Below, piece after piece: positions 1 through 64,000 of a DNA stretch of 64,000 nt. The stretch covers positions 16,864,224 to 16,928,223 of the forward strand of contig OX637287.1 in NCBI GenBank assembly GCA_951799445.1. Direction: 5' to 3'. The DNA comes from Pseudisothecium myosuroides. Its lineage: Eukaryota; Streptophyta; Bryopsida; Hypnales; Lembophyllaceae. The notes beneath the pieces were generated by a model. That model was given only the letters and a program-made list of their open reading frames with translations. It had not been told where the DNA came from and searched no databases. Made by a program: the position numbers and the translations under genes. Numbering within the stretch: position 1 is the stretch's first letter; the number at the start of each line of letters is the position of its first letter.

Positions 1-312
1 TTCTTAAGGTAAATTGCTTTTAAAGCGATCGATGAAGCTTACCTAACTCATAAACGACAGGAATTCAAAATTTGTAGAACATGTAAAGTGTTCAAAAAAT
101 TGGAGATGTACTTACTACCTTTAAGAAAGAAGGGATGATCTTAGTGACCGTTTACATTTTGGTAAACTATAGATGTCATTCTATCTGGAGAAGTTCTAAT
201 TAATTAGATGAGAATACGTTCATCAGTCTAAGAATGCTATATATTGAAGAGATTGTAGAGTTGGCAACAAGTAAGTAGAATTTATTTTCTTGTAGTATTT
301 TCGATTGGAGGG
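1..312. other. no feature recognised
   Basis: AT-rich sequence without a convincing open frame or repeat. It may be an intron or the 5' flank of the exon-like ORF that begins at 313. Confidence 0.3.
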
Positions 313-621
313 ATGCCAGAGGGTCATCGTAGGAAGCGACGTAAGGCAGGTCTTCTCTTTTCTAGTAAGAAGCAATTAGAGAAATTAAAGATGTTTAGAC
401 GCTTGCAGAAGGCCAATGGTGTTGAGATTAGTAGCATTGTTCGGACCTTGTCCTATGAGGATCATGAAGTTGAAGTTGAACATTTCCAAGTAGAAGATAG
501 TTTGACCCAAAATAGTGAAGGAGAAAATATTGCCAAGCTAAATAGTGTGGATGAAATTGAAGAAGACATACGCCAATTAAGTCCAGCAGAGAATAACATG
601 TTGCTAAGAAGCGTAGAGTTG
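313..621 (+). CDS. putative exon, basic-then-acidic hypothetical protein
   Basis: An ATG at 313 opens 103 codons, followed directly by a good splice donor (GTAAGC at 622) in phase 0. The N-terminus is very basic (HRRKRRK near residue 5, like a nuclear signal). The rest is acidic and probably coiled. I do not recognise it. It could be the first exon of a gene whose other exons I cannot see. It does not join in phase to the exon at 1183, which has its own ATG, so I keep it apart from the ParB-methyltransferase locus. Chance ORF is the main alternative. Confidence 0.3.
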
Positions 622-1182
622 GTAAGCTCATGTATTTGTTTCTAAAAATACAATGAATAGATTGTTAGGAGTTGAATTTATATACCCTTTTTTTTTTCTT
701 AGAGGTGCATTTGGCACCAAACATCTTATTGTGTAGCTTGAAAAGACGATTCCAACGGTGTGTAGCACGTTAAAAACGGACAGTTTTTGAATGTTTTACG
801 GCCTAAAAACGAAATCAGCATATTGGAATCTGGTCTGAAATCTTTAGAATCAGAAGATTTTTAGGCCAAATCTTGCCCGCAGAGTTTTTAGAGAACTTTG
901 AGGATTTTTAGAAAACTGGTCGTGAGTCCAAAAATTCTGAAAAAATTTGAAGTGACTTGTGAGGTTATAATCTATGTATAATAAAAATTTGGATTGAAAA
1001 TCTTCAAAATCACAAAATCTGTTAAGGAGATTCCCTTGCCCAAAATCTACCAATTTTTTTTTTTCCCTCTCTTCCCTGCCTTTGACCAGCAAAGAACTTG
1101 CCGGCTAGGGTTTGCTTTTGCATGGTCTTCTTTGTTTTGAATTGTTGGGTTTAGGTGCGCTTTGCTTTCTCTTGCTTTTACT
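622..1182 (+). promoter_or_regulatory. presumed promoter and 5' UTR of the ParB-methyltransferase locus
   Basis: There is no open frame here. A TAGGGTTT motif (1106-1113) sits about 75 bp before the ATG at 1183. Such telo-box-like motifs are common at plant transcript starts, and similar ones occur near the other genes in the window. A T-rich run lies at 1052-1065. The exact transcription start is inferred. Confidence 0.3.
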
Positions 1183-1347
1183 ATGAATTTACGGAGTGCC
1201 TTGCTGCGGAAGGATGGAGAGGAGCACGGCGAAGGTGGGGAGGGTGTCCCCGAATGCATTGAAGGAGTTTACAGTTTAGAAATTGAAGCGGCCGGAACTT
1301 CCCATCAGGTATCAAGTCGATTTTGGGTGTTACTTGCTTCCGTTGAA

Positions 1348-2880
1348 GATTGACGCCTCGTTGACGAGGCGTCAATCTTGGGCTGTTTTGTGTCTTCTTG
1401 GAATGTTGTAGGGTTTAAGGTATGTTTTCAAATTTCTTTTCAATTCTTTTCTATGCGCTGTAGAATATGACCTCGTCAACGAGGTGTCAATCTCGGGCCG
1501 TTTTCGGTCTCATTTTCATAGTAGAAGTTTACAATGCACGTTTTCAAAAAAAAATTTCACATGTTCGGTTTGGCTGGATTAGACCGCCTCGTCAACGAGG
1601 TAGCAATTTCGGGCTTTCTAGGGTCTCTCTGAAACGATACAATTTTAGAATGCATGTTTCCAATTCTTTTTTCAATTGTTGATTTGGGCTGAATTTCTTG
1701 ACCTCGTTGACGAGGTGTCAATTTCTAAATTGTTTAGAGTCTCACTTACATGATACAAATTGAAGATGCATGTTGCTAATTTTCACTAAGAACTACTGAT
1801 TTTGGCTGAATTTCTTGACCTCGTTGACGAGGTGTTAATTTCTGAATTGTTTAGAGTCTCACTTACATGATACAAGTTGAAGATGCATATTGCTAATTTT
1901 CTCTAGGAACTGCTGATTTGGGTTGAATTTCTTGACCTCGTTGACGAGGTGTCAATTTCTGAATTGTTTAGAGTCTCACCTAGATGATACAAGGTGAAGA
2001 TGTATGTTGCTAATTTTCACTTTCAATTGCTGATTTGGGTTTTAGGGCTGAATTTCTTCACCTCGTTGACGATGTCACAATTCCAAACTATTTAGGGTCT
2101 CACTCACACAATACAAATTGAGGATGCACATTTCTAATTCTATTTTAGATTGCTGATTTGTGCTGAATTTCTTCACCTCGTTGACGAGGTCACAATTCCA
2201 AACTATTTAGGGTCTCACTCACACGATACAAATTGAGGATGCACATTTCTAATTCTATTTTAGATTGCTGATTTGTGCTGAATTTCTTCACCTCGTTGAC
2301 GAGGTCACAATTCTAGACTATTTGGGGTCTCTCTTGCACAATATAAATTGAGGATGCATGTTTTTTATTCTATTTTGGATTGCTGATTTGGGTTGAATTT
2401 CTTCACCTCGTTGACGAGGTCACAATTCTAGACTATTTGAGGTCTTCCTTGGACAATTTAAATTGAGGATGAACGTTTTTTATTCTATTTTGGATTGCTG
2501 ATTTGGGCTGAAGTTCTTCACCTCGTTGACGAGGTCACAATTCTAGACTATTTGGGGTCTCCCTTGCACAATATAAATTGAAGATGCATGTTTTTTATTC
2601 TATTTTGGATTGCTGATTTGAGCTGAATTTCTTCACCTCGTTGACGAGGTCACAATTCTAGACTATTTGGGGTCTCCCTTGCACAATACAAATTGAGGTT
2701 GAATTTTCATTTTGAATTGTTGATTTGAGATTTTGGATTCAATTTCATGGCCTCATCGACGAGGTGTCAATTTTAAACTATTTAGGGTCTCACTTGGACG
2801 ATACAAGGTGAAGATGCATGTTTCTTATTTGTTTTGGATTGTTCATTTGGGCTGAATTTTATGGCCTCGTTGACGAGGTC
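1348..2880. repeat. intronic 115-117 bp tandem repeat with palindromic core
   Basis: About 14 units fill intron 1 (1309-2943). Each has ACCTCGT, a 2-nt spacer, then ACGAGGT. Cores lie at about 1348-1377 (14-bp arms), 1470, 1587, 1701, 1818, 1935, 2060 (one mismatch), 2175, 2290, 2405, 2520, 2635, 2751 (imperfect) and 2865. Spacing is 117 bp for units 4-6 and exactly 115 bp for units 8-12. The spacer is CA in the second and third units and TG elsewhere, that is, the core is flipped. Between cores the units share a pyrimidine-rich AGGGTCTCACT block and a GATGCATGTT block. Two CpGs per core are retained in AT-rich DNA. Confidence 0.9.
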
Positions 2881-3175
2881 ACAATTCTGAATTATTTTTG
2901 AAGGAAAATGTAACAAGTGTATCTTCTCTGTTTTTTAAAATAGAGCTTCATGGACGTTGATGGAGGCCTTCCACAAGTGGAGCAGTTAGAACGCGTCATC
3001 AACAATGATTCTGAACCTGTGATTAGCATTCTTGAGGTTAGATACATTTCTTATTATCTTTGCATGGATGTTGCATCAATCGTTCTTGTATTATAGTGGT
3101 CATTCAATTTGCTTCAATTTTCAATGACTTTCTACTATTAACTCTAATTTGTTTTGAATGTCCTATTCATTGTAG

Positions 3176-4064
3176 GCTCCCAACATCGTTGAAAGTCAAA
3201 GTGTTGATCCTACTTTTGAGAGGCGAACAGTAGAAGAGGTGGAGCAAGATGTGCGAATTGGTCAAAAATTTGACTCCAACACCGTCATCAAGAGTATGCT
3301 ATTCGATGGTGGTGGTCCAGGATCCCGATTTGATATTCCTTTATGCAGGATGATTGGGCTTCCATTGGTGCGTCTTCTTCTTCAAAGTCAGGTGAAACGA
3401 TTGGAGGCAGACTTTGCTCGTGGATATCGACCAGGTGATCGTGTATTCTATATGTCCACAACGAATGACAAAGGACTTTGCAAGTTGGTAACCCCTGAGA
3501 TCGTGGAGACATGGGATGAATGCTGGATACAAGAGAATGACCAATTTGAGAAATGGTTGCAGTCTCAGCCATCCATCTCACATTTGACAAACCATATGTT
3601 CTTTGTATGGGATGGCAATCATAGATTGGCAGCTTGGGTTGATTACATACACAGGATGCATCGTCATGAGCGCTTGTGGCATATGCCCGTTGACTGTATG
3701 CTTCTAGTATCAGAAGGTCGTACATGCATTCTATTGGAGGCTATGAATGACATCAATTGGTGAGTTTGGTAAAAAAACTCTTTTGTACTTTATCACTTCT
3801 TTTGATATGTTATTGTATTTTATGCTTTTAAATTCATTCATCTTACATTCTATTTGTATTGGTATTTGCAGGTCTACGGAACATTCTCATGTCAAGAGCA
3901 ACTTGGCTCAGCAGTTGCACAGGATGAGTTACTATGGCAACTTGAAACTAGAAGACTTCAAGGGTCTTTTAAACGATGAAGATTACAAAAAATGCGAAAA
4001 TAGGAAACTGCCAAGTGCTTGGTATCCATTGATATCGAATGTCTTTATACAGTTCCTTCACAGG
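3176..4064 (+). CDS. ParB-like domain exons of the fusion locus
   Basis: Exons 3176-3759 and 3872-4064 join across a split TGG codon (phase 2) and are open throughout, giving about 259 codons. The key block is FFVWDGNHRLAAWVDYI, which matches the (V/W)DG-x-HR-x-x-A signature of ParB N-terminal and sulfiredoxin-like folds. In bacteria and phages these domains bind or cut nucleotides and are often fused to DNA methylases. Upstream lies a helical QVKRLEADFARGY stretch like the segment that precedes this motif in ParB proteins. Downstream is a conserved-looking charged region (LEDFKGLLNDEDY). Third-position use and flawless splice phase suggest this part was under coding constraint until recently. 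Activity and DNA target are unknown. Confidence 0.6.
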
Positions 4065-5950
4065 GTGAGTGTCTTTTATTTGCAAAAAAAATTCATTCAT
4101 TTATGGTAATTTGTAGAATTTCTTTTGTATTCATTTAACATTCCTATTTTTCATGTACAGCAAGAAATTGCTGTTGTTTCAGATGCAGCAGTGCGAATGT
4201 ATTACGAGAAGACACAATTGCAAGATCGAACTCCAAAGGGAGTTCATGATGCTATGACCCAAGCCGCCACTGCAGCTATCAAAGGTTTTCGAACAGAGTT
4301 TGATAAACAATCAGCCATTGCAAATCCAAAAAATGGCATTGGATTTCTAGAAGAGGTGTATAATTCTTTCTATTTCCAAAGAATGGCTTCTATGATTACT
4401 TTTGGTTTTGGTTTGGTTTTGACTAAGGTTTTGTTTTTTGAAATTTCAAATTAACGTGCATTACAGCGCCAACGAGAAGTCTGAGATGTCATTGGAGAAA
4501 CTTCAAAGGATATCTACATGTGTAGTTCAGCCAAACCACAAGGTTCGTTGACTTCGGTGGTGGAACTCCAGCGAGACTTCTAGAGAGGGCTTTAGATTTC
4601 CAGCCCTTGGTTTTAACACATTGACTTTAGAGACATGGCTCTCTAATGCTGCTTTTTGGGCTGAGGTATGTTATCAATTTTTTCTTTCATCTACATATTT
4701 TATACTTACATTTTATAAGTTTATAAATATTTCAATTTTTATCTTATGGTTGTTCCATGATATGCTTTGCCTTAATAATGTCTTCATACTTATATTTCTT
4801 GAATTCTTTGTAGTTGGAAGAAGAAGCCAAAGCAGAATTTGCAAGCATCATCAAGTCTGAAAATATTGAGGTTCATTGGAGTGCCAACGATGAGTTAGAC
4901 AAGATTGGAGATTATGTAGAGACATGGCGCATTGTGTTATGGGATCATGCTTTTTGCTGGCTCTTCAAGAAGGACTCTTCATATTCGAGGTCTACTCCTT
5001 TCAAAGACCAAGAGGGTACAGATGTTGCATTGAAGAGGGTTCTGTACAGGTATATCTTTCACTTCAATTATATTTATTTATGTAAATATGACTTGCTTAT
5101 CAAATTCATAAAATTATCGTATTTGTATCTTTGTCATTGCAATAATCACCTTTATTCTATGATTTCAGATATTTCAAGCGAGAGCTGGTTCAAAAAGGTG
5201 GGATTGAGAGAAAATTCATGCCAAAGCTTTTTAGAGGGTGGCTTGACACGTCTTTGAAGGGCTGTATGTTCACCTTGACTCAATAGCGGGGGTATTCTAT
5301 TCAAGAACTCCAAGCTTGTCCTTGGTACCTAGAGTGTCCAAGGATCTTTGCTCCATCTCTTGAGGGCCCTGAGAAAGAGGTCGCTAAAGACCATCCCAAA
5401 ACAGCCACACAGGAGAAGTTTTTAGATGAAGAGGAGGAACCTGAAGAGGTTGCACCAGTGAAGAAGGGGCGCAAGCGAAGGGAGAAGAAGACTACAAAGA
5501 CGACGGTGAAAGCTACTACCACAAAGGACGATACTCCCTCTTCGTCTGTGCCAGCATCCGTTTTTGCACCTCCTCCTTCTCTTGTGCCTCCCACTACTTA
5601 TGAAGTGATTGATACTGCTCGCTCCCATTGCCCCCCAACTTTGATGTCTATTACAACAGATGTTTTTGCTTCATCAGAGTACATTGCTAGATCAGCAATT
5701 CAACCCGATAGGCATGGTATTGAACCTCAAGGTCTAGTTCTACCATCATCAATTTCTGCAATGCTCAGTGTCAAAGAAAAGACAGGGGACAATACATCAA
5801 CATGGGATGAAATGCTTGATTTTGCAAAGAAGGTAAGATCTATATTCACTAGCCTTGTTCTAATTCTCTCTTTTTAATTTCACATGAAGTTATAAATATG
5901 GCATTGCAATGCATTCATATATCTAAGAATGTGTATTTTCTAATGTCAAG

Positions 5951-7360
5951 GTTGGGAAGGAGCGGGTGCGAATTCTTGGAGGTCATGTGACCCATGGTCC
6001 ATGTTTTGACTTGGTTGTTGCTGATATTCCGGATGGACTACCGGTCCCCAATGTCTCAGTTCCACCTTCGCATGTTCCTGCTTGGAATGTGTTGAATCCA
6101 GAGGAAGTTATTGAACCCATCTTTGAGTTCGCTTCGGAGTATATTCATGATGATGGAGCAATTTTATTGTTCCACCCAGAGAACGGGAAGGTAAAAGAAT
6201 TTTCACTTGAGCGTGCCGATACTTATGGCTTCTGTTTGCTTGACTCTCGGATGGGCGTAAATGAGTTGAAACTTTCCAGCTACAAAAAAACCAAACGTTG
6301 GGTAAGCTCCATTGAAATTGCCTTCATTTATAAATTTTGATGTTTGAATCTACTTCTAGCAACATTGTATTTGTCAAGTATTAATCTTCATACTTGTTTA
6401 TCCTTAGCAGTCACAATGCTTTCGGATCCTTCTTTTTGTACGAAGAAAATGGGAGGAAACATTGGTGGAGTCTAAGTTCTCAATCTATGTGAACCAGCAA
6501 CTTAGCAATGCAGGCACAAACCTTGAAGAAGTGGACCTACTCCACAACTTCACTTCCTTGCAGACTCAGCTCATGAATGGTGCAGTTCCATGGAGAGGTG
6601 CCCGTGAGAAGGATCCTCTGTTTGTACAGCTACTGATAGAGGCATTTTCAAAACCGGGTGATGTTGTGCTAGATTGTTATGCATCTACAGGTACCTCCCT
6701 TGAGTTTTCATTATTCAAATTATGTTCTTATTACATTGTGTGTAACATGTTTCTTGCAACTAATGATGTTGTATGCAATGAACAGGGGCCTCCATTCATG
6801 CATGCCGCAATATTGGACGCCATTTGGTGGCTTTGGAGAGCGACAGTGAGATTTTCAAAGTTGTCCTTCAACCTTTGAACAAACCTCTTGCTTCTACTGC
6901 CACGATCCAAACTAAGCGCCCTTTGCCTATAGTGCTTGATGATTCTGAAGATGAGGACGTTGTGAGGCCTTCTACAAGGCCCCGAAAGAGACGTTGCTGT
7001 AAGTAAGTTGATTGTTGTTTTTAAGCATGTCTAAGTTTTTTTTGTATTGTGTAATATCTCAAAATTAATTTAATTTCTAATCGTTTATTCATTGCATCTT
7101 GTAGAGGCAATCGTCTCCAACATTTTGTGCTATCGCCTTTTCCTAGTTCCAAGAGTTTGCCATGTTATATTGAGACTCTAGCAACAGCTATGGCAGAGGC
7201 CCCATCACCCATTTCCATTACCAAACGTCGTTCATACAATGTTGCTGTCAAGAAGTTTTTAGACCTTGAAGCTGATGTTGAAACACCAGGGCTTACATGC
7301 AGTGATAGTAGTCAAGTTAGTGATCATTCTTCTCCCATATGTGGTATTGGGTCGAATTGA
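5951..7360 (+). CDS. C-terminal methyltransferase-like exons of the fusion locus
   Basis: Four exons (5951-6301, 6411-6690, 6786-7002, 7105-7360) form one open frame of about 368 codons ending in TGA. The first holds FDLVVADIPDGLP, where a DPPY/SPPY-type catalytic motif IV is expected, then YIHDDGAILLFHPENG, like the motif V-VI strand region. The next two hold KDPLFVQLLIEAFSKPGD, then VVLDCYASTGA and GRHLVALESD, matching the SAM-binding motif I and following acidic strand of beta-class (IV before I) N4/N6 DNA methylases. DIPD lacks the Pro-Pro-aromatic core, so catalysis is doubtful. The acceptor at 6406-6410 is a NAGNAG pair. The donor at 6999-7008 is a tandem GTAAGTAAGT, and only the second site keeps frame. 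Confidence 0.6.
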
Positions 7361-8551
7361 TCCGACTTGTTTCAGATACTACTGTTGTTACTTGATTTTC
7401 TAATGCATGTAGTGAGACTAAAAGGGCCACTACATTCTTGCACCTTATTCTATTCTAGAGTTATTTTGCATTCTTGTGATTTTTGGAGTGGTGGTAATGG
7501 TTATCATCATTCTATTGGACATCATTTTGGAAGACATCTTCATTTTAGAGGTCAATTAATAGAAATTTTTGTAGATTGAATCTATTTCTCCCAATTAGCA
7601 ACATGTTGTTTCTCTTAGATGGAAGTATGTAATTAGAACTTTTTAACCTTTAAATGTCCACGCAGCCATTCTATGGCCGATGGATGAGAGAAAATCAAAC
7701 TGTGTAGGCCAAAAATGCAAGTATTCATCCTTGAAATCTATCGTAAAAAGGGAAGATCTTCTATAGACTTCCAATGAGCACTATTGCAATGAAGCCAATG
7801 ATTCACACGGTAATGCAAAAGGATGATTTTGAGGGTCACCCCTCCGTCTTTTAAGGATTAATGTTGGTGTTAGCATAGAAATAAATTTGGTGAAATTCAA
7901 TAATGCTTAAAAAGAACTAAATTTTAATTGGAAATAGTACCTTTCTTGAAATGGTTTCCTAACACCATATAAGCATATATTTCTAGTTTCCAAATAGTCA
8001 CTCTAAACCTTAGATCTAAGATACTTGGTAATTGACCCTTATCCTAAACAATTGATTTTTTTTAACCATTTAGCTATCATCTAAATTCCTTCTCATCGAA
8101 TGCCATGTATACAACAAATGTATTTCATCCAACAAAGTTGACTACAAAAAAAATTCATCCAATTGCATTCATTTCCAAAAAATTCATCCAACCACATTCA
8201 TCTCCAAAAAAAATCATCCAACTCCATTCATCTCCATTCATCTCCATGATCATGGGTCTTCACTCTAAAAAAATTTATGCTCACAAGCTCATGCTCGCAC
8301 GCTCACAAAATAGCAACCCTGGGATACGAGATGGGTAGAATTGATGGCATACCATAAGATTCTGATAGTGAATATGACTCCTAAACTTTCAAGCTCATGC
8401 TTTGCTAATCATCAACCCAACCTCACCGTGAAAACAGAGCAAGTCTCAATTATGTGAGCCATGAACCCTACTTCATCACCACAATACAAAATGAGGCTAA
8501 CCAATGGTTTAATCCACGCCACTTGCAACTACAAAGATTATAAGGAAAAAA
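7361..8551. other. 3' flank of fusion locus; AT-rich; short CATTCATC minisatellite
   Basis: No gene is supported. The first few hundred bases are probably the 3' UTR of the fusion locus. At about 8120-8247 a degenerate repeat of roughly 33 bp (AATTCATCCAACCACATTCATCTCC-like, with A-runs) occurs about four times; its short open frame is repeat-derived. Confidence 0.4.
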
Positions 8552-8699
8552 CACTACTAGAAAATTTAGTGTCCATTTCTTCAAAGTTTTCAGTTGATTA
8601 GGACAGCTTGATTTGGACATTTTTTTAGCATAGTTCTGTTAATAATGCCATGGAAGATGAAGGTCCTTTCAAATGTGCAACGTCAATTAAAATCAATTG

Positions 8700-9606
8700 C
8701 CATGTCATCAAATTTATTATTATTTAATAATATTATTATTATTTAAAAAAATATTATTATTCAAAAATCCACCATGTCATCAAACCCACCATGCACATAG
8801 GACTACTACACTGGCAAATTAATTAATTAAACCCAATTAATTAAGATTTTCAAATTTTTTGCACTTCAAAATTTAGGGTAAGACATTGAGCTCTACATTC
8901 TAAGCAATCCAATGTAGTTTTGGAATTGAACTTTAAATACTACTAACTTTGAAGTGTGAGGAGAGGAGACGACAAGGCCTTTATAGAAGTGGTGTGGTAG
9001 GAGGTGTCAAAAACAATGTTCCTTCCACATCCTATTTGAAATTTGTCTATAACTTTTGATTGGAATTTCTAAATTTCAAACGGATTTTTGGACATGAAAC
9101 TTAACTTGATTTTTCAACTTTTATTAGTTCAAGATTGTTTGAAAAAAGTCAATCTACTATGCCTAAATCAGGTATGAAATTCTACTTTAACCACAATTCC
9201 TACTTGTGACTTAACTATGAATGGTTGAGTTCCAATTTGCATATCCCATATGGGTTGTCTCACCTCCTACCACACCACTTTTATAAAGGCCTTGTCTTCT
9301 CCTCTCCTCACACTTCAAAGTTAGTAGTATTCAAAGTTCAATTCCAAAACTACATTGGATTGCTTAGAATGTAGAGCTCAATGTCTTATCCTAAATTTTG
9401 AAGTGCAAAAAATTTGAAAATCTTAATTAATTGGGTTTAATTAATTAATTTGCCAATGTAGTAGGCCTATTTACATGGTGGGTTTGATGATGTGGCATCC
9501 GTACTTATATAATAGATTTTACCTACGTGGTGGATTTCCGAATAATAATATTTTTTTTGTTACTAATATTATTATTATTATTATTATTAATTTTTGATGA
9601 TGTGGC
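8700..9606. mobile_element. fold-back element with 300-bp inverted arms
   Basis: The left arm (about 8700-9006) and right arm (about 9261-9606) are near-perfect reverse complements, read from CCACCACACC-type inner ends outward through a TTAATTAATT block to ATT microsatellites. They enclose a 254-bp loop. Outside the arms, TACTAGAAA (left, about 8555) and its complement (right, 9762-9772) could be the true ends of a 1.2 kb non-autonomous element, perhaps CACTA-like, but this is weak. No coding capacity. The loop resembles sequence inside the intronic element at 56.5-57.3 kb. Confidence 0.75.
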
Positions 9607-9770
9607 AGTTGATGTTGGGTTCATGTACCAAACACTTCACAAATAACAAGTTCATGCAATCTATGTTGAATTTCAAAACGAATCATGTGAAATTGTCATT
9701 TTTGCAACGCAAATAGTTACTATCAACACAAATCAACAAAAATTGTGTTAATTCGGGCCCCACTTTCTAG

Positions 9771-9965
9771 TACACTAAAATTGATAAATAGTATTGGCTA
9801 CACTAATTGTCAACAATAATACTAATTGTGATTTGCAAGGTTAGTGATAGAACATTATTTACCCATTCTAACACTATTTTAACTCTATAGTAAAATTTGG
9901 TCATTTCAACATTTTTACGAGAGTGCATTTAGTGTTAGATGAGAACAAAATATAGAAGTTGGAAT
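9771..9965 (+). repeat. partial copy of the 50.6-kb TIR element (left end)
   Basis: From ACTAAAATTGATAAATAG to GAGAACAAAAT this matches the first 190 bp or so of the element at 50623-51612 with scattered substitutions, including the CTACACTAATTGTCAACAAT block. It abuts the fold-back element, and its right end is missing. Confidence 0.75.
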
Positions 9966-10513
9966 GGTGGGGACTTGAAATGTTTAGATCAGTATTAACT
10001 TAGTGATGTTTTCTATTATATTCTCTACTATTTGGGTGAAATTTGGTGATCATATATAAGTTATACTATATTAATAGAGAAATACTAGGTTATCATATCA
10101 TATATTAATTGGATGGTACCTGATGCAATCATATCTTGCTTTGGTTGCAAACCTGATTGACGAGCCTGTGAGCGCTTATTTACCCACCCTTGGTAGATAA
10201 ACGAACACAACCAGGCTCTCGGCAAATAACCGTTTTGACTCGATCTATGGGTGTCTAGCGCCAATCCATTGTGCCTTCCAAGCAATGGATCTTTTCTATG
10301 CTCCTACGGCTTGCTAATTTGGATAATGAAAACAAAACCCTAGTCAAAATTGCTATAACTGCTAAGTCTGAGTGAAAGCCTATGAGGGCTTGGTGGTTTA
10401 GGAATAGAGGTAATTGTGGTCTAACTTATCTATCCTCAATGAAAGAGTACCTCATGCCATTTCTAAAAGTATAAAGTTTGTTTGATTTGGACTCTCCTAG
10501 AGAAAGTTATGGA
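9966..10513. other. no feature recognised
   Basis: Unique-looking sequence, GC slightly above the surroundings after 10100. No convincing exon or repeat. Confidence 0.3.
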
Positions 10514-11140
10514 CAGATGAAGTTTGACCGCTACTCGGTTCCTCAAACTTCATCCATTCTTTTCTATGGACTCCCAATTCCAATTTGACTTGGAATTTGG
10601 GTTTGGGGCCTGACTCCCTATGGTTAACCTAATCCCCAAGTCTTGACTCAAATGGATGAAATCCTCTAAGGTTCATCCATTACTTGTTCCGAACTTCATC
10701 CCTTCCTAACTGCCTTGAATTTAGGTCTTTCCTTAAGTTGGGTTTAGTTTTGGGTTACCTTAAACTTGTTCTAAGAGGTTCTAAATCTATAATTAACCTA
10801 AACCTAATCTTAACGACTCCTAATCCACCTTCTCGTTTTACCTAAGGGGCTTAATTACGCTTCATAAGTTAATATTTTTAGAGAGTTTAGGACTTACCCT
10901 CGGTAACCCTTGATTTTAACTTCCTAATAGGACTGGTTACATTAGATTTGATGTTTCTTGGCAAAAGTTATCCACAGATGAAGTTTGACCGCTACTCGGT
11001 TCCTCAAACTTCATCCACTAATTACGGCTAATCTTAATTTCAAGACTAATTCTTAATTCCACCTTTGGGTTCCTGATTACTTCTTCTTTCCAAATCCTAT
11101 TCCTTGTTCCCCTTGGATGAATTTTGCTAAGTTTCATCCA
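10514..11140. repeat. series of GATGAA...TTCATC hairpins
   Basis: Four potential hairpins share GGATGAA/TTCATCC arms, at about 10514-10556, 10651-10680, 10976-11018 and 11114-11140. The first and third are almost identical (GATGAAGTTTGACCGCTACT, then a 12-bp complementary arm). First to third and second to fourth are both about 462 bp apart, which suggests an old tandem duplication with diverged filler. No coding capacity was seen. Confidence 0.65.
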
Positions 11141-11720
11141 ACATGACTCCTTAACTTCAATGACTCATAACTTCTTCGTTCTGACTCGGATTTTTACGTG
11201 TGTTAGGTTTTTGGAAACCTCTAGACCTCTACTATAAGGTTCTAGATTCAATTTTTACCTGACTTTGCCTCTTGCCTACTCTAGTTCTCGGCCCCCCCTA
11301 ATAAGTGCTAGTTTTGGAAATTTCAAATTGCGAGGGAGTTTAGCGACCCACCTCGTATTGGAGATCGCGAATCAAGTCGTTTAGGTTCCCCTCGGTTTCC
11401 ATCTTGGTGACTTTTTTTTTTTCGTTTGTGGAAGTGGTCACTTTGTATTTATAAATTCCAACTTTGTTTGTCTAGCTATTCTCTTTCCCTTTCCCCTCTT
11501 TCCTTTTCCTTCTACACTATTCTCTTACATGCCTTTAATGTCCATCAACTACTTCCAATAATAAGAATGACGCATTTGTTTCTTTTCCTCTTACGCAAAG
11601 AGCAATCGATGGCTCACAATGCCTTGTGGGATTTTTATTAATCTATTCCCTATTCATCGTCTTCCCTACTAAAGCCTTCTTCTTGGTTGTCTTCCCCAAG
11701 CTTTGTTTTGTGCTTTTGAG
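11141..11720. other. pyrimidine-rich spacer, no gene
   Basis: Strong C/T bias on the + strand (for example 11455-11520). The short open frames look composition-driven. It may be part of a decayed retroelement continuing to about 14.3 kb. Confidence 0.3.
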
Positions 11721-11796
11721 GCGTGTGAGTGTTTTTGAGGAGGTGTGATTGAGTGGGTGTGAGCGTGTGAGGGTGTGAACGTGTGAAGGTGTGAGG
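11721..11796. repeat. GTGTGAG-type microsatellite
   Basis: Irregular repeats of GTGTGAG, GTGTGAAC and GGGTGTGAG. Confidence 0.8.
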
Positions 11797-12146
11797 GCCT
11801 TCTTTCTTCTAATTAATGGGGCCTCCTTGCCCTAACTGCTACTTCTTCCCCTTCTATTTTTCTCCTTCCTTTAATAGCTTCCCCTACCTTAAATAGATTC
11901 CTCCTACAATTTTCCCCCCCTTTGTGCCTTGTCTATTTCTCCCCCTAATGTCTATCCTAACCCTTCTACCCCTCGTCTTGATATCCTAGCCTAATCTTCC
12001 TTCTCTTCTTGAGTTGTTGGTGTTTATGAATGACCAAATTTTTTTTTTAAAAATGAGTTTGAGGGCCTGGAGCGGGACGGAGCGGGAGGAGCCTTCGGAG
12101 AGGGCCAGTGGCCGGCCGCCACGTGGCGGCGCCGAGCTGACTAGCT

Positions 12147-12265
12147 GCCTGAATACTAGGCTTAGGCTGCCTGAAATACTAGGCTTTTGGACTGCCTCGG
12201 AATACTGGGGTCTTGGGCTGCCTAGGAATACTGGGCCTTGGGCTGCCTTGGGTTGCCGGGGTGCC
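12147..12265. repeat. GC-rich degenerate minisatellite
   Basis: Four to five imperfect units of roughly 25-30 bp contain CTGCC...GAATACT(A/G)GG...TTGGG. They lie in a local GC-rich patch that includes a CGCCACGTGGCG palindrome near 12118-12129. The open frame across it is repeat-derived. Confidence 0.7.
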
Positions 12266-12399
12266 TAATCACAAAAACAAAAAAACACACGTATGCAAGT
12301 AAAAAAGAAACGAAAGAAAGAAGAGGGGAGGATTCCTTCTGTAAGGAGGAAATCCCTACTAGTCTACTTAATAACGTCTTTTCTCTGTAACAACTCCAA

Positions 12400-14300
12400 G
12401 AAAGTAACTAGGTTGGGGGAGACTATCCGTCTAATCTTTTGGACACTAAACTTTGGGCATGACACCCGAGGAGGCTCAAGGCTTCGCCGTATCCCGGTTT
12501 TTTTAACACCAATTTTGGGACTAAAAAGGTGCTCAAAGCTAGAGCTCCGCCGTGTCGGGATTTTTAACATACTATTTGGGACTAAACAACGTAACCAAGT
12601 TCAAAGCTCCACCGTGGGGACTAGGGCCTGCTATTACCACCACAACTTTAACAACACAAAAAAAATCAACATCACTTGCCACCAAGGGTTAGTGGATCGA
12701 AATGAGTTAGTGCCCGCTCACAGTTAGTTCTTCCAATGACTCATACTAAAGGCCCCCAAAAGCGGCATCGCCAAGGTACGGGGGGGGTGCTTTAAGGTTA
12801 ATGCAATGACTTAGAATACTCACAAAGACCTCCTTAATCATAAGGTACGGCAAACTAGAACCTAACTTGTATATCCCACCTTGAAAACACCTCAAGGAAG
12901 ATGAGAGCTCAAGAAAAGTACAACGATGAGGCCAAGAAATGCCCCACAAAACGCCGTTCAAGGTTTTTGGCTAAAACGCCAAAATATCCACAATCATGTG
13001 GACCCAACGGACCCCAAAACAAGCATGGGGGGTGGCTTTGGAGAGAAATGAGGGCCCTTTTATAGGTTTCCCAAGGCCCTCACCTCCCCTCTTTTAACCT
13101 AGGTAATCCTATCTTTCCGGATTTTCATCCTTATCTTTTAGGATTTTCACCTATTTTAGGTTTTACATTGGTCCAAAACTCTAACTACTGGAGATCAACT
13201 CCAAATCAAAAACCAATTGCGCCATTGGCTTCAGAAGGCCATTTTTAGTTTAGCAATTCCTCTAACCCCTATTCCAACACCAAAAGCCCACCGTAAACCA
13301 TCGCCAACTAGAGTCAGTAAAAGGGGTAAAAATCTACTTTTTGGAGGTTACCTTTTCTGGCAAAGGTGACTAGCCAGGGTGGTCTGCGAGGTCTTAGGGA
13401 GTAAGAAAAGACCCTTCGTTGACTTCGTTCCAACTTCGTGTGTTCCCAGGGCGCCGGTCAACTCCACGTAAATCCCGCCACGTAGATAATTTGAAGGAAT
13501 GTCGGTGATTCGGCCATCTCCCGCTATCGAAACACCACGAAACTTGTTGGGGCACGTTATTAGCATAAAAGAAGCTAACTTAATTTTTAGTGAGATTTTA
13601 CCGCCACTTGGGTAATTATCGTGAATTTCCCATCATGATTTTAGGCGGTTGACCGTCCGGAAGGAATATTTCTTCAATCCAAAAAATTCCGAAACTTCTT
13701 GGGGAACCTCTCATGGAGTTTTCCAAGAGATATGCAAGTTCACGTCCTGATCTTGCATGTCTTGATACGGAGGGTAAAAAGATACCTCCGTTGGTTTACC
13801 GGCAGTCAAGGAATCTTCCACATACAGGAGAATCTTGGCAAATGGATTTTGCTTTTGACTTCCCGGTATGGTTCCGACCCAAGATCACAATCCGGTAACC
13901 GTAGATTCCTCCATTGGCCCGTCTTGAGAAAGTAACACCTGCAAGCTAACAATTGGGGTTTCTACTATTCGTCGATGGGATGGGGAAACTAAAACTTCTC
14001 TCAGGGAATCTATCTAAGAATCTTTCTAAACTTCTCTCGGACCAATTTAGCCAAGCATGGTCACATGCACAGTGATTTTAGGCTATTTTAGGTAAACACC
14101 ATCAAACCTGCTGGTTCCTACTACTTCTGTGGTTCTAACCTATTTACAAGTGGGTTTTAGGGCCATTATAGGGATAAAAAGGCTATTTAGGACCAAAGGG
14201 TATATTGGTATGTAACATGCCCATTCTGGTTTTACACTCTTTTTAGGGCTTTTTGTATATAATTACGACTTAAATTGCAAAATTTAGGAAAAAAAAAAAC
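12400..14300 (-). mobile_element. possible LTR-retrotransposon remnant
   Basis: A motif like AGCTCCGCCGTG...GGGA occurs in degenerate repeats at about 12480-12625. It resembles the GCGACTCCGCTGGGGA sequence often found in plant Ty3/gypsy LTR regions. A TATAAAAGG box reads on the - strand at 13056-13064. The region is GC-richer than its flanks. I found no gag-pol frame, no paired LTRs and no TSD, so the assignment is tentative. Confidence 0.3.
13056..13064 (-). promoter_or_regulatory. TATA-box candidate (TATAAAAGG)
   Basis: A perfect plant TATA box on the - strand, followed by a pyrimidine-rich CTCATTTCTCTCC stretch. It would suit an LTR promoter. No transcript is known. Confidence 0.3.
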
Positions 14301-15721
14301 TATGAGTCCCAAGTGACAAATTGGGAGCTCATAGAGCCTAAATCGACATTGATTGTGTAATATGGATACACAATAGTAGAGTCTTTTTTCATATGGAGTT
14401 TATTGTATTCAATTTATCATTTTGAGTTTTTTGAAGAGAGAGAGACCTAAGCTAGTTAGATGCACCCTCCAACTAAAATTCTTGCATATAATATAATAGT
14501 GATTATATATTTGAGTGTACAAAGTGTGATCTTTTTCCTTTTAACATACATGACATATATAGCTTAGCCAATTTCATAAATACCATTTGCTTTTATTAAT
14601 TGCATGATTATTATATCCTAAACCAAAATCACAAAACCTCTATTGCCTAAAATTCTATTTTATAGCAATTGACATATTATTTTAAATTCTCAAGCTTAGT
14701 AGACATACCCTAAATCTTTAAACCACGGTCATAGGTCTTAAACTCAAACAATATAGTAAGTACCTTATAAATCGAAGGCTTTCAAGCTCTTAAGCTCTCG
14801 ACCTCACATTCCAAGGCTCACAAAATAGCATTTTTGCAATAATTGCCCAACAAATTTGAACAATTTGAAAACATGTGTTTAGAAATTCCTTCGATGATAT
14901 TTATATCAAAAAAATCTTACCTAAATTGAAATATGAAATATTGGTTGGAGGCAATATCATCAATTATTTAAAATAATAATAATTTGGATGTGTTCGTGTA
15001 TTTGCAATACTTTATCCTTTGTCGGTGTCAACAAATTTCTTAAAATTTAAAAATAAATTGATATTTCTTCCTTGCAATTTAGTGCCATATGTATTAAGAA
15101 CTTGGTTGATCACATTCTACTTCTAATTTCTATATAACTTAGGGATTTTATTTTTTTGATATTTTTTATTTTTGTTCTTGTGGAAAAAAAATGTATCTTG
15201 GCATCTATCATTGAGATTATTCTAATTTGAAAGTATGAGGTGGAAGTTTTATTTAACCTACATCACAAAGTTGGAACCCTACGAAATGTCACTAATTATC
15301 GTGTGGTTACTATTGCTTCATGGATGCGCACGTTAATTTACAATTTTATCGCATTGTTACGATGCCCACGATTTTTGCACAAGTGTAAAAATCCTACAAA
15401 AATCCTATAAAAATTCTACAACCGGCCATGTAACAACCACCACAAATAGTGATGCCACCAAGGTTTGAACCGTGGACCTCCAAGTTGAGGCCCAAGGTTC
15501 TTAACAATCCAATTCACCACTAACTCACACATGTGTCCAAAGTAGGAGTTGGAAGTTATTTACCAAGTTTTTGCAGTTTTTTTCCAAGTGCTTTGTAAAA
15601 TCAGCAGACTTCAGACCTCATTTAGGCATAGAAAATCAATTTTTTTAAAATGAAATTAACTTTCACCTCCAAAAATCCGTTTGTGATTCAGAGATTTTTA
15701 TAAAAAGTTATGGACAAAATT
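14301..15721. other. no gene; AT-rich spacer
   Basis: AT-rich intergenic DNA. A GGTTCAAACC motif on the - strand near 15465 resembles a tRNA B box, but no tRNA fold or A box accompanies it. Confidence 0.3.
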
Positions 15722-16073
15722 CATTGCAAAAGAAAAATAGGACAAAGATCTCATTTAATTCGATTAAAACATCTCTACAAAACATAAGATTTGCCAAGAT
15801 GTGAATAAATAAAGTAATTCAATAGATTATAATGTGGATGAAAGTACAAAATTGATGGATGGATGTCCAAAAATGAATGATTGTTCTAAACCAAGGTCAG
15901 AGGTCCAAAATTGTCCCTTTAAATCTACCTATCTCACCAATGACAGTAATAGATATTTCAAGGAACATGTTATTGAATCTTAATTAGGGGATGCATTTAG
16001 AACCTAGTCACTTTCAACCTTCAAGTTAGGATGCATTTCTGATGGAAAACATTTCTGTTTACTTTTACTACCA

Positions 16074-16631
16074 TTAATAAATAGAGTTACTCCTCTTCTG
16101 GACTAAGGACAATTTAAGAGTCCACAACTTTTCAAATGTATCTTCAAATTCATTCATTGCTCCTAAGAGTTGTTCCGCAGTGCAAGATGTTTGTAAATAG
16201 AATGCTCGCATTAATTCTTCATAACAGAAAATTTGGTTCACGAGTGATTTTACGGCTTGATAAACTGCACTAGCAACAATGTCAGCATCTACACAATATT
16301 CCACAGCTCTTGATGTACATGGATAATATTTAACAACAACAATTCGTGCTCGCTCCAGCAATGTTTCAAGATCTACACGGTCATCATGTACAGATGTAAA
16401 AAATCTCAATAATGATATGAATGCTTGTGATAATTCTACCATGATCTGCACTGGCTCATCAGGTTTTGTATTAAATACAGATCTAGAATCCATTTCTGAT
16501 GATGAATCCAAATAAGTTGAATTTGTTTGTAATGTTGAATCCAAATAAGTTGAATTTGTTTGTAATGTTGAATCCAAATGTATTGAATAGTCTGTTTATG
16601 GTATTGAATCCATCTGTGATGTTGAATTCAT
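16074..16631 (-). pseudogene. hypothetical helical protein ORF in duplication copy 1
   Basis: An ATG at 16631 reads 11 codons, then meets TAA (16596-16598). The frame then stays open for about 173 codons to a stop at 16074. The N-terminal part is a short repeat of DSTLQTNSTYL; the rest has an internal Met and looks like a folded helical protein (VELSQAFISLLRF, RARIVVVKYYPCTSRAVEYC, EDTFEKLWTLKLSL). I do not recognise the family. The same frame is identical in copy 2, including the early stop. It may be an exon with an upstream acceptor, or an ORF that starts at the internal Met. Confidence 0.4.
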
Positions 16632-18557
16632 TTGCAAATTTGTTTGGGCAAGAGTACTGTATTTTTGATATGATGTAATTGCTCTATTCTTATTATATTT
16701 ACAAATTGAATGTTTGAAACAATATGACTATTATAATTATGTAAATATATAAAGAACATATAAATATACAAAGAAAGTAATTATAGGTGCCAAATTGTTT
16801 TATATGTAGTTGATCTTGTTTTTTTTAGAAAAGTAAAATAATAAAGTAAAAAGTGATAGCAAAGAAAAAAATGACTTTTTCCACATTAGTTATATAAATT
16901 AAAATGAGTATTTTAGTTATAATATTCAAATGTCTATTTTTATAATATTTTTTTTAATAAAAATAGAAATATTTATATTTTTATCTCATTAGCAATTTGA
17001 TTCCATGTGGAATCAAATTTTATTTGAATACCTTCCGTCTATTGTGGCTCTCAAAATGTTTTACAAAATTTGCCATAGCTAATTGATTAATTAAAGATTT
17101 TGAAAAAAAAATTGGACATATTCTGGTACAAGTACTACACTTATATTAAATGAAAATTTTAAATTTTAAAATAATATTTTGATTTTTTAAGAATTTAATC
17201 AAATTCATTAATGAAAAAATCTTTAGTACAAGTAAAGTTTTTTAAAGATTCATTGGTAAGTGGAATAAAAATGCTTTTTAGAATTTTTTGGTAAACATTA
17301 CACAAATTTTGAAATTTTATTGAGTGAAATATCACTGACTAAATTATGATTCCAAATATTTATGATTTTTATACTTTACTCCAAAAATCACCAAAAAGTT
17401 TATGAAAAATTTGAAAAGTATATTGTATATATTACACACACAAACACACACACTTATATATCTAATTTATTTGAAATTATTTTCAAATGTATTTAGAACA
17501 TTTAAATTTTAAAGATGTCATTAAAAATTATAAAATAAAATAAATATTAAAGCATTAAAAACATCAATAAATTTTACTTTAAGGATATATCTTTTCTTTT
17601 CCAAAAAAAATTTATAGTTCTGAAAAGTTTTTCCAAATGTGTAGAAAAAAAGGTAAATGATATAAAATACACACATTTAAAGAATTAGTCAAACGTCTTC
17701 TCTACAATATTATAAACAATTCCAAATAAGTAAATAAGTAAATAAACATCTTGAAAAAACAAAAATTATAGGAAAAAATGAATCTACGATGATTTATGCT
17801 AGTGAATAGCATTGATGTTTAATTTTCCACCTTATACCTTGAACACCAATACACTTCATTAGAGGAGATTTGAACCTCTGGAAGACTATTTCAGGGCTGT
17901 TCCCGATGCTGGGAACTAATGCCTTGTTGTCTAAAAAAATTATTAAAAAAAAAAAGTTGTTAAAATGTTAAAAGAATACTAAAAAAAACTCAAAATTTTT
18001 TTTTTTGACGTGGCAGTCGCTTGGCCATGTCAGACTGATGATTTGGCAGCCTCCCAGCATTTCTGCCTTGTTCCCACAGTCCGGGAACTCGCAATCTTTT
18101 AAAGGCCTAAATCTCCTCTAATGCATAACATTCTCACCAAAGTGCACACAAAAAGAAGTCATGAATTTATTAACTTTGACAAAGTGACAATTGGCACCAA
18201 TAAAAATTGAAGTTTTAATTTCAATTATTTTGAAGGGTGCAAAAAACAATCTTTATTTGACTGATGAAGTTATTAACATCCATATGCACCAAGTAGACAA
18301 TAAAAATAAGAATGAATATAACTTATTTGTTAAAAAATGAACAAAACTATATCAAGATTTTTAGCTATTAGCAATTTCATCCAATTAAAAAATTCTATCC
18401 GTGAATATTCTTTTATCTCTTTTTCAAATTATTACTCAAAACATAAAATTTGGTATAAATTCTCTCTAAAGATATTTTAGAAAACCAAACATTGTTAATC
18501 TTTGAAGAACTAGGTCCATTATTGTATAGTCCATCATCATATCTAAACTCAAATTAA

Positions 18558-21155
18558 TCCCTAAAGGACCAGCTTGCTATTTTTAGCAACATAACAATTT
18601 TGGACAGGTACGTGTGACTAGAGATTTTTATATTTTAACCCCTAAAGGACCAAGGGTGTTTTCTGTCAAAAAATGCTCAAAATTGCCATTTCTACTGCGT
18701 TCACTTAAGAGAATCCAAATTTTTTTTATTTTTGAAATCTAACCGTAGGATCTTGTACTTAACTTGTTTGAGATCATGTGGTTAAAATTTCATCAAATTT
18801 GACAGTATGGATTGGAAGATATGAGCATTCAAAGTTGAGAAAAAAGTTTTTTTGAACTCTGCCCTACAACTTCAGCTGCCTTTGACTGCCATTTGTAGAA
18901 AAATTTTGCACTACAGACTTCAAATAAAAAAATCTAACATATTGAAGGTCCGTAATGTTATACATATGTCCACCAAATTTCACTTCAAAAAAATGTTTGG
19001 AACACATCCAAAAAATTCTTGCAATAACACAATGCCCGGAGAATTGACAATACACTACCTTTTTTTGCTAACAAGTTTTCTACCTCATAATTTCAATATT
19101 CAAAAATCCCAACGGTGGATTGAAACATTTATTTATCTTTGACAAACTCCCCAAAAAAATTTATAAAAAAAAACCCCTCTAATTTCTATTGAAATTAGAA
19201 GGCTTTGGTGAGCCAAAGTCCTTGGGGCAATGGGAAAAAAAGGGACCCGGTTTGTTCCCTAACGTTCCCGGTATGTTCTCTATAGCGTTCCATTGCATGG
19301 GACCTCCAACTCACCACATCATCCACCTATAATGCACTCCATCCATCAAGTGTTTCCATCCACCTACTTCTCTAAGAACTTCAAAAATTCATAACTAATT
19401 CCACAAAGGTCCAAAAAATATGAAACGACTTGGAGTAGATGTCAATTTCATTAATCTTTCTATGAAAATTTACTGAAAATTGTTTAGAGGCTTTCAACTT
19501 CCCCTAAAACGCAATCAGCTCTTGAAAACAGACATACTACCTTATCTCCATCCAGATGGAGTTGTTCCTGTGCTTGTGATTCTTCTTCTGGGTAGCTCTT
19601 GTCAAAACTACTTTGTTCTCCTGCATGTGCCATATACATGTACATCAAATGGCATGCAAACTAAACAGAATATGAGATAACAGAGTTGCATTCTTGTGAG
19701 GACATGGGATATGCAAGCCATCAAAGGCCATTTGAACAATGTCCTTGCTTCAAAAATAAAAATAAAACTCCCATAAATTGTAATGAGAGATTTTTTATTG
19801 TAATGTTGTAATAAAATCCCATAAATTTATTGTACTGTTGTAAATAAAAATCCTAGAAATTCATAGTTGCACCTTCAAATGCCCCCAATTTTCTGCAAAG
19901 AGTTCTTTTGAGCTGATTTTACGTTGCAACAAGAAGATTTTGAGAATCAATGAATGCAACCACCCCATCCCCTGCGACCAAAGGTCGCCTGGTCATCTGC
20001 TCAGGCGTGGTAGACAGGGGCTTCACCCACTGCCCTACCTGGCCTCCACCTTCTTCCCGAATAACCTGCCCCTTCCTAAGTCAACATAAATTTGACAGCC
20101 CAGCCTGCCCCCAATTTTGGTCTCCTGAAAAAATGTCTGTAACTTCTTTGTCCGGCATCCGATTGAAATAAAAATTATATATCCGCGAAGCTCTCACAAA
20201 GCTACACAATCTCAAAAAATCTCAAAAAATTTAACTACAAATTGAGACAGTAGGAACCTGCCCTTACCAAAATTGTCCCCCAAGGGGACAAACGGTCCTT
20301 TAGGGGTTAAGCAGAAATTTTGATGGAAGGTGGGGGCGAGGAATATCTTTTATGTGCACGAAATTTCATGACATTTCAAAATAGGAGTAAAAAGTTATGG
20401 CCTAGCATGTTACAAATTTCAAAATCAGGCGGGCAATTCGGGCAGATCTGAAAAAATCACTTTTTTCAAAAATAAAAATTTGAAATTGGTTTTCTAAATT
20501 TATATATATGTGGAAAGTTTTGAATCATTCCATTTCGATCAATGAGTCAAAAATTATGAGGAATTTTAGTTTGCGGGCAGTTATGGATTTTCTACTCTAA
20601 AATAAACTTTGAAGTTGTTTATTTCACTCAATTTTCAATATTTATTGAAAAAAATAAAATTACAGGATATAAATTGTTTATTACAACATTACAACCATTG
20701 GGATTGAAAATTTTTCAATTCCATAATTAAATTCTTAACAATTTAGTGTTTTGAATCATTCTCTAGTTTTTTCTACTTTCTATTTTTTTCCTATATGTTG
20801 TACAATTCCAAATGATTTGAAATTTTTTAAACATGTAGCCAACTTGTTTAGAAATAAGAATTCAAAGAAGCACCACCATTTTGGACATTTTTTCATAAAA
20901 ATGTGACCTTGTGAAGTGCAGCTGCCCTGTTTTTCGCAGGGACTAAAAAATGATCTTTACCAATTCAAATGCTAATATCTTCCAATCTGCACAGTGGAAA
21001 ATTCTGAAATTTTTTCCACGTCTTCTAAAAATAGAATACTATAAGATCCTATGGTTCTATGTGTCTAAATTTTTTTTTCTAAAATTTGGTACTTGTACTA
21101 GAAATGGCAGTTTTGGAGTGTTTTTGGTGAAAACATAGTCAAGGAACTTTAGGGG
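18558..21155. mobile_element. TTAA-flanked (piggyBac-like) element, outer
   Basis: This 2,598 bp insertion is flanked by TTAA (18554-18557 and 21156-21159). Ends are TCCCTAAAGGACC and, read inward from the right, CCCCTAAAGTTCC. Copy 2 of the duplication has the uninterrupted site with one TTAA near 33607. TTAA duplication plus CCC termini is the piggyBac pattern. No transposase frame is present; the inside is poor in ORFs and contains a second nested element. Non-autonomous. Confidence 0.85.
18639..20306. mobile_element. TTAA-flanked element nested inside the outer one
   Basis: This 1,668 bp element is flanked by TTAA (18635-18638, 20307-20310). It has a 13-bp perfect terminal repeat CCCCTAAAGGACC at both ends. 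It lies wholly within 18558-21155 and must have inserted later. Internal sequence (GGATCTTGTACTTAACTTG and following) is shared with the elements at 28233 and 48778. No coding capacity. Confidence 0.8.
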
Positions 21156-22178
21156 TTAACCTTTTAAATTATAGTTGAAATTCAATGTTGTATTTTTATT
21201 ACATGGGACAATTTGTTGTCTATTAAAGTAAATAAAATTTAAATCTCCATTGGTTTTGTGACAAATTAACGTTGTTCTGGCCGAAAAATGAAATTGAATT
21301 GGTAAATAATAACAAAACAATCCAATTCTTAGTCTAAATCAAATATCAACTTGAATAATCTTAAATGGCATCACAGTTGACAATATAAAACTTTATTGAT
21401 TGAGCAATGTCTAGATCTTCTAGAATGTTTCTAAAAGTCAATTTTGCACCACACAAATTGCTTCAATAAGCGTAAAAATTTGAATAGTGCAAGACCCCCT
21501 TGCACAAATTTGAATAGTTTTGGATGAAAGTGATTAAATTGTTATTGTAAATCTTTGGATGAAATTTAATTTAAAATGAGATTAAAATTGGATAAAAATA
21601 GATGAATGGATGATAAATTGATGAAGTTGGATGCAAATTATATGAATTTGAGATATTATGAAAATAGTATAGGCTACATTATATAAAATTTATCTATAAT
21701 ACATGAACTTACATATTAATAATTTGGATATGACTACAAATATTGGGGCTTTCAATTTGGAGAGTATTTATGTTTGAAATTTATATATTTATTTTTCAAT
21801 GATAAAATCATGTGTTGTCTATTAGTTATAAAAGTTTCAACTTTTTGTCAAAAAATTGAAAATATTGTGATTTTCTTAAAAAAATTAATGAAAACAAGTT
21901 TATCTCAAAAAATATGATTTTTTTCCTATATATGTATGTCATATTGTAGAATATCATGGATTAAAATAATTTTTAATATTTTTCTATAATTGAAAACTCA
22001 TTATACTATGGTTACAGATCCAATTTTCAATTACAATCACTTCAATTTTAGGAATTTTTCAAATGTTCAAGTTGGAGTAGACACTACACCTTGCACCACA
22101 CATCATTGATTTTATTTCATAATAATAATAAGTTAGGCTAAAATTCCAGAAGATCACTTTTTTGGGTTCAACTTTACA

Positions 22179-22751
22179 TCAAGAGCAAGAAGCTGAAATT
22201 TGCCAAAATACATTATACAATGATTGATGGATAAAGAATCTTTCTATATAAAGAAGGCAACAATACCTCAAAGAGAGAATTTTCAACACCACCTTCTTGC
22301 AAAAGCTCTCAATCAAGTCCCCTAAAAACTTTGGATGAAAAATTAATTTTTTTATCTTCCTAAGGCCAAATGTCATCCAAAGCTTGTTTTTTTACCCTTC
22401 TAGCAGTCCGGTTGTAGGCATATAGTTTGTTTGTTTTTTGACTAATTGTCCTTTGCTTTATAAAACGAGACCAATCATCAAATTGTTCACATTCATACAA
22501 TAATGTAGGCTAATCATTTTAAAAAAGAAAAAGATTAGGTTTAAAATGTTCTAAATAGTTTGGATTTGAAAAGAGGCAGTTGGAGACTTTTTGAAATGAC
22601 TAACACTTGCCTTCTTCTTTAACATATAGTCTAATGATTTGAAGGGTTTTTTTTAACTCTCTCTTCATTTCAAGTAAAGGAACTTGGAAAGACTTACGTG
22701 TATTCTTATTGATAATTTTTGTGTAATAAAAGCTTTAAGCATATATTGTAA
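22179..22751. other. duplication sequence without a gene
   Basis: Continuation of duplication copy 1. The empty site of the copy-2 insertion, CTAAAAAC, is at 22322-22329. No supported gene. Confidence 0.4.
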
Positions 22752-22976
22752 ATTGTATGCTCGGGGGGTGCACTTCCTAAAAAAAATAAGGATATAGGTG
22801 CGAACACCGGGTATTTAAATGGGGGGTATTACTTTTTGTCCATTGATTATTATGAGGTCTATCATTATATAATTTTCTAATTTGAACCATTAAAAAGGGG
22901 CATACATTACGTATAATTCCTAATTGCCATGAATATGTCATATGCTATATTTACCAAAAAAATTATTTCTACTAGA

Positions 22977-23375
22977 TTTTTTTTGGCCTATTCATACTTA
23001 GACTTACGGAGTTTGAAGCTCCCTTTTTTTTTTGGCCTACTCACTACGTAGACCTAGGGAATTTGAAGCTCCCTTTTTTTTGGCCTACTCACTATGTAGA
23101 CCTAGGGAATTTAAAGCTCCCTTTTTTTTTTTGGCCTACTCACTACGTAGACCTAGGGAATTTGAAGCTCCCTTTTTTTTTGGCCTACTCACTACATAGA
23201 CCTAGGGAATTTGAAGCTCCCTTTTTTGGGGGGGCCTACTCACTATTTAGACTTGGGGAATTCAAAGCTCCCTTTTTTTTTGGCCTATTCACTACTTTGA
23301 CTGTAGTGGATTTGAAGCTCCCTTTTCTTTTTTGACCTACTCACTACTTAAGCTTAGGGAATTTAAACTCCATTT
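22977..23375. repeat. 57-58 bp tandem repeat inside the transposon
   Basis: Seven units, each with GGCCTACTCACTACGTAGAC, then GAATTTGAAGCTCCC and a T-run of variable length. The open frame across it (repeats of LKLPFFWPTHYVDLGN) is a by-product. Subterminal repeats of this sort often hold transposase binding sites; that is an inference here. Confidence 0.85.
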
Positions 23376-23544
23376 CATTTTTGGGGTGAGAGGTTTGGCT
23401 CGTGAGTCTACTTTGTTATATTCACTTGCTTTATGATAAACATCTGTTTAGTGAATTCATTTTAAAAGGTATACATAAAGGAGGATATGAGTGACTGTGC
23501 TGCTATGATTGACAGTCCTGTTGAAAGAATCGAAGATAAAACAA

Positions 23545-23800
23545 AAACTTCTTAGCTGCACACTGGAAAACAAACAAGTCCAGAAACAAAACGTTTTGCA
23601 AAACATACACAATCCACAACCAAACAAAGAATTCTCATATGGTCACTGGAAAATAGACAAGTCCAGAAACAAAACACGAGACAAAACATCTCACAAAACA
23701 TAAACAAATCCGCAATGAACAGAAAACTTCTTAGCTGCACACTTGATGTGAAACAAGTCCAGAAACAAAACATCTCAGAAAACACACACAAGACTCAACC
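23545..23800. repeat. 90-bp degenerate repeat inside the transposon
   Basis: Three units share AACAAGTCCAGAAACAAAAC with CTTCTTAGCTGCACACT or related sequence before it. Second subterminal repeat of the 4.7 kb element. Confidence 0.7.
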
Positions 23801-24301
23801 AATCATACAAATTCACTGCTGAAACTCAAAGAGAGATGAATCAGACATTATCTATTATGCACAGTGTAAAACAAAATGCATGTAATGTGTTCATGAACAC
23901 AATTAGAATCTAAACTAAGCAAGCAAAGTTTTGGGGAAGTTATGGCGACATTAAAAAAATTGCCAAGGTTCTAAGTTCTAAGATTTACTACCGAAAATGT
24001 GCCCAGCCATAACTTGCGCAAAACCGTGATCACAAAAATGGACAAAATGGAGGGCCCTATACTAATGTCAATTTACAGAACAATGTCCGGAAGAACCAAC
24101 AGTTTCCACCACCTCTCGCACCACCTGCACAGCAAACAACAAAGACAGATATCATTCCAGAGTGCCATTGAAACAACATCACAACAACATACAGACTTAG
24201 TATTGGGATTAACAGCTTGAGGGGCCAGAAATGCAAGAGGAAAATGAACAGCATGCATCCAAAAACACATTCAAAAACGTACCTCAGTGCCTCACGCAAC
24301 T

Positions 24302-26891
24302 TTATGCAGATCGTTGGGTTGGGGTGATCCACGTCTTGCTAGACACCGGTAGTTTCGTTCCTGCCACGTTCTTCATTTTTGTCGCACCCCACCCCGACTG
24401 AAGCTGTGAACGAAGGCCCTGTAGTTCTTCGGTGGACAACTCCGCCAACGAAGCAGTCCGTAGCCGCTCACTAACATTAACCTGCATTCTCCAAGAACGC
24501 GAAAGAAAAAACAGAGCCAGCTCATACTTGGAAGCGAGGATGGCCATCTCGTTCTTCCTGGATCGCGAGCCAACAGGGGATAGTCTACCCGGTTGCAGCT
24601 GCAGAAAATCGGCCTTTGCTACTCGGAGGGCCGAATACTACGTTGATGCAAAAAGAGTGTCGCGCCACTCTTTGCAGGTTGCTGCAAGGCGAGGGAGGAG
24701 GGCCAATTCGCCTTCCTCGTCCACGAATGCCCGCGTGCCTCCCAAGAAATGCGAGACTTCACCTTGGTCTCATCTTCAGCCAGAATGACAGGGACAGGCC
24801 CTTCAACTCCATACGCCGTTTTTGCCTCCGTATAAATCTGAGCAACTGCAACAAATAGAGATGCATGCTCTTCGGCAATAAACTGGACACCTTTGTTATT
24901 TTCACGCTTAATAGTATCATACGAAGGCCCCCCAAAATTCAAAGCAAAAAGATCACACATATGGCGGCCTCCATAAATCTTCATTGCTTGCGCAAATGAC
25001 TTGGTATTTTTGGAGAACCTGTGACCCTGCCTCACTCGATTCAAGTTTGTGGCGACATCCCTGAGGAAGTCCCACAAAGTTGGCTTTCCCCCAAAAGCGT
25101 TTGTTTTGTGAGCCGCCAAGATGTTGTTACAAAAGGAGAGCACGTCCTTTCTGTTAAAACTCTCTACTGCACTAAGTTCTAGACCACGCTGCCGAACTTT
25201 AAGTTGGGCGACCCTAGCCTTCATGACCCAGTGCATGGCCTTTTCTTTACAATATTTCTTAGCCAATTGTCTAGAATGTCCCGCTAATTCTTGGGATGAC
25301 AAGTAATCTACACGTCTTCCAGATTGAGTATCCCTACAGCCTCTTTTCACAAGCGCACGACTTTCACGAAGCACCCTCAATCTGAAATCAGTAGCATTCA
25401 CAATTTCTGAGCAATTCGAACACCTCAAATTTGGAAAGGGCTCTCCTGTGACGGACAGGCGTTTACAGAGCAAATGGCGGAAGCAACCCATGACAACAAT
25501 CCTTTCATTATTGTATAGGAAATCTGCAGCAGTACTTGGCTCTGGTACCCACAGTGTTCCAGCCTTTCGATCATTCAAGAGAGAGTCCACTCTGTACACC
25601 TTACCGCCATATTCAACTGTTTTGTTTCTAAAACCCCAACACAGCAATGCAAGAATTGAGTCCGGATTCATACCTGATTGACATTCCGCTGTTGTTCTGG
25701 ACCCTCCAGTAGATGAACCGTTGAACCAAGTGTGCAAATCAGGTTGATTCCCAATGTTAGATCTGGACCTCCTTGTAGGCCTACCCCTTTTGCCAGTGCT
25801 CAGTGCAGCAGACCTTGTTGTGGAATTCGCAGCCGCAGCCAAGTCCTCAACACATTTTGTGTGAGTGAGCCCGTGGAGGTGATTGTCTAAGTTGATTCTT
25901 AGGTTATTTCTTTGTGGGCACAACATCAATATTTCCCCATCAATTTTGCAACGTACCTTGTACCAAAGCGACTTCAAAAGACAACCCCCCACATCTCCTA
26001 CCAGTACAAATGGAGGATCATGTAAACAGACAGAGTCATTCACACTCTTCAAAATACTCAAACCTTCTTCCACAAGTCGCCAATGGTCAGCTGGAGTATA
26101 GATGATTGGTTTACCCTTGTTTCCTTCCTTTTGAGGATGATCAGAGTAAAGAATCCCCTTCTTCTTGCACCATTGCTTGATATGTAATGTGGAGTGCAGA
26201 TGAGACTTCTTGAAATTAGCAAACAGGTTCTGTATAGCTGCCCGATCATGTTCACCGCTACACCCCCCGGTTTCCTTGTTGCATTCTCCGCAGTGAATCT
26301 TCACGACTCCCACGCCATGCTGATCGTAACTTTGAAGCCTCCATGCATGATCTACGAAGTCCATGTCGGCTAGCTCCCAGTTAGCTTCAGAGCAGCACGC
26401 TTGTAATTTTCCTTGATCTCGTCGGAAATCAATTCTGACAGCCAAAAATTCTCCTCCTCTTGAACCACTTCAGGCATATGAATGTCTTCAATCACTTCAA
26501 CCTCCTGCAAAACCGGGGGGACACTGTCTTCCAACTCCTGCACGTCAACACTTGGGCACACCAATTCTTGGGGTGCAGGAAAGTCATTGCTTCCAGTTTC
26601 TCCGACATTGTTCAAGCAACTTCGCTTGTGCACTCGTCCACCGTCCTCCTCCTCAGGAATCACGTAAACCCGCTCCAACACTGGATTCATCACCTCGAAT
26701 TTGTTTCGCACGCGACATTCTTCATCAAAGTCCCAAAATTGGAACGGCCAGTCGATGCAACCCCCTTTCTCCATACGCAAACGCAAATCTGCATAAGTGT
26801 CACCACTTTGACAAAAAAATGGACTGAAAAGCTCCAACAAAGCGCTCTCATGTGCAACCGTGTAGAGTTTGATTTTGAAATTCAAAGTCAT
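24302..26891 (-). pseudogene. transposase-like gene of the 4.7 kb element, broken
   Basis: An ATG at 26891 opens 174 codons: an aromatic/acidic N-terminus, then a very acidic stretch. The frame stops at 26370, but the next frame is coding-like from about 26375 (LADMDFVDHAWRL) to about 24645, so a 1-nt indel is likely. That frame has a CGEC...HLHSTLH cluster, a second CPQRN...HLHGLTH cluster and a CSNC pair (zinc-binding candidates). Later blocks are GGRHMCDLFALNFGGPSYD and VPVILAEDETKVKSRISW, the latter with acidic residues that may belong to a DDE/D site. After WEARG the sequence loses sense; a C-terminal-like piece (RTASLAELSTEELQGLRSQL) follows near 24480, so a middle part may be deleted. 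Placement inside a TSD-flanked element is the strongest argument for transposase. I do not recognise the superfamily. Confidence 0.6.
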
Positions 26892-27470
26892 CTTGCGAGC
26901 CCACAACACGGCTACAATTCCAAGGCGAATTTCCTAAACCAGCAAAGGAGACCGACGTGAACCCTAATTGCAAAACTCGCAGGAAACCGGCGAAACAGAA
27001 GCGTGGAACCCTAGATTCAGAAAGACGACAAAGACTGAGCCCCAACGACAACCCCAGACGGACAATCTCATTGACGTGTCCCGAACTCGATCCGACGACC
27101 ACAAACACACGAAGGAATTGCATCCCAACGGCTAAAAACTCACTGTTTGCACTAATTTTCCAGCACATACGGCAGCCCCAGTTAAGACTTCAAATTTTAC
27201 TGCACTGACAAATTTCCCAGCTCATAAGGCAACCCCAACTAAGACTTCTGTCCCAACAAATTAATATCAAGGGGGTATCCTAGGTCTACTTTTTTTTCTA
27301 ATGGAGCCCATTATTCTACACCCTATAGTAGTTTGAAGACATTCAATGGTATTTCCTATACACTACAGTATCCTAAACCAAATTATAATTTTTATCTCCT
27401 TTTTTTTTTGGGACCCTTACATTTGTTCGCACCTATATTTCTACTTCTTCCGCTTACTACTTCCCCCGAG
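26892..27470 (-). other. 5' region of transposase gene and right end of transposon
   Basis: GC-richer up to about 27200 (presumed 5' UTR/promoter), then AT-rich terminal DNA. The terminal 200 bp match, in inverse orientation, the left end of the element at 34778. Confidence 0.5.
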
Positions 27471-28232
27471 ATTGTATGTAAGTCCCAATGATTGGGCAAC
27501 TTGGTGTATATAGTTTATTTGAAGTTCAAATCCCAATGATTGGGTTATGTAAGAAATTGTGAGTGTGTACCCAGGGATTGGATTTTTGTTCTTTGACAAT
27601 TTGTAAATTGTAATGGCCAATGTATCAAAACCAGTTGTTGGATTATATAATTTGTATTTTATTCATAATCTTTCCTATTCTATGACAAAATTCCTTGTGA
27701 ATAAACCTTTGCTACTAAACTACAACAAAAATTACAATCTCACTGGAGTTGTTAGTTTTTGGCACGACACCGGTGTTTCAAGGTTCAGTCATGTGAGATT
27801 GAATAGTACTTGCAAAATTGTGTCAAAATCAAAAATAAGTAAAAATCTAATAACATTTCAAACATTTATTGGGAAGGGAGGTCTCTAATTTTTGTGGTGA
27901 AGCATGATCTAGAAACTTGATACAAATGCATGTGGAAATATGCAAAAGTTATGGAATAAGTCACCTTAGAATACGTAGAATGAAGTGCGAAAGATGCAAG
28001 ACATAGAAGTCACATGCGCTCTTGATGGAAGCAGCATTTTGGAGGTAGAAGTAATAAAGAATGTCTTTTTGACGGAGCCAAAAAAATCTAGCATCTCCAT
28101 TTATGTGCAACAAAGTTTTGCATATTTTAATAGGATTTTATGACATATTCCTATCCATTTACTCCTAAGATGGTGCTTATAGCTTATACCTTTGAAGCTA
28201 CAAGCTTTGATGAATGAAGACTATTGCATTAA

Positions 28233-28735
28233 CCCCTAAAGTTCCAAGGTCTTTTTCTAGTAGAATCTGACCATAGGATCTTTTAGTTCACTTGTCTGAG
28301 ATGATGTAGTAAAAATTTCAAGGAATTTGACCATATGGATTGGAAGATATTGACTTCCAAAGTTGGAACAAAAGTTTTTTTCTTTCTTGCCCGAAACTTC
28401 TTCTTCACTTTGACCACTCTTAGAAAGAAAAACTTACTCTACATGAAGTTGAGTTTTAATTTCTACATGTAGTTGAGCATGTTACAAATGTGTGGAACAA
28501 TTTTCATATCAATTGGAGGGGTAGAACATATAGGAAAAAATCTTGTAATAGAAGAAGGTGTTTGGAAATGCATATGCACTAGGCGAAATTGAAACTCTTT
28601 TGTACATCTGAAAAATGTGCAAAATGGAAATCCAAACGGTCAATATGTACATGTGTCATTGTGCTACAATATGGAGAAAAAACTAAAATTAAATAAATTA
28701 AATAAAAGCCACAAAAAAGGCACAAAATGCCCACA
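28233..28735 (+). mobile_element. left end of another TTAA-type element
   Basis: Directly after TTAA (28229-28232) comes CCCCTAAAGTTCCAAGG, followed by the ATAGGATCTT...GATTGGAAGATATTG block shared with the elements at 18639 and 48778. Copy 2 has TTAAAGAAG at the matching place, so this is an insertion. I cannot find its right end before 30948, so the element may be truncated or rearranged. Confidence 0.6.
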
Positions 28736-29045
28736 TCAATTTTGGACTTGGGCTGCAGGAGAGGCCGGTATCTGCTCCGCATCCCAGGTCCCTGCCTATG
28801 CATGGGAGGGTGGCAGGAACAGGGTGGAGAGGCCTGCCCTTTATCTGGTGTCTTCCCCTGGCCGTTGACTGCCGCACCAGTAGCAGGGGGCCTCCCACAG
28901 AGCCTTCGAGCGAGACCTCCCCCCACAAGCCAGGTGGGGTTTCCCTATGCAGGTGGGGTGGCGCTCCCTACACAGGCCGCGTGGCAAGGCCTCCCTATGC
29001 AGGGCATGGTGCGGTAGCTGGGCGTCCTCCTTGCGCTTGAGATTT
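28735..29045. other. GC-rich island in AT-rich DNA
   Basis: About 310 bp of strongly GC-rich sequence with overlapping open frames on both strands and short internal repeats (CCCTATGCAGG, CAGGTGGGGT). Frames on both strands reflect composition. I see no gene. It could be part of an inserted repeat. Confidence 0.4.
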
Positions 29046-29111
29046 GAAGAGTGCTTGCCGGTTTGACGACTTTTACTTATTTTTTGTATTTTCTTGTTGA
29101 GCACCTACTTT

Positions 29112-29625
29112 GCATCCACCACCTATTTTGTAAGGATGGAAAAAATCCTAGAAAATGAAGGATGAAAATAAAAAATATAAAAAAATAAAGTTGCAAGTCT
29201 TCTTTCCATTTATACCCTCCAAACATGTGCGGACGCTTTGGAAGCAATCCTTCACACAATGCATCCACCCCTACTTTGGAAGGATGGAAAAAATCCGTGA
29301 CAATGAAGGATGAAAATAAAAATATAAAAAAATTAAGTTACAAGTCTTCTTTCCATTTATACCCTCCAAAGTGTGTGCGGATGCTTTGGAAGCAATCCTT
29401 CACACAATGCATCCACCATCTACTTTGGAAGGATGGAAAAAATGTGTGACAATGAAGGATGAAAATAAAAAATATAAAAAAATAAAGTTAGAAGTTTTCT
29501 TTCCATTTATACCCTCCTAAACATGTGGGGATGCTTTGGAAGCAACCTTCACACAATGCATCCACCACCTACTTTGGAAGGGTGGAAAAAATCCTAAACA
29601 AAGGAGGATGAAAATAAAATAAGAA
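29112..29625. repeat. 148-149 bp tandem repeat
   Basis: About 3.4 units, starting at GCATCCACC (29112, 29261, 29409, 29558). Each contains CTACTTTGGAAGGATGGAAA, GAAGGATGAAAATAAAA and TCTTTCCATTTATACCCTCC. The middle two units have a short frame that is repeat-derived. Confidence 0.9.
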
Positions 29626-30947
29626 AGTGTAATAGAATAAGTATAATACAATACAAGTTAAATATATTTAGTACAAGCAAACAAATAGATATAAAATTAT
29701 ATGAAAATATAAAATGAAATCATACATATATATAGGATGTTCAATGTAAAAAATAAAAATTTTATTTTTAATGTAGTACTTATGTATGGATGTCAAACAA
29801 ATTAAAACATCAAACTATATATTTTCTTCAAAATTTCAGACCACACTTTTTTGTGAATGACTTTTTACTTTGATTTTTTTAGGTCTGAAATTTTGGTGAT
29901 ATGCTATTTCTAGTGTTATACTAATTATCCTTATTTTATTTTATTTAAAAAAATTCATATGCAAAAAGCTCATAGTACTGGGAATACTAGCCGAAAACAG
30001 CCAAAGTGGAACAGAAACAATCAGTCATTCATGCAATCACCCATTGCAATCACACTATAGTTGTGTTTATTGATGACCATGAATAGATACAATTAGAATT
30101 GTCAATGCCAGTGCAGAGTGCACTATCATCCTCAATTGTTGTGTGGTTGTGTTGAAGTGGCATACCGCATTACATCCACATATGTAAACTTGGTTGATGA
30201 AATTCCCAATAAGCCAATGGATGACACATAATCTTTTTCTCCTAAATGACTAGGTTTTCAAATACAACTTGTCCATATCAAGTGAAGGTCTCCAAATTTG
30301 CACAAGTTGTATATGTCATGTATGATTGAAGTGAAAGTTGTAAAAGGAGTCATGCAACCCTCCTCTTTTCTTCTAGTAATTCACATTCATTTGGCATTTA
30401 AAAGCCACAACTATAAGTTTTTTAATGATAGTCATTAAATAACAATATACCCCAAATCAAAGGTTGGATGCGAAGGTGTTAAGGTAGTAATTTTTTCAAC
30501 TACTAAAAAATATATTACTAAATAGGAAAAAAAATTCAAAATATAGTCCCAAAAGGTCAAAAAATGAAATAGTTTTCATCTATAGATACAAATAACTCTA
30601 TACTAAAGTAATTTTATTTAAACCAAGTATTAATTTTTTCTCTTTTTCATAGCTTTTTAGAAATATGGGAATATAAAATATAAAGCATATTTAGTTTATG
30701 CTTGGGCAATTACTTCTAATAAATATAGCTTGCTTTGCCCACCTTTTACATGTACAATATAAGGACTACCTTTTCCAAGAAATGAATCCCTCAAAGTAAA
30801 TGGTATGGATGACACTTTTTTCCTAGATTCACATGGCATATCACTATTTAGTTCTTTAACAAGCTTAGTCTTCACTCCCTCCAATGACTGCTAAATTTTC
30901 TTGTAAATTTTTTTGAATGATTTTTCTTGATTTTGGTATAAGATATC
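29626..30947. other. no gene recognised between tandem repeat and copy 2
   Basis: AT-rich sequence. A short frame at 30696-30884 on the - strand has no recognisable features. Confidence 0.3.
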
Positions 30948-31298
30948 ATTGCAAAAGAAAAATAGGACAAAGATCTCATTTAATTCGATTAAAACATCTC
31001 TACAAAACATAAGATTTGCCAAGATGTGAATAAATAAAATAATTCAATAGATTATAATGTGGATGAAAGTACAAAATTGATGGATGGATGTCCAAAAATG
31101 AATGATTGTTCTAAACCAAGGTCAGAGGTCCAAAATTGTCCCTTTAAATCTACCTATCTCACCAATGACAGAAATAGATATTTCAAGGAACATGTTATTG
31201 AATTTTAATTAGGGGACGCATTTTGAACCTAGTCACTTTCAACCTTCAAGTTAGGATGCATTTCTGATGGAAAACATTTCTGTTTACTTTTACTACCA

Positions 31299-31856
31299 TT
31301 AATAAATAGAGTTACTCCTCTTCTGGACTAAGGACAATTTAAGAGTCCACAACTTTTCAAATGTATCTTCAAATTCATTCATTGCTCCTAAGAGTTGTTC
31401 CGCAGTGCAAGATGTTTGTAAATAGAATGCTCGCATTAATTCTTCATAACAGAAAATTTGGTTCACGAGTGATTTTACGGCTTGATAAACTGCACTAGCA
31501 ACAATGTCAGCATCTACACAATATTCCACAGCTCTTGATGTACATGGATAATATTTAACAACAACAATTCGTGCTCGCTCCAGCAATGTTTCAAGATCTA
31601 CACGGTCATCATGTACAGATGTAAAAAATCTCAATAATGATATGAATGCTTGTGATAATTCTACCATGATCTGCACTGGCTCATCAGGTTTTGTATTAAA
31701 TACAGATCTAGAATCCATTTCTGATGATGAATCCAAATAAGTTGAATTTGTTTGTAATGTTGAATCCAAATAAGTTGAATTTGTTTGTAATGTTGAATCC
31801 AAATGTATTGAATAGTCTGTTTATGGTATTGAATCCATCTGTGATGTTGAATTCAT
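31299..31856 (-). pseudogene. hypothetical helical protein ORF in duplication copy 2
   Basis: Identical at the protein level to the ORF at 16074-16631, with the ATG at 31856, the same early TAA, and a stop at 31299. About 790 bp around it appear identical between the copies, while flanks differ at several percent. That pattern would fit gene conversion or selection. Function unknown. Confidence 0.4.
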
Positions 31857-34777
31857 TTGCAAATTTGTTTGGGCAAGAGTACTGTATTTTTGATATGATG
31901 TAATTGCTCTATTCTTATTATATTTACAAATTGAATGTTTGAAACAATATGACTATTATAATTATGTAAATATATAAAGAACATATAAATATACAAAGAA
32001 AGTAATTATAGGTGCCAAGTTGTTTTATATGTAGTTGATCTTGTTTTTTTTAGAAAAGTAAAATAATAAAGTAAAAAGTGATAGCAAAGAAAAAAATGAC
32101 TTTTCCCACATTAGTTATATAAATTAAAATGAGTATTTTAGTTATAATATTCAAATGTCTATATTTATAATATTTTTTTTAATAAAAATAGAAATATTTA
32201 TATTTTTATCTCATTAGCAATTTGATTCCATGTGGAATCAAATTTTATTTGAATACCTTCCGTCTATTGTGGCTCTCAAAATGTTTTACAAAATTTGCCA
32301 TAGCTAATTGATTAATTAAAGATTTTGAAAAAAAAAATGGACATATTCTGGTACAAGTACTACACTTATATTAAATGAAAATTTTAAATTTTAAAATAAT
32401 ATTTTGATTTTTTAAGAATTTAATCAAATTCATTAATGAGAAAAACTTTAGTATAAGAATTTTTTTAAAGATTCATTAGTAAGTAGAACAAATTTTAAAA
32501 TGCATTTTTGATAAACATTACACAAATTTTGAAATTTTATTGAGTGAAATATCATTGACTAAAATATGATTCCAAATATTTATGATTTTTATACTTTACT
32601 CCAAAAATCACCAAAACGTCTATGAAAATTTTGAAAAGTATATTATGTATATTATACACACACACATATATAATTTATTTGAAATTATTTTCTAATGTAT
32701 TTTAAGAAATACCTAAGATTTTAAAGTGTCATTTAAATATTAATGATATTAATGATTAATATCTTTAATAATGTTTTAATTACATTAGTAATTAATGTTT
32801 TAATGACATTAATGGTATTTAGAGCATTAAAATTTTAAAGATTTCAATAGAAACTATAAAATAAAATAAATATTAATGCATTAAAACATCAATAAATTTT
32901 ACTTTAAGGATAAAGCTTTTTGATTTTCAAAGAAGTTTATTGTTCAGAATTTTTTTTCCAAATGTATAAAAAAAAAAAGATAAATGAGATAAAATACAGA
33001 CGTTCAAAAATATAGTGAAATGTCTTTTCTACAATATTATAAACAAATCCAAGTAAATAAATAAACATCTTGAAAAACAAGAATTATAGGAAAAAATGAA
33101 TCTTCGATGATCTATACTAGTGAATAGCATTGATGTTTAATTTTCAACCTTATACCTTGAACACCAGTACACTTCATAACATTCGCACCAAAGTGCATAC
33201 GAAAAGAAGTCATGAATTTATTAACTTTGACAAAGTGACAATTGGCACCAATCAAATTTGAACTTTTTAATTTCAATTATTTTGAGGAGTGCAAAAAGCA
33301 ATCTTCATTTGATTGATGAAGTTATTAACATCCATATGCACTAAATAGAAATTAAAAATAAGGATGAATGTCATTTATTTGTTAAAAAATGAACAAAACT
33401 ATATCAAAAAATTTAGCTATTAGCAATTTTATCCAATTAAAAAATTCTATCCTCAAATATTCTTTTATCTCTTTTTCAAATTATCACTGAAAACATAAAG
33501 TTTGGTATAAATTCTCTCTAAAGATATTTTAGAAAACCAAGCATTGTTAATATTTGAAGAACTAGGTCCATTATTGTATAGTCCATCATCATATCTAAAC
33601 TCTAATTAACCTTTTAAATTATAGTTGAATTTTGATATTGTATTTTTATTAATGGGACAATTTTTGTCTATTAAAGTAAATAAAATTTGAATCTCCATTG
33701 GTTTTGTGACAAATTAACATTGTTGTGGTCAAAAAATGAAATTGAATTGGTAAATAATAACAAAACAATCCCAATTTTTGGTCTAAATCAAATATCAATT
33801 GAATATTCTTAAATGGCATCACAATTGACAATATAAAACTTTATTGATTGAGCAATGTCTTGATCTTCTAGAATGTCTCTAAAAGTCAATTTTGCACCAC
33901 GCAAATTGCTTCAATAAGCGTAAAAATTTGAATTGTGCAAGACCCCCTTGCTCAAATTTGAATAGTTTTGGATGAAAGTGATTAAATAGTTATTGCAAAT
34001 TTTTGGATGAAATTTAATTTAAAATGGGATAAAATGGAGTGAAAGTAGATGAATGGGTGATAAATTGATGAAGGTGGTGAAAATTACATGAATTTGAGAC
34101 ATTATGAAAATAGTCTAGGCTAGATTATATTGAATTTATCTAAAATACATGAACTTATATATTAATAATTTGGATATGACTACAAATATTGGGGCTTTCA
34201 ATTTGGAGAGTATTTATGTTTGAAATTTATATATTTATTTTTCAATGATAAAATCATGTGTTGTCTATTAGTTATAAAAGTTTCAACTTTTTGTCAAAAA
34301 TTTAAAATTATTGTGATTTTGTTAAAAAAATTAATGAAAATAAGTTTATCTCAAAAAATATGATTTTTTTCTATATATGTATGTCATATTGTAGAATATC
34401 ATGGATTAAAATAATTTTTAATATTTTTCTATAATTGAAAAATCATTATACTATGGTTATAGATCCAATTTTCAATTACAATCACTTCAATTTTAGGAAT
34501 TTTTCAAATGTTCAAGTTGGAGTAGACACTAAACCTTGCACTACACATCATTAATTTTATTTCATAATAATAATAAGTTAGGCTAAAATTCCAAAAAGAT
34601 CACTTTTTTTGGCTCAACTGTACATTAGTAGCAAGAAGCCGTCAAATTTGCCAAAATACATTACACAATGATTGATGGATTAAGAATCTTCCTATATAAA
34701 GAAGACAACAATACCACAAAGAGAGAATTTTCAACACCACCTTCTTGCAAAAGCTCTCAATCAAGTCCCCTAAAAAC

Positions 34778-36280
34778 CTCGAGAGGTGCAGTAAGTGGTA
34801 GAAGTAGCAAACTACATGCGAACAAATGATAGGGTGCCAAAAAAACATTGGAGCTAAAATTTATAAACTGATTGATTATACTATAGCGTATGTAAAATGT
34901 CATTGGATATATTGTAAATACTATAGGGTGTGGAATAATAGGATGCATTAGGAAAAATTTAGACTTAAGACACCCCCTTTTTTATTAGTTTTGTGGATTA
35001 GAAGTCTTAATTATGGGTTTAAGGCTGGCATTTAACCCCACACTTATACTACATAGTCTTTTTATTTTAGATTCTTTAAGCTATGATGATCTATTATATT
35101 TTATCTACCACTCTTAGTCTCAAAGTTAAATGAGGATATCAGCCTACCATGTGCAGGTTGTGGTTATAACTCCATGTGAGTAATAAATTGTGAACACATA
35201 AGTTATGGGAGTGCATTCAGAAATGCATTTCTCCAAAAGTCGTATCAACAAAAATTCAGAATAGAATGGTTGACTAAACTTACAATCCAGATAGCCTAAT
35301 GTCTTTTCTCTTCCCTAGTCTTACTTGGTCTGGTCATGCACGTCTTGTTTCTCTTCTGGCCAGGCCACCTGTAAAGCCTAGGTGAACTGACCCCCTGATT
35401 CGCTCCCAAGGAAAAATGTTGATTTTTTAAATTTGCAATGCATGATAAAATTTGCAAATTTTGAATTTATATTTGCAATCAAAAGCCTCAAAATTAGCGA
35501 GGAGGGTTGAACAAGATAAATTAATCAAGTACAAAGTAGGGGGCTTTTTTTTTACATACACCCCTAGAATGACTTGAGGGAACAAGCAATGGGGGCAATT
35601 CACCTTCGCCATTTGTGACTAGCCGGCTTGTAAGTTACTTTTTACCATTGGCAATGAAAATATGTTTCATTTGTTTCAAAAAAACAAAACAATCTAGATA
35701 ATGACAAAGTCTACAATTGGATTATGATTTTTGAAGTTGCAAATATCTGCACTTTTCTTGAATACCAATTCTGCTACTGAAAATTTGTCAATGAGAAATA
35801 GATTACAAATTGAGCTTAAAAGGTAAGAGGTCCATAAATTGCCCATTTAAGAGCTGAAATTGAATTTTGAGGAGGTGAATCTTCTTAAAATATTTTTCAA
35901 GAAATTCTCCTTGAAAGATGAGTAGAATTGGCATCTAATCCAAGTTGTTTCATATTTTTGGAGCTTTGTGGAATTAGATATGAATTTTTGAACTTCAAAG
36001 CACTAAATGGTTAAAAAGCTCCCTAATTGTGAACTCTAAATCCTACACCAAATTTTGTAATTGCAATTAGTACAAAAAAATTGAACCAATATAGCACATG
36101 ACATATTCATGGCAATCAGGAATTATGATTAATGTATGCCCCCTTCTTAATGGTTCAAATTAAAAAATTATTTAATGATAGACCTCAGAATAATCAATGG
36201 ACAAAAAGTAATACCCCCCATTTAAATACCCGGTGTTCGCACTTATATCCTTATGTTTTTCAAGGGGTGCACCCCCCAAG
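34778..36280. mobile_element. 1.5 kb non-autonomous relative of the 4.7 kb transposon
   Basis: Flanked by the 8-bp duplication CTAAAAAC (34770-34777 and 36281-36288); copy 1 has the empty site at 22322-22329. The left end CTCGAGAGGTGCAGTAAG matches the inverted right end of 22760-27470, and the right 200 bp match the inverted left end of that element, so it lies in opposite orientation. The middle has no transposase sequence; parts resemble the small element at 37781-38100. Confidence 0.85.
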
Positions 36281-37780
36281 CTAAAAACTTTGGATGAAAT
36301 TTTAATTTTTTTTGTTTCCTAAGGTCAAATGCATCCAAAGCTTGTTTTTGGACCCCTCTAGCAGTCCGATTGTAGCCATATATTATTTTTGTTTTTGACT
36401 AATTGTCCTTGGCTTTGTAAAACGAGACCAGTCATCAAATTGTTTTCACATTGGTGCATTAATGCAGGCTAATTCTTTTTAAAAAGAAGAAGATAAAATT
36501 TAAAACGTTCTAAATAGTTTGGATCTTAAAAGAGGCCGTTGGAGACTTTTTGAATTGAACACTTGCCTTCCTCTTTAGCATATAGTCTAACAATTTGAAG
36601 TTTTTTTTTTTCACTCTCTCTTCACTTCAAGTAAAAGAATTTGGAAATACCTACGTGTATTCTTATTGATAATTTTTGTGTAATAAAAGCTTATAGCAAA
36701 TATTGTGAATCGTGTATAAGTCCCAGTGATTGTGCAACTTGGTGTGTGTAGTTTATTTGAAGTTTGAATCCTAGTGATTGGGTTAAGTAAGAAATTGTGG
36801 ATGTGTATCTAAGGATTGGATTTTTGTTCTTTGACAATTTGTAAATTGTAATGGCCAATGTATCAAAACCAGTTATTGGTTTATATAATTTGTATTTTAT
36901 TCATAATCTTTCCTATTCTATGGCAATATTCCTTGTGAACAAACCTTTGCTACTAAACTATAACAAAAATTAAAATCCCATTGGGGTTGTTAGTTTTTGG
37001 CACGACACCAGTGTTTCAAGGTTCAGTCATGTGAGATTGAATAGTACTTGCAAAATTGTGTCAAAACCGAAAATAAGTAAAATCTAATAAAAATTTAAAC
37101 ATTTATTGGGAAGGGAGGTCTCTAATTTTTGTGGTGAAGCATGATCTAGAAATTTTATACAAATGCATGTGGAAATATGCAAAAGTTATGGAATAAGTCA
37201 CCTTAGAATACGTAGAATGGAGTGCGAAGATGCAAGACGTACAATTCACATGCACACTTGATGGGATGAGCATTTTGGAGGTAGAGTTGACAAAGAATGT
37301 CTTTTTGATGGAGCCAAAAAAATCTAGCATCTCCATCTATGTGCAATAAAGTTTTACATATTTTAATAGGATTTCATAACATATTCCTATCCATTTACTC
37401 CTAAGATGGTGCTTATAGCTTATACCTTTGAAGCTACAAGCTTTGATGAATGAAGACTATTGCATTAAAGAAGAATAGGTCTTTTGAATGGAAAAAATTC
37501 TAGTTGCTTCCTATATATTGCTCATATTTCTTGGTGCAATATACATTTTGCATGAGTTTTTTTTTTCTATTTTGATAACATTACTATTTGATGTATTCAT
37601 AATCCAAAATGTCTCATTCTTGCCTTTTACTCTTTTGAGATTGTACTATGGCATTGTATTCAAACAATTTTGTACTTTTTCATATATCATAGACAAGACC
37701 TATTTATTTGTTCACTTACGGTCTCTTTGCACTATACAAGATGAATCATGATCATTTTCTAAACAAGACATGTGCATCAC

Positions 37781-38100
37781 ATAAGGTAGGAGGTCCATAA
37801 AGCGCTTAGGCTCTAAAAGTATCCACCTCTTGAAATGTACACTATTTGTACATTTTTCTTTCTCATTGCTCCAACAATATACAAATAGTATATATTTCAA
37901 GAGGTGGACGCTCTGGGTGACTACTACATTTCAACTTCAAAAATTCGTAACCAATTCCAAAAAGCTTCAAATGACTTGGATTAGATGCCAATTCCATTTT
38001 TCTTTCAAGGAAAATTTACTGAAAATTATTTCAAGAAGTCTTACCTCTGCATATTGATTTTTGGCTCTTAAATGGGTGCTTTAAGGACTTCCTACCTTAT
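37781..38100. mobile_element. 320-bp inverted-repeat element (MITE-like)
   Basis: Ends ATAAGGTAGGAGGTCCATAA and, inverted, ATAAGGTAGGAAGTCCTTAA. A second internal inverted pair (CCACCTCTTGAAAT...) lies near 37820 and 37885-37910. A related sequence occurs near 35820 in the 1.5 kb element. No TSD is obvious. Confidence 0.65.
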
Positions 38101-38458
38101 TCTTCCATTCTATACAATGGAATTGTGTGATTTCTTTTTAAAGAAGTGATATTAAGCTATTGATGTAACAAGATTCCTTCAATATTTTTGTCTCGACTAA
38201 AATTGCCTTGAACTTAAAGGGTTAATAGGCTAAATAAATAAAGGTACAACAATTGATGACCACCCAAATTTACAATCTAAGTATCTTGTCCATGAACTTG
38301 TTATTGCCTATATTTTGCAAGAAAGAATTAGTTGACTAGGCTCAAATACAACGGTGGATTCATATTAATTTGAAAAGAACTAAAATTGATACAAATATTC
38401 AAACATGTTTGGTACAAAAATATAAGACCGTCATTAGGTGGGGGTCATGACCATCTTA

Positions 38459-38722
38459 CACCAGAAGAAAACTGCGTTTTACTTGTCAAATTTGCGTTGT
38501 ACTCAACAAAAAGTATAGAATCGGTTTTGTTGAGTTCTCCCTTTGTAACGCAAAATTTTGCGTTCCAACGTTTCAACATATAATTTGACAAGTAAAACGC
38601 AGAATTTTGTGTTAGAATGCAAAATTTTGCGTTACGAAGGGAGAACTCAACAAAATCAATTCCATACTTTTTGTTGAGTACAACGCAATTTTTGACATGT
38701 ACAACACAATTTTCTTCTAGTG
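38459..38722. mobile_element. 264-bp CACTA-like MITE
   Basis: Inverted arms of about 105 bp start CACCAGAAGAAAA and, from the right, CACTAGAAGAAAA. They are flanked by TTA on both sides (38456-38458, 38723-38725), consistent with the 3-bp duplication of CACTA elements. Arms contain ACGCAAAATTTTGCGT palindromes. No coding capacity. Confidence 0.75.
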
Positions 38723-38797
38723 TTAAAAAGTTTCAAAATCAATGACCACTCCCTAATCCCACTTAAAGAGTATTGAACACCTCTTTTATTGCCTAAA

Positions 38798-39083
38798 GCT
38801 ACAACTTATTCTGACTAGTATTTATTCACAATTAAATCCACATGGATTGATAAGCATTTAATAATATCAACCTCAAATCGTCCATATGACGCTACAACTT
38901 ATTCTAACTAGTATTTGTTCACAACTAAATCCACCTGGATTAGCATTTAATTAACCAAATCTTTATCAACCTCAAATCATCTATATGACGCTACAATTTG
39001 TTCAGACTAGTATTTGTTCACAACTAAATCCACCTGGATTAGCATTTAATAAACTAAATCTTTATCAGCCTCAAATCGTCCAT
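38798..39083. repeat. 93-99 bp tandem repeat, three units
   Basis: Units start with GCTACAA(C/T)TT at 38798, 38891 and 38990 and contain ACTAGTATTTGTTCACAACT and AAATCCACCTGGATTAGCAT. Confidence 0.85.
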
Positions 39084-40344
39084 AAATAGATATGAACTTG
39101 ATACAATATCATTCTCTAACTGTAGCACCCAATTGCTTGCCCAAAGAAAATAAGTTACACACTTTGCAAAAATGGATGGGTGCCTTTACACAAATTAGAA
39201 GGACTAGTAGGGGCTAGCATTGGGTGAATGAAAGTCTCTTGCAACCCACCAAATATCCCCTCACTTCTAATCAATTCTAGTGTATGTCAAGCTCTACCTT
39301 CACTTTCCCCCCAAATAAGCCATGTTTGAAGAGGTCACTAACCCCTCTACAACCTATATATTCTCTTGGGATTAGCAAGTCATTGTAATAAATGATAGAT
39401 TACTTATTGCTTTCGCAAGTTCTGTGACTTGTGATTGGTTGGAAATATATTTTAGAGAGTTGTATTGTTGGGGATTCAAGTGGCCATCCCCTCTAAATTG
39501 GACAGATCTGAATTGAAGGAGTGAGCCTGGCTAATTAGAGGGCTGCAGGAGACTGCTCTGACTGCATCTGTTGCAGCAGAGCCGGCAGCTGTTCCCATGA
39601 GTTGGAACCCATTCCCAATGCCAAGAAAATCAAAACCCTATATTTCATGCAGAACCAACCAAACGAAACCCTGTCCAATTGCCTCGTCATTCCGAACAAT
39701 TCTGATCTTCCCGAAATCAACTCAATAAGAGTACCTGGACCTCAATCACTCCCCTGCCCAACAGCTTGGAAATGGTGCCCACATAATATCTACACAAACC
39801 GTCATTGCAAAAATCGAATGCCACATAGAGCACACCGCTCCAGCCAGACTCTAAAATCCAAGCACACTAATAGTGTATTCCCGAAGACAATTTTCGGTAG
39901 GAAAAGAAGAGAAGGGGGGCACTGTCCCGATTGCATTGTAGAAAATAACAGCGGCGAAGCAGCAGATGAGCCTGCACATGAATGAAGGTCATTGACACGT
40001 AACGGCACGGAAGCATGTCTTGCACGCCACAGCAGAAAGACTGTTCTTCAATCTGTTCACCACCAACTGCTCAACTTTCAACAAATGATTACACAGCTGT
40101 GTCCCCTAGGAGCCCTCGGAAGGTACAGAAGACGACGCATGCAGCACCCACTCCCAAGTGAAGGAGGCAGAAAATTGAGCCTTCTGCAAATCGCATATGC
40201 TCACGGTCCTGAAGCGAGTGCTCTCTACTGGAAAAAAAAAATGTACGTACCCGTCCACTAACAGTCATCCTCCCCAGGGGATATAGCATTCCCCTTGGCT
40301 ACCTACGGCCCCTTCCTCATCATAAAAAGAAATAGCATTCCACG
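39084..40344 (-). other. 3' flank and presumed 3' UTR of NRP
   Basis: From about 39480 GC content rises toward that of the NRP gene, so much of 39480-40344 is probably 3' UTR or flank. Frames here (for example 39602-39985 on +) overlap on both strands and look like shadows. No poly(A) site could be fixed. Confidence 0.35.
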
Positions 40345-43188
40345 TTACTCGTCCTCGTCATCTTCCTCGGGTTCATCGTCGTCATCGTCAGCCTTTCCCT
40401 GCAAATACACCCCGCCCACCCTTGCACTCAGTACCCACTGCTGCAATGTTCCCGTGTGATCCCCATTCATTACGACTATGATTTCATCTCAGTAATGTTC
40501 CCGTGCAATCATAGCTCACCGTGTCCTCATCATCACCACTTTCTTGCTCCCCGCTCTCGAATCCATCCTCGTCTTGCTCCTGCAAGTTCAAGGCGAGCTC
40601 AGCAAGCATACCACAAGATGCACTCGGATGTTCTTAGTCCCCCAAACCTCAAAACAAACAATACTCTCCGACCATAACAGAGCCAATGTGCTCCGAGCAT
40701 CATATAGCCAGAATATGTGCTGCGAACAAAACACATGCATACAATGTAAGAAACACCAACTAATAATAAATGACCAATCAAGAATGAGGCTGCGATACTC
40801 ACATTGTTAAAGTACTTCAGCGGATTTGGCCACAGATCATCCTTGATGACCTCTGCAACCTGCAACCCAAAAAAGGAATCCTGAATCCGATTTCACGTCA
40901 ACATACAGCTCTCATTCGAATCCTCATTCCACGTACACCAAATGCTTAGACAAACAACGCACTCACTCCCTTCCCCAGTTTGAAAGGGACCTTCAAGGTT
41001 ACAGGCTTCAAATGCGCTACCTCATTCAATACCCTTGAACTAATACAAACTGCATCCCACGACTTATCGTGACAGGTGACATAAAAACCACGTCCAAACA
41101 ATAGCATCCACAACTCCGAAATTGATACGACACCGAAAGACCGTCAACCAAACGATCATGCACCAGAAACGCTCCCCATCCCGGTCAATTAAATCACCAT
41201 GTCAATTATACTAACCTCATCTTGGATTCCATCTAGAGACACCTTCTGCTCGGTATCCGAGAACCATTTGAAAAAACTGCACAGCAACGCCACCTCCTTT
41301 GTTAGCCAACAGATCATCTCCAAGACCACCCCCCAAACCACCATTGCACCACCGGCGGAAAAGCGCCGGAGACATAGGGATTAAAACAACAACCAATCAC
41401 CGACAAATCATACGGTCTCACAAGTACTCCCAAACCTCGAAGCCACACTATTTCAGACGACCGGGGTTCTACAGTTCACCTGTCCTCAACAAGCGGTCTT
41501 TTCAGACCTTCTTTCTCAGGAACCACACCGTTCGTCAGGTCCTGTCAAAAACAACCAGTTCGCCATGTCACAGACTGTAATGCACACAACACATTCGCTT
41601 TGGGGAGCAAGACCTCCAAATATGCTTGCAGAAAGCGACACCCAAAGCCCAAAACCCTCACCATGCCAGCCTTCCACTTCGGCTGGGTGCCCGACACCGA
41701 TGTTGTGCCGTCGTCCGAAAAGCTGAACACTTTCGTCAACTTTGCATCGTTGAAGTAAGGATTTGCTCGGAAATTCTGCACAATGCCAAAGCACCCGCCA
41801 CTATTCCTTTCAACAATCTGATTCTTTCAACACAGTGCTCTACTTCCATAGAATAGAGTAAGCTAATCAGACATGAAATCTGCGCAAGAAAGCCAACGAA
41901 ATCTTCAAACAAGTTCATGGTTTGGACAGAAACTCACGAAGCTGATGCTATAGCCTGACTTAACGTCCTTGAAATCTTCCACGTCCAGGGACTCCAGGTA
42001 CTTGAACACCTGGAACACATACACGCACTCTGTGAGAGAATTTCTACAACCTTCACCCTCGCCTTGAGCAACGAATGCACCCCAGATGATCACGGGCGAA
42101 ATAAAGCATGGAATAGCTTCTGCCATAAAAACTCACCTTCTGGTCCTCCTCGGTCAAAAGGTCGCATAGCACTGGGTGGCTCAGAAACTGCATACAACAA
42201 ACCGCATCAGATATCCATGAATAAGATCGTTTCACTTCTGCCCCACTCGCACCAAACGGATTGCACAGGAGGGCAAGGGCAGGCAACCAAGGAGCAAGCT
42301 TTCCATCTCAGAGAAAAGAGCCGTACAGCAGTTAACCAGAAGTCTGGAATGTTATGTATGATGTCATTGCGCTTGCTATAGACCGGACGCCGGATTTCGT
42401 TGTAGAACTGTTCCACCTCCAGCACTTTGTCACTGGCCTCCTCGTTCACCTGGTCACCCCACCTGGCGCAATGTCAATTACCTGCTATAGCATCATGTGT
42501 GCAGGTTCTTGCAGCTACGTTCCAGCACTCACCCTTTTCTTACGTTCTTCATCGATTAGTCCGCAGGTCAAGAGCGGGAACCAAAACCTTCCAAGGGTCG
42601 ACATTGCAGGCAAACCGCATCACAAGCCGTCAGCAGTACTTCATCCATTGTGCAGTAAGCCAGCTTCAACATTCGGTAAAGAAAACTGACACCTTGCCCT
42701 CACTACTCACAGGACAACGAAAAGATACCAGGAAAGCAACCCCGAGGGCATAAATAAATTAATTAAAAAAAAACAATAACAAATAACAAAAACAAGGGAC
42801 GAAGAAATGCTAAAAGAACTAAAGAATATATCAATAAACAAGCCCTCTCCTACCATTTCCGAAACCTAACCCTAAACACTGTCTCAGAAATTGGGCAACG
42901 CCGAACCAACTCTTAAACCTACGCTTAAACCCCCACCCCACCCACAAAACACCGACACTCGCATTTCCACCCCGAAAAACCAAACCTTTGATTGATAGCA
43001 ATAATAATAAATAAAAGAAGCGCACGTCGCACCAACACCGAGGAAAAAATTCGGCGAGGAAACGGAAACCGACATACCCGTTCGAGCTCGTCCTGCACTT
43101 CTTGCAGCTTCTCGATGGCCTGCACCAGCTCGGCGTCCAGTTCGGAGCCATCCTCCTCCTCCACCTTGGCCCGCTTGCCCTTGTCCAT
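40345..43188 (-). CDS. NRP: NAP1-related histone chaperone (NRP/SET family)
   Basis: NRPs bind H2A-H2B and H3-H4 dimers and act in nuclear chromatin assembly and recombination. Ten exons join in phase: 43188-43078, 42449-42327, 42187-42137, 42009-41938, 41775-41662, 41541-41480, 41276-41216, 40859-40803, 40579-40520 and 40398-40345. All have GT donors and AG acceptors. The product is 254 aa, close to the roughly 255 aa of Arabidopsis NRP1 (recalled, not aligned). Order: start [14 protein letters not shown]; the long dimerisation helix ([31 protein letters not shown]); the NAP core ([56 protein letters not shown]); [20 protein letters not shown]; and an acidic tail ending PEEDDEDE. No frame break. 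The start is the first ATG in frame. It is the best-supported gene of the window. Confidence 0.96.
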
Positions 43189-43560
43189 CGCCCCGCCTGG
43201 CTCCAACAGAACAGCGGCGAAATCAAATAATCTGAACGACGACGACGAGCGGGCAAGTGACAGAATAATAAAAAAAACTCGAATAGAATAACGCCGAGGA
43301 CTCTGCAAAACGTGTGCGAAGATCGCCGCCGACAGACAAGAAGAAGAAGACGATGACGGAGAAGGCAAAGAAGCAGAAGCACAAGGATGTGCACAGGGAG
43401 AATGTCGGAGAGGCAAGGAAGGGAATCGAGGCAACGGTGGCGATCACAGACTAACAGACAGACAAACAGACAGACAAACCGCGAGGCAAAGGGACGCTGG
43501 AGTCGTCGTTGAGGGCGGGGGGAGCGCTTCTCCGTTCCTTCCACTTCAAATTGTTTTTCT
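43189..43560 (-). promoter_or_regulatory. 5' UTR and proximal promoter of NRP
   Basis: GC-richer than the surroundings, with CTCC and GACGACGACG-type runs. A frame reading through into exon 1 (up to 43634) has no supporting features and is treated as UTR. Two MITEs lie just upstream. Confidence 0.5.
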
Positions 43561-43650
43561 CTTGGGAAAACCACACTTTTAAAATTTATTTTATTTTTAA
43601 AAATTCTTATAGTTTTTGATGGGGAACGGTCCACAAATGTTTTTATTTTG

Positions 43651-43864
43651 TACTACCTCTGTTTCTGAAAAGACCCGTGTTTCTTTTGTATATTTTACAA
43701 AGGACACATGGATCTTTTTTTAGAAAGAGAGGCAATACTAAAAATAGGTTTTGAGGTAGATGTATTTTATTCCTTCCATTGCCCAATTCGGTCCAAATGC
43801 ATTCAATTCAACCTCAAAAGTTTAGGAATAGACATGATCACTTATCATTTTTGGAGGAAGTAGT
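43651..43864. mobile_element. Stowaway-like (Tc1/mariner) MITE
   Basis: About 214 bp from TACTACCTCTGTTTC to GGAAGTAGTA, including TA at both ends as the target duplication. The terminus resembles the plant Stowaway CTCCCTCCGTTTC type. Non-coding. Confidence 0.7.
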
Positions 43865-43884
43865 AAGTGGTAAGAGATCATCTA

Positions 43885-44090
43885 CAGTAAAACCTCTCTT
43901 ATTGCATATTTTCTTAGTGCATAATATGCAATAAGAGAGATTATAGTTTGAAGCCTTTGTTGTCGAACAGTGATTGGAGGACCTGTAGTTAGAGACCACG
44001 TTAGGCACTGGTCAGTACTGAACCTCTCTTAGTGCATACCCCTTTCTTAGTGCATAGTCCTGGCACTATCCACTAAGAAAGGTTCTATTG
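43885..44090. mobile_element. pogo/Lemi-like MITE
   Basis: 206 bp flanked by TA (43883-43884, 44091-44092). Ends CAGTAAAACCTCTCTTATTG and, from the right, CAATAGAACCTTTCTTAGTG resemble the CAGTAAAACCTCTAT termini of plant pogo-type MITEs. A nested hairpin (CTCTCTTATTGCATATT with its complement) lies at the left end. Confidence 0.8.
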
Positions 44091-44792
44091 TACGCTCCTG
44101 AATTCTTGTTCTGAAATGAACACAATAAATCCGTTTGAACAAGATTGGGTACATAGAGAAAATGAGGTGCGTCTTCTTTTAAAGGTGATTGTGTTTGTGT
44201 TTGGTGTAATTAGACAGTGGATTTAGGGACTTGAATCTAGTTTATTGATGTACAATCATTTCTAAGAATGAGCCTTGTTAACACTATTCAAGTGAGAATA
44301 TATTTTTAATGCTTGAATGAAAAGAGAAAATTATGTTTTGAAAGTTTATTGGCTTTAGTAAATTTGAAGTATATTTTTATTGGAAAATATAAGAAAATTT
44401 AATGTATTATAAATTATTTTAATGATGGAAAGATGTTTTGATAGTTTTTGTAATCAACTATTAGCTTCTTAGAGATTTTTAAATTTTAAATTTTAAAGTG
44501 TAGACTCTAAGGGATTAAATTGTTCTAAATTAGTATATCTATTATTAACTTGGAATATAGATCTTTACTTATACTTTTAATGATTTCAATGAAATCAATG
44601 GAGATGGCTTCTTTAGTGCCATTTTCTATTGCGTACTTGTGCATGATCAATGTTCTAAAATCACTAAAATCACTTGTTTAGAAGTCGATCTAGCAAATTG
44701 TATTGGTGATTATCATAATTTAGTAGCTTAAAATCAGATTCTAGCTATTATGATTTTTTTTAAATGAAGAAAGGCAAAGGAATTTTGAAAAA
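44091..44792. other. no gene recognised
   Basis: AT-rich spacer with no convincing frame or repeat. Confidence 0.3.
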
Positions 44793-45233
44793 TTATATTT
44801 CTTTTTTTGATAATAAAAGAAGAGGATAGCATGTTTTACATTGAAATCTGGCGATATATAATCTTCCAACCTTGCTTCGTTTTTTGTTAGTGATGTTCAA
44901 TGCAGCCTTCATTGATAAAATTCTACAGGTGTGTGCACCACATAGGCACCTATTTGCGGATCTTGGATTTTTTTTTAACTTAGCCCATAATTGTGGATTT
45001 ACTATTTCCAACTTCACATTGTCATTTAATTTAGTCTTCAACTTTGGATTTTCTTTTAATTTAGTCTCTAACTTTGAACTTTTTTTTGTCTTAAGCTCCA
45101 ACTTTGGAGTTTCTTTTATTTTACTTGTTGACTTCGGATTTTTTGTTATTGTATTTGCCAACTTTGGTTCTTTTATTTTCAATTGTTTTTTGTCCGGATG
45201 CACAATCAATTCACCTGCAATATTATTCCACAT
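44793..45233 (-). CDS. lysine-rich hypothetical ORF
   Basis: An ATG at 45233 opens 146 codons. Residues 20-80 are degenerate 10-13-residue repeats such as KLETKLKENPKL, from a 30-40 bp DNA repeat. The C-terminal third has several cysteines (RCLCGAHTC, FQCKTCYP). An acceptor (TTGCAG) lies inside the first codons, so GELIVHPDKK could start an exon instead. I do not recognise it. Repeat-driven chance ORF is possible. Confidence 0.3.
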   Translation of the reverse strand: MWNNIAGELIVHPDKKQLKIKEPKLANTITKNPKSTSKIKETPKLELKTKKSSKLETKLKENPKLKTKLNDNVKLEIVNPQLWAKLKKNPRSANRCLCGAHTCRILSMKAALNITNKKRSKVGRLYIARFQCKTCYPLLLLSKKEI

Positions 45234-45459
45234 CTCTAAGGGTTTCTTATTGAAATTTTATTACAAAAATGTCCTTTGGTGTACATCAATGAGTTTTAGA
45301 AAAAAAGTCGGATATATTAGAAAATTTCTTAAAGACAATTATGTATTATAAGATATTATCTATCTATAAATAATAGATTCAAAAAATATTATAACAACAA
45401 CAAGTGAATTGGATGATTTTTGGACTTAGCAAAAGCAAATTAAACCATGATATTTATTG

Positions 45460-46531
45460 TCATTGCACACATATTTCATACATACTTTTCTTATCAGTAG
45501 AACTACTTCCACAAAGTCTTTCAATAAAGCGAGGTTTGGGATTGCTGTACTTTTGAGCCTTATTATATTCTTGTGTTTGTAATGTTGCAACATCAGAAGC
45601 AACTAATACGAGGGACTTAGTAAATTCAGCAATTTTCACGTCATTGGGATCTGCATTCAATATATTTTTACACCCATGTTAAGTATATTTAGTTTTCATT
45701 GAAATGAGTAAATAAGTTGGACAAATGTATATATTGTGGTTTAATAAATCAATGGAATGAATTCACTAAGTTAACCCCTCAAAGCCCAACGATATTGACA
45801 TATGAGCATGAAAATGGAAACCTACAAACCTTGAGCATATGTATAAGTAGATACTCTACAACCATTGAAGGTGTTTTAATAATATAATATAGGTATTTAT
45901 AACATAGATATACAATGATCATGAAAATTTTCTATAATATAGACACCCATAACATAGGTGTATAGACTCCTATATTTGTGCTTTCATAATTCTAGGTTCA
46001 CATTATAGCACATGTGCTTCAAAGACTAAAGAATCTTTTTTTGGATAGATGTATATAATTATTCATTTTAGAGGGTTGAGTACCAAATTTATGAGATATC
46101 CATAGTAAAACAAAAAAACAAAATATAGTTGGACAAATAATATCATAATTTTGTATTATACTTGTAATCTTATATAAAACAAAAAATGTGTACAAAAATT
46201 GTAAAAAAGCAATAATTCAGATGTGTCTTCAAAAGGTGAAGTGCAAATCTAACCATCACTAACCAAATCTTTGATACTAGGCACTTGACATTGTGATTTG
46301 TTTTGATGTACACATTCAAATCATTTAAAATATTGATTTGTTTATTTAATCATTTAGATTTCTAGCATATAGAATGGAATCAATAGAATGGAATGCTACA
46401 ATAAATTAAAATGAACATCATGAAATACAAGAAAAAGTATTCAAATTCATTTTATTAGTAAAACTCACATATTCTTCCAACTTACCTTCTGCAGTAGCAT
46501 ATGCATCCAACTTTGCTTTACAATTGCCCAT
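45460..46531 (-). CDS. small two-exon ORF starting MGNC, 78 aa
   Basis: Exon 46531-46486 encodes MGNCKAKLDAYATAE and ends in phase 1 at a GTAAG donor. It joins through a GCAG acceptor to exon 45650-45460, whose first two bases complete an Asp codon, and reads 63 more codons to TGA. MGNC is a typical N-myristoylation/palmitoylation start, so membrane attachment would be expected. The rest (IAEFTKSLVLVASDVATLQT) looks helical. Family unknown. Support is splice signals and phase only; the 835-bp intron is AT-rich. Confidence 0.4.
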
Positions 46532-48777
46532 TGAATTTGTTCATAAATTTTGCCCATTTTTCAATTGAGATTTGTGATTTGATATTACATCGTACTTGTA
46601 TATTTATCTCTACAATAGATTCCTTGAAGTTACTTGATTTGATAGTCTAAATATTGTAATATGATGTAAATTTGATACAAATTCTGCTCACAGTTGTGCA
46701 TTTTTCTTACTACCATTATGATAAAATGCTATACTAGCAAATGTTCATATTGTAATGACTATTACACTAATAACAAATTAACACTTGCTTTGAAGAATTG
46801 CTTATGAAATTTGTAGAATATTTTATTTTGATGGCGGGATTTTTATCTCTACACTTGTTTGTACCAAATCTTCTTTATCCTTATTTGGAGATGTTTCAAT
46901 AATTACATATAAAATTCACTAGTCTCGACTCATTGTAATCTCGTGGATTAGTCAATCAAATGGATAAATTATAATTAAACCAAAATTCAGATGATTATAT
47001 AATGAAATTAAAACCAAATTTTTGTAAAGACATCACTTATTATATTGTATATATTACATGTCAATTTCTAGGTGACAACTACAAGGCAAAATTATGCCTT
47101 AAAGTATGTAGAGTCTTTTTATTACTTTTTGAGCATCTATAGGATCCTTTGTTGTTAGCGCCCACGACATTCTGTTTATGTTTTTCCTATCAAGCTCCAT
47201 AACTTTGAAGTCACATTCTTATTTTGATTTTTTCTACCCTTTCGTGTGTCCTTTCATCCATGATGCGTAAGGACAATAGCCGTTTCAACTTTATTGCCTT
47301 CACTTAAGATGAGTTTGATTGCCAAGTTATTTCCATTTATGAAAGGTGCTTTTAAGAATTTAAGAATTTAAGATTTCAAGTACCAAAATTTATTTAAGGG
47401 CATTTGAAATTTAAACATACTCAAATTCAAAAATCTTCAATCAATCATGAAATAACTCATATACCAAAATTGAACGAAGACATGAATTCTCAATGAAAAC
47501 AAACCATTGATGTAGTGGATAAATTAATATTTGCTTAGTGTCCATCTATATCTACATCTCTCCAGAGTCTATTTACTACTCATCTTAAACTTTGCAAAAA
47601 TTCACTAAAATTTCAAATTTTCACAAAAACATTTGAAATTGCATAAGAAGTTGCGAGGAGTGAGTCGTGGAGTGAGTGTAAAATTAAGTGGGATTTGAAA
47701 CTACAGATTAATATCCATTATCATGGAAGTCGTTATTTTAGACATGATTGTTATAGTGTTTAGCCCTAGAAGGACATTGTGGACTTTTTGTACCATGGAT
47801 GACTTCTGAGAAGCTAGTAGATGGAAAAAATTATATTTTCATCAAATTTTTATATTTTTGGGAGTTTGTTGAACACATTTGTAGTATTTGGTGTTGGAAA
47901 TTCCCTCATTGGGATATTATCAATTTTTTAACATAAGAAGATATTCAATCCATGGATTATCCTACTAGTGTATTTTGACTTTGTCTTGCTTTTTTTTCTT
48001 GGTGGAAATTTAAGCCTTCAAAATGATCTATTTCAAATTTGAGCCCAACCAAATGTTGAAATGAAGTTCATTGAATTTTAGCTTGTATTCCAATTGAAAA
48101 TTTTGAAAACTTCATAAACTTTAATATTAAATTGAATTTTGAATTTTGAAAATATAACCATGGTATATTTATTTCTAATAGAAAATAGGATAACATTGAT
48201 TTTCATCATCATGATGTTTCACACTATATTATTCACCTATATATATGGTGAAATTTTTAGATTTTGCAAGTTTTGCAAAAATTCATTGAAATTTCAAAGT
48301 TTCACAAAACATTTGAGACCTATGTAAATTATAAAAGAATTATAATAGAAGACATGTGATTTCGTCACTAAAAAATAAAAATTCATTCAAAAATAGGTGC
48401 AAAATGTCAGCATTTAGAGTTAAGGTAGTTTACTCTAAAAGCAATCATTTAAAGGCTAGTCCGCCTTTTTCATGGGGTTCAATGGATGAGAAGATCTTTT
48501 ATCTCATTTTTTAAATGAAGAAAAAATAAATGCAAAAAGTAACACAAGTGATTTCATATGTTTTGAAGCATTATCGAATTACTTATGAATTTTCAAAGAT
48601 TTATGTTGTAGGCACCTATTCAAGCCACTAGGTCTTCCCAAGTCCATTCACGTGCAACTTGTAAAGATATTAGGAAACCAAGGAGAATAATTGGCTCGTG
48701 CAAAAAGTAATACTTTAGCCTTAGTCCATTCATTCTCTCTCATGTATTGATTTTAAGACCACCTCATATCCACTTAA
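46532..48777. other. no gene recognised
   Basis: AT-rich spacer. Short frames (for example 48139-48327) show no recognisable features. Confidence 0.3.
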
Positions 48778-49681
48778 CCTCTAAAGTCCGAAGGCCATTT
48801 TTCTAGTAAAAAAACTCTCAAATTGCTATTTTTGTTGCGTTTGCCCAAGAAAACAAGAAAAAATATTTTTCTTAGAATTAATCTTTAGAATCTTGTACTT
48901 GAATTATTTCAAATCATGTGGTTAAAGTTTCATGAAGTTTGAGCATATAGATTGCAAGATAATAGCATTCAAAATTGGAAAAATAGTTTTTCTGAATTCT
49001 ATCTTGCAATTCTAGATGACTTTGACCACCATTTGTGGCACTTTTTTGCACTAGAGACCTTAATTTTTTTTTAAATTATCTTGAAGAATTGATTCAAAAG
49101 TCTAAGAAAAGAAATTCTAAAAACACACTTGATTTTCATTCTTTAAATTTATTTAAAATAGAAGTAGGTTTAAGATTGAGCAAAAATCTAAATTGTTAAT
49201 AGCTCTAAGATGGAATTGAAACACAATAATCTCAACAAGCATACTTAACCCTCTTAAAACATTTTTTTTTAAATTGTGAAAATTGCATTCAAAAATGAAT
49301 CCTTTAAGTTATTTTTTAAAGAAGATGCATAGATTGCTCAAAAAACAAGATTGCCTATAACTTTCTCATCATTAATCCAAATAGAATGAATAAGAGCTTT
49401 ACATGTAGACAAAAATATAATATTTCAAGGAAAAAAAATTAAACTTTATTTTGACTTTTTGTGAATTTTTTTTGTGTTGCACTCCAACCTTCGTTTATGG
49501 CTTATTGTGCCATAACTTTTGCTCCCATACCACCGATTGAAGTAAAAATTACATTCCCAAGAAGCTTATGTGTTTTTCTAGATTCACAAAAAGTTTCAGA
49601 AAATTACAATGAATATTGAAACCATATGAGCCTACCCAAAGTCACATTTTGACCCATATAGGAACAATGGGACTTTAGGGA
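48778..49681. mobile_element. TTAA-type element, 0.9 kb
   Basis: Preceded by TTAA (48774-48777) and followed by TTAT (49682-49685). Ends CCTCTAAAGTCCG and, inverted, TCCCTAAAGTCCC. Interior matches the elements at 18639 and 28233 (AATCTTGTACTTGAATT, TCATGTGGTTAAAGTTTCAT). Non-coding. Confidence 0.7.
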
Positions 49682-49685
49682 TTAT

Positions 49686-50622
49686 CCCTAGAAGGACCTG
49701 AAAGCCCTTTGCAGCCTTACAATATACTCTGTATTTGGTGGTGTTTGATTAGAAAAACATTAACCAAATACTTTTTAGTTCAAAGTAAATTAATGATAAT
49801 GATAGAACATAAATAACAATGTATTGCAATTCATATATTAAACCACAATTGAAGAGTTATAATGCTAAATACAAGCTCTATACAAGGACCCCAAGAGCCT
49901 TTCAAGGATTAAGAGCTATCTATAGGGTTGATTTAAAGAAGACAATTGCTTTTAGAGCAGACTACCTTAAACCGAGTGAAGGACTGAGAAGTTTGCTCTA
50001 CCATGCAGAGCTACGGTATTCAAATTATACTTGAAAAGACTGGCCTATAAGCGTTTAAAAAAATCTCCCAATTATCATATAAGGTAGTCTGTTCTAAAGG
50101 GATTGCGTTGTAACTTGTGACCCCTGTCTAGGAATGAGTGATATGTTGCTTGAAATACCTATTACTATCAATGATGAGTTAGGTAGGCTTAAATGGTCAC
50201 TTTCCATTAAGTAGACTACCTTACCGGTTGATGTTTCAAAAATTCAAAATACGTGAATGTTCGTAGTATCGGTTGAGATTTCAAAATCTTAAAAGTACTT
50301 GTTAGCTCTCCTCAAGGGAATGGAAGCTGCAAAGAGAGCTTCTGTCTAAGTTAACTTACGTCACAAGATGAAAATATTCAGGTCCTCAAGTCAGGATGAT
50401 GTTAATTATGTGAAAAGAATGAACTCATAAATATTGCTGTAGTACCTAATGCAATTTAAAAATCATCAGAAAAGAGCAGAAATTCAAACGGTGAGTCTCT
50501 GAGGTAGAGCACCAGTGACTCGGAAAGACAGCAAGATCCTGCTAAGAATAAAAACCCTTCTCAAAATTCATCAAACTAAATGCAACCCCGAACTTAAGCT
50601 CTCGCCCATAGAATCTCACAAC
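49686..50622. other. no gene recognised
   Basis: Contains AGACTACCTTA in direct and inverted forms near 49958, 50083 and 50213, and a short frame at 49819-50034 without recognisable features. The left TSD of the next element is at 50615-50622. Confidence 0.35.
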
Positions 50623-51612
50623 TATACTAAAATTGGTAAATAGTGTTGGCTACACTAATTGTCAACAATAACACTAATTGTGATTTGCAAGGTCAGTGTT
50701 AGAACATTATTTACCTAGTCTAACACTATTTTAGCTCTATAGTAAAATTTGATGAATGACAGAAAGAGTCAAAAGTTTTACGAGAGTGCATTTAGTGTTA
50801 GGTGGGAACAAAATGAAATGATGAAATAGACAATGGGATGTTGAAATAAATAATGAAATGCTAAAATAAATAAGTAAAATGTTGAATTGCTAAAAAATGC
50901 TGAAATGTCAAAAAATACTGGAAAATGCTAAAATGCTAAAAAAAGTGGTGACCAAAAAAAAAAGAACTATTTTTTAGGGGAAATAGAAGAAAGAAAGACA
51001 AATCCAATGGTGTCATCCAATGTTCAATCACATACATAAAAAAAAAGATATAAGTGACGGAAGTTTGAAATCAAGCGACGGGAAACCATGGAACGGAAAA
51101 CCACGGAGTATTATCCCCCCCTTCCGTGGAAAGAGTCTCCTTCAATGGATGGACCGGAGAGCTCTTCCACCTCTCCTCTCCAAGGTGGTTTCCACTGCTC
51201 CTCACAATCGGGACCAAGGCAGACATCGGACACCGGACAAGGGAAGAGCGGGGCAAGCAAGCAAACCAAAAAAAAATAAAAATTTAGAAAAGGAATTGGA
51301 TGACGGGAGGCGGAAATTGTAGTTTCCCAGGGAAGGGCCAAAATTGGACGATGGGAGGCAGAAATTATAGTTTTCCAGGGAAGGGCCAGAGTGTGACGGC
51401 GGGAGGCAGAAATTTTAGTCTCCCAGGGAAGGGGCAAAGTTTGACGGCGGGAGGCGGAAATTTTAGTCTCCCAGGGAAGGGGCAAAGTTTGACGGCAGGA
51501 GGTAAGTGCCCCAACACTATTTCCACATAAGTTGGAAAATAGTGTTGGGAGTAAAAAATAGGGAACAACACTAATTATCACCCAACACTATTTACCAATT
51601 TTAGTATAGTGC
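50623..51612. mobile_element. 990-bp TIR element with 8-bp TSD and coding-phase minisatellite
   Basis: Flanked by CTCACAAC (50615-50622 and 51613-51620). Ends share a perfect inverted repeat of about 27-29 bp beginning TATACTAAAATTGG; the right end has four further bases (GTGC). CACTAATT and AACACTATTT blocks are repeated inside near both ends. The right third holds a 48-bp minisatellite. A partial copy is at 9771-9965. Superfamily unclear (8-bp TSD suggests hAT). Confidence 0.8.
51298..51500. repeat. 48-bp minisatellite, four units
   Basis: Units contain GACGG(C)GGGAGGC(A/G)GAAATT and CCCAGGGAAGGG. As 48 is a multiple of three, the + frame from 51300 encodes four 16-residue repeats of the type GGRNFSLPGKGQSLT. 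Some units differ by base changes that keep the frame open on both strands. Confidence 0.9.
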
Positions 51613-51620
51613 CTCACAAC

Positions 51621-52010
51621 AGGTATTGCAAGAAACGCAATAAAATAATACCTACACTCATCAGTGTCAGAGACATAAATTTTTATAACACTACGCTTGA
51701 AGACTTCAGAAAACAGCATCACATACTATTTGAGGCTCTGAGAATACATAGTGGAAATCGAAACATTGGTAACGGAAACCGGAAACAAATGAGAATTTGT
51801 ATTCATATAAATAGCTCACAAGCGTAACTCTAGACCAGTTGTTTTGGGTTAATTGTTGATATGATAAAATCTGATGAGCAGAGGAAATGGAGGGCGCAGC
51901 CTGCCATTCACCTATGGAGTAACATCCCAAACTGAATACAAATTTGAGTCTGAATGCCTAACCAAGTCCAGGGTGCCGGATGAAACACCGAGACTTGCGG
52001 AAGCTTTGAA
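51621..52010. other. no gene recognised
   Basis: Space between the TIR element and the last candidate exon at 52011. Short frames on both strands, no recognisable product. Confidence 0.3.
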
Positions 52011-53531
52011 CTATTCCAAAATTGCCATTAAATTGTCAACAACAGCACAAAGCCAGGCATCACCTTGTAGCATATTTGCTTCGTGCTCAGGAAGGAAGTC
52101 CTCTTTAAACTGGGAAGCTCCCAATATCTACATCCCACAACAAGCAAGCGTTATGTGACTAGATTCATGAGAATAATTCTAACTGAAACACTAGTAGAGA
52201 ATCCACCCTCCCGAGATGTTCTCGAAAAAAATAAAAGTGATAAGTTGGCAAGTATATTCTTAATTATCCTCTTAAATGCCTTAAAACTGGCAAGTTTTAC
52301 CATTGTTACAGGTCTAAAAGCATTACTGAAATACATCAATCATAGTAAAGAAACACGTATTCCCTGGCAAACCTTAGTTAATTGACTCCGCAAAAAAGCC
52401 AAGCACAAGCGTAGATTAAGATTACACATAGAATTCGACGTGAAGTGTGCATTATATCGACTCACCTTCAAGGTGGATTCAATGAGAAAACTACCGAAAT
52501 CTTCGGAAGAAAAGATTAAAGAGATAAATGGATCTCAAAGAGATAACCACCTCTTTCAAGCAAATGCAGACGCGGAATGACGAAGCCAGTGCTCCAAACT
52601 TGAGCCAGGCATCGCTTCCAGTAGATTGTTATTGTAAGCCACGGACATCAGATGAAGGCCATGTGCAGGTGCAACTGGGACACTTCGGCCAACTCCTGCC
52701 GAAGGTCTTCAAAACAGAAGCTGCCGGTTTAGTTGCCTTCTGCATCAAACGAAGGAGGCTTACGCCCCCCCTCCCCTTAGCCTTTCATGGCTTTCACAGC
52801 ATCAAACAGAAGCTGCGGTCCCTGCGTGAAATCCAAGGAAAGCCCAACAGATACGATTCTCAACAGCCAGACAGAAACACAACGCTTGGTCGTGATACCC
52901 AAACTTCAATCTAATTGAAACAGTGATTCTGTTTTCCATTTCTTTTTAACAGTCATCAGTAGCAGAAGATTGAAACGCACAGGACAGGACAAGGGGCATA
53001 CTGTGGAGACTACGGAAAACCTCAATATCTTGCGGAAATCAACTCGGAATGAGGAAAATCCTTCAAATTCATGCAATTTCAACGCCATGCAAATGGTGTC
53101 AAGGCAACTGGAGAGCAGCCCTGAATACCCTGTGCCATTGTAGGAAATCACCAACCGCCATTTCCAAGTAGGCTGCGAATTCTGAGCTCCTGCATCCGGA
53201 TACCATACAGATGGTGAAGTTGCAAGACCATGGCGCCAGGCATGGTCGCTGCTTTTGAAACTGCAATTCAAGCACACTGCAGTCTGAGTAGTCAAGCACA
53301 AAGGATACAAAATCGTTCGGTACAAGTGTCAGCAAGAAGCGAAGATCTTCATAAATCGTTGCAATTGGAAATGTTTCGCCAGATCAATCCCTGGCAAAGT
53401 CGTTCACAAAAAGCTAATGGACGAATTGGTCGACGCACCTGAAGTAGATGTGTGTGGAGAATTGAGAAGCGCCCCAAATTGTCCTGTCGGTGACGCAACT
53501 TCGCGTCGCCAGAATCACCATTTGTCACCAT
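52011..53531 (-). CDS. candidate TruA-like gene, exons incomplete
   Basis: An ATG at 53531 (preceded by a GTTAGGGTTT motif near 53575) opens a 31-codon exon to a GTGCGT donor at 53439. A phase-0 acceptor at 53283 leads to an exon containing PTWKWRLVISYNGTGYSG. This closely resembles the first strand of TruA-type tRNA pseudouridine synthases (RL.I.YDGT.Y.GW). A donor at 53128 would cut after YNGTG. I cannot find the next TruA block (GRTDAGVHA) in the window. Two downstream splice-bounded exons, 52500-52466 (FGSFLIESTLK) and 52109-52011 (FKEDFLPEHEAN... to TAG), are in phase with each other but do not look like TruA. The locus is therefore either a fragment or two genes. tRNA U38-40 modification would be the role if intact. 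Confidence 0.4.
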
Positions 53532-54451
53532 CGCCAAGGACCTATATGAACGCAGTGATTCGAAACCGTAAACCCTAACTGCCAATTTGAACCCTTACAT
53601 ATCGTACATGTGTAAGAACGCATGATATGTATGAATCATCTCTGGTTCTTATGAATGATGGAATCCCTAATTTTGGTTGTGCTCTGATTGCTCTAGCTTT
53701 GTCAACGATGTTTTTATGACTGCGATTCCGTGATCAGATGATGAATAAGATCAGAACAGGTGCAAGCTAAAAGAAAGGCCAGGAATTTGAGGGATGACGA
53801 ATATGCTGTGCCCAAGTGATCACAAAACAGCAAAACTCAACAGCAGGAATTGCAAGATTTGACAATTAAAACAGGGCATCACTTCAGTCCCTGCCTGTTC
53901 AACAAACATCGAGCACCAGTTCCTGAGCCTTTTGCTTCTATGCTAGAAGAGCCCAAATACTTACGAATATACCGCCAATCTCTGAAATCACACCTATCTG
54001 CAATGTCAGCAGTAAAATGATCTAGCACGTCTCGGAGAATTCATCTTCATCACAACAAAATAAAAGCATGAATGTTCACAAGTGAATTCTCTTGTGAATT
54101 ACAAAATCCCCATTGAATAAGAGTACAAGTAGCTGCATCAGGCTCGTATCACATATAGGTACCCTCATGAACCTCCAGGCGAATTCCCATCTGGTCAAGA
54201 TCTCCGTATCCCATTGCCGCGGAAAAGCACACAACTATCCGCAGAAACTAAAAGGACATAGGCTGAGAAGGGTTATTACACGAGAACAAAAGCTGGAGAT
54301 GGAAATGCACCAATGTGCAAACCTCTTCCTCCAGCGAATGCCGCTTAGCCGGAGAATGAGTTACATTAGACTATTGCAGACGACATGAGTACATTATCTT
54401 GAACCCGAGAGCCTATGCTAGCAGATGTGAGGTGAAACAACAATCTCCAGT
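53532..54451. other. intergenic between TruA-like and UBZ genes
   Basis: Moderate GC, no convincing exon. Probably holds the promoter of the TruA-like locus and the 3' UTR of the UBZ gene, both on the - strand. Confidence 0.35.
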
Positions 54452-57400
54452 CTAAAATTGGCGGAGGCATTTGTCGATGTGATCGTTGATTCTGACATTC
54501 GACATGTCTGCTTCGAGCTCCTGGCTGCATACTGGGCAGTAGATGGGGGCAACTGCATCACATAGCCAGCGCACGAGTGACCAAAAATGGTAGAAGGGAT
54601 GCGCAAACAGACAGCAAACGCAGTGCTCGGTCATATAAAAGCGAAAGTAGAGTTATCCTTGAATTCAAGACTATTTCAGATTCGTCAGTGAACACAAAAA
54701 AAGGCTTGCCAGCAAATATCACTGTATTATTCATTAGATTTACGTGTACTCCTTCACTGAAACAAGATCAGCTCCTCTCCCTCCCCACTTCAATGAAGTT
54801 AAGGATCACTCTGGTAAACGAAAAGAGACTGAGGATACCTGTAGGCCGTAAATCTCCACCTAGCTGCCCCTCATGACTGTCAACATCACTGGATTCCCCA
54901 TCTCGCCTTGTGGTCGGGCCACGAACCTCTTCACCACTATCTTCTCCGGCCATAGCTTTGCCTTGGTTCCGGCCTCGGCGTCTATAAGTTTTCACTCGCT
55001 CCTCGTCTAACCCAGCGCTGGCTTGAAATGGAGCATTGCTTTCCACAGTTCCCCCGTCTGTGTCATCGTACTCCACAAGCCTGAGGTGCTCAGCCAAGGC
55101 AGGATGACGTCCAGCAACTCCAAACCTTCCTCCAACATCCACACTGCTAATCTCAGCGCCACTAATAGTGGCACCGCCTGCATCTCCATAAGACCGAGTC
55201 GGACCTTCAAGTCCGTGGTAACTGTGCTGTTCAGAATGCACACGCCGCTCAATACTCACTCTGTTACTGTCTTCTTCCTCGTCACTCAACTCAATCACTT
55301 TCTGCTTTCCTCTTCTGTGTGCAACTTCATTTGGTTCACCTATGCTTTCACCCTGCTCCTCACAGACTTCAATCCCCAGGCAAGTTGCAACAACAGGCAC
55401 TGCAGATCCACTTGACTGGCCCCAATCCTGTTCACTTCTGCAGAAGCCAACCCGTATGCCATCGTAAACACGATGCTCTAGAGTTAGATAGTGAATCGAG
55501 TCTCCAAAAAGCCTATCTCAAAATTTTAAAAACAATGCGGTACAACAACCAACGCTAAGAACAAGAACTCATCCTTAAAAGCATGTTCGACAGCTCCACG
55601 TACGTGCCACATATGTTGAGGGTAGGGTAGCTGCCATGCAACTGATTTGAGCTCTCAGGAACACTGCCAGGCACCCCAAATCCGACTGAATCACCAACAC
55701 CAAGCTTTTCAACAGCGGGTTCCACACCATCTGTTCCATCTTGTTGCTCATCGAGATCTACTATCACATCGTCTCCATGCCTGCCACAGTAGGATGTGCC
55801 ACTTTCGTGGATACCCTTCTTTTTGTCTCCTCCATGTGCCTTGGGCTTGGTGCAAATATCATTGAGAGTAGATTGAGATATAGATTCATGAGATGTTATT
55901 GCAGCAATGGAATTGGTTGTAACACCTTCAGCAATTGTATCCAGGACCATACTGTCTTCTTGAGCTGAAAAAAAGGATGGATCGGTTTGCTGATCCCCTA
56001 TTATCAGAGCCTGGGTGCTACCAGCCCTAGACTGAATGCCACCAAGCCTGTCTCCCACCGCCAGGTTGACATTTATCGGAGCAGCCCCACTTGCAATCTC
56101 GATATCACTGTCACTCGTACCCTTCCTTCCAGGTGACTTTCTCAGCTTGCTGTCGATTCCCGCGGGTGTGTTACTGCCTTCCGCTCCCTCTCCACTTACG
56201 ACGGGTAAAGGCCGGTCATCACTGCCAGTTAAAGATCGAAGGTCTCCCGAAACCACCGCCCTCTTGTCCACATGTGAGGCACCACTTTCGGTGACTAGAG
56301 GGAGCTCCAACGTTTGGGACTCATCTTTCACTTCTTCTCTGGCCCCCTCAAGCGCAACTTGGGCTTCATTGTTCGAAGACATCACATTTTCTGGCGCTTC
56401 AATTTCAGTGTTGTCAGCTGTAACCACCACACCAACAAACTGTGAGCTTCAAGGAAACAATATGTAAATAAATAAATAAATAAATAAATAATGAAAAAGT
56501 CACAAAAGAAACTTAGACCTTGAAAACCATACTCGGATAGCATGTTCCGCTTATAAATTAATTAAAAAAAATGTGCTGAATTTTTCTGAATTCTCAAAGG
56601 GTATGGGACAATTTGAAGATGAAAGTTTGACCGCTCATTGTTAAAACACAATAATTGTGTTCAATGTAGAACTTCAAACCTCATTTTGGGATGGTAAAAT
56701 AACTTTTTGCAAAAACCTTTGAACTAAGAAAAATTGAAAAATTAAGGTAACTTTCATCTCCAAAATTCAGAGGGGTTGGAAAGAACATTTACTTTGATAA
56801 TTTCAAACATCCCTACTAAATTTTGTAGATAACTTTTGATTGGAGGTTCAAAATCTCAAACTGATTTTTGGAAATGAAAGTTACCTTGATTTCTCAACTT
56901 AACTTAATTCTAAGTTTTTTTGAAAAATGTTCTTTTACTGTTCTACTATTCTAATGAAGTCTAAAATTCTACTTTAAACACAAGTCCTGCTTTGGACTTA
57001 ACTATAAGCTGTTGAGCTCCTATTAATCCTATTTACATATCTCCTACTAATCCTAATTTACATATCCCATATAGGTTGATTTACCTCCTCCCACCCCACT
57101 TTTATAAAGATATTGTCTTCTCCATCTTCATACACTCACAATAGTAAGTGGCATTTTGGAGCTACCTGCAATGGTTGTCGCATATTTTTAATTGAATTGA
57201 ATTTAATGTCGAAGTTTTCAAAAAAAGATTCTTAAAGTGCCGAACCTGCTTAAAAAGTTTGAACTTAAATTAAATATTCGGCACCAAAAGTGCCGAACCT
57301 GCTATCCGAGTACGGTATTGCAACCTACCTATACGCACTGACATCGTTGGGTTGAGCTCCTGATGATCATGTGCATCCCTAGATACACTAAGGAATCATA

Positions 57401-58089
57401 CTAAATCTATAAGGTTTCCAGGTGCTATTACCTGCATCTTCTTTCTTGTGCTCCTGTCGTTGGAGTTCATTTTGTCTTTCCAATCGCCGACGCTCATCTC
57501 GTTTATTAACCAGCACGTCGATCTCTTCATCATCCTCTTCATACATGCACCAGTGTTTCCATGCAAGGATCACTGATGGTTCCCTGTCTTGCTCACCAAC
57601 TTTTTTCTGAGCATCAGCTCTCCTTCGTTTAGTACAATTCCCTGTGAATGCCCTGTGCAACTCCTCTTTCACGGGGCTTAAATGGTTTTGAGACTTCAAT
57701 CGCAAAGATCTCTTGCGCTTAAAGCAAACGGTGTCGGATTCATCAGGACTGTCATCCAATACGAGAGTTCCGTTCTGATCACCGTGCTTTACCTCTAGAA
57801 CTTGGGTAGCATCCTCCTCTCCAGAATCGAACTCGAAGGTGGTCCCGGTCACTGTACCTGTTCCCGCACCGGTGCTGGTGCCGGTCCCAGTCCCCGTCCC
57901 TCTGTCCATCGGCCTCAAGAAGCTTCTTAGACTGTAAGGCTTCTCGTGGTTCGGACTAATAGTGGCCTTCTTTCGGGTACCTCCACCGTTGCCAAGAAGT
58001 TGCCTCTTTTTGCCAGGAGTCGACATTGACGGCACATCAGTTTCAGGGTCTTCTTCACGTGCACCAAGCACACTGCCCCGAAGATGCAT
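54452..58089 (-). CDS. SIM-repeat protein with C-terminal UBZ4-type zinc finger
   Basis: Four coding exons join in phase: 58089-57432, 56417-55604, 55437-54839 and 54552-54452 (stop TAG), giving 723 aa. Most of the chain is low-complexity and charged, with a GT-rich run (about residues 65-82) and basic blocks (KRKRSLRLK, KRRRADAQKK) that look nuclear. Three SUMO-interaction-like motifs are visible: TLVLDD at 108, VIVDLDE at 437 and VIELSDEEED at 538. The last exon is one finger, C696-x2-C699-x15-H715-x3-C719, matching UBZ4 ubiquitin-binding fingers of DNA-repair proteins (RAD18, SLX4 type). A dual SUMO/ubiquitin reader in DNA repair is my inference; I cannot name an orthologue. The first ATG in frame, with G at -3, was chosen; 58026 is an alternative. 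Intron 2 contains a TIR element. Confidence 0.75.
56530..57312. mobile_element. TIR element inside intron of the UBZ gene
   Basis: 783 bp with ends TACTCGGATAGCATGTTCCG and, inverted, TACTCGGATAGCAGGTTCGG. GTGCCGAACCTGCT occurs twice near the right end. Part of the interior (CCCCACTTTTATAAAG, and CTTTAAACACAAGTCCTGC upstream) resembles the loop and arm of the fold-back element at 8700-9606. Non-coding; TSD not clear. Confidence 0.75.
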
Positions 58090-59480
58090 TCCGTAACCAA
58101 CAGCTGAAAACGATATCAACAACTTGTGCGAACGATCTCCTGCACTCGCCTCTCTATAGCTCACACCTCAGCAGCAAAATCGCATCTGAACGCAAGGTTG
58201 AGCACTAGCGTCAATCCAAGTGTTGCATGTTGCCACTTCTATCTCGCAATGAGGAAACTCTGATACTCAATGGTTGTACTCTACTTGGTCCATTTATCAT
58301 CCTCACTGTAAGAGGCATACAGCACCTCCAACTTCAATCCTCCCTGACATTTCATAATAAATAAAAAAGACCCAAACAGATTGCTCATGAAAAATGTGGA
58401 CACACGCCTTGATTCCTCCCCCTCATCCTCATGACCAAGAGGATTTGAATAGAGATTCTTTCACAGAGATTCAGTTTTGCCTTCATGGCATCATCAAGAC
58501 GGACTACCAAATTATTTCTCCGGACCAAGAATATCGGAATCTCCATACGTATAACTCCAGAACCATTAGAGCTGAGGTTTTACCTTATTAAAGAAAGCTC
58601 CTTTCTCTTTGACCGCACCATCCTTATACGCGCGAATGAGAACACTTTTTGAATTCACTTCAAACTCACAGAACCTCTAAACTATACAAGATTTCGAAGG
58701 ATTGATAGACCGACCCGCTGCACATCGTACAACCGATCCGAGACTCGTCATAAATCCAGTCATCTCAATACAAAGGCCATGCGACGTCCTACACACGGAC
58801 ACAGAGCCACGCAGAACTCTCTCTTTTCTCAAAGTGCCAAAATTGAAAAGAGAGCATCAAAAGCGAAATCGACGTTACCACAACCAGAATTAAATTCACC
58901 GAACTATTAATTAGTCCCTATCCTCACTAGCAGCGAGAACCCTAAAAACCCGCAAGATCAATCACAGCTTCCCGGCGCCTTGCTCTCTCACCACCATAAC
59001 CAATGCAGAAATTCAGACAACATTAATCGCTCGCCGTACCAATTTCCTGTTTCCAGATCCCAGTTCAACCTAACCAGGCCAAATTCAAGCAGACGCACCA
59101 CAAGACAACAATCCAAACCACAAGATCCGACGCAGCAGTCGTTAATTCTCTACAAACAGGCAAACAGACCATTCAAAACAAAACAATTTGTTCAAGGACT
59201 GAACAAAATGTAGACGCAACCCTAACTTGGTGATCTGAGAGCAAAACTGACCAGGGGCTGGCACCGAGACGAGCGGGCGACGATGGCGATGCAATTGGTG
59301 AGCATGATGAGACAGAACAGCAGCTGCAAGATGATCCCGGAGCGAGAGGAAGCAAGGGACTTGCAACGTAGTGGCCGTCGTCGCCGAGTGTTCCATAACC
59401 TTAGCGTCCAAGAGTTGGAAACAAAGTCGTCGTGTTCAGTCAAACGGGAACGAAATCGATCCGGACGAAGCACATTCTGA
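58090..59480 (-). promoter_or_regulatory. 5' UTR, UTR intron and promoter of the UBZ gene
   Basis: An acceptor at 58103/58104 (TTTTCAG) lies just upstream of the ATG. A likely donor (CTG then GTCAGT at 59251) ends a GC-rich first exon from about 59480, giving a 1.15 kb intron in the 5' UTR. A TTAGGGTT motif lies near 59218. Open frames in the first exon on the - strand lack a convincing ATG and are taken as UTR. Confidence 0.4.
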
Positions 59481-62400
59481 TGAAACTCGCAAACACCACC
59501 ACAGCAGCACGAGAGGCGAAGGTGCGCAAGCGCATTTGCTCAAAGCAACGGCTCAAAATGAGCAATGGAAAGACGGAAGCAACGAGATGCAGGAAAGCTA
59601 AACAAGCACGACAGGCCAACCAAGGCTGTGTGGAAAATGAGTCAGCGTGGATGAAACATATGAAACTAGGATGAGGACAGATATCATCCGACGGGGTCTG
59701 GATGAAACTTTTGTGAAGAGGTCAGCGAACTAATAATAAGTAGAAATCCTTGATTGGTCTGTGGGTAATCATATATATGGTACAATGTTTCTCATAGAAT
59801 ATGAATTAATACTAAAATATGGTAAGTCATACTCCGGACATCATTGGATTGATAATTCAATAATTAAGGCGGCAGCACCCATAACCATCAATTTAAAGGT
59901 TTTGAACATGATTATTATTGATAGACATCCAACAAATTATAGGATCCTATTAGCAAGAGAAAAATAATTCTTGTGCACTTTCAAATGTATTATTTGGATA
60001 TTGAGAGAATAAGTTGTGAATTTTTAAAGAGCCGACTGGAAATGTACCTAATACAAACATTAGGGTTTGATATTCAGATGTAGTACATCCTTGTAATTAC
60101 ATCTATTCTCTTCCATAGATTTTTCAAGATTTTAGAGGTAATGATTTTGGATCCTATAATGGTTATGGGTGATGCTACTTTAGCATCTTTCTTTCAGATG
60201 ACATTTTTAACATTAAAACCTTGTCATGCTCAAATATGACATCATACAAGTAGAATACATGATCATTTGTAGCTTCTGAGACATGCAAGAGTTGCAATAA
60301 TGATCCAAATTAGGAGTGTTATGTGCCAACTGGATAAGGCCCAATATGGATACAAACTTTTTTCACTGTTGAATATCTCAATTTGTGCACTTTTTATGTG
60401 AAATACACTAAGAACACAATGTTGCATCAAGAAATTGGATTTAGTAAACCTTAAAAGATTAAAGGTAAGAGTACCCAAAAAAAATCCATTTTTTTTATCA
60501 TTCTACAATCTCCTAAGATCAAACTAATTTTTTGTAATGAAGATATTTGTGACCTCAAAAGAAATCCAATCCAAGTCATTTCATAATTTTATATCATCCA
60601 TCAAGTATTTTTTGAAATATCAAAATTGAAAGCATAGGATGCTTACACAATTACACATGCCACTAGACTCCCCATGAAGCATGCAAATAATGCTTCAATT
60701 CCTATTGGTTGCCTTAATCCCTAAGCACTACAACATGCATTGTGCGGATGGAGTACACAATGCTTCAAGCCAATGTTTAGTCCATATACCTTTTCATTCA
60801 TCAAAAGCAAGTATTGAATCTCTAAAAGATTAATTTTTTATGAACAATTTGATGAAGTTGACGCAAAAATGCATGTATGCAAAGATAGAAGCAAAAATGT
60901 GCTAACATTCAAAAAATGATTCAAACATTAAAGGATAAAAGAACCATTCAACTAGGTAATATTTTTTTTATCTTGAAAGATTATATTGTGGTGGTTTAAA
61001 AAGAAGTAGAAACACTTTTCCAATCTTTTTATTGTTCCAATCATCTAGGTGAAGGAGTAGGTGCTGCCAAATAGAAATAGGTGATAATTATGTGCTTGCT
61101 ATTGCACTTTACATATGACTGATGGACCAGCAAGTAGCAATAGCTGTAGTCAAAGTGTTGGCAAAGCTATTTCTTGCACTTAACTCTTAACATTTTCCCT
61201 TTAGAGGACACAACCTATAATTTTATAAGCGACTTCAATATCATTTGTTTTGTATGCTCTATTTTGCAATTAAATATGAGTAGAAATTACTCAATAATTT
61301 CAATTTGAAGGATGAAATCAAATCTCATTTATAAATCATTGATTTTTTTGATTTTTTTCTAATAATCTGAAATTATTGTAAGTTTTTGAAGTCAATGTAC
61401 TAGAAACTCATATTAAGTACAATATTTGCTTTAGGTGACTTTGAAATTTTTTCTATGAGTGTACATTGTAATTTGAAACACCCTCTCTCTAGCCAACAAT
61501 CCTGACAATCCTACTAGGCCGTGAGGCAACAAAAAAATTTGTTCTTCTATCAATGCTAACAAGCCCCATTGTGGACACCAACAGAGGCAAAACAGAGGTA
61601 AGCCTACAATGGGCTTACTTTCATTTGTGTCCATAATGGAATCATTTATCTAAGTAGGTAACCTTGACTACCATTGCTTACTTGTGTCCAATTTCAAGCA
61701 TGGTTTAAGAGCTAAGTGGAGACAAAGTGTTCGGAATAACTTTAAAGTTGTTTTTCAATAGCCTAAAGTTGTCTATCATACTCAACTACATAGTAAGACC
61801 CTAGAAATGTAGCTAGTCTCTTTGATGACAAAGATGGAGTTCTCATGATCTGCACAACCAATGACACACAAATCTTGTTTAGAAAGAACAAGATATTAGA
61901 TCTTGTAAATGCTTGATTTCGTATTCCTATGTCTACAAGAAATTTAATCTAGCAAAAGTGAGATATGATCCAAGAGTTAGTAATGGAGGCCATTAGAGAA
62001 AATTCAAGTTGCCTATTAAATTCAAGTTATCTAATATTGCTTATTGTTGCCCCTTCATAGTCATAATTGTCATCATATTTGTAGAGATTATAATATCATT
62101 TATTATTATTGTTGTTGTGAAAGTGTGTTTAGGTTACACAATTTAATTGCAGAGATAACTCTTGCGAGCAGACACATCTTTACCTAAAAGGCACTCTCTC
62201 TATTTACATAATATTGTATAATACTGACAGTATCCAACACTTCCACTAGTACATTGGTCCAATTAAATTGAATCAAATATTCTTCATCCATCCGTTTCAG
62301 CAATCTTCATCTACTTTTAGGTTTTCACAAAGGTTTAAATTTTAGAGTTCTAGTTATGTGATGTTGTTTGCAACGTTGGTGTGGGCCGCTTGTGTGTCAG

Positions 62401-63525
62401 TGTGCGCTGGTGTACTGGTGTGCACTTGTGTACTAGTGTGCTTTGGCTTGGGGCGTTGGCTTGCGCTTCTTTTTGGAGGCGATGGACCATTGGTTTGAGT
62501 TGTTTTCAAAATTTTAATGTAGGAAGTATTTAAGATTTTATTTAGGAAATGTAGTCTAATAGAAAAAGCAAACAAACATAATTTCTTTTTCAATGAAAGG
62601 AATAATAGGGATGGAAAAAATATTTTCTTAGACATTTCTAATCTTTACTCTCCACAAACAAACTAGCCCTGGAGAAAAAAAATTCAAATTGATATTTTTA
62701 GCAATTAAAAAAATACAAGGTTAAAATTGGTGTGGTTAAGAACACAAAACACCTAGAGTGATTCCAATTTTTTTATTAGTAATATTAATAATTAAAATTT
62801 AAAAATTAATGCATATATAATTTTTTTTTAATTTTCAAGGATCTAATTTGATCAATTTTGGCTTTTTATTCCTTCTATTTGAAAATGTGTATAAATTTGA
62901 AAGAGTTTTTTATTTTTTATTTTTTTAAATTAAAAATAATACATATAACTAGATTTTAATACAATTTGGAGGTTGGATGGGGTCAAAAAGAAATATTCAT
63001 CTTCTTATAATGTTTCTTCTCCCAAAACCACGTTTTTTGCCTATAAAGTTGAACATCCAAAATTGTTATAATCTAAAAATCCAACGCTCAATATTTTCCA
63101 TAATAAATTCCATTCATAGTAAACAAAGTAGTCCTTACTTTTGTATGGTTAAAATAAAAAATTTCAAGCACATCCATGTACAAAAAAAAATAAAAGTAGG
63201 ACATTTCATTGAAAACCTCCATTGTCAAAAAGGTTTTAGGCCTTGAGAGGTTAACAATATTTAGGATAAGTATTTGGATGAAAGTTAATTAAGACTAAAT
63301 AAACCATTAAACATATAATAAATTTAGCTATAACCCCTTGATGCAAATAACATCATTAAAACAAAAAAAAATCACCTTCCTAAACTCATTCAATTAGCAA
63401 ATTGATATCATAGTTTTTAAAAATATTTTGGTATATTGAAGTTTATTTATTGATTTATATGTAATAAATTCTATCAATCTAAATAAAGCATAACAATCTC
63501 ATCATTCCAAAATTGACAATTGTTA
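59481..63525. other. AT-rich intergenic DNA, no gene
   Basis: No supported gene or large repeat. A GTGTGC/GTACTGGTGTG microsatellite lies at about 62394-62455; the - strand frame over it is repeat-derived. The first 250 bases may still belong to the promoter of the UBZ gene. Confidence 0.4.
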
Positions 63526-63840
63526 ACACCTATGACAAGATTCACCAACCTCACTCAAATTACTTGTGAAAAGTGTCATTGCACACATCATTCAATTCAA
63601 GTTTTTTTTAACTCTAATGTTTAGGTGACCTCTCCATTATCTCTAATATCTAAATTATTCTAATTTTAGTATACAAGTAATCCAACACCTATAATAAGAT
63701 TCACCATCCTCACTCAAATCACTTGTGAAATGTGTCATTACAAACATCATTCAATTAAAGTTTTTTTTAATACTAATGCACATGTGGCTTGTCTATTATC
63801 ACCAACTACAGTTTTCTAATTGTAGTCTATTGGTGACCCA
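63526..63840. repeat. 159-bp tandem duplication
   Basis: Two units begin ACACCTAT at 63526 and 63685. Both contain AGATTCACCA, CCTCACTCAAAT, TCACTTGTGAAA-like and CATCATTCAATT blocks, with divergence toward the end. Confidence 0.8.
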
Positions 63841-64000
63841 TCTATTAACTTTTAGCACACTAACCATTAAAACAACTTTCAAATACATGTTTATCAATCA
63901 ATTTTTCATCAAGTAGTTATCCAATAAATTCCAAATACATTACAAATTATGGCATTAAATTGAAAGAAAGTAGTCTTTTTAACCAAATAAGCTACCTCAA

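Follow-up and report, generated by a model that had tools for sequence, protein, structure and literature searches.

Proteins that join a ParB-like domain to a DNA methyltransferase (MTase) are already known as transposon products in algae. The Ectocarpus element Sola1-1_Ec32 has an accessory gene for such a protein of 1104 aa; the same source cites green and red algal ParB-MTase transposon proteins, and its reference list includes Iyer et al. 2011 and the Bostrychia genome paper (PMC12477816). DNA nicking has been reported for a bacterial ParB-methylase, Bce_0392 (PMC5512222). A second relevant system is the VANC proteins of Arabidopsis, which bind short motifs in the tandem repeats of VANDAL transposons (Mutator-like elements) and cause DNA methylation to be lost there; targets differ from one related VANC to another (PMC5735166).

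The window (the whole stretch of DNA analysed here, 64,000 nucleotides) contains the right part of a two-gene DNA transposon that has multiplied in the host genome and whose second gene encodes a ParB-MTase protein. By its published description, Sola1-1_Ec32 is likewise a DNA transposon with ParB-like and N4/N6 MTase domains, and the ParB-MTase gene of the algal elements is also found on the strand opposite the transposase, which in our element is a probable one (PMC12477816). The Ectocarpus element is a Sola-1 element of 21.5 kb, whereas the one described here measures 13 kb and has a 10-bp target site duplication (TSD) (PMC12477816). What is found here is arrays of palindromes beside the gene; neither these nor the loss of the catalytic tetrad is mentioned in the passages of PMC12477816 that describe the Ectocarpus element. 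Bce_0392 (PMC5512222) and the DNA methylase of Mycobacterium phage Vincenzo resemble the present protein in combining a ParB/Srx-type domain with an amino-MTase. The likeness to VANC is one of layout: in both cases a transposon encodes an accessory protein, tandem noncoding repeats carry a short motif and the motifs vary between related families, although the VANC motifs as described in the source, unlike ours, are non-palindromic (PMC5735166).

The ends of the element were located by comparison with a second copy (G000:C6), which is 95-96% identical, is colinear from window -4723 to 8321 and stops sharply on both sides. This puts the left end 4,723 bp to the left of the window, and the window copy is 13,045 bp long. 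The second copy measures about 12.9 kb and has AATGGCAACT on both flanks, a perfect 10-bp TSD. A third copy has an extra inserted stretch. In the host genome, at least 150 places carry the ParB exon (150 were scored out of 417 first-look candidates). The first MTase exon was likewise located in at least 150 places (296 candidates), and a few of all these places are fragments of one copy. This bears out the original prediction of a family in this lineage. Seventeen full-length ParB-exon places, with 92-100% amino acid identity, are spread over nine large contigs, as is typical of a transposon that has multiplied recently. Of the 150 listed ParB places, 96 are followed by a same-strand MTase-exon match no more than 8 kb downstream, and the spacing is 2.5-2.9 kb in about two thirds of these pairs; two control arrangements of the pairing gave 0 and 0.

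The prediction of one multi-exon locus was confirmed at the level of sequence. Exons 1 to 5 join by GT-AG introns in a single open frame of 397 codons (Table 1). Exons 6 to 11 were predicted with a homologue from Ceratodon and one paralogue as guides; the frame of the MTase half is open over 5287-5832, 5951-6301, 6411-6690 and 6786-7003. The gene had been expected to reach 7360, but the frame is terminated by a stop at 7004-7006 and a longer 3′ part would depend on alternative splicing. In the window copy the frame is interrupted by two stops but by no frameshift, and the predicted protein comprises around 1,050 aa. The peptide DFGGGTP of exon 6 was considered as "motif I" and rejected, the Ceratodon-guided model placing it in the wrong frame. 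A short upstream ORF is open in copy c4, from which it diverges by 1.0% as against 2.6-3.0% in its flanks; it has no match in 11 other upstream regions.

Table 1 Features of the transposon copy in the window (window positions)
Feature	Position	Strand	Remarks
Transposon (13,045 bp in all), right-hand 8.3 kb	1..8321	.	Colinear G000:C6 copy has the same end points
Short ORF, 102 aa	313..618	+	Begins with a basic stretch; may be a first exon or a small third gene
Exon 1, ParB-MTase gene (predicted)	1183..1308	+	GT donor; aa identity 95% in c4, 93% in c2
Intron 1 array	1356..2878	.	14 palindromes CCTCGT(TG/CA)ACGAGG, about 115 bp apart; candidate protein-binding sites
Exon 2, ParB-MTase gene (predicted)	2944..3036	+	
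Exon 3 (predicted)	3176..3759	+	ParB/Srx-like domain with VWDGNHR
Exon 4, ParB-MTase gene (predicted)	3872..4064	+	
Exon 5, ParB-MTase gene (predicted)	4161..4355	+	
Exon 6 (predicted)	4480..4665	+	Start 4480 or 4428; carries first in-frame stop
Exon 7, ParB-MTase gene (predicted)	4814..5049	+	
Exon 8 (predicted)	5169..5832	+	Charged linker; carries second in-frame stop
Exon 9 (predicted)	5951..6301	+	MTase motif IV region DLVVADIPDGL
Exon 10 (predicted)	6411..6690	+	Motif X-like PWRGAREK, motif I VLDCYASTG
Exon 11 (predicted)	6786..7006	+	Motif II region GRHLVALESD, SIM-like acidic stretch, basic tail, stop
Right terminal inverted repeat, 43 bp	8279..8321	-	86% to the left one
Right 10-bp TSD	8322..8331	.	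GGATACGAGA, equal to the 10 bp preceding the left end

Left of the window, ORFs of 729 and 477 aa on the minus strand probably represent a transposase gene. Their Asp motifs are conserved and Cys/His finger-like motifs are present; labelling by eye, we take the latter to be CxxH, WRKY/GCM1-like and SWIM-like fingers. The 477-aa ORF has at least 91 matches in the host genome (944 candidates, 89 scored) and part of the 729-aa ORF at least 90 (737 candidates). When the 91 listed matches of the 477-aa ORF were examined for a ParB match within 20 kb, the two were divergent in 55 cases, convergent in two and on the same strand in none. Pfam gave no transposase family in 10 members or in the two ORFs, a PDB sequence search gave no match for the putative transposase, and its structure model (pLDDT 41.8) was too poor to use. 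The 10-bp TSD and the SWIM-like finger fit Mutator-like (MULE) elements, a superfamily with TSDs of 8-11 bp (PMC6446971), an assignment unproved by profile or structure (Pfam, PDB, model).

The DGNHR block of exon 3 had been read as ParB-like. The predicted structural model supports this reading in that the domain around VWDGNHR resembles ParB, and it points to a ParB/sulfiredoxin fold; the corresponding sequence-profile match was not obtained. The ParB families of Pfam, PHROGs and NCBIfam had no sequence match to this domain, and PF02195, the family named in the original prediction, gave none in the Pfam scans or in a genome search with the family. Foldseek alone found no match at E ≤ 0.001. 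A weak structural match (E 5.7e-2) relates the ParB exon to the DNA methylase of Mycobacterium phage Vincenzo in BFVD.

We propose that the ParB-like domain, by itself or jointly with the MTase-like one, may recognise the palindromes (CCTCGTTGACGAGG) beside its own gene and would load at them as ParB does at parS. Two of the 14 palindromes in intron 1 have one mismatch. Within the 12 inner units of the array the core is 96% conserved, compared to 89% for the most conserved 14-bp stretch that does not overlap it. In a comparison with 16 close copies, differences were found at 103 of 2407 positions in the core and at 1666 of 16503 in the remaining array. The exact 14-mer has 415 matches genome-wide (211 + 204; reversed control 0 + 0), an excess mostly due to amplification of the array. 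The core is shared with two other subfamilies at other unit lengths. Locus L076, which precedes a ParB exon 39% identical to that of the window and lacks blastn similarity to the window element, contains nine sites with at most two mismatches (two exact) at intervals of 79 or 158 bp. Locus L038 has six CCTCG-N4-CGAGG sites, four of the five intervals being 137-139 bp and one 277 bp. At L075, with no listed ParB match near, an array of 125-bp units around 65% identical to that of the window contains six exact cores. Among other subfamilies, some have different recurrent palindromes and some have none in the part analysed. The upstream regions with three or more recurrent sites number 3 of 17, against 0 of 17 coding controls and 1 of 39 window tiles; with two or more, a looser threshold picked after the data had been seen, the figures are 7 of 17 (L029 and L030 representing one subfamily), 0 of 17 and 1 of 39. 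The palindromes may instead serve as sites for a host factor or for the transposase, with no connection to the ParB domain. Their position near the divergent gene starts would suit this explanation, as would the 38 of 100 listed sites that are away from any listed ParB match; for the other 62, a ParB-exon match follows no more than 3 kb downstream, and we regard the explanation as possible but somewhat unlikely.

Searching 5.8 billion proteins for relatives, with shared 5-residue words needed, returned a sole match, Ceratodon purpureus M758_11G066700 (1084 aa). It is likewise colinear (ParB half, middle, MTase half) and has WDGNHR and a degenerate motif IV, DTPD; identity is around 25%, and it scores 24.1 bits with PF01555, below the cut-off of 26.7. 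The existence of this single annotated protein, together with the exon pairing described above, indirectly supports the predicted fusion of the two halves. In phages, the matches of the Ceratodon protein are only in its MTase part among the 20 listed (107 further); listed tblastn matches also fall in the MTase part when the MTase piece alone is the query. No paper on such a ParB-MTase gene in mosses was found in the open-licence PMC literature; PMC3493329 came up on account of species abbreviations alone.

Four of ten modelled regions (L039, L029, L043 and L044) are without stop or frameshift over the aligned range, which omits roughly the first 70-95 residues. Eight pairs were compared for dN/dS, four of them saturated. 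The ratio is 0.12 for L044/L045 and 0.17 for L042/L038 (MTase part 0.15 and 0.28), values that are imprecise because dS exceeds 1. For two very close pairs the ratio was 0.50 and 1.08, in line with the decay of copies once they have inserted. The value for the window copy and c4 is blurred by a guide with the wrong exon 6 frame. Within the window subfamily, 17 ParB exons (136 pairs) have a mean dN of 0.020 and dS of 0.059. Open copies and signs of purifying selection are both present in the family.

The MTase half of the spliced gene is matched, as anticipated, by PF01555 above the curated cut-off (E = 9.1e-8 and 3.5e-8). Motif IV precedes motif I, the predicted order of a beta-class amino-DNA-methyltransferase, and the profile alignment is of CcrM length. 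The catalytic tetrad of amino-MTases is defined as (D/N/S)PP(Y/F/W). It is present in none of 29 sequences, a set of eight models, 20 open exons and Ceratodon that includes some close kin (L029 and c4 were omitted as near-duplicates). The first residue is D in 28 of these, the third is P in 18 and K in nine, and the fourth is D or E in 27. The window copy has DIPD; the degeneracy of motif IV originally noted for this copy extends to every relative examined. In place of the first glycine of motif I, which Ceratodon retains, all ten genome models have S or A. Putative SUMO-interaction-like acidic tails, another predicted feature, recur in several copies. The domain appears from its sequence to keep the Rossmann core and has lost the DPPY tetrad; it is therefore most likely a DNA- or SAM-binding platform, or performs altered chemistry, rather than carrying out ordinary 6mA/4mC methylation. 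A main rival is that the protein works as an N6A/N4C DNA methyltransferase and marks the transposon that encodes it, the role proposed for the algal ParB-MTase proteins (PMC12477816). The beta-class domain of CcrM length and the MTase-part dN/dS in two pairs are consistent with activity, and the palindromic sites could serve as methylation targets. We nevertheless judge it unlikely, given a tetrad kept in 0 of 29 sequences and the altered glycine in 10 of 10 genome models, Ceratodon excepted.

An algal-type protein is here combined with a VANC-type target layout, and we therefore favour a cis-targeted anti-silencing or epigenetic role. On balance, the gene is probably a transposon accessory gene whose protein acts on the DNA of its own element via the palindromes, likely against silencing and not by ordinary methylation. 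By analogy, the protein is most likely a cis-targeted, VANC-like epigenetic factor. The most likely benefit is that the element would avoid being silenced around the point where its two divergent genes begin, as VANC achieves for VANDAL. A more specific version of this role is put forward tentatively: a bacterial-type ParB-MTase would serve in transposon self-recognition, clamping on subfamily-tuned palindromes while the pseudo-MTase blocks silencing. The palindromes would then be a eukaryotic analogue of parS, and VANC an unrelated, convergent counterpart.

The protein might also help in transposition or replication, the ParB-like domain nicking or clamping element DNA or aiding the transposase. 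The reported nicking by Bce_0392 (PMC5512222) offers a precedent, and the gene travels with a transposase-like gene. The palindromes form one internal array, with none detected in the element's left half, and so do not resemble sites for binding at the ends; we consider a helper function rather improbable. The first proposal, in which a captured prokaryotic module was rebuilt as an ordinary stand-alone plant nuclear gene, would agree with the spliced structure and with a moss homologue in an annotated protein set, but this reading was dropped as very improbable because the gene belongs to a multicopy element with dispersed copies, terminal inverted repeats, TSDs and a co-mobile, divergent probable transposase gene, and the window copy has two stops.

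With these results, the range of ParB-MTase accessory proteins of transposons widens from algae to a probable moss, the plant origin being judged from the moss homologue and the spliced genes. The very large family, with its open copies and signs of purifying selection, makes their function testable in a tractable group. The palindromic core, at varied unit lengths, provides a concrete candidate cis site for a ParB-like protein in a eukaryotic nucleus, and the loss of the DPPY tetrad in all sequences examined argues against simple self-methylation of the element.

A 102-aa ORF within the element was almost identical in the two element copies compared, and no match to it was found in the 11 other upstream regions searched; it is possibly a first exon or a third gene of the element. 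A DEAD-box helicase exon lies some 5.7 kb to the left of the transposon and marks the closest host-like gene observed. Hydrophobic-acidic, SUMO-interaction-like tails recur at the C-termini of several ParB-MTase copies (for example VLDDSEDED, LVDLDEE and IVDLDEEED).

The window also holds three pairs of duplicated blocks, 93-97% identical and separated by 9-15 kb. A Pfam search with the 616-aa ORF gave no match at E<=0.01; this and the 187-aa ORF may represent another mobile-element protein.

Two further arrays in the genome carry the same palindrome as the window array, mostly at 125 bp spacing, and are distant from every match to the ParB-like exon among those listed. These arrays are possibly non-autonomous or decayed elements.

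Features located in the window, in fetched regions (L036, L075) and on host genome (G000) contigs C1 and C2
Feature	Location	Strand	Pfam match
102-aa ORF	window 313-618	+	
Duplicated pair 1	window 15721-17530 / 30946-32742		
Duplicated pair 2	window 21156-22329 / 33606-34777		
Duplicated pair 3	window 27479-28232 / 36717-37468		
173-aa ORF, two identical copies within duplicated blocks	window 16074-16595 and 31299-31820	minus	
ORFs of 616 and 187 aa	window 24619-26933	minus	
DEAD-box helicase exon	L036:200-577	minus	PF00270, E=1.7e-7
Palindrome array	L075 (G000:C2:815300-819800)		
Palindrome array	G000:C1:32290927-32293865
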